Below are positions 1 through 48,137 of a stretch of DNA of 48,137 bases, one piece after another. The notes under the pieces were generated by a model. That model made no database searches, was not told where the DNA came from, and saw nothing but the letters and a program-made list of their open reading frames with translations. A program made the position numbers and the translations under genes. The first letter of the stretch is position 1; each line of letters opens with the position of its first letter. Source of the DNA: an uncultured Barnesiella sp. (GTDB lineage Bacteria > Bacteroidota > Bacteroidia > Bacteroidales > Barnesiellaceae); NCBI GenBank assembly GCA_944320015.1, contig CALUFO010000019.1, positions 1 to 48,137 on the forward strand, in the 5' to 3' direction.

Positions 1-72
1 GGATTCGAACCACCGAAGGCGTAAGCCAGCAGATTTACAGTCTGCCCCATTTGGCCACTCTGGTATTTGCCC
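1..72 (-). tRNA. tRNA-Tyr (GTA), 3' end cut by window edge
   Basis: On the minus strand the sequence folds as a tRNA: acceptor 5' strand GGGCAAA at 72-66, anticodon loop CTGTAAA with GTA anticodon, a long variable arm (GCTTACGCCTTC region) as expected for bacterial tRNA-Tyr, and the T-loop GGTTCGAATCC at the window edge. The 3' acceptor strand lies outside the window. It follows hpf, the order seen in many Bacteroidales ahead of further tRNAs and tuf. Confidence 0.95.
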
Positions 73-149
73 TTTTTCTCAATATTTATTCCCGAAGGGA
101 GCGGCTCTCTTACCGCTTTATTCCCAACTCTTTGGGATTTTCCTCCGAC

Positions 150-202
150 AAATTTGCGCCCGTTCGTCACACATTTAGTCGGTGAGAAACGGGTGCAAAT
201 TT
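150..202. repeat. Inverted repeat overlapping the tRNA promoter
   Basis: Arms 150-170 and 182-202 pair over 21 positions with three mismatches around an 11-base loop. The right arm contains the -7 element of the tRNA promoter. In transcripts reading through from hpf it would form a strong hairpin, but no T-run follows on the minus strand. It could be a weak terminator or processing site for the hpf message. Confidence 0.5.
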
Positions 203-225
203 AGGTATTAATTTTAAATTACAAA
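196..225 (-). promoter_or_regulatory. Bacteroidetes-type promoter for the tRNA-Tyr transcript
   Basis: On the minus strand TTTG (225-222) is followed after 18 bases by TAAATTTG (203-196), a full match to the TTTG/TAnnTTTG consensus of the Bacteroidetes primary sigma factor. The expected start is near 190, giving a leader of about 118 bases before tRNA-Tyr. Confidence 0.75.
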
Positions 226-243
226 AATATCGATGCTTTTTTT

Positions 244-546
244 TTATTTTTCCCGCATCTTTTCTTTGGATTTCAAGAGCTGCTTCACCAATGCTTCGAC
301 GGCGACATCGACTGCCTCCTCAAATGTATCGGCCACTTTGCAAGAGAATATCGCCTCGTTTCTCGGGATTAACACCTTGATTCCCGCCTCTTTATTCTGT
401 GCGGTTTCGGGCTTTACTACTTTTAAAGAGACTTCGACGGCGATGATCCCGTCATAATATTGTTCTAATTTGGAGACTTTCTTCTGAATGAATTTTTCCA
501 ACTTTTCTGACGCATCGAAATGAATCGCTTGAATACGGATTTCCAT
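244..546 (-). CDS. hpf: Ribosome hibernation promoting factor (short form)
   Basis: The 100-residue protein has the length and pattern of the short HPF/YfiA family: start MEIRIQAIHFDAS, a basic helix KLEKFIQKKVSKLEQ, and a second basic helix VDVAVEALVKQLLKSKEKMREK. The family binds the decoding region of the 30S subunit in slow growth and holds ribosomes inactive. It lacks the C-terminal dimerisation domain of long HPF. It sits 14 bases after xerC on the same strand, so it is probably co-transcribed with rpsU and xerC, placing ribosome-related genes together. Confidence 0.93.
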   Translation of the reverse strand: MEIRIQAIHFDASEKLEKFIQKKVSKLEQYYDGIIAVEVSLKVVKPETAQNKEAGIKVLIPRNEAIFSCKVADTFEEAVDVAVEALVKQLLKSKEKMREK

Positions 547-560
547 ACTTCCTCCTTTTT

Positions 561-1442
561 TTATGGCTTCCCTTTGGGGAAAGCCTGGTTATAACTTTGT
601 TTCAGTTCTTCAAACGTTATATGTGTATATACTTCGGTTGAAGCCAACGAATGATGCCCGAGCAACTCCTTGACACTATTTAAACCGGCTCCGTTGTTCA
701 ACATGACCGACGCGAACGTGTGGCGCAGCACATGCGGACTTTTTTTCTCGAGCGTGCAGACTTTCGACAACGCCCGATTCACCAGCCGATAAACCAGTTG
801 CGGATATAGCGGCTCGCCGTTCTTCCTGACAAAAAAGGAATCCGCAGCCGCAACACCAGCTTCCCTGCGGGCGGCCCGATAGTCGGCGATCATATGCGAC
901 AACTCTTCGCCATACGGGATAAGCCGTTGTTTATTCCGTTTACCCGTAACTTTTATCTCGCCGTCTCGCACATCGGCATCCTTCAACCCCATTAGCTCGG
1001 CGCGACGCATACCCGTGTTATAGAACATCGCCATAATGAGCCTGTCGCGGACAGCCTCGAAACCCTCGCCATACGACACGTCGTCCAGCAATTCGTCCAT
1101 AGAGTCTTGCCGCAGATAAACCGGTATCTTTTCGCGCACCTTGGGTATCCGTATATCTTTTACCGGACTCTCTTCGATAATCGACTGTGCCATCAAATAG
1201 CGATAAAACGCTCTCAACGAAGATATTTTGCGGGAGATACTGCGCACCGTCACTCCCTCTTCCGACAACGAGGTTATCCACTCTCGCACCTGCTCGGTGC
1301 TGGCATCTTCCGGAGCGACCTCGGGAGCGAGTTTTTCAAGGAACGTTTTAAACTGAAACAAATCGCCTTTATATGACAATACGGTATGAGTAGAAAGATT
1401 CTTCTCATACCGGATATATCTTAAAAACGATTCGATCAGCAT
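561..1442 (-). CDS. xerC: Tyrosine recombinase, XerC-like
   Basis: This 293-residue site-specific recombinase has an N-terminal SAM-like core-binding domain (about 1-90) and a C-terminal catalytic domain. The expected catalytic residues are visible: Arg146 in TGMRRAEL, a Lys in TGKRNK (168-171), His237 and Arg240 in SPHVLRHTFA, His263 in LLGHHSL and the nucleophile Tyr272 in TEVYTH. XerC/XerD enzymes resolve chromosome dimers at dif. Its fixed location between rpsU and hpf argues for a housekeeping Xer protein rather than a phage integrase. XerC versus XerD assignment rests on family resemblance and is not proven here. Confidence 0.85.
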   Translation of the reverse strand: MLIESFLRYIRYEKNLSTHTVLSYKGDLFQFKTFLEKLAPEVAPEDASTEQVREWITSLSEEGVTVRSISRKISSLRAFYRYLMAQSIIEESPVKDIRIPKVREKIPVYLRQDSMDELLDDVSYGEGFEAVRDRLIMAMFYNTGMRRAELMGLKDADVRDGEIKVTGKRNKQRLIPYGEELSHMIADYRAARREAGVAAADSFFVRKNGEPLYPQLVYRLVNRALSKVCTLEKKSPHVLRHTFASVMLNNGAGLNSVKELLGHHSLASTEVYTHITFEELKQSYNQAFPKGKP

Positions 1443-1446
1443 ATAC

Positions 1447-1471
1447 TCGTAGCTTTTTACTTACGCTACGA
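1447..1471 (-). other. Small hairpin between rpsU and xerC
   Basis: TCGTAGC (1447-1453) pairs perfectly with GCTACGA (1465-1471) around an 11-base loop, four bases upstream of the xerC start on the minus strand. Its position would cover the ribosome loading region of xerC, so a role in translation control is possible. There is no T-run to make it a terminator. Confidence 0.35.
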
Positions 1472-1508
1472 ATATAGGAGAAATTATTGAAAATTCCAAT
1501 AGCCGACG

Positions 1509-1532
1509 GGAATAAAAAATATTTTTTATTCC
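1509..1532 (-). terminator. 24-base perfect AT-rich palindrome over the rpsU stop
   Basis: Positions 1509-1532 are a perfect 24-base palindrome (GGAATAAAAAAT and its complement), which contains the rpsU stop codon. As RNA it can form a hairpin with A-U pairs and G-C ends, with T-rich 3' half. It may act as a weak terminator or attenuator reducing transcription from rpsU into xerC and hpf. Confidence 0.45.
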
Positions 1533-1717
1533 TCGTTCTGTTGGAGTTTTTGAATATAAATGGCCCGCATCATTTTTTTGCGGTTTGTAACAGAGGGTTT
1601 TTCAAACGCCTGACGGTTACGCAATTCTTTTACTACTCCTGTTTTTTCAAATTTCCGTTTGAATTTCTTCAAAGCTTTTTCGATGTTTTCGCCTTCTTTT
1701 ACTGGAACTATAATCAT
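1526..1717 (-). CDS. rpsU: 30S ribosomal protein S21
   Basis: The 63-residue basic protein begins MIIVPVKEGENIEKALKKFKR and contains the family pattern KFEKTGVVKELRNRQAFEKPSV. S21 is a small subunit protein near the anti-Shine-Dalgarno region; in Bacteroidetes the anti-SD is known to be occluded with help from S21, in keeping with the weak Shine-Dalgarno sequences seen throughout this window. A consensus promoter lies 48 bases upstream, and a perfect palindrome overlaps its stop codon. Confidence 0.96.
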   Translation of the reverse strand: MIIVPVKEGENIEKALKKFKRKFEKTGVVKELRNRQAFEKPSVTNRKKMMRAIYIQKLQQNEE

Positions 1718-1764
1718 AATTATTTAAAAAATTAGTTTATTTGTTTCTTTTGGATAATGCGGTG

Positions 1765-1795
1765 CAAAATTATAGATTGTTTTGTGATTAGCAAA
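1765..1795 (-). promoter_or_regulatory. Promoter of rpsU
   Basis: Minus strand TTTG (1795-1792), 19 bases, then TAATTTTG (1772-1765): a full match to the Bacteroidetes consensus. The start would fall near 1759, about 40 bases ahead of the rpsU ATG. Confidence 0.8.
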
Positions 1796-1947
1796 ACTTT
1801 CGACCGCTAAAATATGCCACAAAGATAAAATTTCTCCCAAAAGAGAAATCCCGCCTCATTTTCTCATTGCAATATTTTCACACGCTTTTATCTTCTTTTT
1901 TTTCAAATATGACTACCTTTACACGCAGTTGACATTTTCGAGGCGAA

Positions 1948-2010
1948 CGACAGCGCCAGCCCAAGGTGCGCCCGGGAAAAGCATCTCGCCCCGCCGGGGC
2001 TGGCGCGTCG
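1948..2010 (+). other. GC-rich hairpin in the leader of the aminopeptidase P gene
   Basis: Left arm 1948-1962 and right arm 1997-2010 pair over 14 bases (core GCGCCAGCCC/GGGCTGGCGC) with one bulged A, with a second GC-rich stretch in the loop. It lies about 30 bases after a near-consensus -7 element (TACCTTTA, 1914-1921) and 35 bases ahead of the chosen start at 2046. It is markedly richer in GC than the intergenic DNA around it. Its role is unknown. Confidence 0.5.
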
Positions 2011-2045
2011 CCCGTTTTCAAAGACAAATACTAAATATTCACGTT

Positions 2046-3824
2046 ATGAGCAAATCGACATTACCTCGGCTGAATGCCTTGCGGGAAGAAATGGGGAAAG
2101 CCGGCATCACCGCTTTCATCATTCCGGGAACCGACCCGCACCAAAGCGAATACTATGCCAGCCACTGGGCTGCGCGCACATGGATCACCGGCTTTAACGG
2201 CTCGGCGGGAACGGCCGTCGTCACGACCAATCAAGCCGGCCTCTGGACCGACTCTCGCTATTTCCTGCAAGCCGCCCAACAACTCGAAGGCTCGGGTTTC
2301 GAGCTATTCAAAGAAGGATTGCCCGACACCCCTACTATCGAACAATGGCTATCGACCACCCTGCCGCAAGGCGCGACAATCGCCATCGACGGCACACTTT
2401 TCGGCGCGTCGAAAGCGGCGGCCATGAAACAAGACTTCGAGCGTCAAGGGTTCCGTTTCGTATCCGACTTCACCCCCTTCGACACCATTTGGGAAAATCG
2501 CCCGTCAATTCCCAAGAACGAAGTATTCATTCACGAGGAGAAATATAGCGGCGAATCGGTATCAGACAAGATGTCGCGCATCATGGCGCAAGTACACCAA
2601 GCCGGAGCCGAAGCCTTGCTACTCGCCGCTTTGGACGAAATCGCATGGGCTTTCAATGTGCGGGGCACCGATGTAGAATGCAACCCGGTGGTCATTTGCT
2701 ATGCCTATATCGACGACTCTCGACGCATTCTTTTCATCGACAAAGAGAAAATCGGCAATACTGTAGCCCGATATTTACGAGAAAACGGAGTCGAAATAAT
2801 GCCCTACGAAAAAATATTCGACTTCGCAGCCTCCCTGCCTGCCGGGAAAAAGGTATTTGTCGACCACAACAAGACAAACTACACCTTATTAAATAAACTC
2901 AGTGCGACTCCCGTCCCGGGACAATCGCCCATCGCCCTGCTCAAAAGCATCAAAAACGAAACCCAGCTCGCTGGCACCCGCGAAGCGATGATACGCGACG
3001 GAGTGGCGCTGGTGCGGTTCTTCCGCTGGCTGGAACAAAATATCGACAGCGGCAAAGTGACCGAGATAACCGTCGCCGAAAAACTGCGGGAATTCCGTTC
3101 GCAACAAAGCCTGTATGTAGGCGAGAGTTTCGCCACAATCGCCGGCTTCAACGAACACGGAGCTATCGTGCACTACTCGGCAACCCCCGAAAGCGACGTC
3201 ACCATTTCACGCAAAGGATTCCTTCTCATCGACTCGGGCGCCCAATACCTCGACGGCACTACCGACATCACCCGCACCGTCTCGCTGGGTAGCCTCTCTC
3301 CCCGCCAGAAACGAGATTTCACGCTGGTGATGAAAGGGCATATCGCATTGGCGACCTGCCACTACCCGCAAGGCACCCGAGGCGCCCAACTCGACGCCCT
3401 CGCCCGGCACTTCCTTTGGGACGACCGGCTCAACTATCTGCACGGCACAGGGCACGGCGTAGGACATTTCCTCAATGTGCACGAAGGTCCGCAAAATATT
3501 CGCCTCGAAGAAAACCCCACCCCACTCATGCCGGGCATGATCACTTCGAACGAACCGGGACTATATCGCACCGGCGAGTATGGCATACGCTGTGAAAACT
3601 TAGTATTGACAGTTCCCGATTGCCAAAACGAGTTTGGCACTTTTTACCGGTTCGAAACCCTCACCCTCTTCCCGTTCGACACCGAAGCGCTCGACATATC
3701 GATCATGAGCGAAAAAGAAATCGAGTGGCTCAACAGCTATCACGAGATGGTCTACGACAGGCTCAGTCCCATGCTCGACGAAGAGGAACAACAATGGTTA
3801 CACCGCAAAACAATGGCAATCTAA
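2046..3824 (+). CDS. pepP: Xaa-Pro aminopeptidase (M24B)
   Basis: A cytoplasmic metallopeptidase of 592 residues that removes N-terminal residues preceding proline. Two N-terminal creatinase-like domains (about 1-310) are followed by the pita-bread catalytic domain. The dinuclear metal ligands are visible: Asp in LLIDSGAQYLDGTTDITRT (two aspartates), His in HGTGHGVGHF, Glu in TSNEPG and Glu in GIRCENL. The long form is typical of eukaryotic-like and Bacteroidetes enzymes. I chose ATG 2046 (MSKSTLPRLNALREEM) because the in-frame extension upstream runs through the GC-rich leader hairpin and has no family resemblance. Confidence 0.92.
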   Translation: MSKSTLPRLNALREEMGKAGITAFIIPGTDPHQSEYYASHWAARTWITGFNGSAGTAVVTTNQAGLWTDSRYFLQAAQQLEGSGFELFKEGLPDTPTIEQWLSTTLPQGATIAIDGTLFGASKAAAMKQDFERQGFRFVSDFTPFDTIWENRPSIPKNEVFIHEEKYSGESVSDKMSRIMAQVHQAGAEALLLAALDEIAWAFNVRGTDVECNPVVICYAYIDDSRRILFIDKEKIGNTVARYLRENGVEIMPYEKIFDFAASLPAGKKVFVDHNKTNYTLLNKLSATPVPGQSPIALLKSIKNETQLAGTREAMIRDGVALVRFFRWLEQNIDSGKVTEITVAEKLREFRSQQSLYVGESFATIAGFNEHGAIVHYSATPESDVTISRKGFLLIDSGAQYLDGTTDITRTVSLGSLSPRQKRDFTLVMKGHIALATCHYPQGTRGAQLDALARHFLWDDRLNYLHGTGHGVGHFLNVHEGPQNIRLEENPTPLMPGMITSNEPGLYRTGEYGIRCENLVLTVPDCQNEFGTFYRFETLTLFPFDTEALDISIMSEKEIEWLNSYHEMVYDRLSPMLDEEEQQWLHRKTMAI

Positions 3825-3840
3825 ATCAATACAAATCGAT

Positions 3841-4359
3841 ATGGCACTTATAAAATCTGTACGGGGATTTACCCCGAAAGTCGGAAAGAATTGTTTCCTC
3901 GCCGACAATGCCGTTCTCATCGGCGACACCGTCATAGGCGACGAATGCAGTATATGGTTTGGCGCCGTGCTGCGCGGCGATGTCAATTCTATCCGCATAG
4001 GCAATCGGGTGAACATACAAGACGGCTCGGTGCTGCACACACTCTATGAGAAATCGACTATCGAAATCGGCGACGACGTGTCCATCGGGCACAACGTCAC
4101 CATACACGGAGCCACCATACACGACGGCGCTCTCGTGGGCATGGGCTCGGTCATTCTCGACCACGCCGTCGTAGGCGAAGGCGCCATCGTAGCCGCAGGG
4201 TCGGTCGTGCTGAGTAAAACCGTCATCAAGCCGGGCGAGCTCTGGGGCGGAACCCCGGCCAAATTCATCAAAATGGTCGACCCCGAACAGTCCAAAGAAA
4301 TCAACCAAAAAATCGCCAAAAACTACCTCATGTATTCTACTTGGTACGAAGAGGAATAA
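3841..4359 (+). CDS. Gamma-carbonic anhydrase-like hexapeptide-repeat protein
   Basis: A 172-residue left-handed beta-helix protein with repeated hexapeptides (for example IGDTVIGDE, VGEGAIVAAGSVV) of the YrdA/PaaY/CaiE group. Three histidines in the positions of the gamma-carbonic anhydrase zinc ligands are present: His66 in SVLHT, His84 and His89 in GHNVTIHG. Ends with the C-terminal helix common to this group. Whether it hydrates CO2, breaks thioesters or acylates something cannot be told from sequence. It starts 16 bases after pepP and is followed by a 16-base perfect inverted repeat, so the two genes probably form one transcript. Confidence 0.88.
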   Translation: MALIKSVRGFTPKVGKNCFLADNAVLIGDTVIGDECSIWFGAVLRGDVNSIRIGNRVNIQDGSVLHTLYEKSTIEIGDDVSIGHNVTIHGATIHDGALVGMGSVILDHAVVGEGAIVAAGSVVLSKTVIKPGELWGGTPAKFIKMVDPEQSKEINQKIAKNYLMYSTWYEEE

Positions 4360-4364
4360 ATTCA

Positions 4365-4412
4365 TTTTCCCTGTTCTTTCTCACCCTTTTACCGTGGAAA
4401 GAACAGGGAAAA
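4365..4412 (+). terminator. Perfect 16-base inverted repeat after the carbonic-anhydrase-like gene
   Basis: Arms 4365-4380 and 4397-4412 are perfectly complementary over 16 bases (core TCCCTGTTCTTTC) around a 16-base loop, six bases after the stop. The 3' arm ends in A residues rather than T residues, so it is an atypical terminator, possibly an RNA 3'-end stabiliser. Confidence 0.6.
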
Positions 4413-4435
4413 ACAAGTAAAATAATCGGGAACTA

Positions 4436-4618
4436 CTATCTATATTTCAACCCCTCTAACTCTATTACTTTTATATCGGGAACAAAAGTGTCAATACCAT
4501 TCAAACTCACAGAACTAGATATGACATCTGCATCGATACAGGGGAAGTGGACAGAACCCTTCATTTGAGGAGTTGTCCGATTGCGTCTTACAAATTCATC
4601 AATATACCCAATCCGCTG
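4436..4618 (-). pseudogene. Remnant of an unrecognised gene
   Basis: On the minus strand an open frame of 60 codons runs from just after a stop at 4621-4619 to a stop at 4438-4436. It reads as ordinary protein (GYIDEFVRRNRTTPQMKGSV, then HFPCIDADVISSSVSLNGID) but has only an internal ATG at 4564-4562. This suggests the 3' end of a decayed gene, or a 42-residue small protein from the ATG. I do not recognise the family. It fills the otherwise gene-free interval 4413-4689. Confidence 0.35.
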
Positions 4619-4689
4619 CTATATTCAAGTTATAACCTCACATTATAGGCCATAAGCAAAAGGAAATGCAGCTTTCAACAGACTTTTTC

Positions 4690-4806
4690 TACCTTTGCAG
4701 CGAAAAAAAAACAAAGGCTCGGGCAAATTCGTTTTACCGGACGACTCAGTCACCGAATAAAAAAGTGCGTACCCCGAGCGATCGCAAACCTTTTAATTTA
4801 CAAATT
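4690..4806 (+). promoter_or_regulatory. -7 element and structured leader of the YeiH-family gene
   Basis: TACCTTTG at 4690-4697 matches the -7 consensus; no good TTTG is found at the right distance upstream. The following ~100-base leader contains GGCTCGGG near 4717 and CCCCGAGC near 4774, which can pair over 7 bases and enclose about 50 bases. No known riboswitch class was recognised. Confidence 0.5.
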
Positions 4807-5871
4807 ATGATCAGTGAAAAACGAGGCAACGTGCTGCATGGCATTCTGTTGATTGTCCTCTTCTCATTCTCGGCCTTCTATATCGCCGAAGTTCAATTTA
4901 TCAAAGACCTTTCCCTCAGTCCGCTCATCGTGGGTATCATACTGGGTATGCTCTACGCCAACAGCCTGCGTAACCGCCTGCCCGAGACATGGGTGCCGGG
5001 CATAAAATTCTGCTCGAAACAGATATTGCGCGCCGGCATCGTGCTATATGGGTTCCGCTTGACATTGACCCAAGTGGTCGCGGTAGGTATTCCGGCCATT
5101 ATCATCGACACCATTATCGTGTGCGGCACCATCTTCTTAGGGCTCTTGGTGGGTAAATTACTGAAAATAGACCGCGACACCTCTTTAATGACCTCGACCG
5201 GCAGCGCTATCTGCGGTGCGGCGGCCGTGCTGGGAGCCGAGCCTGTCGTAAAGTGCGAAGGACACAAAACCGCTATCGCCGTCTCGACCGTAGTTATTTT
5301 CGGTACAATCTCGATGTTTCTCTACCCTATCATGTACCGCACCGGATTGCTTGCCGACTTGAACAATACGCAGGTAGCCATCTATACGGGCTCAACCCTG
5401 CACGAAGTGGCCCATGTGGCCGGAGCCGGCAACGCCATGGACCCGACCGACGCTCTGGGCATCGCCGGCACGGCAACGATTACCAAGATGATTCGTGTGA
5501 TGATGCTGGCGCCCGTGCTGGTCATCATGAGCTTCGCTTTGGCTCGCAGCCGTAAAAAAGGGGCGTCCGAAGAGCCCTCGGGAAAGAGCAAAATCACCAT
5601 TCCGTGGTTTGCGTTCGGGTTCATCGGCATCATTTGTATAAACACCCTGTTGCAATCGATTTTGGGAGCGAGCAGCGTGAAAGAGATTCCGTTGAATGGC
5701 ACAATCGAGTATATCGACACCTTCATGCTCACCATGGCAATGACGGCGTTGGGCGCAGAGACAAGCATCGAGAAGTTCAAACAAGCGGGTGCCAAACCGT
5801 TCCTTTTGGCCGCCGTCCTATATGTGTGGTTAGTAGGTGGCGGATATTTGCTCGTCAAGTGGCTGGCATAA
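4807..5871 (+). CDS. YeiH/UPF0324 family membrane protein, putative anion (sulfate) exporter
   Basis: A polytopic membrane protein of 354 residues with about ten hydrophobic segments. The family signature appears: LRAGIVLYGFRLTLTQV, LLVGKLLKIDRDTSLMTSTG, SAICGAAAVLGAEPVV, and TGSTLHEVAHVAGAG. The UPF0324 family (YeiH) is annotated as putative sulfate exporter, but transport substrate is not firmly established. The ATG at 4807 was chosen because the upstream extension from 4666 overlaps the promoter and carries no membrane segment. It stands alone between its own promoter and the converging S4 gene. Confidence 0.88.
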   Translation: MISEKRGNVLHGILLIVLFSFSAFYIAEVQFIKDLSLSPLIVGIILGMLYANSLRNRLPETWVPGIKFCSKQILRAGIVLYGFRLTLTQVVAVGIPAIIIDTIIVCGTIFLGLLVGKLLKIDRDTSLMTSTGSAICGAAAVLGAEPVVKCEGHKTAIAVSTVVIFGTISMFLYPIMYRTGLLADLNNTQVAIYTGSTLHEVAHVAGAGNAMDPTDALGIAGTATITKMIRVMMLAPVLVIMSFALARSRKKGASEEPSGKSKITIPWFAFGFIGIICINTLLQSILGASSVKEIPLNGTIEYIDTFMLTMAMTALGAETSIEKFKQAGAKPFLLAAVLYVWLVGGGYLLVKWLA

Positions 5872-5935
5872 CAACAATATACTTCTAAGGCGGTTCCCCA
5901 GTGAAAATCCCGAAACAGTTTTTTCGCCCGGCCGG

Positions 5936-6439
5936 CTAACTCTTCCGCCGCTTCGTGCCGGAGTGCGGCGTAGCTTTCCGCCCTTGCGAAGGCATAGCTT
6001 TCTTTCCTCGCTCCGCACCGCTCTTAGGAGAACGAGCCGAGTGCGGGCGGGCTATCGGTTCGTTTCTATGGGTATCTGCTCCTCTCGTCGATCCCGCAGC
6101 TTTGCGCTGACCTTGCCGAGATTCCACTTTCGACGTAGCCGTCCGCTCCCGGGAAGCACGCTTAGAGGTAGTTTCCACAGTCGGCTCGACTTTCCGCCGG
6201 GAAGAGCCATAACGACGCAATTTGTATTCGCGTTGTTCCATAGGGATATAATAGAGCGGCTCCCCGTCGATTTTCACTTTATCGCCTTCGGCCACCCGGC
6301 TTCCCTGTTTAGCTACGACTCCGTTGATAGTAACCCGCTCATCGGCGACCAACTTGTCGGCATCTCGACGAGAACAAAACCCCGAATCGCTAATGTATTT
6401 ATTAATGCGCACATCGGTGCGCTCCTCTTTTTTCATCAT
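5936..6439 (-). CDS. S4-domain RNA-binding protein with a basic disordered tail
   Basis: The N-terminal ~65 residues are an S4 RNA-binding domain very like that of RluB/RluF pseudouridine synthases (INKYISDSGFCSRRDADKLV, RVTINGVVAKQGSRV). Instead of a synthase domain there follows a ~95-residue tail rich in Arg, Lys, Ser, Thr and Gly (for example KRASRERTATSKVESRQGQR), probably disordered. It therefore cannot be a pseudouridine synthase, and is more likely an RNA or ribosome-binding accessory protein. It lies 12 bases downstream of murI on the same strand. The S4 call is firm, the function is not known. Confidence 0.82.
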   Translation of the reverse strand: MMKKEERTDVRINKYISDSGFCSRRDADKLVADERVTINGVVAKQGSRVAEGDKVKIDGEPLYYIPMEQREYKLRRYGSSRRKVEPTVETTSKRASRERTATSKVESRQGQRKAAGSTRGADTHRNEPIARPHSARSPKSGAERGKKAMPSQGRKATPHSGTKRRKS

Positions 6440-6451
6440 AATCGATATTAT

Positions 6452-7300
6452 TTATCCCAATACAATATGCTCGGCGACCACCGGCTCGTTAAGAAAAAGA
6501 GTTGCCGCCTCGGAAAATTTTTGCGGAGACTCGGTAGTCAAATAGCGACAACTCCCGCCTTGTGAGCAGCGGCGCTCTATCTCGGAATGACGATGCAGGT
6601 AATCTTCCAGCTTGTCGGTGACCAAAGGGCCTTGCAAAACGACCGAGACCGACGGCGGCAGACAAGCCCTTATCTTGTCGAGCAACAACGGATAGTGGGT
6701 ACAGCCCAGCACCACCGTGTCGATTTTATCGGATTTTGCCAACAGCTCGGCAATATACTTCTCGACAAAATAGTCTGCTCCGGGTCCCTGCGCCTCGTTA
6801 TTTTCCACCAGCGGCACCCACATGGGGCACGCCTGCCCATAGACTTCAAAACGAGGATACATCTTCTTGATTTCCAACTCATACGACTGCGATTGTATAG
6901 TCCCCGGCGTAGCCAGAATACCGATGTGTCCGGTGTGCGACAATTCGGAGAGCGACTCGACCGTAGGCCTGATAACCCCCAACACCCTTTTGTCGGGAGC
7001 AAGTCGGGGCAAGTCGTTTTGCTGTATGCTGCGCAACGCCTTTGCCGAAGCGGTGTTACAGGCGAGAATTACCAACGAGCACCCTTCGTCGAACAGCCGG
7101 AATACCGCCTGCTTGGTAAACTCATAAACGATCTCGAAAGAGCGGGTCCCGTAAGGAGCCCGGGCATTATCGCCCAGATAGAGATAATCATACCGGCAAA
7201 GCCTCCTACGCACCTGTTCAAGGATAGTAAGGCCACCGTAACCCGAGTCGAAAACCCCGATAGGCCCTTTCGCCGTATGTACTTCTGCCGCATTCATCAT
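6452..7300 (-). CDS. murI: Glutamate racemase
   Basis: Makes D-glutamate for peptidoglycan precursor synthesis in the cytoplasm. Motifs include GPIGVFDSGYGGLTIL at the N terminus, the catalytic cysteine in ILACNTASA and the second in VVLGCTHYPLL. I chose the start at 7300 (MMNAAEVHTAKGP, 282 residues); an upstream ATG at 7354 would add 18 residues unlike the family and would cover an inverted repeat. It follows the two skp genes, in line with a transcription unit for envelope biogenesis. Confidence 0.94.
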   Translation of the reverse strand: MMNAAEVHTAKGPIGVFDSGYGGLTILEQVRRRLCRYDYLYLGDNARAPYGTRSFEIVYEFTKQAVFRLFDEGCSLVILACNTASAKALRSIQQNDLPRLAPDKRVLGVIRPTVESLSELSHTGHIGILATPGTIQSQSYELEIKKMYPRFEVYGQACPMWVPLVENNEAQGPGADYFVEKYIAELLAKSDKIDTVVLGCTHYPLLLDKIRACLPPSVSVVLQGPLVTDKLEDYLHRHSEIERRCSQGGSCRYLTTESPQKFSEAATLFLNEPVVAEHIVLG

Positions 7301-7318
7301 TCGACCTATAAATATGGA

Positions 7319-7348
7319 AAAAGGATGATAAACCTTTATCACCCTTTT
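7319..7348. repeat. Inverted repeat upstream of murI
   Basis: Arms 7319-7332 and 7335-7348 match over 14 bases with one mismatch (AAAAGGATGATAAA against its complement) and only two bases between, so this is a near-palindrome of 30 bases. It lies 18 bases before the murI start and could be an operator or a leader hairpin. Confidence 0.45.
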
Positions 7349-7354
7349 ATACAA

Positions 7355-7369
7355 TCCCTCAACGAGGGA
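7355..7369 (-). terminator. Small hairpin after skp
   Basis: TCCCTC (7355-7360) and GAGGGA (7364-7369) form a 6-base stem with a three-base loop, four bases downstream of the skp stop on the minus strand, followed by TTGTAT. A weak terminator at best. Confidence 0.35.
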
Positions 7370-7372
7370 GAT

Positions 7373-7888
7373 TTATTTCAAACCTAATTTAGCTTTTACC
7401 AAAGGTGTCACATCTTCACTGGGCGCGCCATGATAAAGAACCACGGGATATGCCAAATCAAAGATATAAGTATAATTACCCTCGGCTCCCACCGATTTAA
7501 TGGCCTCCATCAACTTTTGTTGAATGGGAGCGAAAAGCGCCTCTTGCTGTTTTTGAATATCTTGGGTGGCCATTTCACGGAAACTTTCGATACGAGACTG
7601 GGAGTCTTGTACTTCCTGCATACGACGAGCGCGAATCGTTTCGGGAATCGTATCGCCCAATGCCATAAATTCTTTGTACTTTTTGGTAAACTCCTCTTGA
7701 ATTTTTACAAATTCATCTTCATACTTTTTATTGATATCTTGAAGAGTTTGTTCGGCAGTCTCTCTCTCGGGCATCATCATGAATAATTCCTGAGAATTAA
7801 CGGTACCGAATTTAAAGGTTTGTTGCGCTTGTGCCACCATGCTCAACGAGCACACACATACTGCGGCAAAAAGAATTTTCTTAATCAT
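7373..7888 (-). CDS. OmpH/Skp family periplasmic chaperone (distal copy)
   Basis: A 171-residue exported protein with signal peptide MIKKILFAAVCVCSLSMVAQAQ, then FKFGTVNSQELFMMMPE (the small beta core), a long charged coiled coil (about 45-120) and the C-terminal core LMEAIKSVGAEGNYTYIFDLAYP. This is the jellyfish-like Skp architecture: a trimeric periplasmic holdase for unfolded outer-membrane proteins on their way to BamA. It is the second of two tandem paralogues downstream of bamA, 60 bases from the first. Confidence 0.9.
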   Translation of the reverse strand: MIKKILFAAVCVCSLSMVAQAQQTFKFGTVNSQELFMMMPERETAEQTLQDINKKYEDEFVKIQEEFTKKYKEFMALGDTIPETIRARRMQEVQDSQSRIESFREMATQDIQKQQEALFAPIQQKLMEAIKSVGAEGNYTYIFDLAYPVVLYHGAPSEDVTPLVKAKLGLK

Positions 7889-7948
7889 ACTATATGTTTT
7901 TTATTTCTATATGCTATGTGATAAAAACGACGCCACAAAAATACGCAT

Positions 7949-8464
7949 TTATTTTGAATATCCTAACTTCGTGAGCACTTCATTACTTATATCGGCTTTG
8001 GGCGAAGCGAAAATAATATTGGGCGACGAAGCACGGTCGATAATCATCATATAACCTTTCTCTTCCGATATTTTCTTAATGGCGTTATAAATATCGTCTT
8101 GAATTGGTTTCATGAGGCTCTCGCGCTTCTTGTACAACTCACCTTCGGGACCGAAATATTTACGGCGCAACTCTACCACCTCAGTCTCTTTGGCTCGAAT
8201 CTCTTCCTCGCGTTTCACCTTCATCTCCTCGGTAAGGAATACGAGATCCGACTGGTAGTTCTTATACATTGTCTTGGCTTCGGCGGCTTTGTCGTCACAC
8301 TCCTTCTGCCACCGTTGCGACACTTGGTTCAGTTGCTCGTTGGCCATTTCGTAAGAGGGTATATTTTTAAGGATATACTCCATATCGACCAGCGCATACT
8401 TTTGGGCTACCGACGAGGCGGCACATACAACTACCGCCACCGCCAAAATGACTATTCTTTTCAT
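7949..8464 (-). CDS. OmpH/Skp family periplasmic chaperone (proximal copy)
   Basis: Also 171 residues, with signal peptide MKRIVILAVAVVVCAASSVAQ, core strand KYALVDMEYILKNIPSYEMA, a charged coiled coil and GYMMIIDRASSPNIIFASPKADIS. It has the same role as the neighbouring paralogue, but sequence similarity between the two is modest, so they may serve different clients or form mixed trimers. Located 149 bases downstream of bamA, separated from it by a good intrinsic terminator. Confidence 0.92.
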   Translation of the reverse strand: MKRIVILAVAVVVCAASSVAQKYALVDMEYILKNIPSYEMANEQLNQVSQRWQKECDDKAAEAKTMYKNYQSDLVFLTEEMKVKREEEIRAKETEVVELRRKYFGPEGELYKKRESLMKPIQDDIYNAIKKISEEKGYMMIIDRASSPNIIFASPKADISNEVLTKLGYSK

Positions 8465-8542
8465 ATTACATACTCATTTAATTAAACATTTGACTTGCCC
8501 TGCCGAAGAATTTTCCCACAAGACAATCTCCAAAAAATAAAG

Positions 8543-8570
8543 ATAGCGTGATTCTATCAAATCACGCTAT
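8543..8570 (-). terminator. Intrinsic terminator between bamA and skp
   Basis: ATAGCGTGATT (8543-8553) pairs perfectly with AATCACGCTAT (8560-8570) over 11 bases with a six-base loop. On the minus strand it is followed by CTTTATTTTTT. It would end or attenuate the uppS-bamA transcript before the skp genes. Confidence 0.75.
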
Positions 8571-8613
8571 ACTTTTAAACCATTTAACAAAATAGGGTCT
8601 ATTTTTCCACAAA

Positions 8614-11289
8614 TTAAAATTCCTGTCCCAAGATGAAGTGGAAATGGCCTCCACCTCGTTCGCCCTGCACCTTGTCGAAACCATAGGCCCAATCGATACC
8701 CATCAGACCAATCATCGGCAGGAAGATACGCACACCCACACCGGCCGAACGTTTCAGCGAGAAGGGGTTGAAATTCTCGAGCTGGGTCCAGGCATTACCG
8801 CCCTCGACAAAGGCCAAACCGTAGATGGTCGACGAGGGTTGCAACAGGAACGGGAAGTGCAACTCCATCGAGAAGCGGGTATAGGCACGACCGTCATAAT
8901 AAGGCGTGAGCGAGTTGTTGTCATAACCTCTCAAACCGATGGTCTCGGTAGCATAGGTATAGGAACCGGTCATACCGTCACCTCCCACACAGAAGGTCTC
9001 GAAGGGGGTCTGTTTGTATTTGTTGTACGAGCCCAGCAAACCGAAGTCGGCACGGCCCATCAACACAAGTGTATATTTCTCGGAGTTGTTCAACGGCGTA
9101 TATACACGGCTCTTGAATTTAATTTTGTAATATTCGATCCAGCGGTAGAGTTTCTCACGGTCGGCCTGCGAGTTGCTCTCATAGAGGCTCTTGTAGTCGG
9201 TCTTGGAGAAGAGCGAATACGGAGGTGTTATCTGAGCCGACAAGGTAAATTGCGAACCTCGACGTGTGTAGATGGGGTTGTCAATAGAGCTACGTCCCAA
9301 CGTCAGCCCCAGCGTGAAACTATGCGAAGTACCGTTCTGCATATAGTAAAGGTACTCCCAGTTTTTAAGGATATAGGCCTGATAACCCAGCTCGGCCATG
9401 AAGGTGAAATAGTCGTCGGGCCACTCCAACCGTTTACCGAATCCGAGCGATACGCCCACCATCTGCAACGACTTGCTGGGGTCGAGCGCGTTCTCATAGA
9501 TATTTTGGTAGTAATCGTTATAGTTGCCATAATAATTACCATAGTACCCACCGTAATAATTGCCATAATATCCTCCATACAGGGCATTGTTGTAAAGGTT
9601 GTTATAAGCACTGCTCAAAAACGAGCTTTCGATACCGGTCTGGCGGCTGTAATAGGCCGAGAACTGGAACGAGTTGGGACGTTTCCCGCCGAACCACGGA
9701 TCGTAGAACGAGATACTGTATTGTTGGTAATAGCGGGCATTGGTTTGCGCGCTTATGGTGAAGGTCTGGCCGTCGCCTTGCGGGATAATCCCCTTGAACG
9801 ACTTGGGGTTCAACAGGTTTTTAACCGAGAAGTTGGTAAATTTCAAACTGAGTTTACCAATCACACCGGTTTGCCCCCAACCGGCCGAGAACTCGATTTG
9901 GTCGTTGGCTTTCGATTCGAGATTATAAATCAAATCGACCGTACCGTTCTCCTCGTTAGGCTCGGGCCTGATGTCCATTGTCTCGGGGTCGAAGTGTCCC
10001 GTTTGGGCGATCTCACGAGCCGAACGCATCAAGTCCGATTTACTGAACAGTTCGCCCGGTTTCGTACGCAACTCCCGGCGAATCACATGCTCATACAACC
10101 GGTCGTTACCATTGATCACCACCTTGTTGATACGGGCTTGCGGCCCCTCGAAAAGGCGTATTTCCAAATCGATAGAATCGTTTTGCACATTCCCCTCGAT
10201 GGGAACCAACTGGAAGAAGAGATAGCCACGATCCATATACAGGTTGGCCACAGCGTCTTCGTCCTCCATCGTACGTTTGTTCAACATCTTTTGGTTATAG
10301 ACGTCGCCCGGTTTCATATTCAACACCGCCGACAGATAGTCCGACGGATAGACCGTATTGCCCACCCAATCGATATTGCGAATGTAGTATTTGTCGCCCT
10401 CGTCGATCGTAAGGTACACATCGACAGTCTTCTCGTTATAGCGCACTACACTGTCGCTCACAATAGCGGCATCGCGATAACCCAACTCGTTGTACTTCTC
10501 GATAATGAGGTTTTTATCGTTGGCATAGTTCTCCTCGACAAATTTTTTCGTCCGGAACAGGTGGAGCAAGTTTCCTTTCTCGTTGGTCTTTTTCATCGCC
10601 CATTTGATTTTCCGGTCCGAAAGCACCTTATTCCCTTCGATATATATTTTGTGAACCTTGATTTTCTCTTTCTTATCGATATAAATGTCTACGATCACCT
10701 CGTTTTCGTGGGAAAGGTCGTCGGTCTGCTGGATATTCACCTCGGCATTTTTAAAGCCCTTCTCTTCGAAATGTTTCTTGATAATCGTTGTGGCGCGGTC
10801 TACGATATTGGGTGTTATCTGGTTTCCTTTGACCAAACCCAGACGCATTTCCAAGTCTTCCCGTTCGCTCTTTTTGATGCCGTGATAATTGATTTGCGAA
10901 ATACGGGGTTGCTGTTTCAGTTGGATTTCGAGCCACGCTTTATCGCCATAGGCTTTGGTCCATTTGATCACCACATCAGAGAAGAGCCCTTGTCTCCAAA
11001 ATTTCTTGGCGGCATCGGTAATAGCGTTACCCGGGATTTCAATGACCTGTCCCACTTCGAGGCCCGAATACCCGATCAACACATAATCTTCATAGTTGGG
11101 AGCTCCGGTAACGGTAATCCCGGCGATCTCGTATTTTTGGGGAATTGCCGAATAGACGACTTTCGGATTGTATATGGTATCGAGTTTCTCTTCGGTCTGG
11201 GCCGTCACAGCCGCCACGCCCAAAGACAAAAACAAAAAAACAGCCAAACTCCTCAAAGGCATATTATATCGCATTTTCAATTTCTTCAT
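8614..11289 (-). CDS. bamA: Outer membrane protein assembly factor BamA
   Basis: An 891-residue outer membrane protein: signal peptide ending near VTAQ, five POTRA repeats (about 50-440; for example KIKVHKIYIEGNKVLSDRKIKWAM), then a 16-strand barrel ending in the C-terminal signal FILGQEF. BamA folds and inserts beta-barrel proteins. An unusual feature is a repetitive Gly-Tyr-Asn-rich stretch (about residues 565-597, YGGYYGNYYGGYYGNYYGN type), likely in a surface loop of the barrel. The start codon directly abuts the uppS stop (TAAATG), so the two are translationally linked; skp genes follow. Confidence 0.95.
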   Translation of the reverse strand: MKKLKMRYNMPLRSLAVFLFLSLGVAAVTAQTEEKLDTIYNPKVVYSAIPQKYEIAGITVTGAPNYEDYVLIGYSGLEVGQVIEIPGNAITDAAKKFWRQGLFSDVVIKWTKAYGDKAWLEIQLKQQPRISQINYHGIKKSEREDLEMRLGLVKGNQITPNIVDRATTIIKKHFEEKGFKNAEVNIQQTDDLSHENEVIVDIYIDKKEKIKVHKIYIEGNKVLSDRKIKWAMKKTNEKGNLLHLFRTKKFVEENYANDKNLIIEKYNELGYRDAAIVSDSVVRYNEKTVDVYLTIDEGDKYYIRNIDWVGNTVYPSDYLSAVLNMKPGDVYNQKMLNKRTMEDEDAVANLYMDRGYLFFQLVPIEGNVQNDSIDLEIRLFEGPQARINKVVINGNDRLYEHVIRRELRTKPGELFSKSDLMRSAREIAQTGHFDPETMDIRPEPNEENGTVDLIYNLESKANDQIEFSAGWGQTGVIGKLSLKFTNFSVKNLLNPKSFKGIIPQGDGQTFTISAQTNARYYQQYSISFYDPWFGGKRPNSFQFSAYYSRQTGIESSFLSSAYNNLYNNALYGGYYGNYYGGYYGNYYGNYNDYYQNIYENALDPSKSLQMVGVSLGFGKRLEWPDDYFTFMAELGYQAYILKNWEYLYYMQNGTSHSFTLGLTLGRSSIDNPIYTRRGSQFTLSAQITPPYSLFSKTDYKSLYESNSQADREKLYRWIEYYKIKFKSRVYTPLNNSEKYTLVLMGRADFGLLGSYNKYKQTPFETFCVGGDGMTGSYTYATETIGLRGYDNNSLTPYYDGRAYTRFSMELHFPFLLQPSSTIYGLAFVEGGNAWTQLENFNPFSLKRSAGVGVRIFLPMIGLMGIDWAYGFDKVQGERGGGHFHFILGQEF

Positions 11290-12027
11290 TTATAATTGTT
11301 CACTCGTTTTCCCGAAACGGCGTTCTCTCGTCTGGTATTCGACAATCGCCTTATAGAGGCTTTCATCGGTAAAATCGGGCCAATACTCTTCTGTAAAATA
11401 AAATTCGGCATACGAGAGCTGCCATAGCAAAAAGTTACTGAGCCGTATCTCGCCGCCGGTTCTTATCAGCAAATCGGGATTTGGCATATCGGCAGTGGTC
11501 ATAAACCGGTCGATAGTCGACTCGGTAATGTCGTCGACCCTCATCTTGCCCGATTGCACCTCTTGGGCAATACACTTGGCGGCTCGAGTGAGCTCCCACC
11601 GGGAAGAATAGCTCAATGCCAAATTCAAGACGATACGCTTTCCGCCCGACGTGTCGCTGATACACTTCAACAAACGGGCTCTCACAGTGTCGGGCAAACG
11701 GTCCAAATCACCGATAACCGAGAGTCGCACCCCTTTTTCTATCATGCCGGGGGTCTCCCGCTCTATCCCGAAAACGATCAAAGACATCAGAGCGTCGACC
11801 TCGGCCTGAGGGCGATTCCAATTTTCTGTCGAAAAAGCATACAACGTGAGGTATTGCACCCCTACCTCGGCCGCGGCATCTGTCATTTCATGAACGACAT
11901 CGAGACCTTTCCGATGCCCTTCCGACCGATCCAATCCTCTCGCCTTGGCCCAACGCCCGTTACCGTCCATAATGATCGCTATGTGACGAGGCACTCGGGC
12001 TCGATTTATCTGCTCTGCGTATGTCAT
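11290..12027 (-). CDS. uppS: Isoprenyl transferase (undecaprenyl diphosphate synthase)
   Basis: A cytosolic cis-prenyltransferase of 245 residues, making the C55 lipid carrier for peptidoglycan and glycan export. The family motifs are intact: IAIIMDGNGRWA with catalytic Asp21, LTLYAFSTENWNRP, and DLLIRTGGEIRLSNFLLWQ followed by AEFYFTEEYWPDF. It overlaps no neighbour but its stop touches the bamA start, and it starts six bases after the DUF6089 gene, indicating a single envelope operon. Confidence 0.95.
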   Translation of the reverse strand: MTYAEQINRARVPRHIAIIMDGNGRWAKARGLDRSEGHRKGLDVVHEMTDAAAEVGVQYLTLYAFSTENWNRPQAEVDALMSLIVFGIERETPGMIEKGVRLSVIGDLDRLPDTVRARLLKCISDTSGGKRIVLNLALSYSSRWELTRAAKCIAQEVQSGKMRVDDITESTIDRFMTTADMPNPDLLIRTGGEIRLSNFLLWQLSYAEFYFTEEYWPDFTDESLYKAIVEYQTRERRFGKTSEQL

Positions 12028-12033
12028 TATCTT

Positions 12034-12708
12034 TCAACGATTATCGTTGTTACAAATCTCTTTTTTGCGGCCAAATTCATATGTGATCGAAAACAACGTC
12101 GTTGAAAACCAATCAGTATTCTTCAGCACGCTACTTTTTATCTCGTACGGATCGCTCAATGACTTCCCGTCGAGGCTGTCGCCCAACGTTTTGTGCATGG
12201 CAAACTCCAAACTTATATTCCACCGGGGGGCTATCTTATACTTCACCCCTACTCCCAGCGAACCATCGACCGTAAAATATCCTCCATCGACGGTCGAATA
12301 GGCGGCTCCGACTCCGGCCAGCAAATAGGGAGAAAATCGTTTCGTTCCCAAATAAGAGTAACCCATTCCATAGTTGAAAAAGTTAAACTCTATCTGACCA
12401 CCCAACCGGTATTGCCAACTCTCAAACGAATAATCGCTCCCATTGGGAAACCGATTATCGAAATCGCGCGTATCGCCCGAGAACTGCATGACCGAAATAT
12501 CGGTCTTCACAGCCCACCGATAATTCAGCAGAAAGCGGAAAACCCCACTACCCGCCACTCCCGGCCGATGCCACGGCGAGACTTGGTTCGCATCGCCCAT
12601 ATAGCTGCTTATCCCGCCCGCAAGGCCTCCGTCGAATCGGTACTCTTGCGCCGGCAAAGCAGTTATACCGCTTATCAGTATTACTATAATCGGAATTATT
12701 TTTTTCAT
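12034..12708 (-). CDS. DUF6089-type outer membrane beta-barrel protein
   Basis: A 224-residue exported protein with signal peptide MKKIIPIIVILISGITALPAQ and alternating aromatic strands (for example FNFFNYGMGYSYLGTKRFSPYLLAGVGAAYS), typical of a small eight-stranded barrel. The start EYRFDGGLAGGISSYMGDANQ matches the family usually found ahead of uppS and bamA in Bacteroidetes, which I know as DUF6089. Its function is unknown; the constant link to bamA suggests a role in outer-membrane biogenesis. Confidence 0.75.
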   Translation of the reverse strand: MKKIIPIIVILISGITALPAQEYRFDGGLAGGISSYMGDANQVSPWHRPGVAGSGVFRFLLNYRWAVKTDISVMQFSGDTRDFDNRFPNGSDYSFESWQYRLGGQIEFNFFNYGMGYSYLGTKRFSPYLLAGVGAAYSTVDGGYFTVDGSLGVGVKYKIAPRWNISLEFAMHKTLGDSLDGKSLSDPYEIKSSVLKNTDWFSTTLFSITYEFGRKKEICNNDNR

Positions 12709-12788
12709 GTGCGCGCCATTTTTATAAGACTACATACATAAAACGAAATAAACCGACGAAAAGTATTTCCTTCTTTTTCAAATCGCTC

Positions 12789-14279
12789 CTACGGTATAGG
12801 CGGGTACCTCAATCGACCGATAGCGCCCCGCCATATCTCGTTATACACCTCGTTCCTGTTATTGACACCTCCGAATATATAAATATAAGGTATCTGATAA
12901 TCGCCCGACCGGGTAACGGCATGTGCCACCGCGCGAACCGGCATGAGCTTCCAGAGCGGAGCCGATTGCACTGCTTCATAGTCGGCGTCGACAATCATCA
13001 CCGAAGCATACGACCGAGGCGCGATATAGGCAGGCATAGCCAGCGATTCGGGGGCTATGCTCCATGTATTTCCGTTGTTTATCGACATATATACCGAGTC
13101 GGCCACTCCGGTCGATTCCCGACCGCCAATCACGAGCCATGTGGTATATTGAGTGGTTCGCCAATATTCATCGGTCTTAAAGGTGAAATAGGGGAAAAGA
13201 AGCGCTCCCTCGCAAGGCTTTATCGACCCGGGCAACTGAGCCCAAGCCTCCCCGTCGTATCCCCACGTCGCCCCCGTGAGTTGATTGTCGGCCATACGGC
13301 CGCCCACCATAATGGACTGCGGGGAATCCAAGTCATATTCCGAGACAAATGTCACCATAGGGCTGCTTCCCTTAATGGGGAAATTCGGCGTGGCGGCATA
13401 AGGCACAAAGCCATCGGGACGTGGATAGCAATCGTGCTTGTAGGTGCCGTTATCCGACACGATACCCAGCACTCTCGACTTCCATGTGCCCACCAATGAA
13501 AAGAAACTCTGCCCTGTCGACGTCCATGTCACGCCGTCTTCCGACCGATAGAGTTCTCCCCCCTCCGAAAGCATATACAACGCCTCGCCTGTCGCCTGCA
13601 AAGAGGTCAGATCCGGGGTAAATGACACCGACAACGGATACGCTGTCCAATCATCGCCCAAGGGATCGTCGGTGACATACAGCGTATAAGTCGAATTTGC
13701 CTCTATGAATGTATATACTTCGTCTTTGAAATAGAGGCTCTTTTGCGATTTCACGACAGCGTCGCTACCACAGGGCAACGATTTCTTGCCAAACGGGCTG
13801 TTCCAATACAGCGAATCGGGGTCGATTTGGTGCACGTTCACTTTCACCGAATACCACTTCTCCGTCACTCCGTTTTGAGCGGTCACCACCAACGAGACCT
13901 TCGACGTAAAGTCGATCGAATCGGTAGGATTTTCGATATAATCTATGGTATCGTTTTTGGCAGGGTCGCCATAATCCATATAAACTTTGGCCTGTGCCAC
14001 ATTGTCGAACGAGATATTGGCGATCAACGCCGAGACATCGGTTCCCACCGGCAAAGAATCGGCATTATAGATTTGCCCGCCAATCAAGTCGATTGTAAAA
14101 AAGACCGTATCCAGATGAGCCAGCACAGAATCGTTGGTGGCCAACGAAAAAGCCGAGACCCGCACACTCTCCGAAACCGTATAGGATATATCCTCATCAT
14201 CGGTCGTGTTGCACGAAATACCGGATAAAAACAATGTGGCTATACACAGGAAAAAATATATTCTTTGCTTCTTCATCAA
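12789..14279 (-). CDS. DUF6242-type lipoprotein with galactose-oxidase-like repeats
   Basis: A 496-residue predicted lipoprotein: signal MMKKQRIYFFLCIATLFLSGISC with lipobox cysteine 23 followed by acidic residues, two N-terminal Ig/Pkd-like domains (to about 160), then a repeat region with GGELYRSEDGVTWT, MSINNGNTWSIAPESLA and IYIFGGVNNRNEVYNEIWRG, which look like sialidase/Kelch-type beta-propeller blades. This order matches the Bacteroidetes family DUF6242. The role is unknown. A -7 element lies 35 bases upstream, so it may be transcribed on its own; it is 80 bases upstream of the DUF6089 gene. Confidence 0.75.
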   Translation of the reverse strand: MMKKQRIYFFLCIATLFLSGISCNTTDDEDISYTVSESVRVSAFSLATNDSVLAHLDTVFFTIDLIGGQIYNADSLPVGTDVSALIANISFDNVAQAKVYMDYGDPAKNDTIDYIENPTDSIDFTSKVSLVVTAQNGVTEKWYSVKVNVHQIDPDSLYWNSPFGKKSLPCGSDAVVKSQKSLYFKDEVYTFIEANSTYTLYVTDDPLGDDWTAYPLSVSFTPDLTSLQATGEALYMLSEGGELYRSEDGVTWTSTGQSFFSLVGTWKSRVLGIVSDNGTYKHDCYPRPDGFVPYAATPNFPIKGSSPMVTFVSEYDLDSPQSIMVGGRMADNQLTGATWGYDGEAWAQLPGSIKPCEGALLFPYFTFKTDEYWRTTQYTTWLVIGGRESTGVADSVYMSINNGNTWSIAPESLAMPAYIAPRSYASVMIVDADYEAVQSAPLWKLMPVRAVAHAVTRSGDYQIPYIYIFGGVNNRNEVYNEIWRGAIGRLRYPPIP

Positions 14280-14313
14280 CTGATATGAATTACAAGTTTG
14301 CAGTTACAATCGG

Positions 14314-14321
14314 CAAATTTA
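14314..14321 (-). promoter_or_regulatory. -7 element ahead of the DUF6242 gene
   Basis: Minus-strand TAAATTTG is a full match to TAnnTTTG, ending 35 bases before the gene start. A TTTG at the usual distance was not found. The remainder of 14322-14488 is AT-rich with no visible gene. Confidence 0.5.
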
Positions 14322-14488
14322 GTAACATTTTTCTCTTTGCACACTACAAACTCCGATAATTATAATTATTTATGGATAAGCCCTGTTTACAATCGGCTGG
14401 TTTCCATGCTTCAAAAATAGAGAAAAAAGGATTTGAAGAAATACTATTTTAGACAAACCGAATAATTGACAAGCCAAACAGGCGCATT

Positions 14489-15541
14489 TTACCTATTTTC
14501 ATACCAATCGATTCGGGACGCGCCGATATACTCGGTACAAGCGGGAAACCTGTCGTGCCGAGGCGCCGCCACGCCCGAGGTCAAAAGCATTCTACCGGTC
14601 TCGACCCGGGCCTCGTCCCAACAGCCCTTATCGATAAACGATTGCAACAGCCGGGCGCCCCCCTCCACCAGCAGGTGCTGTATGCGCCGGGCATGCAACT
14701 CTCCGAGCAAATTCGGTATAAACATATCGTCAAAAGGCAAAACCAATCGTTCCACTCCTTGCGGCAACGGCGTGCGGCAAGCCTCTTCACCACCGACGAC
14801 CAGTGTGGGCTGGCCGTCGGTGTACACCCGGGCAGAGGCAGGTATCCTACCTTGCCGGTCGAGAACGATACGCCGTGGCGAACGCCCGTACCACAACCGG
14901 GTCGTCAACGATGGATTGTCGGCGATTACCGTATCTGTCCCTACCAAGACGGCATCGACTTCGGCGCGCAACCGATGCACCCACACCGACGAGACCGCGT
15001 CCGAAATCCGAGCGGCGGGCTCGCCCGGGTCTCGCAGCCTATCGATATAGCCATCGGCGCTCTGCGCCCATTTCAAGGTCACGAAAGGCCTATGCTCCGT
15101 TTGAGCCGTCATAAACGTGCGGTTCAACGCCCGGCACTCCTCCTCCAAAACTCCGGTAACCACCGCTATCCCGGCATCGCGCAGCCGGGTCACCCCTCGT
15201 CCCGAAACGGCCGGGAAAGGATCGAGACACCCCACCACCACTTTCGGTATCTGTTTATTCACGATCAACTCGGCGCAAGGAGGGGTCTTCCCGTAATGAG
15301 AACAAGGCTCCAGCGAGACATACAACGTAGATTTCGGCAACAACGTCTCGTCGTCCACGGCCGCTATGGCATTCACCTCGGCATGAGGCTGTCCATACTC
15401 CCGATGATACCCTTCGCCTATGATTTTACCGTCGCACACGACTACCGCGCCAACCATCGGGTTGGGCGAGACATGCCCCCGCCCCAATGAGGCCAATTGC
15501 AAACAGCGGCGCATAAAAACGGCATCTATATCCCTGTCCAT
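14489..15541 (-). CDS. ribD: Riboflavin biosynthesis deaminase/reductase
   Basis: A bifunctional enzyme of 350 residues for the second and third steps of riboflavin synthesis. The N-terminal deaminase has the zinc motif His53-Ala-Glu55 (PHAEVNAIA) and Cys80/Cys89 in EPCSHYGKTPPC. The C-terminal reductase domain begins near 150 (RPFVTLKWAQSADGYI) and has the nucleotide-binding part VDAVLVGTDTVIADNPSL and HLLVEGGARLLQSFI. It is transcribed away from prmC; the other rib genes are not in the window. Confidence 0.95.
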   Translation of the reverse strand: MDRDIDAVFMRRCLQLASLGRGHVSPNPMVGAVVVCDGKIIGEGYHREYGQPHAEVNAIAAVDDETLLPKSTLYVSLEPCSHYGKTPPCAELIVNKQIPKVVVGCLDPFPAVSGRGVTRLRDAGIAVVTGVLEEECRALNRTFMTAQTEHRPFVTLKWAQSADGYIDRLRDPGEPAARISDAVSSVWVHRLRAEVDAVLVGTDTVIADNPSLTTRLWYGRSPRRIVLDRQGRIPASARVYTDGQPTLVVGGEEACRTPLPQGVERLVLPFDDMFIPNLLGELHARRIQHLLVEGGARLLQSFIDKGCWDEARVETGRMLLTSGVAAPRHDRFPACTEYIGASRIDWYENR

Positions 15542-15559
15542 ATCTCAAACTTTTTTATG

Positions 15560-15567
15560 TATCTTTG
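15560..15567 (+). promoter_or_regulatory. -7 element for prmC-recX-comF
   Basis: TATCTTTG matches the consensus exactly and is followed by GC-rich leader DNA up to the prmC start at 15666. The -33 box is not clear. Confidence 0.55.
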
Positions 15568-15665
15568 CAGAAAGTGGGGAGCAAAGGCTGTCGTCAATGC
15601 AAGCATCGGCGACACGTCTCGGATGAGATAGTCCCTCCCGGCACCCGAAAACCACCAATCGACCT

Positions 15666-16526
15666 ATGCGACAAAGCATCGACCTACTGCGGCACAAACT
15701 GGGCGGTATATACCCCCCCGGCGAAATCACGGGATTCTCCCGAATGATTTTCGAGGCGTTATGCAACTATACCCCCACCGATATTCTGCTCCACAAAGAT
15801 ACGATTTTATCCGAGGATATACATCGAAAAATCGAAGGTATCGTCGAAAGGCTCTCTCGGCAAGAGCCCATTCAATATATTTTAGGGTTCGCCGACTTCT
15901 GCGGATACCGCTTCGACGTAGCGCCCGGAGTCCTTATTCCCCGCCCCGAAACCGCCGAACTGGTCGACCGAATCATTCGGGAAAACAGCGGAAAACAATA
16001 CCGCATAGCCGACTTGGGCACCGGGAGTGGCTGCATAGCCATCGCTTTGGCTCTTGCCCTGCCGCTCTCCCGGGTCGAGGCATGGGACTTCTCTCTCGCC
16101 GCGCTCCGTATCGCCGAGCGAAACGCATCGAATTTAAATGCCCGGGTGAGCTTTGTCCATCGGGACATTCTTCAAGATTACGCCTCGGGGCTTCCCGGCG
16201 AATCGCTCGACATCATCGTCAGCAACCCTCCCTATATACGGGAATGCGAACGAGCTGCCATGAGCGACAACGTTCTGGCCTATGAGCCGCACGAAGCCCT
16301 TTTCGTCCCCGATGAAAAGCCCCTTCTCTTCTACGAGAAAATCGCCCGCGACGGCATGCACCTTTTGTCGCCCGGCGGGAAACTCTATTTCGAAATCAAC
16401 GAGACACAAGGCGAGAATTGCGTCGACATGTTGAAATCGACCGGCTACGAACAAGTCGAAATCATCGAGGACTTGTACGGGAAAAATCGTTTCACCTCCG
16501 CTATCAAACCCCAACGACATGGCTAA
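15666..16526 (+). CDS. prmC: Peptide chain release factor N5-glutamine methyltransferase
   Basis: A class I methyltransferase of 286 residues that methylates the Gln of the GGQ motif in RF1 and RF2. It has the N-terminal helical domain, EPIQYILGFADFCGYRF and LIPRPETAELVDR, the SAM-binding motif ADLGTGSGCIAIALAL, and the defining NPPY motif in IIVSNPPYIRECE. It overlaps recX by eight bases. Confidence 0.95.
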   Translation: MRQSIDLLRHKLGGIYPPGEITGFSRMIFEALCNYTPTDILLHKDTILSEDIHRKIEGIVERLSRQEPIQYILGFADFCGYRFDVAPGVLIPRPETAELVDRIIRENSGKQYRIADLGTGSGCIAIALALALPLSRVEAWDFSLAALRIAERNASNLNARVSFVHRDILQDYASGLPGESLDIIVSNPPYIRECERAAMSDNVLAYEPHEALFVPDEKPLLFYEKIARDGMHLLSPGGKLYFEINETQGENCVDMLKSTGYEQVEIIEDLYGKNRFTSAIKPQRHG

Positions 16527-16986
16527 GACTCTCACTCCCCCCGAAGCCCTACACCGAGCCGCCGCCCTCTGCTCCGCCTCGGAACATTGCATCGCCGACA
16601 TTCGCCAGAAACTCACCCGATGGGGCATCGGGAACAACGACGCGCAATCTATCGTCGACCGATTGGTTCAAGAACGGTTTATCGACGAAAACCGATATGC
16701 CGTCGCCTTCGCAAAAGACAAATTCAGGTTCTCGGGGTGGGGTCGGATAAAAATACGTTATGCCTTGCAACAAAAGCAGATAAGCGACAGCGACATCAAC
16801 GAGGCTCTCGCAGTAATCGACGAGGAACAATACACCGCCCGATTGCTCGACCTGTTGAAAACCAGAGCCCACCCGTTGGCCGACGAAGACCCAGAATCCC
16901 GCCGCGCCAAACTATTCAGGTTCGCCGCCTCCCGAGGATTTGAAAACAGACTTATTTTCAATGCGTTCAAATCTTTGGGACTATGA
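16519..16986 (+). CDS. recX: Regulatory protein RecX
   Basis: A 155-residue, all-helical, basic protein. RecX-type tandem three-helix repeats are visible: CIADIRQKLTRWGIGNNDAQSIVDRLVQERFIDENRYAVAF, then GWGRIKIRYALQQKQISDSDINEAL, and a C-terminal repeat SRRAKLFRFAASRGFENRLIFNAF. RecX caps RecA filaments and modulates recombination. The gene overlaps prmC by eight bases and comF by four (ATGA), so translation is coupled. Confidence 0.9.
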   Translation: MAKTLTPPEALHRAAALCSASEHCIADIRQKLTRWGIGNNDAQSIVDRLVQERFIDENRYAVAFAKDKFRFSGWGRIKIRYALQQKQISDSDINEALAVIDEEQYTARLLDLLKTRAHPLADEDPESRRAKLFRFAASRGFENRLIFNAFKSLGL

Positions 16987-17678
16987 AAGCAGGGCTCTTT
17001 TTCAAAGAATTGACCGACCTGTTCTTCCCCCGGCTTTGTCCTATCTGCCGACAAGCCTTGAACCGGGGAGAAGAAGGCATCTGCACCACTTGTTTGCACC
17101 GGCTTCCGCGCACCGGCTATCATCGCGACCCATTTAGTCCCATGGCCCAGCTCTTTCTCGGGAAAGTGCCGATAGAGCGTTGTGCCGCCTTTTTCTTCTT
17201 CACCTCGCCCGGAGATGCCCGCCAACTGATACACCACATCAAATACCACGGCGGCAAACAGTGTGGCAGCATCATCGGCGAAATCTACGCCCATGAGCTG
17301 TTGCCCTCGGGGTTCTTCGACGGCATCGACGCTTTGGTTCCCGTCCCCCTGCACCCCTCCAAACTACGCCACCGAGGCTACAATCAATGCGAATGGATAG
17401 CCGCCGGAATCGAACGAGCCACCGGCATAGAACAATGCTCCGACTGGCTATACCACACCCGCAACACCCGGTCGCAAACCCGCAAAGGAATCTACGACCG
17501 CTGGCTCGATACCCACAAAGCCTACGAAACAGCGCCCGAGCTCGACCTCTCCCGCCGTCACATCTTGCTCATCGACGATGTCGTAACCACCGGAGCCACC
17601 CTACTCGCTTGCGCACAAGCGCTGTACACATGCGGAAATCCACGCATCAGTTGCCTGACACTCGCTGCCGCACAGTGA
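16983..17678 (+). CDS. comF: ComF family phosphoribosyltransferase-like protein
   Basis: A 231-residue protein with an N-terminal zinc-binding double cysteine pair (CPICRQ and CTTCL, residues 19-37), a middle part VPVPLHPSKLRHRGYNQCEWIA and the PRPP-binding loop HILLIDDVVTTGATLLACAQAL. ComF proteins take part in DNA uptake in competent bacteria, and in other bacteria the role is not settled. Last gene of the prmC-recX-comF unit; a new promoter follows. Confidence 0.9.
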   Translation: MKAGLFFKELTDLFFPRLCPICRQALNRGEEGICTTCLHRLPRTGYHRDPFSPMAQLFLGKVPIERCAAFFFFTSPGDARQLIHHIKYHGGKQCGSIIGEIYAHELLPSGFFDGIDALVPVPLHPSKLRHRGYNQCEWIAAGIERATGIEQCSDWLYHTRNTRSQTRKGIYDRWLDTHKAYETAPELDLSRRHILLIDDVVTTGATLLACAQALYTCGNPRISCLTLAAAQ

Positions 17679-17728
17679 ATTTTTTATATTTTTCATCGGT
17701 CTCACAACCGTTTATCTGCTATTTTTCT

Positions 17729-17736
17729 TACCTTTG
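17729..17736 (+). promoter_or_regulatory. -7 element for pyrE
   Basis: TACCTTTG, exact consensus, 29 bases before the pyrE start, preceded by T-rich DNA. A clean -33 TTTG is not seen. Confidence 0.6.
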
Positions 17737-17765
17737 TATGTCAAACATACTAAACATTATTCATC

Positions 17766-18422
17766 ATGAAAACGGTAGAACGATTACTTGCAGAAAAACT
17801 ATTGAAAATCAGAGCTATCATATTACAGCCCGAAAATCCTTTCGTTTGGGCATCTGGCTGGAATTCTCCTATATATACCGACAACCGCCGGACACTCTCC
17901 TACCCCGAAGTGAGAACTTTCATCAAAGTAGAACTTTGCCGGGTTATCATGGAAAATTTCGGCGAAGTCGACGCCATTGCCGGGGTCGCTACCGGAGCTA
18001 TCGCTCAGGGCGCGCTCGTGGCCGAGACATTAGGACTACCTTATGTTTATGTCCGTTCGTCACCCAAAGACCACGGGTTGGAAAACCTCATCGAAGGCAA
18101 CTTGAAGCCCGGTCAAAAAGTAGTTGTCATCGAAGACCTCATCTCTACCGGAGGCAGCAGTTTGAAAGCAGTCGAAGCCGTACGCAACGCCGGTTGCGAA
18201 GTCATTGGCATGGCCGCCATTTTTACCTATGGGTTCCCCATCTCCACCCGCAAATTCAAAGCGGCTCAGGTCGAATTAATCACATTGAGCAACTACAATG
18301 CCATGCTCGAGATTGCATTGGAAACCAACTATATCAAACCCGAAGACCTCGAAACCTTGCAAGAGTGGCGCAAAGACCCCGCAAACTGGCAAGGGCCTAA
18401 CAACAATACACCTGCAGTATGA
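17766..18422 (+). CDS. pyrE: Orotate phosphoribosyltransferase
   Basis: Joins orotate to PRPP in pyrimidine synthesis. The 218-residue protein has NPFVWASGWNSPIYTDNR, the flexible-loop YVRSSPKDHG and the PRPP-binding motif VVVIEDLISTGGSSLKAVEAV. Starts 30 bases after a -7 element and overlaps the SRPBCC gene by four bases. Confidence 0.96.
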   Translation: MKTVERLLAEKLLKIRAIILQPENPFVWASGWNSPIYTDNRRTLSYPEVRTFIKVELCRVIMENFGEVDAIAGVATGAIAQGALVAETLGLPYVYVRSSPKDHGLENLIEGNLKPGQKVVVIEDLISTGGSSLKAVEAVRNAGCEVIGMAAIFTYGFPISTRKFKAAQVELITLSNYNAMLEIALETNYIKPEDLETLQEWRKDPANWQGPNNNTPAV

Positions 18423-18841
18423 CAAGTTTCGAAAGTAAAACCGTGAGAATAACTCACCCGGCCGAGAAAGTATTCGCCCTGCTATCCGACCTCTCCAACC
18501 TCGAACGCTTCCAAGGCGTACTGAACGCCCCCGGGAACGACAAGTTGAAAATTACAGGATACGACCGCGACAGCCTCTCTATCGAGGTGAGCCCCGTGGG
18601 GACTCTCACTTTCAGAATCGTAAATCGAGAGCCCTATAAAACCATCAAGTTCGAGGCCGAGAACTCACCACTTCCGCTCAATCTATGGATACAATTCGTC
18701 TCTACCGGAGAGAACGAAACAGCTTCGCGCATAACGATAAAGGCCGACCTTAACCCCTTTATCAAGCCCATGCTCTCCAAACCATTGCAAGAGGGAGCCG
18801 ACAAAATGGCCGATATGCTTGTCGTACTTCCTTATGAATAG
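18419..18841 (+). CDS. SRPBCC-fold small protein
   Basis: A 140-residue protein with the START/SRPBCC outline: VRITHPAEKVFALLSDLSNLERFQG at the start, central beta strands (LSIEVSPVGTLTFRIVNREPYKTIKFE) and a long C-terminal helix MLSKPLQEGADKMADMLVVL. Such folds bind hydrophobic ligands. The ligand is unknown. It overlaps pyrE by four bases (ATGA) and lies 41 bases before argH, so it is part of this metabolic operon. Confidence 0.8.
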   Translation: MTSFESKTVRITHPAEKVFALLSDLSNLERFQGVLNAPGNDKLKITGYDRDSLSIEVSPVGTLTFRIVNREPYKTIKFEAENSPLPLNLWIQFVSTGENETASRITIKADLNPFIKPMLSKPLQEGADKMADMLVVLPYE

Positions 18842-18882
18842 GAAGATTACCTTTTTCATGACAACCCAAAAACATAACCCGA

Positions 18883-20223
18883 ATGGCACAAAAACTGTGG
18901 GAAAAATCGGTACAGGTCGACCGTGATGTAGAACGGTTTACCGTCGGGAGAGACCGGGAAATGGATTTATATCTGGCTCCCTACGACATTTTGGGGTCGC
19001 TGGCCCATATCGACATGCTGCAATCCATCGGACTGCTCTCGGCCGAAGAACTGGAAAAATTGACCGAGGAACTACGACTCATCTATCGCGATACCGAGTC
19101 GGGCAAATTCACAATCGAAGAAGGAGTCGAGGATGTCCATTCGCAAGTCGAGTTGCAGCTCACCCGCAGGTTGGGCGACATAGGTAAAAAGATACACAGC
19201 GGGCGTTCGCGCAACGACCAAGTATTGGTCGACTTGAAACTCTTCACCCGCGCAAGACTGCGACACATCGTAGAAAAAACCGCCAGACTATTCGACACGC
19301 TCATCGCACAAAGCGAAAAATACAAGCAAGTGCTCATGCCGGGATACACCCACCTGCAAGTAGCCATGCCCTCGTCGTTCGGGCTGTGGTTCGCCGCCTA
19401 CGCCGAAAGTCTGGTCGACGACCTCATCGGCATGCAAGCCGCCTACCGGGTATGCAACCGCAACCCATTGGGCTCGGCTGCCGGATACGGCTCGTCGTTC
19501 CCCCTCAACCGCACAAAAACCACCGACAGCCTCGGCTTCGAGTCGATGGACTACAACGTCGTCTACGCTCAAATGGGGCGAGGGAAAACCGAGCGCGTCG
19601 TCGCCTCGGCCATCGCCTCGATTGCCGCCACGCTGGCCAAACTGGCCTTCGACGCCTGCCTGTACAACTCGCAAAATTTCGCCTTTATCAAGCTCCCCGA
19701 CGCATTCACCACAGGATCGAGCATCATGCCCCATAAAAAGAACCCAGACGTATTCGAGTTGACCCGGGCCAAATGCAACAAAATACAGGCGATGCCCTAC
19801 CAAATCACCCTTATCGCCAACAACTTGCCGTCGGGCTATTTCAGAGACCTTCAAATCATCAAAGAACTGTTCCTGCCGGCGTTCGACGAATTGGAAGACT
19901 GCCTGCACATGGTCGAGCTCATGATGTCGCAAATCGAAGTCAACGAGCATATCCTCGACGACAAACGCTACGACTACATGTTCAGCGTCGAGGAAGTCAA
20001 TCGCCGTGTACAAGCCGGCACCCCGTTCCGCGACGCCTACAAACAAGTGGGATTGGAAATCGAAGCCGGGGACTTTACCCCCGACAAACACATCGCCCAC
20101 ACCCACGAAGGCAGCATAGGCAACCTGTGCAACGACCGCATCGTCGCCCTCATGCGACAAACACTCGACAGCTTCCAATTCGATAAAGCTCAAAAAGCCG
20201 AAGCACGGCTTTTAGGACGATAA
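18883..20223 (+). CDS. argH: Argininosuccinate lyase
   Basis: Final enzyme of arginine synthesis, 446 residues. The fumarase/aspartase signature TGSSIMPHKKNPD lies near residue 280, and the N-terminal part has EGVEDVHSQVE and KIHSGRSRNDQV. A plain helical superfamily member with the usual length for Bacteroidetes. Followed 12 bases later by the aldo/keto reductase gene. Confidence 0.95.
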   Translation: MAQKLWEKSVQVDRDVERFTVGRDREMDLYLAPYDILGSLAHIDMLQSIGLLSAEELEKLTEELRLIYRDTESGKFTIEEGVEDVHSQVELQLTRRLGDIGKKIHSGRSRNDQVLVDLKLFTRARLRHIVEKTARLFDTLIAQSEKYKQVLMPGYTHLQVAMPSSFGLWFAAYAESLVDDLIGMQAAYRVCNRNPLGSAAGYGSSFPLNRTKTTDSLGFESMDYNVVYAQMGRGKTERVVASAIASIAATLAKLAFDACLYNSQNFAFIKLPDAFTTGSSIMPHKKNPDVFELTRAKCNKIQAMPYQITLIANNLPSGYFRDLQIIKELFLPAFDELEDCLHMVELMMSQIEVNEHILDDKRYDYMFSVEEVNRRVQAGTPFRDAYKQVGLEIEAGDFTPDKHIAHTHEGSIGNLCNDRIVALMRQTLDSFQFDKAQKAEARLLGR

Positions 20224-20235
20224 AAAAACGACATT

Positions 20236-21228
20236 ATGGACTACACCCCTCAACAAGACCGCTATACCAACGGCATGGTTTACCGCCGTTGCGGGAACAG
20301 TGGCATACAACTGCCCGTCATATCCCTCGGGTTTTGGCACAACTTCGGGTTCATCGACAACTACGCCACCGCCCTCGACATGGTCAAATACGCCTTCGAC
20401 CACGGTATATGCCACTTCGACTTGGCCAACAATTACGGCCCCCCGGCCGGCAGCGCCGAAGAGAATTTCGGCCGTATGATGAAACAATGCTTCGCCCCCC
20501 ACCGCGACGAAATGTTTATCTCGTCGAAAGCCGGTCACGAAATGTGGGACGGCCCTTACGGCGGGTGCAGCTCCCGCAAAAACCTCATGGCCAGTATCGA
20601 CCAAAGCCTGCGGCGAATGAACATCGACTATGTCGACATCTTTTACAGCCACCGCTACGACGGCGTGACCCCCATAGACGAGACCATGCAAGCTCTCGTC
20701 GACATCGTGCACCAAGGCAAGGCCCTCTATATAGGGCTCTCGAAATACCCCATCGAAAAATTACTCTACGCCCTGAACTATCTGCACGAAGCCGGAGTAC
20801 CCTGCCTCGCCTACCAAGGCCGCTACAACATGTTCGACCGCCTCATGGAAGAACGGCATCTGCAAATCTGCGCATCCAAAGGTATCGGGGTCGTCGCATT
20901 CTCGCCTTTGGCGCAAGGCATACTCACCGACAAATACCTCAACGGCATTCCCGCCGACTCCCGCGCCGCCCGACCCGAAGGCTATTTGAAAACCTCCGAC
21001 GTCACCTCCGAGAAAATCGCCAAAGTAGCCCGCTTGAAAACAATAGCCGATGAGCGGGGACAATCCATTTCGCAATTGGCCTTGGCGTGGGTGCTGCGCC
21101 GGGACGAGGTAAGCAGCGTAATCATTGGCGCCCGCAACCTCGATCAACTGAAAGACAGCCTGCGCACCACCTCGAAACTCACCCTCGACACCTCGGAAAT
21201 CAACCGCATAGAAGAGATATTGAAATGA
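20236..21228 (+). CDS. Aldo/keto reductase, YghZ/MgrA-like
   Basis: A 330-residue TIM-barrel NADPH oxidoreductase resembling glyceraldehyde-3-phosphate reductase YghZ (long loop FDLANNYGPPAGSAEENFG, GCSSRKNLMASIDQSLRRM). The catalytic tetrad is complete: Asp and Tyr in FDLANNYG, Lys in ISSKAG, His in FYSHRYD. NADP binding end: SSVIIGARNLDQLKD. The substrate is uncertain. Its stop overlaps the next gene's start. Confidence 0.9.
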   Translation: MDYTPQQDRYTNGMVYRRCGNSGIQLPVISLGFWHNFGFIDNYATALDMVKYAFDHGICHFDLANNYGPPAGSAEENFGRMMKQCFAPHRDEMFISSKAGHEMWDGPYGGCSSRKNLMASIDQSLRRMNIDYVDIFYSHRYDGVTPIDETMQALVDIVHQGKALYIGLSKYPIEKLLYALNYLHEAGVPCLAYQGRYNMFDRLMEERHLQICASKGIGVVAFSPLAQGILTDKYLNGIPADSRAARPEGYLKTSDVTSEKIAKVARLKTIADERGQSISQLALAWVLRRDEVSSVIIGARNLDQLKDSLRTTSKLTLDTSEINRIEEILK

Positions 21229-21713
21229 TGAAAAAATTGAGCTACATACTCGCCACTCTCACCGTCCTCCTCATCGCCGGCTGCGATGCCGGAGACCACG
21301 ACCGCATACCGGCCGCCGCCGTTTTCGTAGAATTTAAAAGCCAAGTCGTGTGGGATCAATACGGCGTAACCGGCAGTTTCATGCACCGTCGCTTTATCCG
21401 CAATCAAAATGAACCCGCAGGATTCCCCTACACCATATCCTCGGCCACCGGATATAGCGGGCTCATGCTCGTGACCAACGAACACGCCACACCCTTCGTG
21501 TACGACCTGTGCTGCCCCGTAGAAATCAACTCCAACATACGCATCGAGTTCGACGACGAAAACCTCTGCCTGAGATGCCCCCGTTGCGGCTCCACCTACG
21601 ACATCTCGACCGGAGGTCCCATGACAGGGTCGGCAGCCGACGGCCGCTACTTCCTGCAAAGCTACATCATCACACCCTATGGCACCGCCGGAGGCTGGCG
21701 AATATCGCGCTGA
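21225..21713 (+). CDS. Rieske-like lipoprotein with cysteines in place of histidines
   Basis: A 162-residue predicted lipoprotein: signal MMKKLSYILATLTVLLIAGC with lipobox Cys20. The C-terminal half follows the layout of a Rieske domain (FVYDLCCPVE, then LRCPRCGSTYDISTGGPMTGSA), where the second motif normally reads CPCHGS. Here the candidate ligands are Cys96/97 and Cys115, 118, 121, with no histidine at the ligand positions. It could be a rubredoxin-like or [2Fe-2S] site or a structural zinc site. The start overlaps the aldo/keto reductase stop, so translation is coupled. Confidence 0.75.
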   Translation: MMKKLSYILATLTVLLIAGCDAGDHDRIPAAAVFVEFKSQVVWDQYGVTGSFMHRRFIRNQNEPAGFPYTISSATGYSGLMLVTNEHATPFVYDLCCPVEINSNIRIEFDDENLCLRCPRCGSTYDISTGGPMTGSAADGRYFLQSYIITPYGTAGGWRISR

Positions 21714-21833
21714 CCCCATGCACCAATGGAACCGGCAGACTCTCACTCAGACGAATGTGCCCCGCATACCCCGAAAGGAAAAGCACATCACAGCAGATAT
21801 AAAACCAAGCCCCGTATATTTTCCGACCTGTAA

Positions 21834-21865
21834 TTTGGCAGAAACGAAAAAGCATTCTATCTTTG
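21834..21865 (+). promoter_or_regulatory. Promoter of the tRNA-Gly/tRNA-Leu unit
   Basis: TTTG (21834-21837), 20 bases, TATCTTTG (21858-21865): exact Bacteroidetes consensus. The predicted start lies a few bases before the tRNA-Gly 5' end. Confidence 0.85.
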
Positions 21866-21876
21866 CACACGCAATT

Positions 21877-21952
21877 GCGAAAATAGCTCAGTTGGTAGAG
21901 CACAACCTTGCCAAGGTTGGGGTCGCGGGTTCGAGTCCCGTTTTTCGCTCCA
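21877..21952 (+). tRNA. tRNA-Gly (GCC)
   Basis: 76 bases with acceptor GCGAAAA paired to TTTTCGC, D-arm AGCTCAGTTGGTAGAGC, anticodon loop TTGCCAA (anticodon GCC), T-loop GGTTCGAGTCC and an encoded CCA. Confidence 0.97.
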
Positions 21953-21957
21953 AGGCT

Positions 21958-22041
21958 GCCCGAATGGTGGAATGGTAGACACGAAGGACTTAAAATCCTT
22001 TGGCTATTGCAGCTGTGGGGGTTCAAGTCCCCCTTCGGGTA
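21958..22041 (+). tRNA. tRNA-Leu (TAA)
   Basis: 84 bases: acceptor GCCCGAA/TTCGGGT, anticodon loop CTTAAAA (TAA), a long variable arm (class II tRNA), T-loop GGTTCAAGTCC, discriminator A. CCA is not encoded. Five bases after tRNA-Gly. Confidence 0.96.
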
Positions 22042-22047
22042 CTGCAT

Positions 22048-22087
22048 AGAGTTGATAATCAAAAGATTATCAACTCTTTTGTTTTTA
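22048..22087 (+). terminator. Intrinsic terminator of the tRNA unit
   Basis: AGAGTTGATAATC (22048-22060), loop AAAA, perfect 13-base complement (22065-22077), then TTTGTTTTT. One of the clearest terminators in the window. Confidence 0.93.
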
Positions 22088-22145
22088 TAGGAAACTTAAA
22101 TGAAGTGCTCCCCTCCGTCACAAATAAAATTTTTCCCAGTGTGGT

Positions 22146-23579
22146 CTATTTCAGGTTTTTCACAGCTTGCAGAATCATATCCACAGCTCCGTCGATACCG
22201 GTTCGCTCGGTATTAATAATTAAATCATAGCCGGCGACGTCGGTCCACTGCTTGCCGGTATAATGCCAATAGTGATTGGCTCGTCCGGTATTCACCCGCT
22301 CGATTTTACGGGCAGCTTCATCGGCGGGGATATGAAGTTTATCGGTAACCTGCCTGATGGCAAATTCCCTACCCGACATGATAAAGACACGAAGCACATG
22401 AGGATTATCACGGAGTATCCAATTGCCCAACCGCCCGATAATTACACACGGGCCGTTGTGTGCCAACTCACGAATGATGCGGCTTTGGTTCACATAAATG
22501 GCATCTTCTTTCGACGGATTCATCGAGGCGGGAATACCGCTATCGGCAAATATCAGTTCCCACAACCGGCCGGTCGAAATATTCTGCTCTGTCTCGGCCA
22601 CAAAATCGGTGGAATATCCCATTTGCCGGGCGGTTCGGTCTATAATCTGACGGTTATAACATGGGCACCCCAAACGGCGGGCGACCGCCTCGCCCACGGC
22701 ATTGCCGCCACTGCCATACATGCGGGCGATGGTAATAATGCGGTGCCCGTTCCATTCATCTCCGGCGGCCACCGTGGCGGCATCCCGCTCGGCCTTGGGT
22801 ATGAATATCTTGTCGAGCCACCCGATATGCGGCGAAATAATCCTAACCATCATGCCTACATAAAACATCGAGACCAAAGTTCCTACTCCTACCATCTCCC
22901 AACTCCACCGGCCGAAATAGATAAACATCAAAACCGTACCTACACAAACCAAAAAGGTATCGGTACAGATTTTCACTTTGCCAAAATCTCGATTGATCGT
23001 TTTGGAAATAGCCAGCGGAAAGCCTTCCCCGGCAAGCATCAACGAATCGCAACGCACTTCGCAGGCTATGCCAAACGCCAATATGGCTCCACCGATGAGC
23101 AACTCGACAAATCGCAACGGATAGCCTATCATGGGATTCATATCGAACGGGATCTGCAAAAAGCCCGTCAACCACATCGTCAAGTCGGTATAGAACCCGA
23201 AAAGAAAAGAGACCAAAATTTGAGCGTATTGGCGTTTTTCAAAATTCTTCCGCAACAACAAAACCTGCATCGAGATGAAAAACACATGCATACATATCGT
23301 CAACTGCCCCATCGTGAGACCTATCCCCGGGATAAGCGACAGAATATAAGGCGGAGCCGAAATAGGCGACGACCCGAGATTGGCACGAATCGACAACGAT
23401 GTGCCGAATGCTATTATAAAAAGAATAACTACAAAACCGGCATAGCGACGCAACCACTCTGCCTTACTCCTCTTCTCTCTCACTGTTCCATATTTCAAAT
23501 CGCCTGCGAAATTACACAAAATTCGGCCTTGGCGTCCGGCCGTGCCTTCGGCTTTAAACATATTTATACTTGATAACAC
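22146..23579 (-). CDS. YczE-like membrane domain fused to a cytidylate-kinase-like domain
   Basis: A 477-residue fusion. Residues ~46-262 form about five or six membrane segments of the YczE/YitT (DUF6198) kind: AFGTSLSIRANLGSSPISAPPYILS, MGQLTICMHVFFISMQ, CDSLMLAGEGFPLAISKTI. Residues ~280-477 form a P-loop kinase like cytidylate kinase: IITIARMYGSGGNAVGEAVA, CYNRQIIDRTA, CVIIGRLGNWIL (switch Arg) and VFIMSGREFAIRQV. The kinase part is likely cytosolic; its substrate is unknown. The true start may be downstream of 23579 (for example Met7), since the first ~35 residues look non-conserved. Confidence 0.82.
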   Translation of the reverse strand: MLSSINMFKAEGTAGRQGRILCNFAGDLKYGTVREKRSKAEWLRRYAGFVVILFIIAFGTSLSIRANLGSSPISAPPYILSLIPGIGLTMGQLTICMHVFFISMQVLLLRKNFEKRQYAQILVSFLFGFYTDLTMWLTGFLQIPFDMNPMIGYPLRFVELLIGGAILAFGIACEVRCDSLMLAGEGFPLAISKTINRDFGKVKICTDTFLVCVGTVLMFIYFGRWSWEMVGVGTLVSMFYVGMMVRIISPHIGWLDKIFIPKAERDAATVAAGDEWNGHRIITIARMYGSGGNAVGEAVARRLGCPCYNRQIIDRTARQMGYSTDFVAETEQNISTGRLWELIFADSGIPASMNPSKEDAIYVNQSRIIRELAHNGPCVIIGRLGNWILRDNPHVLRVFIMSGREFAIRQVTDKLHIPADEAARKIERVNTGRANHYWHYTGKQWTDVAGYDLIINTERTGIDGAVDMILQAVKNLK

Positions 23580-23787
23580 GGCTCAAAAAAACGTGGCAAT
23601 CGATAAAAGTGGTATATACTCCCGTAATTGATACAGCAGCGTGCCAACGACAGGTGTAATTTCGCCTCACGAATCTCATCATCAAAATTTTCGAAATCTA
23701 CGATTCACAAAGCTATTTTCACCCTATCGATAGTCGGGATACGGTTATATCCCGCAAAAGCCGAAAATCAAATTCAAGAAAAGAATC

Positions 23788-24172
23788 ACCGCCACCGTAG
23801 CCACTACATTGACCAAATCTGGGATGGTATGGGCGATGAAGCCTTCTATCTTTTCGATGTTCTGGTCCATCGTTTTCTTAATGGCTCCCGTGGAAGTGTT
23901 GTTCAGATACCCTAACGGGAGTTTTCCGATATGCTCGGACAGGCGGACGCACAACCCATATAAAATACAGAATGCCGCTACATGCGAGGACATCAGAGCT
24001 GCGTACAGCAATACCAATCCGCCAACAAGCCCTCCAAACGCTATCCATCCCCAGCGCATCATATACGTTCCGTCCGAAGTGGCAGGATTTACGCCATGTG
24101 ACAGCAGTTCTTTTAGGATTTCATAAACAGCCCAATAAGGCACTAGCATACATACCGCCCTTCCGGCGGACA
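23788..24172 (-). pseudogene. Truncated second copy of the ABC transporter gene
   Basis: This stretch is a close copy, about nine bases in ten by eye, of 27985-28369, the part encoding residues 31-158 of the ABC protein at 26655-28457. The frame is still open but both ends are missing, and changes include two Arg-to-Cys substitutions, so it cannot make a transporter. At the left end are two small palindromes (23724-23733, CTATCGATAG; 23735-23754, CGGGATA...TATCCCG); at the right end it breaks off at CGGCGGAC and meets a possible transposase fragment. Nothing recognisable was found in 23580-23787. Confidence 0.85.
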
Positions 24173-24200
24173 ACGAGGGTGTGTCAAAAAGCACACCTTC

Positions 24201-24278
24201 GCACAAAGAAAGAGACGCAGGCAGTTGAAAGAACTGGAAGCGCACAGGGACAAGCTGCGGGAATACGACAACCATCTG
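24201..24278 (+). pseudogene. Possible transposase fragment
   Basis: One frame reads AQRKRRRQLKELEAHRDK then LREYDNHL, a charged helical stretch like the middle of IS1182-type transposases just before their conserved core. It is cut off at both ends and runs into the stop of the ABC gene at 24283. Just upstream GGGTGTGTCAAAAAGC (24177-24192) resembles an insertion sequence end. The family match is from memory and weak. Confidence 0.4.
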
Positions 24279-24282
24279 TTAT

Positions 24283-26013
24283 CTACAGTTTCCACCCCGA
24301 AATACTTTCCTGTATATTCCACAAATGGGCATATAGCCCTTCTTTTCGGACAAGCTCATCGTGTGTGCCTTCTTCCTTTATCCGCCCATTGTCCAAGACG
24401 ATTATCCGATCGGCATCCTTGATTGTTTTGAGCCTGTGGGCAATGGCAATGACGGTGCGTCCTTTAATCAAAGAGTCGATGGCTTTCTGCACCTCTACTT
24501 CATTTTCTGGGTCGAGCGAGGCGGTCGCTTCGTCCAATAGGATAACAGGCGCGTCTTTCAGTATGGCGCGGGCGATGGATATGCGCTGTTTCTCGCCTCC
24601 GGACAAGGTACAGCCTCCTTCGCCCACCATCGTGTCGTAGCCTTGCGGCAAGCGCATGATGAAGTCGTGGCAACAGGCTTTCTTGGCGGCAGTAATGATT
24701 TCCTCGTCTGTCGCGTCTGTCTTGCCGAAACGGATATTGTTGCGTATCGTGTCTTGAAACAGATAGACATCTTGGAACACCATAGAGATATGGCTCATCA
24801 GGCTTTCGGGAGCTATTTCGTCCATCGGCATACCGCCAAAGAAGATACGTCCCTGCTGTGGGTCGTAGAAACGGGCGCAAAGTTTCATCACCGTGCTTTT
24901 CCCGCTTCCCGAAGGGCCAACAAGAGCTGTCAAGGAGTTTTTGGGGAGCGTGACGGTTATGTCGTGCAGCACTTCTTTGTCCTGATAAGCAAACGATACA
25001 TGCTCAAACCGGATGTCGCCTGCCGCCGGGGATTGCCGTTCTCCTTTCATTTCCGGCTCGTTCATTAAGGAAAGAATACGTCCTCCTGCAATGGAAAAGT
25101 ATCGGAACTCGGTGAAATTGGTGAGGGCGGAAGTCAGCGGGTCGAACACACGGGAACCGACTACGAGAAACAGCACGAACACAAGGATAGAAAGTTGTCC
25201 TCCCAGCAAGAGGTAAGTGCCGCACAGGACCATCATCGTCAGCCCGGCACGAACTATCGTGATGCTCAACAGGACGAACGGGCCTAACAGCGCTTCCTGA
25301 CGGATGCAGGCACGGCGAAGTTCGGCAAAGGCATCGCGCAGCCGGACGAAACGGTCGCCCAACAGATTGTAGGCTTTCATCACCCGAATACCCTGCAAGT
25401 ATTCCTCCAATCGGTTTCCCGCGTTTATCTTCGCTTGGATTTGCCTGCCGCTCAGCTTCCGCTGCGCCTTTGTACTTGCCCACAGGACGAGCAAGGCAAG
25501 CGGCAAGGCGGCAAACATACTGACCGCCATTCTCCAATCTATCCATATCAATGAAGCAAAAGCCAGCACTGGCATTACCACTGCGCCCATCAATTGGGGC
25601 AGATGGTGAGAGATTCCCGTTTCTGCCATCATGAAATCCGTAATCAGCATGGAGGACAAGTCGCCGGGGTCACGCCTTGAAAGGAAGCCTAATGAAAGTT
25701 TCCGCAGGTGTTCCGCCAGTGACAAACGTCCCGAAGCACTCATTTCGTAGGCTCCACGGAAATTGGCGCGGTAAGAAGCCCTTTCCGCCAAAGCCATGAC
25801 CAGCATATAAATGGTCATAACGCCGAATATCCACCACAAGCGGGTCGTGTCGAGCGGCTGTCCGCTTCCGTCAAACGCATTGAAAATGATGCGTATTGCC
25901 TCTATGGAAAGGCAAAACGGCACGATATTGACCAAATTGGCAAGCATGGTGTAACCCACAGGCTTGTAAAGCCGTTCGGTATGTCCTATTGTTATGTTTT
26001 TGACTGCATTCAT
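24283..26013 (-). CDS. ABC transporter, fused permease/ATPase (second half-transporter)
   Basis: A 576-residue half-transporter: membrane domain (~1-320, about six segments) and nucleotide-binding domain (~335-576) with Walker A GPSGSGKST, Q-loop VFQDVYLF, signature LSGGEKQR, Walker B VILLDEATASLD and switch His in AIAHRL. It resembles the YbtP/YbtQ and IrtA/IrtB group, which have the exporter fold yet import siderophores, but drug and lipid exporters share this fold. Thirteen bases after the methyltransferase gene, last in a tight operon. Confidence 0.88.
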   Translation of the reverse strand: MNAVKNITIGHTERLYKPVGYTMLANLVNIVPFCLSIEAIRIIFNAFDGSGQPLDTTRLWWIFGVMTIYMLVMALAERASYRANFRGAYEMSASGRLSLAEHLRKLSLGFLSRRDPGDLSSMLITDFMMAETGISHHLPQLMGAVVMPVLAFASLIWIDWRMAVSMFAALPLALLVLWASTKAQRKLSGRQIQAKINAGNRLEEYLQGIRVMKAYNLLGDRFVRLRDAFAELRRACIRQEALLGPFVLLSITIVRAGLTMMVLCGTYLLLGGQLSILVFVLFLVVGSRVFDPLTSALTNFTEFRYFSIAGGRILSLMNEPEMKGERQSPAAGDIRFEHVSFAYQDKEVLHDITVTLPKNSLTALVGPSGSGKSTVMKLCARFYDPQQGRIFFGGMPMDEIAPESLMSHISMVFQDVYLFQDTIRNNIRFGKTDATDEEIITAAKKACCHDFIMRLPQGYDTMVGEGGCTLSGGEKQRISIARAILKDAPVILLDEATASLDPENEVEVQKAIDSLIKGRTVIAIAHRLKTIKDADRIIVLDNGRIKEEGTHDELVRKEGLYAHLWNIQESISGWKL

Positions 26014-26026
26014 ATTCTAAATCCTT

Positions 26027-26647
26027 TCATTTATGTGCTATAATATGTAATTCTTCTTTTTTGCGAATTGTTTTGACCGACGAGAAGCCTGCTTCAAACA
26101 ATAGCTGTTTCAATTCATCGGCAGTATAGACCATCATTCCGTCTATCCGTTCCGTCCACATTTTTCCAAGTTCGGGATCGCTCGCTTCCAAACTGATAAG
26201 AAAACAGCCTCCTTTTCGGAGCACACGCGCCACCTCAGACAACGCCTTGTTTACAGGCGACCAGAAATAGAGCGTTTCAAAAGCTGTGACAGCATCAAAC
26301 GCTTCCTCTTTATAGGGCAAGGAACAGACATCCCCTTGTTGTATGAAACATCTTTTATCCAAGTCTTTTGCATTGTACTTTTGGGCGAATGAAACACTTT
26401 CTTTTGACAGGTCTATGCCGTAGATGTTGCCTTTCGGACATAAATTCAATAGACGTTTCAAATTCGCACCGCCGCCGCAGCCTATATCAAGCACATTCCA
26501 TTCCGGCTGCCATTCCACTTGCTTCATGCCACGATTGGCCAAAGATGCATGAAAACAATTCATTCCCCGCAAAATCATCCGTCCCCAGAATCCTTGCGGA
26601 CAGCTTGTGTTTTGCAAAACCTTGTTTAAGAAGTTCTTTTTACTCAT
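26027..26647 (-). CDS. Class I SAM-dependent methyltransferase (Methyltransf_11/25 type)
   Basis: A 206-residue protein with SAM-binding motif I NVLDIGCGGGANLKRLL, acidic IYGIDLSKESVSFA, and motifs DAVTAFETLYFWSPVNKAL and VLRKGGCFLISLE. The substrate is not evident; such enzymes methylate small molecules. It sits seven bases after one ABC gene and 13 before the other, so it is likely to act on what the transporter pair carries. Confidence 0.88.
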   Translation of the reverse strand: MSKKNFLNKVLQNTSCPQGFWGRMILRGMNCFHASLANRGMKQVEWQPEWNVLDIGCGGGANLKRLLNLCPKGNIYGIDLSKESVSFAQKYNAKDLDKRCFIQQGDVCSLPYKEEAFDAVTAFETLYFWSPVNKALSEVARVLRKGGCFLISLEASDPELGKMWTERIDGMMVYTADELKQLLFEAGFSSVKTIRKKEELHIIAHK

Positions 26648-26654
26648 ATGACTT

Positions 26655-28457
26655 TTAATTTTTGTTCAACGTCCAATGGTATGCGCTCGTATAGGCATCC
26701 CACATATTTTTATATACGCCCTCTGTCACGGACAGTTGTTCATGCTTTCCGCACTGCACGATGCGCCCTTCTTTCAAAACGACAATCTGATGCGCGGAGA
26801 TAACGGACGAAAGGCGGTGTGCTATCACGATAACTGTCTTGTCCTTTATCAGCGACTGCAAAGCCATCTGCATTTTATGCTCGTTTTCAGGGTCGGCAAA
26901 GGCAGTCGCTTCGTCCAGCACCAGTATCGGCGCATTCTTCAATATGGCGCGAGCCACACATATCCGTTGGGCTTCGCCGCCGGACAGAAAAACACCTTTG
27001 TCGCCAATCCGTGTTTCATAGCCTTGCGGCAGACGCTCTATGAAGTCGTGGCATTGGGCGGCTTCTGCGGCAGCTATCACTTTTTCTTTCGTGGCATCAG
27101 GAGAGCCGACGGCAATGTTCTCATACAGCGTGTCGTAGAAAAGGAAAGTGTCTTGAAACACGAATGAAACCATGTCCATCAGCTTTGCAGTAGCTATCTG
27201 ACGTATATCCACACCACCTATGCAGATTTCCCCTTGCTCCACATCCCAGAACCGGGGTATCAGGTTGGCAACCGTTGATTTTCCACTTCCTGACGGTCCA
27301 ACAAGGGCGGTTATTTTTCCCTGCGGAGCGATGAAACTGACATCGCGTAGGGCTTCTGTCCGTGTTCCCTGTTCCGTATTTTCGTAGGAAAATGACACAT
27401 GGCGAAACTCCACATCGTAAGCGGTCGGCACCTTAGGATGTTCCGGCTCCGGCACAGGCTTCTTTTCCAATATACGGTCGATACGGTTTACCCCTTCGTT
27501 GATGTCGCGTGTGTTGCCTCCTAAAAAGGTCAGTTTGTAAACGGGCGAAGCCATGCCCGGTCCCATGATGATGAAGAACAGCCACACCACAGCCAATGAA
27601 AGCGATTGCGGACTGGCTTGCAACAGCAGGATGCCCATCGGGAGTATAAATGTCACCATCGAATTGAGCAGGACGGTAAATGCAATCATCCCGTTCTGAT
27701 AGGTGTCGCAACATTTCAAAGCGAATGTCTTGTATGCCTGTATCTCGGCGTTGAACTGGCGGAACGAGCGGACACTTTGCCCGAAAATCTTGACTACGGG
27801 CATTCCCCGTACATATTGAACGGCAGATGCGCTCATCTTTTCCTGTGCATCGTAATAGATAGACATGAACTCCCTTGCCCGTTTCCCCATGAAATTGGAG
27901 AATTGCAGGAAGAGGCTAATCACCACGACCGCCAGACAGACCACCGTCAGCCACACATCCAAAGAGAAAAAGATGACCAGCATTACCGCCACCGTTGCCA
28001 CTACATTGACCAAATCCGGGATGGTATGGGCGATGAAGCCTTCTATCTTTTCGATGTTCTGATCCATCGTTTTCTTGATGGCTCCCGTGGAAGTGTTGTT
28101 CAGATACCCTAACGGGAGTTTTCCGATATGCTCGGACAGGCGGACACGCAACCCATACAAGATGCGGAAAGCAGCCACATGGGAGGACATCAGAGCAGCA
28201 TAGAGCAATATCAATCCGCCAACAAGCCCTCCGAAGGCTATCCATCCCCAGCGCATCATATACGTTCCGTCCGAAGCGGCAGGATTTACGCCATGCGACA
28301 GCAGTTCTTTTAGGATTTCATAAACCGCCCAATAAGGCACAAGCATACATACCGCACTTCCGGCGGACAGCAGACCTGCCAATATAAGCAGACCTTTCTT
28401 TTGTCCCGCTATCTCGAACAGTCGGGACAAACCTTCTTTCTTTTTTGACTTTTCCAT
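26655..28457 (-). CDS. ABC transporter, fused permease/ATPase (first half-transporter)
   Basis: A 600-residue half-transporter: membrane domain (~20-330) then nucleotide-binding domain with Walker A GPSGSGKST, signature LSGGEAQR, and Walker B ILVLDEATAFADPENE, where ATAFADPE replaces the usual ATASLD. I associate that variant with the YbtPQ/IrtAB group, which handle iron chelates; this is from memory. It probably pairs with the 576-residue protein as a heterodimer. A truncated copy of its residues 31-158 is present at 23788-24172. Start at 28457, ten bases after the methyltransferase. Confidence 0.88.
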   Translation of the reverse strand: MEKSKKKEGLSRLFEIAGQKKGLLILAGLLSAGSAVCMLVPYWAVYEILKELLSHGVNPAASDGTYMMRWGWIAFGGLVGGLILLYAALMSSHVAAFRILYGLRVRLSEHIGKLPLGYLNNTSTGAIKKTMDQNIEKIEGFIAHTIPDLVNVVATVAVMLVIFFSLDVWLTVVCLAVVVISLFLQFSNFMGKRAREFMSIYYDAQEKMSASAVQYVRGMPVVKIFGQSVRSFRQFNAEIQAYKTFALKCCDTYQNGMIAFTVLLNSMVTFILPMGILLLQASPQSLSLAVVWLFFIIMGPGMASPVYKLTFLGGNTRDINEGVNRIDRILEKKPVPEPEHPKVPTAYDVEFRHVSFSYENTEQGTRTEALRDVSFIAPQGKITALVGPSGSGKSTVANLIPRFWDVEQGEICIGGVDIRQIATAKLMDMVSFVFQDTFLFYDTLYENIAVGSPDATKEKVIAAAEAAQCHDFIERLPQGYETRIGDKGVFLSGGEAQRICVARAILKNAPILVLDEATAFADPENEHKMQMALQSLIKDKTVIVIAHRLSSVISAHQIVVLKEGRIVQCGKHEQLSVTEGVYKNMWDAYTSAYHWTLNKN

Positions 28458-28467
28458 TGTTATTACG

Positions 28468-29283
28468 TTATTTTGAAATGATTTTATAGCCCAGCAACGA
28501 ACTGAACTTATAGCACAACCGCGTCATCCTCCCCAATATCTGCCCGAAGAAAAAGCCCCAGCGCGGGCGGAAGAACTTCATGTAGTTGGCTTGCTCGATG
28601 AGTTGCAAGGCTGGTTCCCATTGTTCCACTAAATGCCCATCGCTCAGCCCGGAACGGATTTGAGCTTCGTGCTTGCGAAGGGAATCGGGCTTCACACCGT
28701 GCCGGCTCATCATCGTGCCGCAGACATCAAACCACAGTTCGCCTCCCCCGAAACAGCTCGCTACAGCGTGCAAGAAGGTCTTTACCTGTTTCTCGTAAAA
28801 ATACATCAGCACACCCTCTACGATGAAGATAAATTCCCCGTCGGGATGTTTGCGATGCAAGTCATCCATCCACTCGGTTTCCAGCAAAGACGCCGCAATA
28901 TAGACATTGCCCGGCTGTTCGGGTATCAACTCCCGGCGCAGCGCGATGACCTCAGGCAAATCCAAATCATAAAAGACCGCTTTCCCGCCTCCGATGCGCT
29001 GGAAACGGGTGTCCAGACCGCAGCCCACATTGACTACGACCGGACGGGGATGCGCTTCAATAAACCGCCGCACGGCATGGTCGAAATACCATCCGCGCAC
29101 CACGCATCCCACTTCGCTCAGCTTTGCCCCGTCAAATTGGGAGTAATCGTATTCCAGACTGTCTGCCAGCCGTTCCGCTGTCTTGTCATACAGGATGGGA
29201 TTGTTCCGGCGGCTTTCTTTGGCTCTCATGTATAGCGGAATAAGAAGCGTTTCCGCTACGATGCTCTTAAACTCGTGTTTCAT
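28468..29283 (-). CDS. TcmP/LCMT-like class I methyltransferase
   Basis: A 271-residue protein of the leucine carboxyl methyltransferase/TcmP type: N-terminal ETLLIPLYMRAKESRRNNPILYDKTA, SAM motif VVNVGCGLDTRFQRI, VFYDLDLPEVIALR, and FIFIVEGVLMYF. Such enzymes O-methylate carboxyl or hydroxyl groups of natural products. It is the first gene of the operon of two methyltransferases and two ABC proteins. A palindrome lies 27 bases upstream. Confidence 0.87.
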   Translation of the reverse strand: MKHEFKSIVAETLLIPLYMRAKESRRNNPILYDKTAERLADSLEYDYSQFDGAKLSEVGCVVRGWYFDHAVRRFIEAHPRPVVVNVGCGLDTRFQRIGGGKAVFYDLDLPEVIALRRELIPEQPGNVYIAASLLETEWMDDLHRKHPDGEFIFIVEGVLMYFYEKQVKTFLHAVASCFGGGELWFDVCGTMMSRHGVKPDSLRKHEAQIRSGLSDGHLVEQWEPALQLIEQANYMKFFRPRWGFFFGQILGRMTRLCYKFSSLLGYKIISK

Positions 29284-29301
29284 CTTTATTCTATTTTAAT
29301 C

Positions 29302-29323
29302 GTGAACGTTTCGATCGAACGTG
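29302..29323. promoter_or_regulatory. Candidate TetR operator ahead of the methyltransferase operon
   Basis: TTCGATCGAA (29310-29319) is a perfect 10-base palindrome and is flanked by ACG/CGT so that a longer imperfect palindrome (29306-29322) surrounds it. It lies 27 bases upstream of the first operon gene, the right place for repression by the divergently related TetR gene product. No experimental support. Confidence 0.45.
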
Positions 29324-29363
29324 AGAAAGGTGCGCAATAGCGAACGATATTCAGATTTGTTCA

Positions 29364-29399
29364 TAAAAAAAGGAGGAAACCTCCGTGAAGATTTCCTCC
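29364..29399 (-). terminator. Terminator of the tetR-type gene
   Basis: On the minus strand GGAGG (29384-29380), TTT and CCTCC (29376-29372) form a hairpin immediately followed by seven T residues; a longer alternative pairing 29372-29379 with 29392-29399 also exists. It separates the regulator from the operon it precedes. Confidence 0.75.
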
Positions 29400-29450
29400 C
29401 TGCCAGCCGTCCTGACGCGACTGATTGTCTGTATGTGCGTTGCCTATATC

Positions 29451-30062
29451 TCATATTTTGATAATTGCCCTCCAACCTTGAATTTCAAACAGTATGTAAT
29501 CGTGCAGAATAACCTCCATTTCCTGCCGGGGTACGGAGTGCATCAGCAGTTCCTCGAACATCGTGAACATCCATACCGTATGCAGATGGATGATGAAGTC
29601 GGACACCGACGTATTGATTTCGGGATGCTTCTGCTGCATGGACGCGAACCATGCCTTGACCACTTCCGTAGAACGGTCGGTATAATTCTCGCGGAAGCGT
29701 TCCAATGAAGAACCTTGTGCATGGAACAACAAAATTCCCATCAGTATGCGGTGCTTGTCAATCAACGAAACATATTCGTCTATGCAGGATTTCAGGTATT
29801 TTTCCGACCGCATCATCATAATGTCCTCACCCCGTATGCCGTGGTGTTCTTGCAGCATGGCTTCCAAAGCATACAAGACAGGACGGACTACTTCACGGAA
29901 CAATTCATCTTTGTTCGTGAAGTAGTTATAGATATTCCCGACACCAACACCTGACAACTCCGCTATTTCGCGCATGGAAGTCTTGGAATAGCCTTTCTGT
30001 CCGAATTGCTGTCTGGCAATCGTCAATATCCGACCTCGTATGTCCTCTTTCAGCACTTGCAT
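29451..30062 (-). CDS. TetR/AcrR family transcriptional regulator
   Basis: A 203-residue repressor. The N-terminal helix-turn-helix is plain: ILTIARQQFGQKGYSKTSMREIAELSGVGVGNIYNYFTNKDELF. The ligand-binding C-terminal half (~60-203) contains HTVWMFTMFEELLMHSV and is not diagnostic. It lies ahead of the methyltransferase/ABC operon, with its own terminator between, and probably controls that operon and itself. A -7 element and a 13-base palindrome are upstream. Confidence 0.9.
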   Translation of the reverse strand: MQVLKEDIRGRILTIARQQFGQKGYSKTSMREIAELSGVGVGNIYNYFTNKDELFREVVRPVLYALEAMLQEHHGIRGEDIMMMRSEKYLKSCIDEYVSLIDKHRILMGILLFHAQGSSLERFRENYTDRSTEVVKAWFASMQQKHPEINTSVSDFIIHLHTVWMFTMFEELLMHSVPRQEMEVILHDYILFEIQGWRAIIKI

Positions 30063-30095
30063 TTATAACGAACAATGTCTGTTTTTAATTATTTG

Positions 30096-30127
30096 CAAAG
30101 GTACAAGGCTTGAAATTGTCGGACAAT
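30096..30127 (-). promoter_or_regulatory. Promoter and palindrome of the tetR-type gene
   Basis: Minus-strand TACCTTTG (30103-30096) is an exact -7 element 33 bases before the start codon. A 13-base perfect palindrome, ATTGTC-G-GACAAT (30115-30127), overlaps the expected -33 region and may be the autoregulatory operator. Confidence 0.6.
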
Positions 30128-30215
30128 ACCTATTATTAGGGATTTAATTTTAACATCACAAAACTATATTTCATCGGACAAAAACCAATTGACTTCAAGT
30201 GTAATATAATCTCAC

Positions 30216-30848
30216 TCAATCAAAAGGCACAACCCAATTCTCGTCCCGAGCCGCTTCGAAACAGAGGGCTATTTGCTCGTAGGTGACTTTGTCTTCCGAG
30301 AGAGGCGGCAGTTCGTCCAAAGCGAAATAGGCGCTACCCAATGTCTCGGTATTTGGGCGGAAAGCCCCTCGCTTCACTCGGCAAAGGAAAAAGGCTTTGC
30401 ACACGTTGTAGGCATAAGGCGGCCTATTATGGAGATTACGGTCTTGCAGAGCCAGCAGCCGCACGACCTCCACTTCGAGACCGGCCTCTTCAAGTACCTC
30501 TTTCTCGGTATTGCTTTTGAGAGTCTGGTTCACATCGACCCACCCTCCGGGGAGCGACCATGTACCGTCGCGCTCCTCGACCAGCAGAATTTTCCCCGCC
30601 TCGAAAATCGCCGCCCGAGTATCGAGTTTGGGAGTCTGAAAACCCATTTCTCCACAAAACAGGTGCTTTACCTGCTCACACGGCAGGTCGGTATAGCAGC
30701 TCACGATTTCGGCCGAGAGGTCACGAATACGCTGGAAACGCTCCAGATCAAAAACGTCTTTCGAATAAGCCAATCCGGCCTGAGCGATAAACTGCAACTC
30801 TTTGGCCCAATCGAGCCACCGGGGGCTTGGATTTTTTTGTGATTCCAT
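30216..30848 (-). CDS. NUDIX hydrolase with N-terminal NUDIX_N-type domain
   Basis: A 210-residue protein. The N-terminal helical part (WLDWAKELQFIAQAGLAYSKDVFD) matches the domain found in ADP-ribose/CDP-choline pyrophosphatases, and residues ~80-190 are the NUDIX fold. The NUDIX box GGWVDVNQTLKSNTEKEVLEEAGLEV keeps the EExG part, but the first Glu is Gln and the usual Arg is Lys. I use Met at 30848, not 30884, because the -7 element at 30886-30893 would put the transcript start inside the longer version. Native neighbour at the edge of the cassette. Confidence 0.85.
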   Translation of the reverse strand: MESQKNPSPRWLDWAKELQFIAQAGLAYSKDVFDLERFQRIRDLSAEIVSCYTDLPCEQVKHLFCGEMGFQTPKLDTRAAIFEAGKILLVEERDGTWSLPGGWVDVNQTLKSNTEKEVLEEAGLEVEVVRLLALQDRNLHNRPPYAYNVCKAFFLCRVKRGAFRPNTETLGSAYFALDELPPLSEDKVTYEQIALCFEAARDENWVVPFD

Positions 30849-30885
30849 AGCAAAAATGTTTATAAAAGAAACGTAAAAATCCACA

Positions 30886-30893
30886 CAAAAGTA
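30886..30893 (-). promoter_or_regulatory. -7 element for the NUDIX gene
   Basis: Minus-strand TACTTTTG is an exact match, placing the transcript start near 30880 and so favouring the downstream start codon at 30848. Confidence 0.55.
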
Positions 30894-30986
30894 TAGCTAC
30901 CTCCTATAAATCCCGCCTTGTAAAATACCTGTAAAATAGGTAGTACAATCGGTAATTTATCTACACGGCACACGGCTGGCACGCCC

Positions 30987-31219
30987 TATCTTTGTAACTG
31001 ATTCATCGGGTTTCGTGCCGAACAAAAAGTGCCACGTTCCTACCAATGATTCCAATCGTTGACCTATAAAGAGAAAAGGATAAAAAAATGACAGATTAAA
31101 ACAGTTTTTTTGAACAAAGTTTCACCGAGATAAAAAAATCTTTGTGTATTTTCGTAATGATTTTTCATTTTGGAAAAAATTATCACGATACATCACTTAA
31201 CTGCTAAAAACGAACTTCT
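30987..31219 (+). promoter_or_regulatory. -7 element and long AT-rich leader of the redox cluster
   Basis: TATCTTTG at 30987-30994 is an exact -7 match; the -33 region is not consensus (CTGGCACG lies there). The resulting leader of ~220 bases is AT-rich with poly-A and poly-T runs, contains no gene, and ends at the ATG of the ferredoxin gene. With 30894-30986 it fills a divergent interval of over 300 bases. No known riboswitch was recognised. Confidence 0.5.
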
Positions 31220-32719
31220 ATGTTACGAAAAATCAGGATAGCCGCCGCAACTATCTGCTTTGCACTCATCACACTACTGTTTCTCGACGTCACGGGTACA
31301 TTGCATCTGTGGTTCGGTTGGCTGGCGAAGATACAGTTCCTACCGGCCATATTGGCGCTAAACGTAGGCATTGTCGCATTTTTGGTTATTCTCACCTTGC
31401 TCTTCGGACGTATCTACTGCTCGGTCATCTGCCCGCTGGGCGTGTTCCAAGACATTGTCTCGTGGCTGGCAAGCAAGCGCAAACGGAATCGATTCCGCTA
31501 CTCGGCCGCCCTCTCGTGGTTGCGCTATGGCATGCTGGTTGTCTTCGTCGCACTCCTACTGGCCGGGTTAGCCTCTTGGGCTGCGCTCATCGAGCCATAC
31601 AGCGCCTACGGCCGCATCGCCTCCAACCTGTTCGCACCCGTTTACCGATGGGGCAACAACCTGTTCGCAGCCATAGCCGAGCATGTCGACAGCTACGCCT
31701 TCTACTCGGCCGAGATATGGCTCAAAAGCCTTCCCACTCTCCTCATCGCCATCGCCACATTGGTAATCATCGTCGTATTGGCTTGGCGCAACGGACGTAC
31801 CTATTGCAACACCATTTGCCCCGTAGGCACCGTATTGGGACTTCTGTCGAGATTCTCGCTCTTCCGCCCGGTAATCGACACCGACAAATGCAACGGCTGT
31901 CAATCGTGCGCCCGCAACTGCAAAGCCTCGTGTATCGACGCCAAAAACCACACAATCGATTACAGCCGCTGCGTGACCTGTATGGACTGCATCGGGAAAT
32001 GCACTCAACACGCCATACACTATGTGCCTCGCACCCGGGCGGTTCATAAACCGAACCAATCCCTCACCGAAGCGAAAAAAGAGGGTACAACCGGTTCCCG
32101 CCGCACATTCCTGTCACTAACCGGTTTATTGGCAACGACCGCCATACTGCACGCACAAGAGAAAAAAGTCGACGGAGGGTTGGCGGTCATAGAAGACAAA
32201 AAGATTCCCAAGCGCGCCACACCTATCACCCCGCCGGGGTCACTCAGCGCGTCGCACTTCGCGCAACACTGTACCGCTTGCCAATTGTGCATAGCCAATT
32301 GCCCCAACCAAGTATTGCGCCCGTCGGGCAACCTGATGACTTTCATGCAACCCGAGATGTCGTATGAACGAGGATATTGCCGTCCGGAATGTGCTAAATG
32401 TGCCGAAGTTTGTCCCACCGACGCTATCCATCTGACTTCCTTGGCCGAGAAATCGAGCATACAAATAGGCCATGCCGTATGGGTAAAAGCCAATTGCGTG
32501 CCCCTCACCGATGGCGTGGAATGCGGCAACTGTGCCCGCCACTGCCCCACGGGAGCCATACAAATGGTCGCCTCAGATGCCGACAACCCCTCCTCGCCCA
32601 AGATTCCGGCCATAAACATAGAGCGCTGTATCGGCTGTGGCGCCTGCGAGAATCTATGTCCCGCCCGCCCGTTTAGCGCCATTTATGTCGAGGGACACAA
32701 AAAGCACCGTATCATCTAA
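31220..32719 (+). CDS. NapH/YccM-like membrane ferredoxin with extra iron-sulfur domains
   Basis: A 499-residue membrane redox protein. Four hydrophobic segments (~9-29, 42-62, 103-123, 172-190) with the two CxxxCP motifs of the NapH/NosR family (CSVICPLG at 67, CNTICPVG at 196). Then two [4Fe-4S] motifs (CNGCQSCARNC, CVTCMDCIGKC, 224-261), a twin-arginine-like hydrophobic segment GSRRTFLSLTGLLATTA (292-308), and at least four more cysteine clusters (CTACQLC 351, CRPECAKC 387, CVPLTDGVECGNC 426, CIGCGAC 470). It looks like NapH joined to a NapG-like exported ferredoxin. Likely passes electrons across the membrane to the next gene's product. Confidence 0.85.
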   Translation: MLRKIRIAAATICFALITLLFLDVTGTLHLWFGWLAKIQFLPAILALNVGIVAFLVILTLLFGRIYCSVICPLGVFQDIVSWLASKRKRNRFRYSAALSWLRYGMLVVFVALLLAGLASWAALIEPYSAYGRIASNLFAPVYRWGNNLFAAIAEHVDSYAFYSAEIWLKSLPTLLIAIATLVIIVVLAWRNGRTYCNTICPVGTVLGLLSRFSLFRPVIDTDKCNGCQSCARNCKASCIDAKNHTIDYSRCVTCMDCIGKCTQHAIHYVPRTRAVHKPNQSLTEAKKEGTTGSRRTFLSLTGLLATTAILHAQEKKVDGGLAVIEDKKIPKRATPITPPGSLSASHFAQHCTACQLCIANCPNQVLRPSGNLMTFMQPEMSYERGYCRPECAKCAEVCPTDAIHLTSLAEKSSIQIGHAVWVKANCVPLTDGVECGNCARHCPTGAIQMVASDADNPSSPKIPAINIERCIGCGACENLCPARPFSAIYVEGHKKHRII

Positions 32720-32737
32720 CCCTCAAAACGAAAGACA

Positions 32738-34120
32738 ATGGAAAACAAACATAAAAAAAATATCGATCGAAGAGATTTCTTGAAAGTGTTGGGGGGCACA
32801 GCCGTGGCTTCGGCAACTATCCTTCCCGGCTGTAAAGAGCGGAAAGACTCAGCATACACGGCAACGACCGAAATCCCTACCGACCAAATGACTTACCGGA
32901 CAAACCCGGGCAACAACGACCGGGTATCGTTGCTCGGCTACGGCATGATGCGGTTGCCGCTCATACCCTCGCCCGACGGCACGCACGACACAATCGACCA
33001 AGAAGCGGTAAACGAGTTGGTCGATTACGCCATCGCACACGGCGTGAACTACTTCGACACCTCCCCCGTGTATGTGCAGGGAGGTTCCGAAAAATCGACC
33101 GCCATCGCCTTGAAACGATACCCCCGCGATAAATATTTCATCGCCACAAAACTGTCGAACTTTTCCAACTTCACACGAGAAAACTCTATCGCCATGTATC
33201 GCCAATCGTTTGTCGACCTGCAAGTGGATTATATCGACTATTACCTGCTTCACTCGATAGGCAACGGCGGCATCGAGACTTTCAGGGCTCGATACATCGA
33301 CAACGGGATTATCGACTTTCTTTTGGAAGAGCGCAAGGCGGGACGTATCCGCAATCTCGGCTTTTCGTTCCACGGAACACAAGACGTATTCGACGAAGTA
33401 CTGGCCATGCACGAGACGGTGCATTGGGACTTCGTACAGATACAGCTCAATTATGTAGACTGGCGACACGCCTCGGGGCGCAACGTCAATGCCGAATATC
33501 TCTATGCCGAGCTGGAAAAACGCCATATTCCCGCAATCATCATGGAGCCCCTGCTGGGAGGCCGCCTGTCAAACGTACACGACCATATCGCCGCCAAGCT
33601 CAAACAGCGCAAACCCGAGTCGAGCGTAGCCTCGTGGGCGTTCCGATTCGCTGGTTCATTTCCCGGTGTGCTCACCGTGTTAAGCGGCATGACCTACATG
33701 GAACACTTGCAAGACAACCTGCGCACCTACTCCCCTCTCGACCCGCTCACCCCCGACGACCGGGAGTTTCTTGAAGAGACCGCCCAGTTGATGATGCGCT
33801 ATCCCACTATCCCCTGCAATGACTGTAAATACTGCATGCCTTGTCCCTACGGGTTGGATATTCCGGGCATTCTGCTCCACTTCAACAAATGTATCAACGA
33901 AGGGAATATGCCGGCTTCGTCACAAGACGAAAATTACCGCAAAGCCCGCAGGGCATTCCTCATCGGATATGACCGCAGTGTGCCCAAACTAAGGCAGGCC
34001 AACCACTGTATCGGGTGTGGACAGTGCAATCCCCATTGCCCGCAAAGCATCGATATTCCCAAAGAAATGCAACGTATCGACAAATTTGTCGAAGACTTGA
34101 AACAGGAAAAAGAATTTTAA
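32738..34120 (+). CDS. Tat-exported aldo/keto reductase with C-terminal iron-sulfur domain
   Basis: A 460-residue protein with a Tat signal (DRRDFLKVLGGTAVASATILPGC, Cys32 possibly lipidated), an aldo/keto reductase barrel (~60-350) and a ferredoxin-like tail with CNDCKYCMPCPYG and CIGCGQCNPHCP. Catalytic Asp/Tyr in FDTSPVY, Lys in IATKLS and His in YLLHSIG are all present. An exported reductase cannot rely on cytosolic NADPH, so electrons probably arrive through the iron-sulfur centres, plausibly from the membrane ferredoxin 18 bases upstream. The substrate is unknown. Confidence 0.87.
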   Translation: MENKHKKNIDRRDFLKVLGGTAVASATILPGCKERKDSAYTATTEIPTDQMTYRTNPGNNDRVSLLGYGMMRLPLIPSPDGTHDTIDQEAVNELVDYAIAHGVNYFDTSPVYVQGGSEKSTAIALKRYPRDKYFIATKLSNFSNFTRENSIAMYRQSFVDLQVDYIDYYLLHSIGNGGIETFRARYIDNGIIDFLLEERKAGRIRNLGFSFHGTQDVFDEVLAMHETVHWDFVQIQLNYVDWRHASGRNVNAEYLYAELEKRHIPAIIMEPLLGGRLSNVHDHIAAKLKQRKPESSVASWAFRFAGSFPGVLTVLSGMTYMEHLQDNLRTYSPLDPLTPDDREFLEETAQLMMRYPTIPCNDCKYCMPCPYGLDIPGILLHFNKCINEGNMPASSQDENYRKARRAFLIGYDRSVPKLRQANHCIGCGQCNPHCPQSIDIPKEMQRIDKFVEDLKQEKEF

Positions 34121-34126
34121 TCTAAC

Positions 34127-35275
34127 ATGGAGTACAGAGTATTAGGAAGAACCGGCATACGGGTAAGCGCCATAGCGCTCGGCTGCGAGGGATTCATGAA
34201 CAAAACGGCCAAAGAGGTGAAAGCCGATTTCGATTTTGCTATCGACAACGGTATCAACTTCGTCGACATCTATTCTTCGAATCCCGAGTTGCGATCCCAC
34301 ATCGGAGCCGCATTGGAGGGTCGTAGGGAAAATTTTGTCATACAAGGGCACCTATGCACCACTTGGGAAAACGGCCAATATCTGCGCACCCGTGACTTGC
34401 AAAAAGCCGAAGCCTCGTTCGACGATCTGCTTCACCGACTTCGCACCAACTACCTCGATATAGGCATGATACACTATGTCGATGCCGAAGATGATTTCCA
34501 CACAGTATTCGACCACGGAATCATCGACATGGCCCTGCGGTTGAAAGCCGAGGGGAAAATACGCCACATCGGCATGAGCAGCCACAATCCCGTTATCGCC
34601 AAAATGGCGGTGAAAACCCGGCTGATCGATGTCATACTCTTCTCGGTAAACCCCTGCTACGACCTGCTCCCTCCCAACGAAGATGTCGATGTGCTATTCG
34701 CCCAAGAGAGCTACAACCGCACATTGCACAACATCGACCCCGCACGGGAACAATTCTACAACCTATGCGCCCGGGAAGGTGTGGGTATCGATGTGATGAA
34801 AGTCTTTGGCGGAGGCGATTTGCTCAATCGGGAAAACTCTCCTTTCGGTTTCGCCCTCACCCCGGTACAAGCCCTCGAATACGCCTTGACCCGCCCCGGC
34901 GTGGCCGCAGTTATGGTAGGCTGCAAAAACAGGAACGAAATAGCCGAGGCCGTCGCTTGGTGCGACGCTTCGCCCGAAGAGCGGGACTACACCTCGGCCT
35001 TGGCTCGCTCCGACAAATTTTCTTGGCAGGGGCACTGCATGTATTGCGGACACTGCGCCCCCTGCACCTCGAAAATAGACATTGCCTCGGTGAACAAATT
35101 TTATAATTTAACTGTTTTTCAAAATGAAATTCCCGAAACCGTGCGAGAACATTACAAGGCACTTCCACACCACGCATCGGAATGTGTCGAATGCGGAGCC
35201 TGCGAGACTCGTTGTCCGTTTGGCGTGAAAATCATCGAATCCATGCGACGAGCCGCACAACAATTTGGGTATTGA
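34127..35275 (+). CDS. Aldo/keto reductase-like protein with iron-sulfur tail, catalytic residues altered
   Basis: A 382-residue protein without signal peptide: reductase barrel (1-~280) and C-terminal clusters CMYCGHCAPC and CVECGACETRCPFG. In the barrel, the region matching FDTAxxYG reads FVDIYSSNPE, with Asn at the catalytic Tyr position, and the region matching the catalytic Lys (xxTKxG) reads FVIQGHLC. The His (MIHYVD) is kept. It therefore may not be an NADPH-dependent aldo/keto reductase, and could be an electron-transfer or binding partner. Starts six bases after the Tat reductase. Confidence 0.82.
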   Translation: MEYRVLGRTGIRVSAIALGCEGFMNKTAKEVKADFDFAIDNGINFVDIYSSNPELRSHIGAALEGRRENFVIQGHLCTTWENGQYLRTRDLQKAEASFDDLLHRLRTNYLDIGMIHYVDAEDDFHTVFDHGIIDMALRLKAEGKIRHIGMSSHNPVIAKMAVKTRLIDVILFSVNPCYDLLPPNEDVDVLFAQESYNRTLHNIDPAREQFYNLCAREGVGIDVMKVFGGGDLLNRENSPFGFALTPVQALEYALTRPGVAAVMVGCKNRNEIAEAVAWCDASPEERDYTSALARSDKFSWQGHCMYCGHCAPCTSKIDIASVNKFYNLTVFQNEIPETVREHYKALPHHASECVECGACETRCPFGVKIIESMRRAAQQFGY

Positions 35276-35436
35276 CACAGTCCCCAAAACGACTATCACA
35301 TGAAGTAAATAACCGAGAAGCTCACCCCTGTGGCTTCTGCCGAATTGCGCTGTGGACACACATAGAGAGCCTCCCGAGAGACTTCTCTCCGAAACAGCCA
35401 GTTTGCAAACCGAAAAAAGAAGAATTGTATAAACGA

Positions 35437-37359
35437 ATGAAAACTACATTTTTGCTCCTTTCTTTATGCTTGGCCGGACCCGCTTCGGCTCAAAACGACA
35501 CCCCCAACGAAAACACGCTCCTTGCCATGGCCGGGAAACCTACCGACCCGATTCACATCGACGAAGTTGTCGTTACCGGCACACGCAATGAAACGGATGT
35601 GCGACATCTTTCCCAGACCGTATCAGTAGTGGGGCGTTCCGTGATCGAACAGAGTATGCAGCCGTCACTCCTGCCCGTGCTGACCGAACAGGTGCCGGGA
35701 CTTTTCGTCACCGAGCGTGGCGTGATGGGCTACGGCGTGTCCGATGGACAGGCCGGAACCATCTCCTTGCGCGGCCTGAGCGGAGGCAGCGCACAACTGA
35801 TGGTGCTGATTGACGGGCATCCACAGTATGCTGGCATTTTCGGGCACCCGATAGCCGATGCCTACCAGTCGCTGCTTGCCGACCGGGTGGAGGTGCTACG
35901 CGGCCCGGCATCCGTGCTCTACGGCTCGAACGCTATGGGCGGTGTCATTAACATCGTCACCCGCAAGATGCACGAGGACGGAGTACGCACCGACCTTCAC
36001 GCCGGTTATGGCTCGTACAACACGCTGGAAACGGAACTGACCAACCGTGTACGCAAAGGACAGTTCAACAGCGTGGTGAGCGGCTCTTACAACCGCACGG
36101 ACGGGCATCGTGCCGATATGGGATTCGAGCAATACGGCGGCTACGCCAAGCTGGGCTACGAGGTCACCGACAACTGGAACATGTATGCCGACGTGAACGT
36201 GACGCACTTCAACGCTTCTTATCCCGGTCCGGTGTCAGCTCCATTGGTAGACGGTGACCAGCGTATCACACGCGGAGTGACATCCTTTGCCCTCAGCAAC
36301 AACTACGAAAAGACCTCCGGCGCCCTGAGTTTCTTTTACAACTGGGGCGACCATTGGGTTAACGACGGCTATACCCCCAGTGCAGGCGAGACCTCACAGG
36401 ACGGGCGTTTCAATTCCAACGACGACATGATGGGCGTGTCGCTCTACCAGAGCACCCGGTTCTGGAAGGGAAACCGTATCACGCTGGGCTTCGACTGGTT
36501 CCGTTACGGCGGCAAGGCTTGGACGGACTATGTGTCGGGTGAGAATGCCGGAACACGCAGCTACTTGGTGGACAAGCACGAGTATGAGGTGGCCGGTTAT
36601 GTAGATTTCCGTCAAGACATCGGGCACTGGCTGACGCTGAATGCCGGACTTCGCGTTGACCACCACTCGCGTGTCGGTACGGAGTGGATTCCGCAAGCCG
36701 GACTCGCCTTTCATCTGCCGCACGCCATCGAACTGAAAACATCTGCCACCAAAGGGTTCCGTTATCCCATCCTGCGTGAGATGTATATGTTCCCTCCGCA
36801 GAATCCCGACTTGCAGCCGGAGTCGATGTGGAACTACGAGATTGCCCTGTCGCAGACGTTGCTGGACGGACGGTTCAAATACGGAGTAAATGTCTTCTAC
36901 ATCGACGGCAAGAACCTCATCATGCGCTTGCCCAATCCCAATGGAACAGGTATGCTCAACCAGAACTCCGGCACGATAGATAATACCGGCGTGGAACTTC
37001 AAGCAGCATACCGCATCAATAGGGAGTGGTCGGTAGACGGCAATTACAGTTTCCTGCACATGGAGAATCCGGTCATTGCCGCACCGGAGCATAAACTATA
37101 TGCCGGAGCCAATTTCACCAAAGGCCGCTGGAGCGTTTCCTCAGGTCTGCAATATATTGCTGGACTGTACACAACCGTTGGCGACAATCCGCAGCAGGAG
37201 GATTTTGTACTGTGGAATCTGCGGGGCTCTTTCCGCATCTGCAAGTGGCTTAATGTCTGGGCGCGCGGCGAGAACCTGCTGGCTCAGAAATATGAAATCA
37301 ATGCCGGCTATCCCATGCCACGCGCCACGGTCATGGCCGGCGTAAACCTGAAATTCTAA
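35437..37359 (+). CDS. TonB-dependent receptor (no N-terminal CarboxypepD domain)
   Basis: A 640-residue outer membrane receptor: signal MKTTFLLLSLCLAGPASA, TonB-box-like IHIDEVVVTGTRNETDV, plug (QVPGLFVTERGVMGYG, ISLRGLSGGSAQLMVLIDGHPQYAG, DRVEVLRGPASVLYGSNAMGGVINIVT) and a barrel ending in MAGVNLKF. It has no SusD partner, so it likely takes up a small chelate or cofactor. The ATG at 35437 was chosen because it begins the signal peptide; 161 bases upstream are non-coding with a small hairpin. Its base usage seems a little different from the redox genes on either side. Confidence 0.9.
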   Translation: MKTTFLLLSLCLAGPASAQNDTPNENTLLAMAGKPTDPIHIDEVVVTGTRNETDVRHLSQTVSVVGRSVIEQSMQPSLLPVLTEQVPGLFVTERGVMGYGVSDGQAGTISLRGLSGGSAQLMVLIDGHPQYAGIFGHPIADAYQSLLADRVEVLRGPASVLYGSNAMGGVINIVTRKMHEDGVRTDLHAGYGSYNTLETELTNRVRKGQFNSVVSGSYNRTDGHRADMGFEQYGGYAKLGYEVTDNWNMYADVNVTHFNASYPGPVSAPLVDGDQRITRGVTSFALSNNYEKTSGALSFFYNWGDHWVNDGYTPSAGETSQDGRFNSNDDMMGVSLYQSTRFWKGNRITLGFDWFRYGGKAWTDYVSGENAGTRSYLVDKHEYEVAGYVDFRQDIGHWLTLNAGLRVDHHSRVGTEWIPQAGLAFHLPHAIELKTSATKGFRYPILREMYMFPPQNPDLQPESMWNYEIALSQTLLDGRFKYGVNVFYIDGKNLIMRLPNPNGTGMLNQNSGTIDNTGVELQAAYRINREWSVDGNYSFLHMENPVIAAPEHKLYAGANFTKGRWSVSSGLQYIAGLYTTVGDNPQQEDFVLWNLRGSFRICKWLNVWARGENLLAQKYEINAGYPMPRATVMAGVNLKF

Positions 37360-37380
37360 CCTCTATAAAATAAATATACT

Positions 37381-38361
37381 ATGCAAACCAAATTCATCTC
37401 TATCGTCTTATGGTCACTCCTGACGGTGACATTTGGGTTCGGCTGCAACTCCCAAGCCCAAAATCAAGAACAATCACTCTCACAAAAAGAACAAAGTGTC
37501 GCCAAAGTATATATGTTTAAAGAGATTACGCCCGAGAATCTGGTAAAAATCTACGAAGTTCTGGGACGTGAAGCTACCGGCAAAGTAGCTATAAAACTAT
37601 CAACCGGCGAACCGGGTGGCCATAACTTCCTGCAACCGGCTCTTATCAAAGGACTCGTACAGCAAGTAAACGGGACCATCATCGAGTGCAACACAGCCTA
37701 TGGAGGAGGCCGCTCCGATACTGAAAGCCATTTGAAAGCAGCTGCCGACCACGGATTTACGGCTATCGCCCCCGTCGATATTATGGACGCCAACGGTGAG
37801 ACAGACCTCCCGGTTACAGGGGGTAAACATCTCACCCGGGATATTGTAGGGAAAAACTTCCTGAATTATGATTTTACCATTGTCTTGTCTCACTTCAAGG
37901 GCCACGCTATGGGCGGATTCGGAGGCGCTATCAAAAATATGTCGATTGGTATCGCCTCGGCAAACGGCAAGCGTTATATCCATTCGGCCGGAGCAAGCAC
38001 GACCAGTTGGGGCAGCCCCGAACAAAACGATTTCCTCGAATCAATGGCCGAAGCCGCAAAAGCGGTAGCCGACCATTGCGGGGACAATATCCTTTACATC
38101 AGCGTGGCCAACAACCTGTCGGTAGACTGTGATTGCGACTCCTCTCCGGCAGACCCCGAAATGGGCGACATCGGCATTCTTGCCTCGCTCGACCCCGTGG
38201 CATTGGACAAAGCCTGTACCGACTTGGTTCGCAGCTCCGAAGACCACGGCAAGATTCATCTCATCGAGCGTATCGACTCCCGTAATGGAATGCATACCCT
38301 CAAATATGCCGAGCAGATAGGGCTTGGTAGCCAAGACTATCAATTGATAGCTCTCGACTGA
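37381..38361 (+). CDS. DUF362 family lipoprotein
   Basis: A 326-residue exported protein with signal peptide ending near FGFGC (Cys22, probable lipid site) and the DUF362 core: VAIKLSTGEPGGHNFLQPALIKGLVQ, ECNTAYGGGRSD, VLSHFKGHAMGGFGGAIKNMSIGIA, and DPVALDKACTDLV. DUF362 proteins often come with ferredoxins and are of unsettled function. This one lacks the usual ferredoxin domain, but neighbours provide many. It lies 21 bases after the TonB receptor gene, so belongs to the same transcript, and a strong hairpin follows. Confidence 0.87.
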   Translation: MQTKFISIVLWSLLTVTFGFGCNSQAQNQEQSLSQKEQSVAKVYMFKEITPENLVKIYEVLGREATGKVAIKLSTGEPGGHNFLQPALIKGLVQQVNGTIIECNTAYGGGRSDTESHLKAAADHGFTAIAPVDIMDANGETDLPVTGGKHLTRDIVGKNFLNYDFTIVLSHFKGHAMGGFGGAIKNMSIGIASANGKRYIHSAGASTTSWGSPEQNDFLESMAEAAKAVADHCGDNILYISVANNLSVDCDCDSSPADPEMGDIGILASLDPVALDKACTDLVRSSEDHGKIHLIERIDSRNGMHTLKYAEQIGLGSQDYQLIALD

Positions 38362-38407
38362 TACCCCCGAAAATAATATTCCCTTGACCCTATTTCCCCG
38401 GTCCTAC

Positions 38408-38450
38408 AAACACGAGGAGCCACGGCATGCAACCGCGGCTCTTCGTGTTT
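38408..38450. terminator. Bidirectional terminator-like hairpin between convergent genes
   Basis: Arms 38408-38425 and 38433-38450 pair over 18 bases with two mismatches (AAACACGA.GAGCC core) around a 7-base loop. It ends in TTT on both strands and lies between the DUF362 gene and the convergent TonB receptor gene. Confidence 0.75.
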
Positions 38451-38479
38451 AAAACCTGCCCTATATCGATTACTCTGAG

Positions 38480-40786
38480 CTAAAACGAGAACTTCACCCC
38501 AGCAAAGTAGCTACGAGGCATAGATGGGCCATAGATATAACCCGAGTCACGGTCTTTCCCTTGATCGAAATCGCGCTGATAGGCATTGAAAATATTCTGC
38601 ACTCCGGCATTCACCTGTAACGTGATGAGTTTATAGAGAGTAAAATCGTACGACACTTTCAGATTCATATCGAAGAAATCGGGAGTGGTCTCGGCCACGT
38701 CTTTGGGAATATACCCTTTCATGTGCTGCACGAGCATAGAGCCCGTATAGGTTCCCGAGAGAGCGATATTCAACGGTTTTATCGGGGTATAAGTAGCCGT
38801 GAAATAGCCATACCAGTCGGGAGTGCGGAATATGCGCCTTTCGGCGGGGACAGTCTCGTCCTCGCTCCACTTCTCGGGCTCGGTATAATGGCTTTGCTGC
38901 CAAGTGACTCCGGCCTGTAACTGGATAAGCGAAAGATAGGCGATCTTGCCTTCGACCGTTATGCCGGCAACCTCGGCGCCTTTCCCGTTGCGACGCTCTT
39001 TCACCGTGGCGTGATGAACTTCGTCCCAGCCTATATCTTCCAACACAAACACATCATTCAACCGGGTATAGAACCCTTCGAGCAACAGATTACACTGGAA
39101 CGCCCCGAAACGACGATACATATCGGCCGACAGGCTCAGGCTATGCGACTTTTCCTCTTTCAGATTTCCAGCCTGTTGTATAATCGTGCCCTCGCCGCCC
39201 ACTGCGGCCACATGCAAATCCTCGTCGTAGGTCTGAGGAGCCCGGAATCCCGACGAATAACTAAACCGCAAATTGACACTCGGCACAGGATTGAAACGCA
39301 CATTGGCTCTCGGGCTGAAAATCACATGGTCGATAAGGTTGTGTTTGTCGAGCCTTCCCCCCACGAGGAAACTCCAACGCTCGTTTTTCCACTCGTTCTG
39401 CAAGAATGCGCTCCCGATATGGACCTCTTGGCGGGTCTTGCGATTGTATCCTTTCATTTCGTCGTGCAACTTGTCATAGTTATACTCGACACCGGCGGTC
39501 AAGTCGGCCGGCATGAAAAGGCACCGGTCGAAACTATATATATACTGTCCTCCGGCCACAACCGTGAGGTCACTGGTTTCGCCATAAGCATCGAGATTCT
39601 GTTTTGTCCCGTAGTAACTGTTTCGGTCGATATGTTGCGCCGAGACATATATATTCGCCCGATGCTTCTCATTGGGCGAAAACAGGCTGTAATTAACGCC
39701 TCCTCCATTGATCGAGTGGTCCAGTTGCTCGGCTATATCGGCCTCGTGCGGGGGACGGCTCAACAAATTGCCGCCCCGGCGATACTCGTCGATATGATGA
39801 TATTCGAGCGTGAGTTTGGAGTAATTGCTGGTTTTCAAATAGGAGCGGAATCCCAGTGTCTGGGCGTTCAATTCGGGCAACTCGGTAAACCCGTCGCCGT
39901 CGTGGTCATAACCGCCTCGCTCACGGTTCTGCCCGAATACATACAAACCGGCTTTTCCGTCGTCGGTTACCAACGATGCGTTCAGCGATGTCGTGTTTTC
40001 AATATCGGCGCTCCCTCCTATCGAGGTCACATTGTGCGAGAGCGAACCACTATTACGCAAAGGTTCTTTGGTAATAATATTAATAGTCCCGGCAATGGCC
40101 GAGGCGCCAAACAACGCCGAACCGCCGCCACGCATCACTTCGACCCGCTCGATCATATTGGCCGGAATCTGTTCCAAGCCATACACCCCCGACAACGCGC
40201 TGAATATCGGGCGGGAATCCATCAATATCTGCGTATATGGACCGTCGAGTCCATTGATACGCACCTGTTGGAATCCGCAGTTTTGGCAATCATTCTCAAC
40301 CCTCACTCCCGGCTGGAAATTCAAACCCTGAGCCAATGTATTGGAGTTGGTATGTTCAAAGGTTTTTATATTCAACACATTGACCAGTGTAGGCGCCAGC
40401 TGGCGTGTGGTCTCACTACGATTGGCCGAGACCACAACCCCGTCCAACGCCACGGTACTGGGCTCGATTTCAAAGTCGATTTCTATCGTAGTCCCTTTTT
40501 TCAACGACACTTTACGGCTCTCGGTCTTATAGCCCACCGACGAAGCGTTGAGTATAAACTCCCCTTCCGGCAGGTTTTTCAAGAAATAGTGCCCCGAGGC
40601 GTCGGTTATCGTCCCCACGGTCGTTCCTTTCAAAGAAATACTGATGTAGGGCAAGTGCTCCCGGGTGGTTTTGTCCAAAACATGGCCTACAATATTTATA
40701 TCAAGCGATTTCTGCGTGCCAGGCTCGGCTGGCGACACGGCTATGACATGCCACAGGCATATCCACAAAACTAAATACTTTTTCAT
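38480..40786 (-). CDS. TonB-dependent receptor with N-terminal CarboxypepD domain
   Basis: A 768-residue receptor: signal peptide (~1-21), CarboxypepD_reg-like domain (~32-115; DINIVGHVLDKTTREHLPYIS), plug (~125-245) with ENDCQNCGFQQVRINGLDG and NMIERVEVMRGGGSALFGASA, and a barrel ending YFAGVKFSF. The CxxC in the plug (DCQNCGF) is unusual. No SusD partner. The gene upstream encodes a small His-rich membrane protein, which suggests a metal or metal complex as cargo. Metal specificity is inference. Confidence 0.9.
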   Translation of the reverse strand: MKKYLVLWICLWHVIAVSPAEPGTQKSLDINIVGHVLDKTTREHLPYISISLKGTTVGTITDASGHYFLKNLPEGEFILNASSVGYKTESRKVSLKKGTTIEIDFEIEPSTVALDGVVVSANRSETTRQLAPTLVNVLNIKTFEHTNSNTLAQGLNFQPGVRVENDCQNCGFQQVRINGLDGPYTQILMDSRPIFSALSGVYGLEQIPANMIERVEVMRGGGSALFGASAIAGTINIITKEPLRNSGSLSHNVTSIGGSADIENTTSLNASLVTDDGKAGLYVFGQNRERGGYDHDGDGFTELPELNAQTLGFRSYLKTSNYSKLTLEYHHIDEYRRGGNLLSRPPHEADIAEQLDHSINGGGVNYSLFSPNEKHRANIYVSAQHIDRNSYYGTKQNLDAYGETSDLTVVAGGQYIYSFDRCLFMPADLTAGVEYNYDKLHDEMKGYNRKTRQEVHIGSAFLQNEWKNERWSFLVGGRLDKHNLIDHVIFSPRANVRFNPVPSVNLRFSYSSGFRAPQTYDEDLHVAAVGGEGTIIQQAGNLKEEKSHSLSLSADMYRRFGAFQCNLLLEGFYTRLNDVFVLEDIGWDEVHHATVKERRNGKGAEVAGITVEGKIAYLSLIQLQAGVTWQQSHYTEPEKWSEDETVPAERRIFRTPDWYGYFTATYTPIKPLNIALSGTYTGSMLVQHMKGYIPKDVAETTPDFFDMNLKVSYDFTLYKLITLQVNAGVQNIFNAYQRDFDQGKDRDSGYIYGPSMPRSYFAGVKFSF

Positions 40787-40880
40787 TCTTTTCGATTCTA
40801 AATAATAAATACACAGGTTGCCTTCTCCAACTCCTCACGAGCGGGAAGAACACAATCATTCTATTCTCAAGCGGGAAATA

Positions 40881-41228
40881 TTATAGAATCGAAACAGGTG
40901 GAGCGCGCAGCCCATGTGCCCTCCACTCCTCGGTTATGCTATAAAATGAATAAACCGGGAGGTACAACCGGCAGCTATATGCAAACAATACCGCTGCAAA
41001 GAACAGCCACATCGCCGGCTCGGGCGTCGTGATGTTCGACAGGAGATGTATCAATTGGAACTCGGCCGTCGTATGCTCATGCCCCCCGCCTGGCTGGTAG
41101 GGGTGGGAATGGACTATCGTCACCCCGTTGATCACATGCGTGTGGGTAAACAGCGAGATACAGCCTATATACGAAAGAAACAATACAGGCAAAAAATATT
41201 TCGCTATGTCGTGGAGCAGCCGTTTCAC
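40881..41228 (-). CDS. Small His-rich membrane protein
   Basis: A 115-residue protein with hydrophobic segments near 11-28 and 70-95. Between them is a histidine-rich loop, LFTHTHVINGVTIVHSHPYQPGGGHEH (split here: THTHVING, TIVHSHPY, GGGHEHTT), suited to binding zinc, copper or nickel. I recall similar short proteins next to TonB receptors in Bacteroidetes but cannot name the family with certainty. A good -7 element is 24 bases upstream, and the TonB receptor gene follows after 94 bases. Confidence 0.75.
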   Translation of the reverse strand: MKRLLHDIAKYFLPVLFLSYIGCISLFTHTHVINGVTIVHSHPYQPGGGHEHTTAEFQLIHLLSNITTPEPAMWLFFAAVLFAYSCRLYLPVYSFYSITEEWRAHGLRAPPVSIL

Positions 41229-41251
41229 GATTGTCGTTTTACAGATGGGGG

Positions 41252-41280
41252 CAAAGATACGACATTCCGGCCGGTTCTAC
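41252..41280 (-). promoter_or_regulatory. Promoter of the His-rich protein/TonB receptor pair
   Basis: Minus-strand TATCTTTG (41259-41252) is an exact -7 match, with ATTG about 20 bases upstream as an imperfect -33. The spacer holds CCGGCCGG, a perfect palindrome that a metal regulator could use; this last point is speculative. Confidence 0.6.
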
Positions 41281-41334
41281 AATAGATAAAATCACGGCGG
41301 GATATCTCCCGGGACAGAGGTATATCACCACTTG

Positions 41335-43821
41335 TTATTCGCCCACTGCCTCGGCGAGCGGGACAAATGTGTATCCTCTCTTTTGTAATTGGCGAATGAG
41401 ACGCTCGAGATAACGGTCATAAAACTTATCGGTACGTCTCTCGTCTGTCCCCAAATGGAAAAGCAAGATGTGGCCGTTGAGGCCTTCACGCCGTTCCACC
41501 TCCATTACCCGGTTGTATATCGCCTTGCTGCTGCGATAATTTTTCATGTCGGGAGTGGTATAGTCGGCATTGGTCCATGTACCTGCCGTAAAATTCACCA
41601 CCTTCAATCCCAAGCCCCTCGCCCAAGCCGAAACGGTTTCGTTGTAATATTCATACGGCGGGATAAAAAGAGTGGTGTGAGAAACATCGATTCCCGCCCG
41701 TGCCATGCGGGCATATATCTTCGCCATGTCTTCTTCGAAAAGCGCTTGGCTCACAAGGGTAGAGTCGCGACGCTCCCAAGCGCAATAAAGCAAATGTCCG
41801 TCGCTATGCGCCCCCACATAATGCCCGGCCTCGCACAACTCTCGCACCGTGGCGGGAAAGCGTTCATAGAACGAGCCTGTAAAGAAAAACGCGCCCTGCA
41901 CTCCGCAGGCGTCCAAGACCTCCAATATACGCCTTGTCCCGTCATTTTTATCGGCAGCCGTAAACACGAGCGAAATTTGTTTTTTCGAAGCGTCGGTTCG
42001 TACGACACCCCCATAGGCATACTCGTTTTTATCCGCTCCGCAAGCCGTAATCCCCTCTTTCTGCAAAGAAGAAAGCAAATAACTGAGACTGGCCGTGCCG
42101 TCCATCGTAGGCTCATTGGTTGAATAATCCTGTATGTCGTCGTGATAAACAATTTCGGGCGATTGAAAGCGTGCATAAGGATCCTCCCGCGACAACCGCA
42201 CACCCCTCAAATTATTGAAAATCGAAGCATACACAGGGCCGTCGACCAGTCCTCCCACGGTCGTTCCCGCCTTCAAGGCTATCAACGGGGTATGCGGGTC
42301 CACCGGATAGTCGCCCCACAAAGGCAACTCGGTAATCATACTCGTTCCCCACGGATTGCACCCAAACAGCCAATCGATCAACGATGCCTCCATTTCCCGA
42401 TAACGGTCATCGCCGGTCAACTCCCTATAAAGGCGGCATTGGGTTGCCGCGGCGACGGTAAGATTATTGGAACACCAAATAGCGGGCACCCCATTGAAAA
42501 AGGGACTCCCTTGCGCACGCTGGTATATCCGCTCGATGCCGCTGCGCAAATTGCGGGTAAACTCCCGGCTCACCCGGGCGTCGGAGCTTCCCGCCAAATG
42601 ATAATGCCCCAAGTTGATGAAAGGATACCACTGATAATGGCGGGCACTGTCGGCGCCCATCCACGGAGTGACCGGTTCGAAACGGCCATACTCGACAGCC
42701 TCCCGCAAAAAACGCCGCTCCCCCGTCGAAGCATACAACTGCGCCGCCGCCAATTCCATGTCGTCGGTCCAATTACACTCCTCATAGATATAGGGCGAAA
42801 CGACCGAAGCGGTTTGACAAACTCCGGGATTGTCGGCTCCATACCGATAGGCGGCACGAGCTTTGGCAAGCAACGTATCGGCCATCTCGGGATAAAAGTC
42901 GCTCAAAACCTCGGCGCCCAACGCAAAACACGAAGCATACTTCCCCGCAGTACTGGCAACGCCGGTCGTGGCGTTGGTGAACTCTCCCCGCACTTGCGGT
43001 TCTCCCGAACAATAATAAACCGGACGTCCCGTACCTGCCCCCCAACCATAATCGATATTATCTTGCGAAGGCAATTTAAATCCTTTATGGTCCCGGTCGT
43101 CGGCGATTTGGTTGTACATCTCGCCCGGAGCAGGGTTCATGCGGTTGAGCCAGTCGAGCCCCCATTTGATTTCATCGACAATATCGGGGATACCGTTGGC
43201 GCCGGGCAAACCGTTGGCGTCGTATTCATCGCCATACACTTCGGGGTTTTTCAAATAAGCAAACATCATTTGGTAAGTAGCGTTGGCCGACGTGGTCACA
43301 TATTGCAACTGGTCGCTCGCATCGTGCCACCCTCCCCGCGCATCTATTCGTTCGCCGCTACGAGTGGGGTGATAAACGATATAACCATCGTATGTATGGC
43401 AGCTATCCCTTTCAAACGGATTGAATCCACACCGCTGTTGCCTCATATACCGCAAGATGAAATCGGCCGTACCGTCATACACCCGATACCCGATAACAAA
43501 GCGGGGCGAAAAGGTTGCTCCCGCCCGCAACCGATAGGTGCCGGGCTCCTCGAAATTGCCGAAATCGAGCCGGTATAGCGACTTCATATCGCCCCATGTG
43601 CCGGCGGCTTTCGGGGTATGGAACTGGCGCACCGTATCCCCCGTAAAAGCGTCGACAAGCGAGAACTCCGTTATGGCGTTCTCCTCGTCGCTCATATATA
43701 CGGCAACCTTGGGCGACCCGGGCAAATAGCCCAACTGGTTGACTCGAATCCACTCGCCCGCCCATACCGGGACAAGCAAGGCTATAATCGCTATGGCAAT
43801 GACAGAAAAAACACGTTTCAT
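41335..43821 (-). CDS. Glycoside hydrolase family 9 fused to a polysaccharide deacetylase-like domain
   Basis: An 828-residue exported enzyme. Signal peptide (~1-21), an N-terminal Ig-like domain (WIRVNQLGYLPGSPKVAVY), and a GH9 catalytic domain with the Asp pair in ARGGWHDASD (167/170) and the acid Glu in YSTNEPTMDGTAS (~570). From ~605 it continues into a NodB/CE4-like domain: SLVFTAADKNDGTRRILE, metal-binding HSDGH (~670), FIPPYEYYN and ILLFHLGT. GH9 includes cellulases and exo-glucosaminidases; the deacetylase domain and neighbours point to amino-sugar polymers. It overlaps the symporter gene by four bases. Confidence 0.88.
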   Translation of the reverse strand: MKRVFSVIAIAIIALLVPVWAGEWIRVNQLGYLPGSPKVAVYMSDEENAITEFSLVDAFTGDTVRQFHTPKAAGTWGDMKSLYRLDFGNFEEPGTYRLRAGATFSPRFVIGYRVYDGTADFILRYMRQQRCGFNPFERDSCHTYDGYIVYHPTRSGERIDARGGWHDASDQLQYVTTSANATYQMMFAYLKNPEVYGDEYDANGLPGANGIPDIVDEIKWGLDWLNRMNPAPGEMYNQIADDRDHKGFKLPSQDNIDYGWGAGTGRPVYYCSGEPQVRGEFTNATTGVASTAGKYASCFALGAEVLSDFYPEMADTLLAKARAAYRYGADNPGVCQTASVVSPYIYEECNWTDDMELAAAQLYASTGERRFLREAVEYGRFEPVTPWMGADSARHYQWYPFINLGHYHLAGSSDARVSREFTRNLRSGIERIYQRAQGSPFFNGVPAIWCSNNLTVAAATQCRLYRELTGDDRYREMEASLIDWLFGCNPWGTSMITELPLWGDYPVDPHTPLIALKAGTTVGGLVDGPVYASIFNNLRGVRLSREDPYARFQSPEIVYHDDIQDYSTNEPTMDGTASLSYLLSSLQKEGITACGADKNEYAYGGVVRTDASKKQISLVFTAADKNDGTRRILEVLDACGVQGAFFFTGSFYERFPATVRELCEAGHYVGAHSDGHLLYCAWERRDSTLVSQALFEEDMAKIYARMARAGIDVSHTTLFIPPYEYYNETVSAWARGLGLKVVNFTAGTWTNADYTTPDMKNYRSSKAIYNRVMEVERREGLNGHILLFHLGTDERRTDKFYDRYLERLIRQLQKRGYTFVPLAEAVGE

Positions 43822-45293
43822 ACACTCGGGCTTTGAGGAGATGCCGATGTCGGCTTTTTAATTAAGAACAACAATCCCACGAATGTAAACAACGCATTCA
43901 ATATCAGCAGCTCATAACTAAACGAATATCCGCCAAACCACGCCTGTGAATTGCGGTCTATAACGAAACAGAGTATCGGCGACGCTATGGCTACCACAGG
44001 TATATATTTGTCTTTCACCGCTTTCTTGACAAAAATACCGAATGCAAACAGGCCCAAAATAGGACCATAAGTATAGCTGGCCAATGTATATACGGCATCG
44101 ATTACACTCGTGTTGTTCAGCAAATTAAACACAAATATCACAGCACCCATGACGAGAGCCATATACACATGCACCCGCTTGCGCAATCGCACGACTTGCC
44201 GCTCGCTCTTGCCTTTCACGCCCACTATGTCGACGGTAAAAGAGGTTGTCAAAGCGGTAAGCGCCGAACCGGCCGCCGAATAGGCCGAAGAGATAAGCCC
44301 GATTACAAACAGGACTCCCACAATCACCGGGAAATAACCCTGTGTCGCAATCATCGGGAACAACTCGTCGCTCTTCTGTGGCACTTGGACTCCGTTTTTT
44401 CCGGCATAGACATACAGCAAAACACCCAGCATAAGAAACAGGGCTACCACAAAAAACTGCGCGATACCGCTCGTTATCATGTTTTTCTGTGACTCTTTGG
44501 AATTTTTGCAACTCAGGTTGCGCTGCATCATATCTTGATCGAGGCCATTCGTGGCAATCATCGTAAAGACTCCGGCAAGAAACTGCTTGAAGAAATAACG
44601 CTTGTCGTCCACATCGTCGAAAAAGAACATTTGCGACATATCCGACTCGCTAATCGTCTGCCAAAGCCCGCCAAAGTCGAGATGCAAATCGGTAGCGATA
44701 TAATAGATACAGAGGATAACCGAAATGACAAGACACGCCGTTTTAAGGGTATCGGTCCAAATCAACGACTTCACGCCTCCCCGGAACGTATAGAGCCACA
44801 CCAATCCCACGGTAAATATCACATTCAAGACAAACGGAAGTCCAAACGGCTCAAAAACAAGCATCTGCAACACAATACAAACCAAAAACAGCCGTACCGA
44901 AGCCCCCAACATCTTAGAGATAAAGAAGAACCAAGCTCCCGTGCGATATGACGACATGCCGAATCGGTTCTCCAAATACTCATAAATAGAAACCAAATTC
45001 ATCTTATAGAAAAGCGGAACCAGCACATAGGCGATGAGCAATTGTCCCACGACAAACCCCAATACCATCTGCAAATAAGAAAAGCTGCTGGCAGCTACCA
45101 TACCGGGCACCGAAACAAACGTCACTCCCGATATCATCGACCCGATCATCGCAAAAGCCACAATATACCACGGCGACTTGCGATTCCCCACGAAAAAACC
45201 TTGATTGTCGGCTCGATGGCCTACCACATATGAAATACCGAACAATACGACGAAATAAGAAAAAATCGTAATTAATACTACTGTTGGTGACAT
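43818..45293 (-). CDS. Sodium:solute symporter (SSS family)
   Basis: A 491-residue membrane protein with ~13 hydrophobic segments and SSS features: AFAMIGSMISGVTFVSVPGMV, YEYLENRFG, LASYTYGPILGLFAFGIFVKK and FVIGLISSAYSAAGSALTALTTSF. Members carry sugars, sialic acids, amino acids and other solutes with sodium. Because it lies between a DUF1343 muramidase gene (28 bases upstream) and a GH9-deacetylase gene (4-base overlap), N-acetylmuramic acid or a related amino sugar is the likely cargo; Tannerella forsythia has a MurNAc transporter (MurT) which I recall as this type. Confidence 0.87.
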   Translation of the reverse strand: MSPTVVLITIFSYFVVLFGISYVVGHRADNQGFFVGNRKSPWYIVAFAMIGSMISGVTFVSVPGMVAASSFSYLQMVLGFVVGQLLIAYVLVPLFYKMNLVSIYEYLENRFGMSSYRTGAWFFFISKMLGASVRLFLVCIVLQMLVFEPFGLPFVLNVIFTVGLVWLYTFRGGVKSLIWTDTLKTACLVISVILCIYYIATDLHLDFGGLWQTISESDMSQMFFFDDVDDKRYFFKQFLAGVFTMIATNGLDQDMMQRNLSCKNSKESQKNMITSGIAQFFVVALFLMLGVLLYVYAGKNGVQVPQKSDELFPMIATQGYFPVIVGVLFVIGLISSAYSAAGSALTALTTSFTVDIVGVKGKSERQVVRLRKRVHVYMALVMGAVIFVFNLLNNTSVIDAVYTLASYTYGPILGLFAFGIFVKKAVKDKYIPVVAIASPILCFVIDRNSQAWFGGYSFSYELLILNALFTFVGLLFLIKKPTSASPQSPSV

Positions 45294-45321
45294 CCTTCTT
45301 TCTATTTAAATTTAACGGTGA

Positions 45322-46488
45322 TTACTCTGCATATAACAAATAGGGACGACGCTGTTCCCTGAATTTCTCCACATCGCCGCGCCACATCGCCTTTATCTCG
45401 TCGGCCGACTTTCCCTCCTTAATCATCTTACGCACATAATCCACACCGATGAGTTTCTCAAAAAACGGGCGGAAGAAATGATCGCCCAAATTAAGGTTGC
45501 GATAGGCGTCGATCACATATTCGAGGTTGATGCCCTTGGCCCATATCTCCTCGTCGGTGAGATGCGTCAAATCCACTCCATAACACTTCTTGTTCAACAA
45601 AGGAGGATTTTTCGCCCCCGGCACACTACGGGGAGTAAACGAGAATGTATATCCGATCATATTGGGGTGCCCATACACTTGGAACGGCCAATCGGTACCC
45701 CGTCCCAAACTTACCGGAGTAGCTTCGAAATAACATATCGAAGGATAGAGATATATCGATCTCATATTCGGCAAATTGGGCGACGGCGGGATAGGCAGCA
45801 CATAACGGGTTTGATGCGTGTAATTCAAACAAGGGACAACCGTCAAATCGCACACCCGTCCCTCCGAAAGCCAATGCTCTCCATTCACCATACGGGCCAG
45901 CTCGCCCAACGTCATACCATGCACCACCGGTATAGGCAACCACCCTACCCCCGATTTATACTTCATGTCGAGAATAGGGCCATCGATATAATGTCCGTTC
46001 GGATTCGGCCTATCCAGCACAATTACCTTGCGTCCAAACTCGGCACAGGCATCCATCAACTTCACCATCGAAATATAATAGGTATAATACCGCAAACCTA
46101 CATCTTGAATATCGACCAACAAGACATCGAACGACCGCATCGACTCATCGGACGGACGCCCCGACTTGCCATCGTACAACGAACTGATTTTTATACCTGT
46201 TTGAGGATCGACCGAGCCGGCCACATGTTCTCCCGCATCGGCATCGCCCCGGAAACCATGCTCCGGCGAAAAAATCGTCACCACATCTATACCGTCGGCC
46301 ACCAGCATATCCACCAAATGGCGGTCTCCGACCATACCCGTGTGATTGGAGAAAACCGCCACTCGCTTCCCCGTCAAGGCACGATAATACTCCCCGGTAC
46401 GTTCGGCACCCACGATCACAGAACGATTGGCCGGATAAATCGAAAAAACACAACAAATCAAACACAAAAACAAAATCGATTTTTTCAT
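45322..46488 (-). CDS. DUF1343 exo-beta-N-acetylmuramidase, NamZ-like
   Basis: A 388-residue exported protein: signal peptide MKKSILFLCLICCVFSIYPA, then VAVFSNHTGMVGDRHLVDML, TIFSPEHGFRGDADAGEH, DVLLVDIQDVGLRYYTYI, RPNPNGHYIDGPILDMKYKS and FWPFQVYGHP-like DWPFQVYGHP. DUF1343 is now GH171 (NamZ), which removes terminal MurNAc from the non-reducing ends of peptidoglycan fragments. It leads an operon with the SSS symporter and the GH9-deacetylase. Intact length and motifs suggest function. Confidence 0.88.
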   Translation of the reverse strand: MKKSILFLCLICCVFSIYPANRSVIVGAERTGEYYRALTGKRVAVFSNHTGMVGDRHLVDMLVADGIDVVTIFSPEHGFRGDADAGEHVAGSVDPQTGIKISSLYDGKSGRPSDESMRSFDVLLVDIQDVGLRYYTYYISMVKLMDACAEFGRKVIVLDRPNPNGHYIDGPILDMKYKSGVGWLPIPVVHGMTLGELARMVNGEHWLSEGRVCDLTVVPCLNYTHQTRYVLPIPPSPNLPNMRSIYLYPSICYFEATPVSLGRGTDWPFQVYGHPNMIGYTFSFTPRSVPGAKNPPLLNKKCYGVDLTHLTDEEIWAKGINLEYVIDAYRNLNLGDHFFRPFFEKLIGVDYVRKMIKEGKSADEIKAMWRGDVEKFREQRRPYLLYAE

Positions 46489-46531
46489 GGCTTCTTCTAT
46501 ATCTTAATTAGGTGTGTTCACAATTTATTTG

Positions 46532-46539
46532 TAAATGTA
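46532..46539 (-). promoter_or_regulatory. Near-consensus -7 element for the muramidase operon
   Basis: Minus-strand TACATTTA matches TAnnTTTG at seven of eight positions, 43 bases before the start. The -33 region is T-rich without a clean TTTG. The rest of 46540-46688 is AT-rich with no visible gene. Confidence 0.4.
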
Positions 46540-46688
46540 AACATATTTTCAGGAAACAACAACTCGTATAAAAATATTTAATAGATTTTATAACCTATAC
46601 AGAAAATAAAAGAACTCCACAAGGACTCTCCTCGGTCAACAAACACCATCTATAAAGACAGCGGCATAATCCCCCTAACACACTCCTA

Positions 46689-47717
46689 TCACTTATCGGA
46701 ATCCAAAAATTCGCGATAGCGCAAAAAAGCGTCAGTAATATCGGGCTGCACCTCCGCCTTGAAAAAGCTCGCCTCCTTGCGAGGATGCCAATTGCCCACC
46801 ACAACCCCATCGTGGAGAATCACAGGATAGAACAGTCCGTTATTGCTGTATGCCCGGTGCCTGAACTCCTCTTCGAGCACATGGTGACGGCTCTTGTATC
46901 CAAGCAAATATTCATCATAAGAAGGCAACAATATAGTCTGCTTGCGATAGCCCCTCACCCGGGAATCCCGATGAACAAAATAGGTATTCCCCGCATACCG
47001 CTCCGCGACCATTTCACCCCGAATCCCCTCGACGGCATCGCGGCATTCGCCCACACCGAGGTTCGTCCACCAAACAAAATCCTCGAAAGTCGCCGGAGAA
47101 TGACTTTGGAAATATTTCCGAGCTAACAAAACGACACTCTCCTCCCGCAAAAAATGGCAAGAACGAGGTATCCTGTCATCGACCAAAGCATAAGTATTCT
47201 GCCGATTATCCAACTCCCCACTGCAAACAATGCCGTCCAACTCGGCTCGGCGCAAATAAATCGACATCATATGGGCATCACCCGCAAGCCCCCGCTCGGC
47301 CAAGCAAGCCAAAAGAGCATCCTTCCGCATAGAACCTCGACCCACGAGCGATTCATAAATAAGACGATTGGCACGCTCATACTCCCGCTCATCGACCGTT
47401 CGCCCACGATAAGCGAGATACCCCTTGATAGCCGACCGATTCCTATCGGCGCACAACGCAAGCATCCACCGCAAATCCTCGGCGGCGACCAATTGCCATG
47501 TACAACGGAAAAGATGCGACCTCACGATACGCCCCGAATCATACGCTTCCCGAAAAGCTCTCATCGAAGGCCGCTTCAACCTCATGCCCACAGCCCAACG
47601 CATCATCTTATATTCTTGAGCCTGCAACATACCCATCCACGACACCATATCGTGAACATCGGAATACTGAGGCGCAACCAATTGTTGACTAAGAAGCCTT
47701 ATATGAGATATATTCAT
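46689..47717 (-). CDS. Winged-helix (HTH_42) protein, AlkZ/AlkX-like DNA glycosylase family
   Basis: A 342-residue protein of the HTH_42 family, with tandem winged helices. Near the start is LQAQEYKMMRW, matching the QxQ motif (Gln32, Gln34) used by AlkZ-type glycosylases to unhook interstrand crosslinks; later motifs are LLPSYDEYLLGYKSR and PVILHDGVVVGNWHPR. I chose Met at 47717 (MNISHIRLLSQQL) as the family start; an ATG at 47753 adds 12 unrelated residues. It stands alone, with no obvious operon partner. Confidence 0.82.
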   Translation of the reverse strand: MNISHIRLLSQQLVAPQYSDVHDMVSWMGMLQAQEYKMMRWAVGMRLKRPSMRAFREAYDSGRIVRSHLFRCTWQLVAAEDLRWMLALCADRNRSAIKGYLAYRGRTVDEREYERANRLIYESLVGRGSMRKDALLACLAERGLAGDAHMMSIYLRRAELDGIVCSGELDNRQNTYALVDDRIPRSCHFLREESVVLLARKYFQSHSPATFEDFVWWTNLGVGECRDAVEGIRGEMVAERYAGNTYFVHRDSRVRGYRKQTILLPSYDEYLLGYKSRHHVLEEEFRHRAYSNNGLFYPVILHDGVVVGNWHPRKEASFFKAEVQPDITDAFLRYREFLDSDK

Positions 47718-47753
47718 CTGAATCGCTATTGCCCGGTAATTCAAATAGATCAA

Positions 47754-48039
47754 AAAAACTAATCGAGCGCTGATATGAGCATCACAATTTCATTCAGAAA
47801 TTGGGAAGTGAAGGTAAGGTAAAAATTTAAGATAGCCCTTTAATCCAAAGGAGAAGAAAACCTCCACACACAACCCACGCCCGATTAGATTTATCGCAAA
47901 AATAATGAATATATAATTATCGCCCACTACTTATCCCCATACTTTTTCAATCTCTCTCGAATTGACCCAAGGGATAGCCCTTGATATTGAGATATAGTCA
48001 CACCCATACCACTACTAAAATGGTATGGGTATAAAAAAA
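47754..48039. other. Gene-free interval downstream of the rRNA operon
   Basis: No convincing gene. It holds a 7-base hairpin (47785-47791 with 47797-47803, CAATTTC/GAAATTG) and a perfect 10-base hairpin ACCCATACCA/TGGTATGGGT (48002-48011 with 48021-48030), followed by A residues on the plus strand. The latter sits just beyond the rRNA terminator and could be a second, back-up structure. Confidence 0.5.
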
Positions 48040-48082
48040 AGAGAGCGGGAAGGGTCTCTCGCGGACTTCCTTCCGGCTCTCT
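48033..48082 (-). terminator. Intrinsic terminator of the rRNA operon
   Basis: On the minus strand AGAGAGCCGGAAGG (48082-48069) pairs with CCTTCCCGCTCTCT (48053-48040) with one mismatch, and a run of eight T residues follows (48039-48033). It lies about eight bases after the 5S gene. Confidence 0.9.
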
Positions 48083-48089
48083 CTGTAAG

Positions 48090-48137
48090 TTGGCGGCTAC
48101 CTACTCTCCCACTTGCGCAGTACCATCGGCGTGACGG
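48090..48137 (-). rRNA. 5S rRNA, 3' part (cut by window edge)
   Basis: The minus strand reads CGCCGATGGTACTGCGCAAG then TGGGAGAGTAGGTAGCCGCCAA, the conserved 3' third of bacterial 5S rRNA. The rest lies outside the window, implying a full rRNA operon beyond the right edge. Confidence 0.95.

Follow-up and report, generated by a model that had tools for sequence, protein, structure and literature searches.

The three-gene unit

The window, a stretch of 48,137 nucleotides from an uncultured Barnesiella sp., contains three minus-strand genes arranged head to tail, which encode a NamZ protein, a sodium:solute symporter of the SSS family and a protein combining a GH9 domain with a domain resembling CE4 deacetylases (Table 1). 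According to the ORF calls, the NamZ and symporter genes are separated by 28 bases, while the symporter and fusion genes overlap by four. The tight packing described by the sequence-only reading was thus confirmed in its coordinates, gap, overlap and Pfam domains. The order NamZ–SSS–fusion is kept, with 82–91% identity, in Barnesiella An55 (L003) and An22 (L004), so that the adjacency is neither chance nor an assembly fault; chance is ruled out by these three Barnesiella genomes, the window included, together with the recurrent linkage seen elsewhere. A 115-aa gene and a TonB receptor gene downstream were left out of the unit, since they are set apart from it by a weak hairpin and a TATCTTTG box, a Bacteroidales promoter motif, and since An55 lacks both genes at this place. 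Terminator-like hairpins are common in the scanned region (20 seen against 9.6 expected from shuffles), many of them inside genes.

Table 1. Features of the three-gene unit and its surroundings in the window.
Feature	Position	Strand	Basis
NamZ2-type exo-beta-N-acetylmuramidase (predicted)	45322..46488	-	388 aa ORF; Pfam; signal-peptide-like N-terminus by inspection
NamZ_N domain	45763-46362	-	Pfam
NamZ_C domain	about 45331-45753	-	Pfam
SSS-family (PF00474) sodium:solute symporter	43818..45293	-	491 aa ORF; Pfam
GH9-CE4-like fusion	41335..43821	-	828 aa ORF; Pfam; structure model; signal-peptide-like N-terminus by inspection
CelD_N (PF02927) Ig-like domain of fusion	43516..43758	-	Pfam, above the gathering score, residues 22-102
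GH9 catalytic domain of fusion	42073..43479	-	Pfam Glyco_hydro_9, residues 115-583
CE4-like C-terminal domain of fusion	41347..42000	-	Pfam Polysacc_deac_1, residues 610-742
Short terminator-like hairpin after fusion gene (weak evidence)	41298..41311	-	hairpin scan

NamZ proteins (GH171) are established to release the MurNAc residue at the non-reducing terminus of glycan fragments from the cell wall. The window's NamZ exceeds the Pfam gathering scores for both NamZ_N (245.6 bits, cut-off 26.9) and NamZ_C (106.8 bits, cut-off 25), domains that it has in common with NamZ1 and NamZ2 of Tannerella forsythia and with the Bacillus subtilis NamZ. Of the NamZ copies in T. forsythia OH1426, it resembles the second more than the AmpG-linked one (31% identity), though its identity even to that second copy is only 45%, and its activity is a predicted one. 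We infer from these comparisons that it is NamZ2-type, the names NamZ1 and NamZ2 having been given to loci in the same way. The symporter scores 95.2 bits for PF00474 (SSF; cut-off 22.8) and 163.6 for TIGR00813, which is below the cut-off of 184 for that model.

Salvage genes in the same genome and the cargo of the symporter

The genes murK and murQ are absent from the window, as the sequence-only reading had noted, and homologues of both are present on contig C13, which rules out that the organism has no MurNAc metabolism. On this contig, a MurQ gene (above the curated cut-off) belongs to a row of genes that also contains MurK-like, MurT-like, FAD-oxidase, NamZ1, AmpG-like, SpoIID and DUF4922 genes, preceded by a K1058-like kinase and an Amidase_3 gene. 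The MurK-like protein has a BadF score of 31.0, just under Pfam's 31.5, and the MurT-like protein, which has no Pfam match, was assigned by its 61% identity to the gene that precedes murK in T. forsythia. In this genome, the NamZ2-SSS-GH9CE4 unit (C19) and the salvage cluster are found on separate contigs and not as one cluster.

The T. forsythia MurTKQ operon has been experimentally tied to MurNAc use, as stated in sections of two reports (PMC5388701, PMC5790795). Homologues of the T. forsythia salvage operon (Tanf_08345-08385: AmpG, MurT, MurK, MurQ) occur together with the AmpG-linked NamZ in the window's genome. T. forsythia OH1426 also possesses a GH9-CE4 fusion, in a unit ordered K1058-SusC-SusD-SusC-SusD-GH9CE4 and divergent from the MurTKQ operon, whereas the NamZ2, symporter and fusion genes of the window form a unit of their own on another contig. 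The genome context, namely the MurQ, MurK-, MurT- and AmpG-like genes and a conserved NamZ2-SSS pair, which is found within the salvage cluster in several Bacteroides, supports the claim of the sequence-only reading that the unit is part of the salvage of amino sugars from peptidoglycan.

Its more specific proposal, MurNAc import by the symporter, did not find such support, a MurT homologue also being present in the genome. An alternative, to which we give not far short of an even chance, is that the cargo of the symporter is the hexosamine released by GH9 (GlcN or GlcNAc), or else a muropeptide sugar, while MurNAc enters via the MurT homologue of C13, which adjoins murK in its own genome. The 4-base overlap of the symporter and fusion genes in Barnesiella is in keeping with this division of labour, but the symporter gene also directly follows NamZ2 in genomes that have their fusion gene at another place or yielded none, an arrangement that suits the NamZ product as cargo. 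Matches of at least 59% to the symporter were found in 7 of 148 genomes, in six of them beside NamZ; at a threshold of at least 58%, a match is present in 33 of the 49 genomes with a fusion compared with 3 of the 138 without (Fisher test ignoring kinship, p 3e-21).

Domains and motifs of the fusion protein

The fusion was modelled with a pLDDT of 91.0 and a pTM of 0.91, and its GH9 half matches PF00759 at 234.9 bits (cut-off 27.7). The catalytic-site residues D167 and D170 (GGWHDASD) and E570 (NEPTMD) are invariant in all 48 fused homologues, and a conserved insert carries ADDRDH (240-245) together with R266, P267 and V268. VC0615 and PBPRA0520, which are GH9 exo-beta-glucosaminidases, share with the fusion the family, the fold, an N-terminal beta domain and the catalytic Asp and Glu; by contrast, the fusion is only 24% identical to VC0615, carries the CE4-like domain and has a different conserved insert. 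In VC0615, a long loop of 39 residues (404-442) between helices 9 and 10 closes the -2 subsite, according to a passage of PMC6096475, whereas the loop between the matching helices in the fusion model has about 14 residues (437-450). Endoglucanases, the cellobiohydrolase CbhA and a xanthanase take Foldseek ranks 1-16, ahead of the exo-glucosaminidases, which begin at rank 17 (5dgq). Loop and structural rank thus do not support direct membership of the Vibrio exo-glucosaminidase group.

Canonical CE4 enzymes are characterized by motif 1, TFDD, which provides the catalytic base and a metal-binding Asp, by motif 2, H(S/T)xxH, by the arginine of motif 3 (RxPY) and by the histidine of motif 5. The CE4-like half (PF01522, 56.1 bits, cut-off 23.1) retains H672 and H676 of motif 2 (HSxxH) and H789 of motif 5, all invariant in 48 of 48 homologues, as is E724; position 673 is S in 44 and G in four. 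Motif 1 reads FTAAD in the window's protein, in place of TFDD, whose site corresponds to T621 and A622 by alignment to 7y51/7fbw. Throughout the 48 homologues, residue 621 is T or S and residue 622 is A, G or S, while residue 624 is D or E in 43. Residue 720, aligned to the RPPY arginine of 7y51, is I, L, V or M in every one.

With the canonical motif 1 replaced and the motif 3 arginine gone, the active deacetylase expected by the sequence-only reading is not supported, and deacetylation by a CE4-like half devoid of TFDD is at most a putative activity. A plausible though minority reading, to which we give slightly less weight than to the hexosamine-importing symporter, is that the domain has become a non-catalytic or re-purposed module and that GH9 alone acts, on an N-acetylated or an already de-N-acetylated sugar end. 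The altered motifs favour it, and the 50 Foldseek matches listed include a single CE4 structure, that of BA3943 at rank 50, whose title names it a CE4 pseudoenzyme. However, F(T/S)GHE is common to 9 of the 13 salvage-linked sequences, and this new motif, combined with the invariant histidines and E724, has the appearance of a site that was rebuilt and not of one that decayed.

Fusion loci in other genomes

The 80 fusion loci surveyed for their neighbours are the best of 582 relatives, with shorter flanks at some loci, and none of the tested salvage genes was found in the examined flanks of 66 of the 80. Where linkage does occur, it recurs in several lineages and in differing arrangements. G121 has the order SusC-SusD-GHL10-NamZ2-SSS-glycosyltransferase-DUF4922-AmpG-NamZ1-MurT-MurK-MurQ-metallophosphatase-GH9CE4. 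In Bacteroides luti, the fusion gene is located 359 bases upstream of a full cluster (SusC-SusD-SSS-xanthan-lyase-like-K1058-...-AmpG-NamZ1-FAD oxidase-MurT-MurK), and G145 has GH9CE4-NlpC/P60-MR_MLE-GH3/beta-lactamase-MurQ-SSS. Three Paludibacter-type loci bring the fusion together with SSS, NlpC/P60, MR_MLE, a Golvesin_C protein and NamZ, and in L059/L066 it lies within a gene block that has its homologue in part of the C13 cluster. Of the 10 genomes that have a GH9(-CE4) orthologue, 8 contain at least two NamZ genes, compared with 10 of the 138 that lack one (Fisher p 3.7e-7, kinship ignored).

The tie between GH9-CE4 and muramyl-sugar salvage is supported by the linkage in lineages such as G121, B. 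luti, T. forsythia and G145, and the lack of co-occurrence in relatives that the sequence-only reading had named as counting against it was looked for and is not what these genomes display. The exact three-gene order was seen in Barnesiella only. Among the literature matches listed, titles and abstract openings contained no GH9 tied to MurNAc or peptidoglycan salvage; the word 'cellulase' is absent from the main texts of three T. forsythia operon papers, as is 'GH9' from the one in which it was looked for.

Two other substrates have to be weighed. It is unlikely that the fusion serves another amino-glycan, such as chitin or chitosan oligomers or host glycans, with peptidoglycan as a side use: in G016 and G119, two neighbouring genes encode GH9 and CE4 separately, and the chain around them comprises genes for a ROK kinase, MFS and SIS proteins, plus GH20 in G016, but none for MurNAc, and the Vibrionaceae GH9 exo-glucosaminidases are proposed, in a passage of PMC6096475, to serve chitin use, but the MurNAc-specific genes MurQ, MurK and NamZ are neighbours of the fusion in more lineages. 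Less likely still is a conventional hydrolase of beta-glucans or xyloglucan that bears an esterase-like domain and lies next to NamZ-SSS by coincidence, even though the best solved relatives of the GH9 half are endoglucanases (3x17, J30) and the BoGH9A xyloglucanase, those members of one 30-copy clade that come from Bacteroides, Prevotellaceae and Muribaculaceae lie outside any salvage cluster in the flanks examined and two fusion genomes outside Bacteroidales (G190, Ignavibacteriae, L072; G193, Latescibacterota, L078), like G176, matched neither NamZ (at 1e-60) nor SSS (at 1e-150), since salvage linkage recurs, that clade, next to Barnesiella in the tree, holds 30 of the 35 unlinked copies and the fusion protein as query matched no second GH9 in its own genome at E 0.001.

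Proposed role in amino-sugar release and uptake

The probable task of the three-gene unit is to remove amino sugars from fragments of bacterial cell wall. Within the Bacteroidales peptidoglycan-salvage system, to which its context assigns it, we consider it likely that the unit carries out periplasmic release and uptake of amino sugars, with NamZ2 and GH9-CE4 alternating; the substrate and reaction of the fusion are predicted. NamZ2 would take MurNAc off the non-reducing end of a glycan fragment, exposing a GlcNAc end on which GH9-CE4 would act. The CE4-like domain may trim or hold the N-acetyl group, which is the weakest step, and the GH9 domain would then cleave the terminal glucosaminyl unit. 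Acting on successive ends, the two enzymes would peel the chain in turn. The window's genome also has seven GH3 matches, including a GH3/beta-lactamase protein like the one that neighbours MurQ in G145, so that GlcNAc removal may not need GH9. The freed amino sugar, MurNAc or hexosamine, would be taken up with sodium by the symporter. In the cytoplasm, the MurT-, MurK- and MurQ-like proteins and the FAD oxidase of C13 would convert MurNAc to GlcNAc-6-phosphate and D-lactate, and the oxidase may be a D-lactate dehydrogenase.

Two-enzyme chitin routes in Vibrio and archaea use a deacetylase followed by an exo-glucosaminidase. The logic proposed here is alike, the acetyl group coming off before the glucosaminyl end is cleaved, but the fusion differs from these routes in having both parts in one protein, a peptidoglycan context and a non-canonical deacetylase motif. 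The conversion of MurNAc to GlcNAc-6-phosphate and D-lactate is taken from sections of the T. forsythia papers (PMC5388701, PMC5790795).

A wider proposal, which we regard as doubtful, is that the GH9-CE4-like proteins are a distinct family, ancestral in Bacteroidales peptidoglycan-utilisation clusters with their own SusCD pairs, which cuts off the glucosaminyl end exposed by NamZ and thereby feeds the orphan MurK paralogue K1058. The authors of PMC10465942 assume, in a passage of that paper, that MurNAc is not the natural substrate of K1058. If the proposal is true, glucosamine or a de-N-acetylated muramyl sugar becomes a candidate substrate for this kinase. The usual reading of GH9 proteins is that they are cellulases; should fragments of the cell wall be what this family acts on, that reading is wrong for a set of Bacteroidales 'cellulases', and the fusion becomes a candidate enzyme in the conversion of foreign peptidoglycan to free amino sugars by T. 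forsythia and its relatives.

The three-gene unit

This analysis shows that the fusion (GH9-CE4, an 828-aa CelD_N, GH9 and CE4-like protein) is recurrently linked to MurNAc salvage genes. The sequence-only reading had proposed an operon scavenging peptidoglycan amino sugars, and its gene positions and domains were confirmed by ORFs and by Pfam, respectively, for all three genes. The three-gene content of the unit is established, and we infer the alternating action of NamZ and the fusion, the sugar specificity, the cargo of the SSS symporter and the link to K1058, an orphan MurK paralogue kinase. Among the matches listed in the literature collection searched, there was no prior report of a GH9 as part of peptidoglycan salvage. 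On inspection, NamZ and the fusion both have a signal-peptide-like N-terminal stretch and neither sequence shows a lipobox, which makes a periplasmic location most likely for the two proteins. The window NamZ shares 33% identity with the copy on contig C13 of the same genome and 45% with the second NamZ of T. forsythia, the C13 copy being 71% identical to the AmpG-linked T. forsythia NamZ (NamZ1); judged by identity, the window copy is of the second type (NamZ2).

Coordinates of the features discussed
Feature	Contig or locus	Position	Strand
TonB-dependent receptor, then closely a DUF362 protein	window	35182-38361	plus
Histidine-rich 115-aa small protein, then TonB-dependent receptor	window	38480-41228	minus
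TATCTTTG box	window	41252-41259	
Fusion	window	41335-43821	minus
SSS symporter	window	43818-45293	minus
NamZ	window	45322-46488	minus
AlkZ-like DNA glycosylase (PF06224)	window	46689-47753	minus
Amidase_3, 303-aa protein, two NAGPA proteins	own genome, L123	7328-15722	
996-aa GH3/beta-lactamase protein	own genome, C26 (L110)	5961-8951	
FAD-oxidase/CCG protein	L084	10439-13246	
Operon	T. forsythia	57-69 kb	
K1058	T. forsythia	69835-70716	
Fusion	T. forsythia	near 81.7-84.2 kb	

MurNAc salvage genes elsewhere in the genome

A search for murK and murQ outside the window found MurQ (324.7 bits, above cut-off) and a MurK-like gene on C13, where MurK-like, MurT-like, FAD-oxidase, NamZ1, AmpG-like, SpoIID and DUF4922 genes surround MurQ on one strand. 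Beyond these lie glycosyltransferase-, metallophosphatase-, xanthan-lyase-like and K1058-like genes, Amidase_3 and two NAGPA proteins; the xanthan-lyase-like product is a Golvesin_C protein, assigned through its T. forsythia homologue. Homologues and order agree in large part with T. forsythia OH1426, and the counterpart operon in T. forsythia ATCC 43037 has been studied experimentally, the names glycosyltransferase and xanthan lyase being taken from that work (PMC5388701, PMC5790795). From the product of MurQ, the FAD-oxidase is plausibly a D-lactate dehydrogenase.

An FAD-oxidase/CCG protein adjoins NamZ1 and MurT in the salvage clusters of L084, L121, L124 and L125, which fits oxidation of the D-lactate freed by MurQ. 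At six loci (L087, L111, L119, L120, L121, L123), a K1058-type kinase lies among the salvage neighbours, close to the xanthan-lyase-like gene or SusC. In L123, Amidase_3, the 303-aa protein and the two NAGPA (phosphodiester glycosidase) proteins lie upstream of the K1058-like gene, and two Paludibacter MAGs (L059, L066) contain a homologous block that encloses the fusion. The GH3/beta-lactamase protein of L110 has the architecture of the one beside MurQ in genome G145 and may be of NagZ type, which would make it another candidate for GlcNAc removal.

Linkage of the fusion to salvage genes

Among the best 80 of 582 fusion relatives, at least one tested salvage homologue was present in the examined flanks of 14 loci (one by a weak 30% match only), a core homologue (NamZ, MurQ, MurK, MurT, AmpG, FAD oxidase, xanthan-lyase-like or K1058) in 10, and none in 66. 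Gene calling took the longest ORFs that do not overlap, so some genes may be missed, and no intact fusion ORF was found at L039. T. forsythia falls outside the 14 because its cluster starts beyond the examined flank: K1058 is followed by two SusC-SusD pairs (SusD assigned by Pfam) and then the fusion, in a unit divergent from the operon. A rough estimate from 164 NamZ spread over 148 genomes, most of them of 2-6 Mb, is that an 18-kb stretch would contain one by chance no more than about 1% of the time.

In B. luti, the fusion stands 359 bases ahead of SusC-SusD-SSS and a full salvage cluster; in G121, it ends a run of AmpG-NamZ1-MurT-MurK-MurQ and metallophosphatase, with SusCD, GHL10, NamZ2 and SSS upstream; and in G145, it accompanies NlpC/P60, MR_MLE, GH3/beta-lactamase, MurQ and SSS. 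Three Paludibacter-type loci combine SSS, the fusion, NlpC/P60, MR_MLE, a Golvesin_C protein resembling the xanthan-lyase-like one and NamZ, with GH20 in L054 (Pfam), and at L059 and L066 the block containing the fusion matches a section of the C13 cluster by homology.

On a midpoint-rooted tree of 48 fusions, the 13 linked rows, labelled by hand and dependent on flank length (L046 and L068 counted as unlinked despite a nearby SSS match), need at least four state changes, against a shuffled mean of 11.6, and 0 of 500 shuffles were as low. Eleven of them, with five unlinked rows, form one half of the tree, and 30 unlinked rows form a clade whose sister is Barnesiella. The simplest reading is an old linkage and one main loss, subject to a root that serves for drawing only, to G121 being a long branch and to the hand-set labels.

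Co-occurrence across genomes

Among 148 genomes of the order, the fusion is present in 5, a GH9-only orthologue (44-56%) in 5 and NamZ in 143. At least two NamZ are found in 8 of the 10 genomes with a fusion or GH9-only orthologue versus 10 of 138 without (p 3.7e-7, kinship ignored), and for fused genes only in 4/5 versus 14/143 (p 7e-4, kinship ignored). An SSS match of at least 59% occurs in 7 of the 148, beside NamZ in all except G038 (6/7).

In 49 fusion genomes from 50 of the 80 loci, hand-picked, most of them with longer flanks, leaving out L028 and sharing the genomes of L003 and L010 with the order sample (by match places), SSS of at least 58% occurs in 33, NamZ of at least 57% in 39, both in 31 and adjacent in 22. 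Thus, genomes with an isolated fusion usually still carry the NamZ2-SSS pair; the pair is conserved, and lies inside the salvage cluster in several Bacteroides. No SSS match at 1e-150 was found in 13 of the 49, T. forsythia among them, and no NamZ match at 1e-60 in three (G176, G190, G193); G190 (Ignavibacteriae) and G193 (Latescibacterota) lie outside Bacteroidales, so the tie of the fusion to NamZ/SSS is supported for Bacteroidales.

Active sites and split genes

The fusion model is good (mean pLDDT 91.0, pTM 0.91), if weaker in loops near residues 241-250, 341-350 and 391-400. In the aligned fused homologues, GH9 residues D167, D170 and E570 are invariant, and an insert with ADDRDH (240-245), R266, P267, V268, Q276 and N283 shows little or no variation at these positions across 48 homologues; the aligned endoglucanase 3x17 has a shorter insert there. 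The helix 9-10 loop of exo-type GH9 enzymes is short in the fusion, and the nearest structures among the matches listed are endoglucanases, so the GH9 half may act exo or endo. In the CE4-like domain, motif 1 is rewritten: 9 of the 13 linked rows have F(T/S)GHE, 5 of the 35 unlinked rows likewise have HE at 623-624, and the two Barnesiella have AD; the motif 3 Arg is lost and the three histidines are kept.

The halves are neighbouring separate genes in G016 (with one in-frame TGA in the CE4 stretch) and G119, and lie on different contigs in G115; in G066, the CE4-like half alone matched, with no GH9 half found at this identity. Motif 1 regions of the split CE4-like genes read FTGDEYADG, FSADEFGEG, FTGGDFNDG and FSADKAFEG. 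Around these halves, G016 and G119 both carry ROK kinase, MFS and SIS genes, and G016 has creatininase and GH20 as well; these are chains for amino-sugar use that contain no MurNAc genes.

Neighbouring genes in the window

The AlkZ-like glycosylase gene lies upstream of the operon on its strand. The plus-strand TonB-dependent receptor has B12/siderophore-like profile matches, all below cut-offs. Downstream of the fusion, the small protein and receptor pair, present in Barnesiella An22 and absent in An55, has the TATCTTTG box beside it, which suggests a promoter of its own, and perhaps serves metal uptake.
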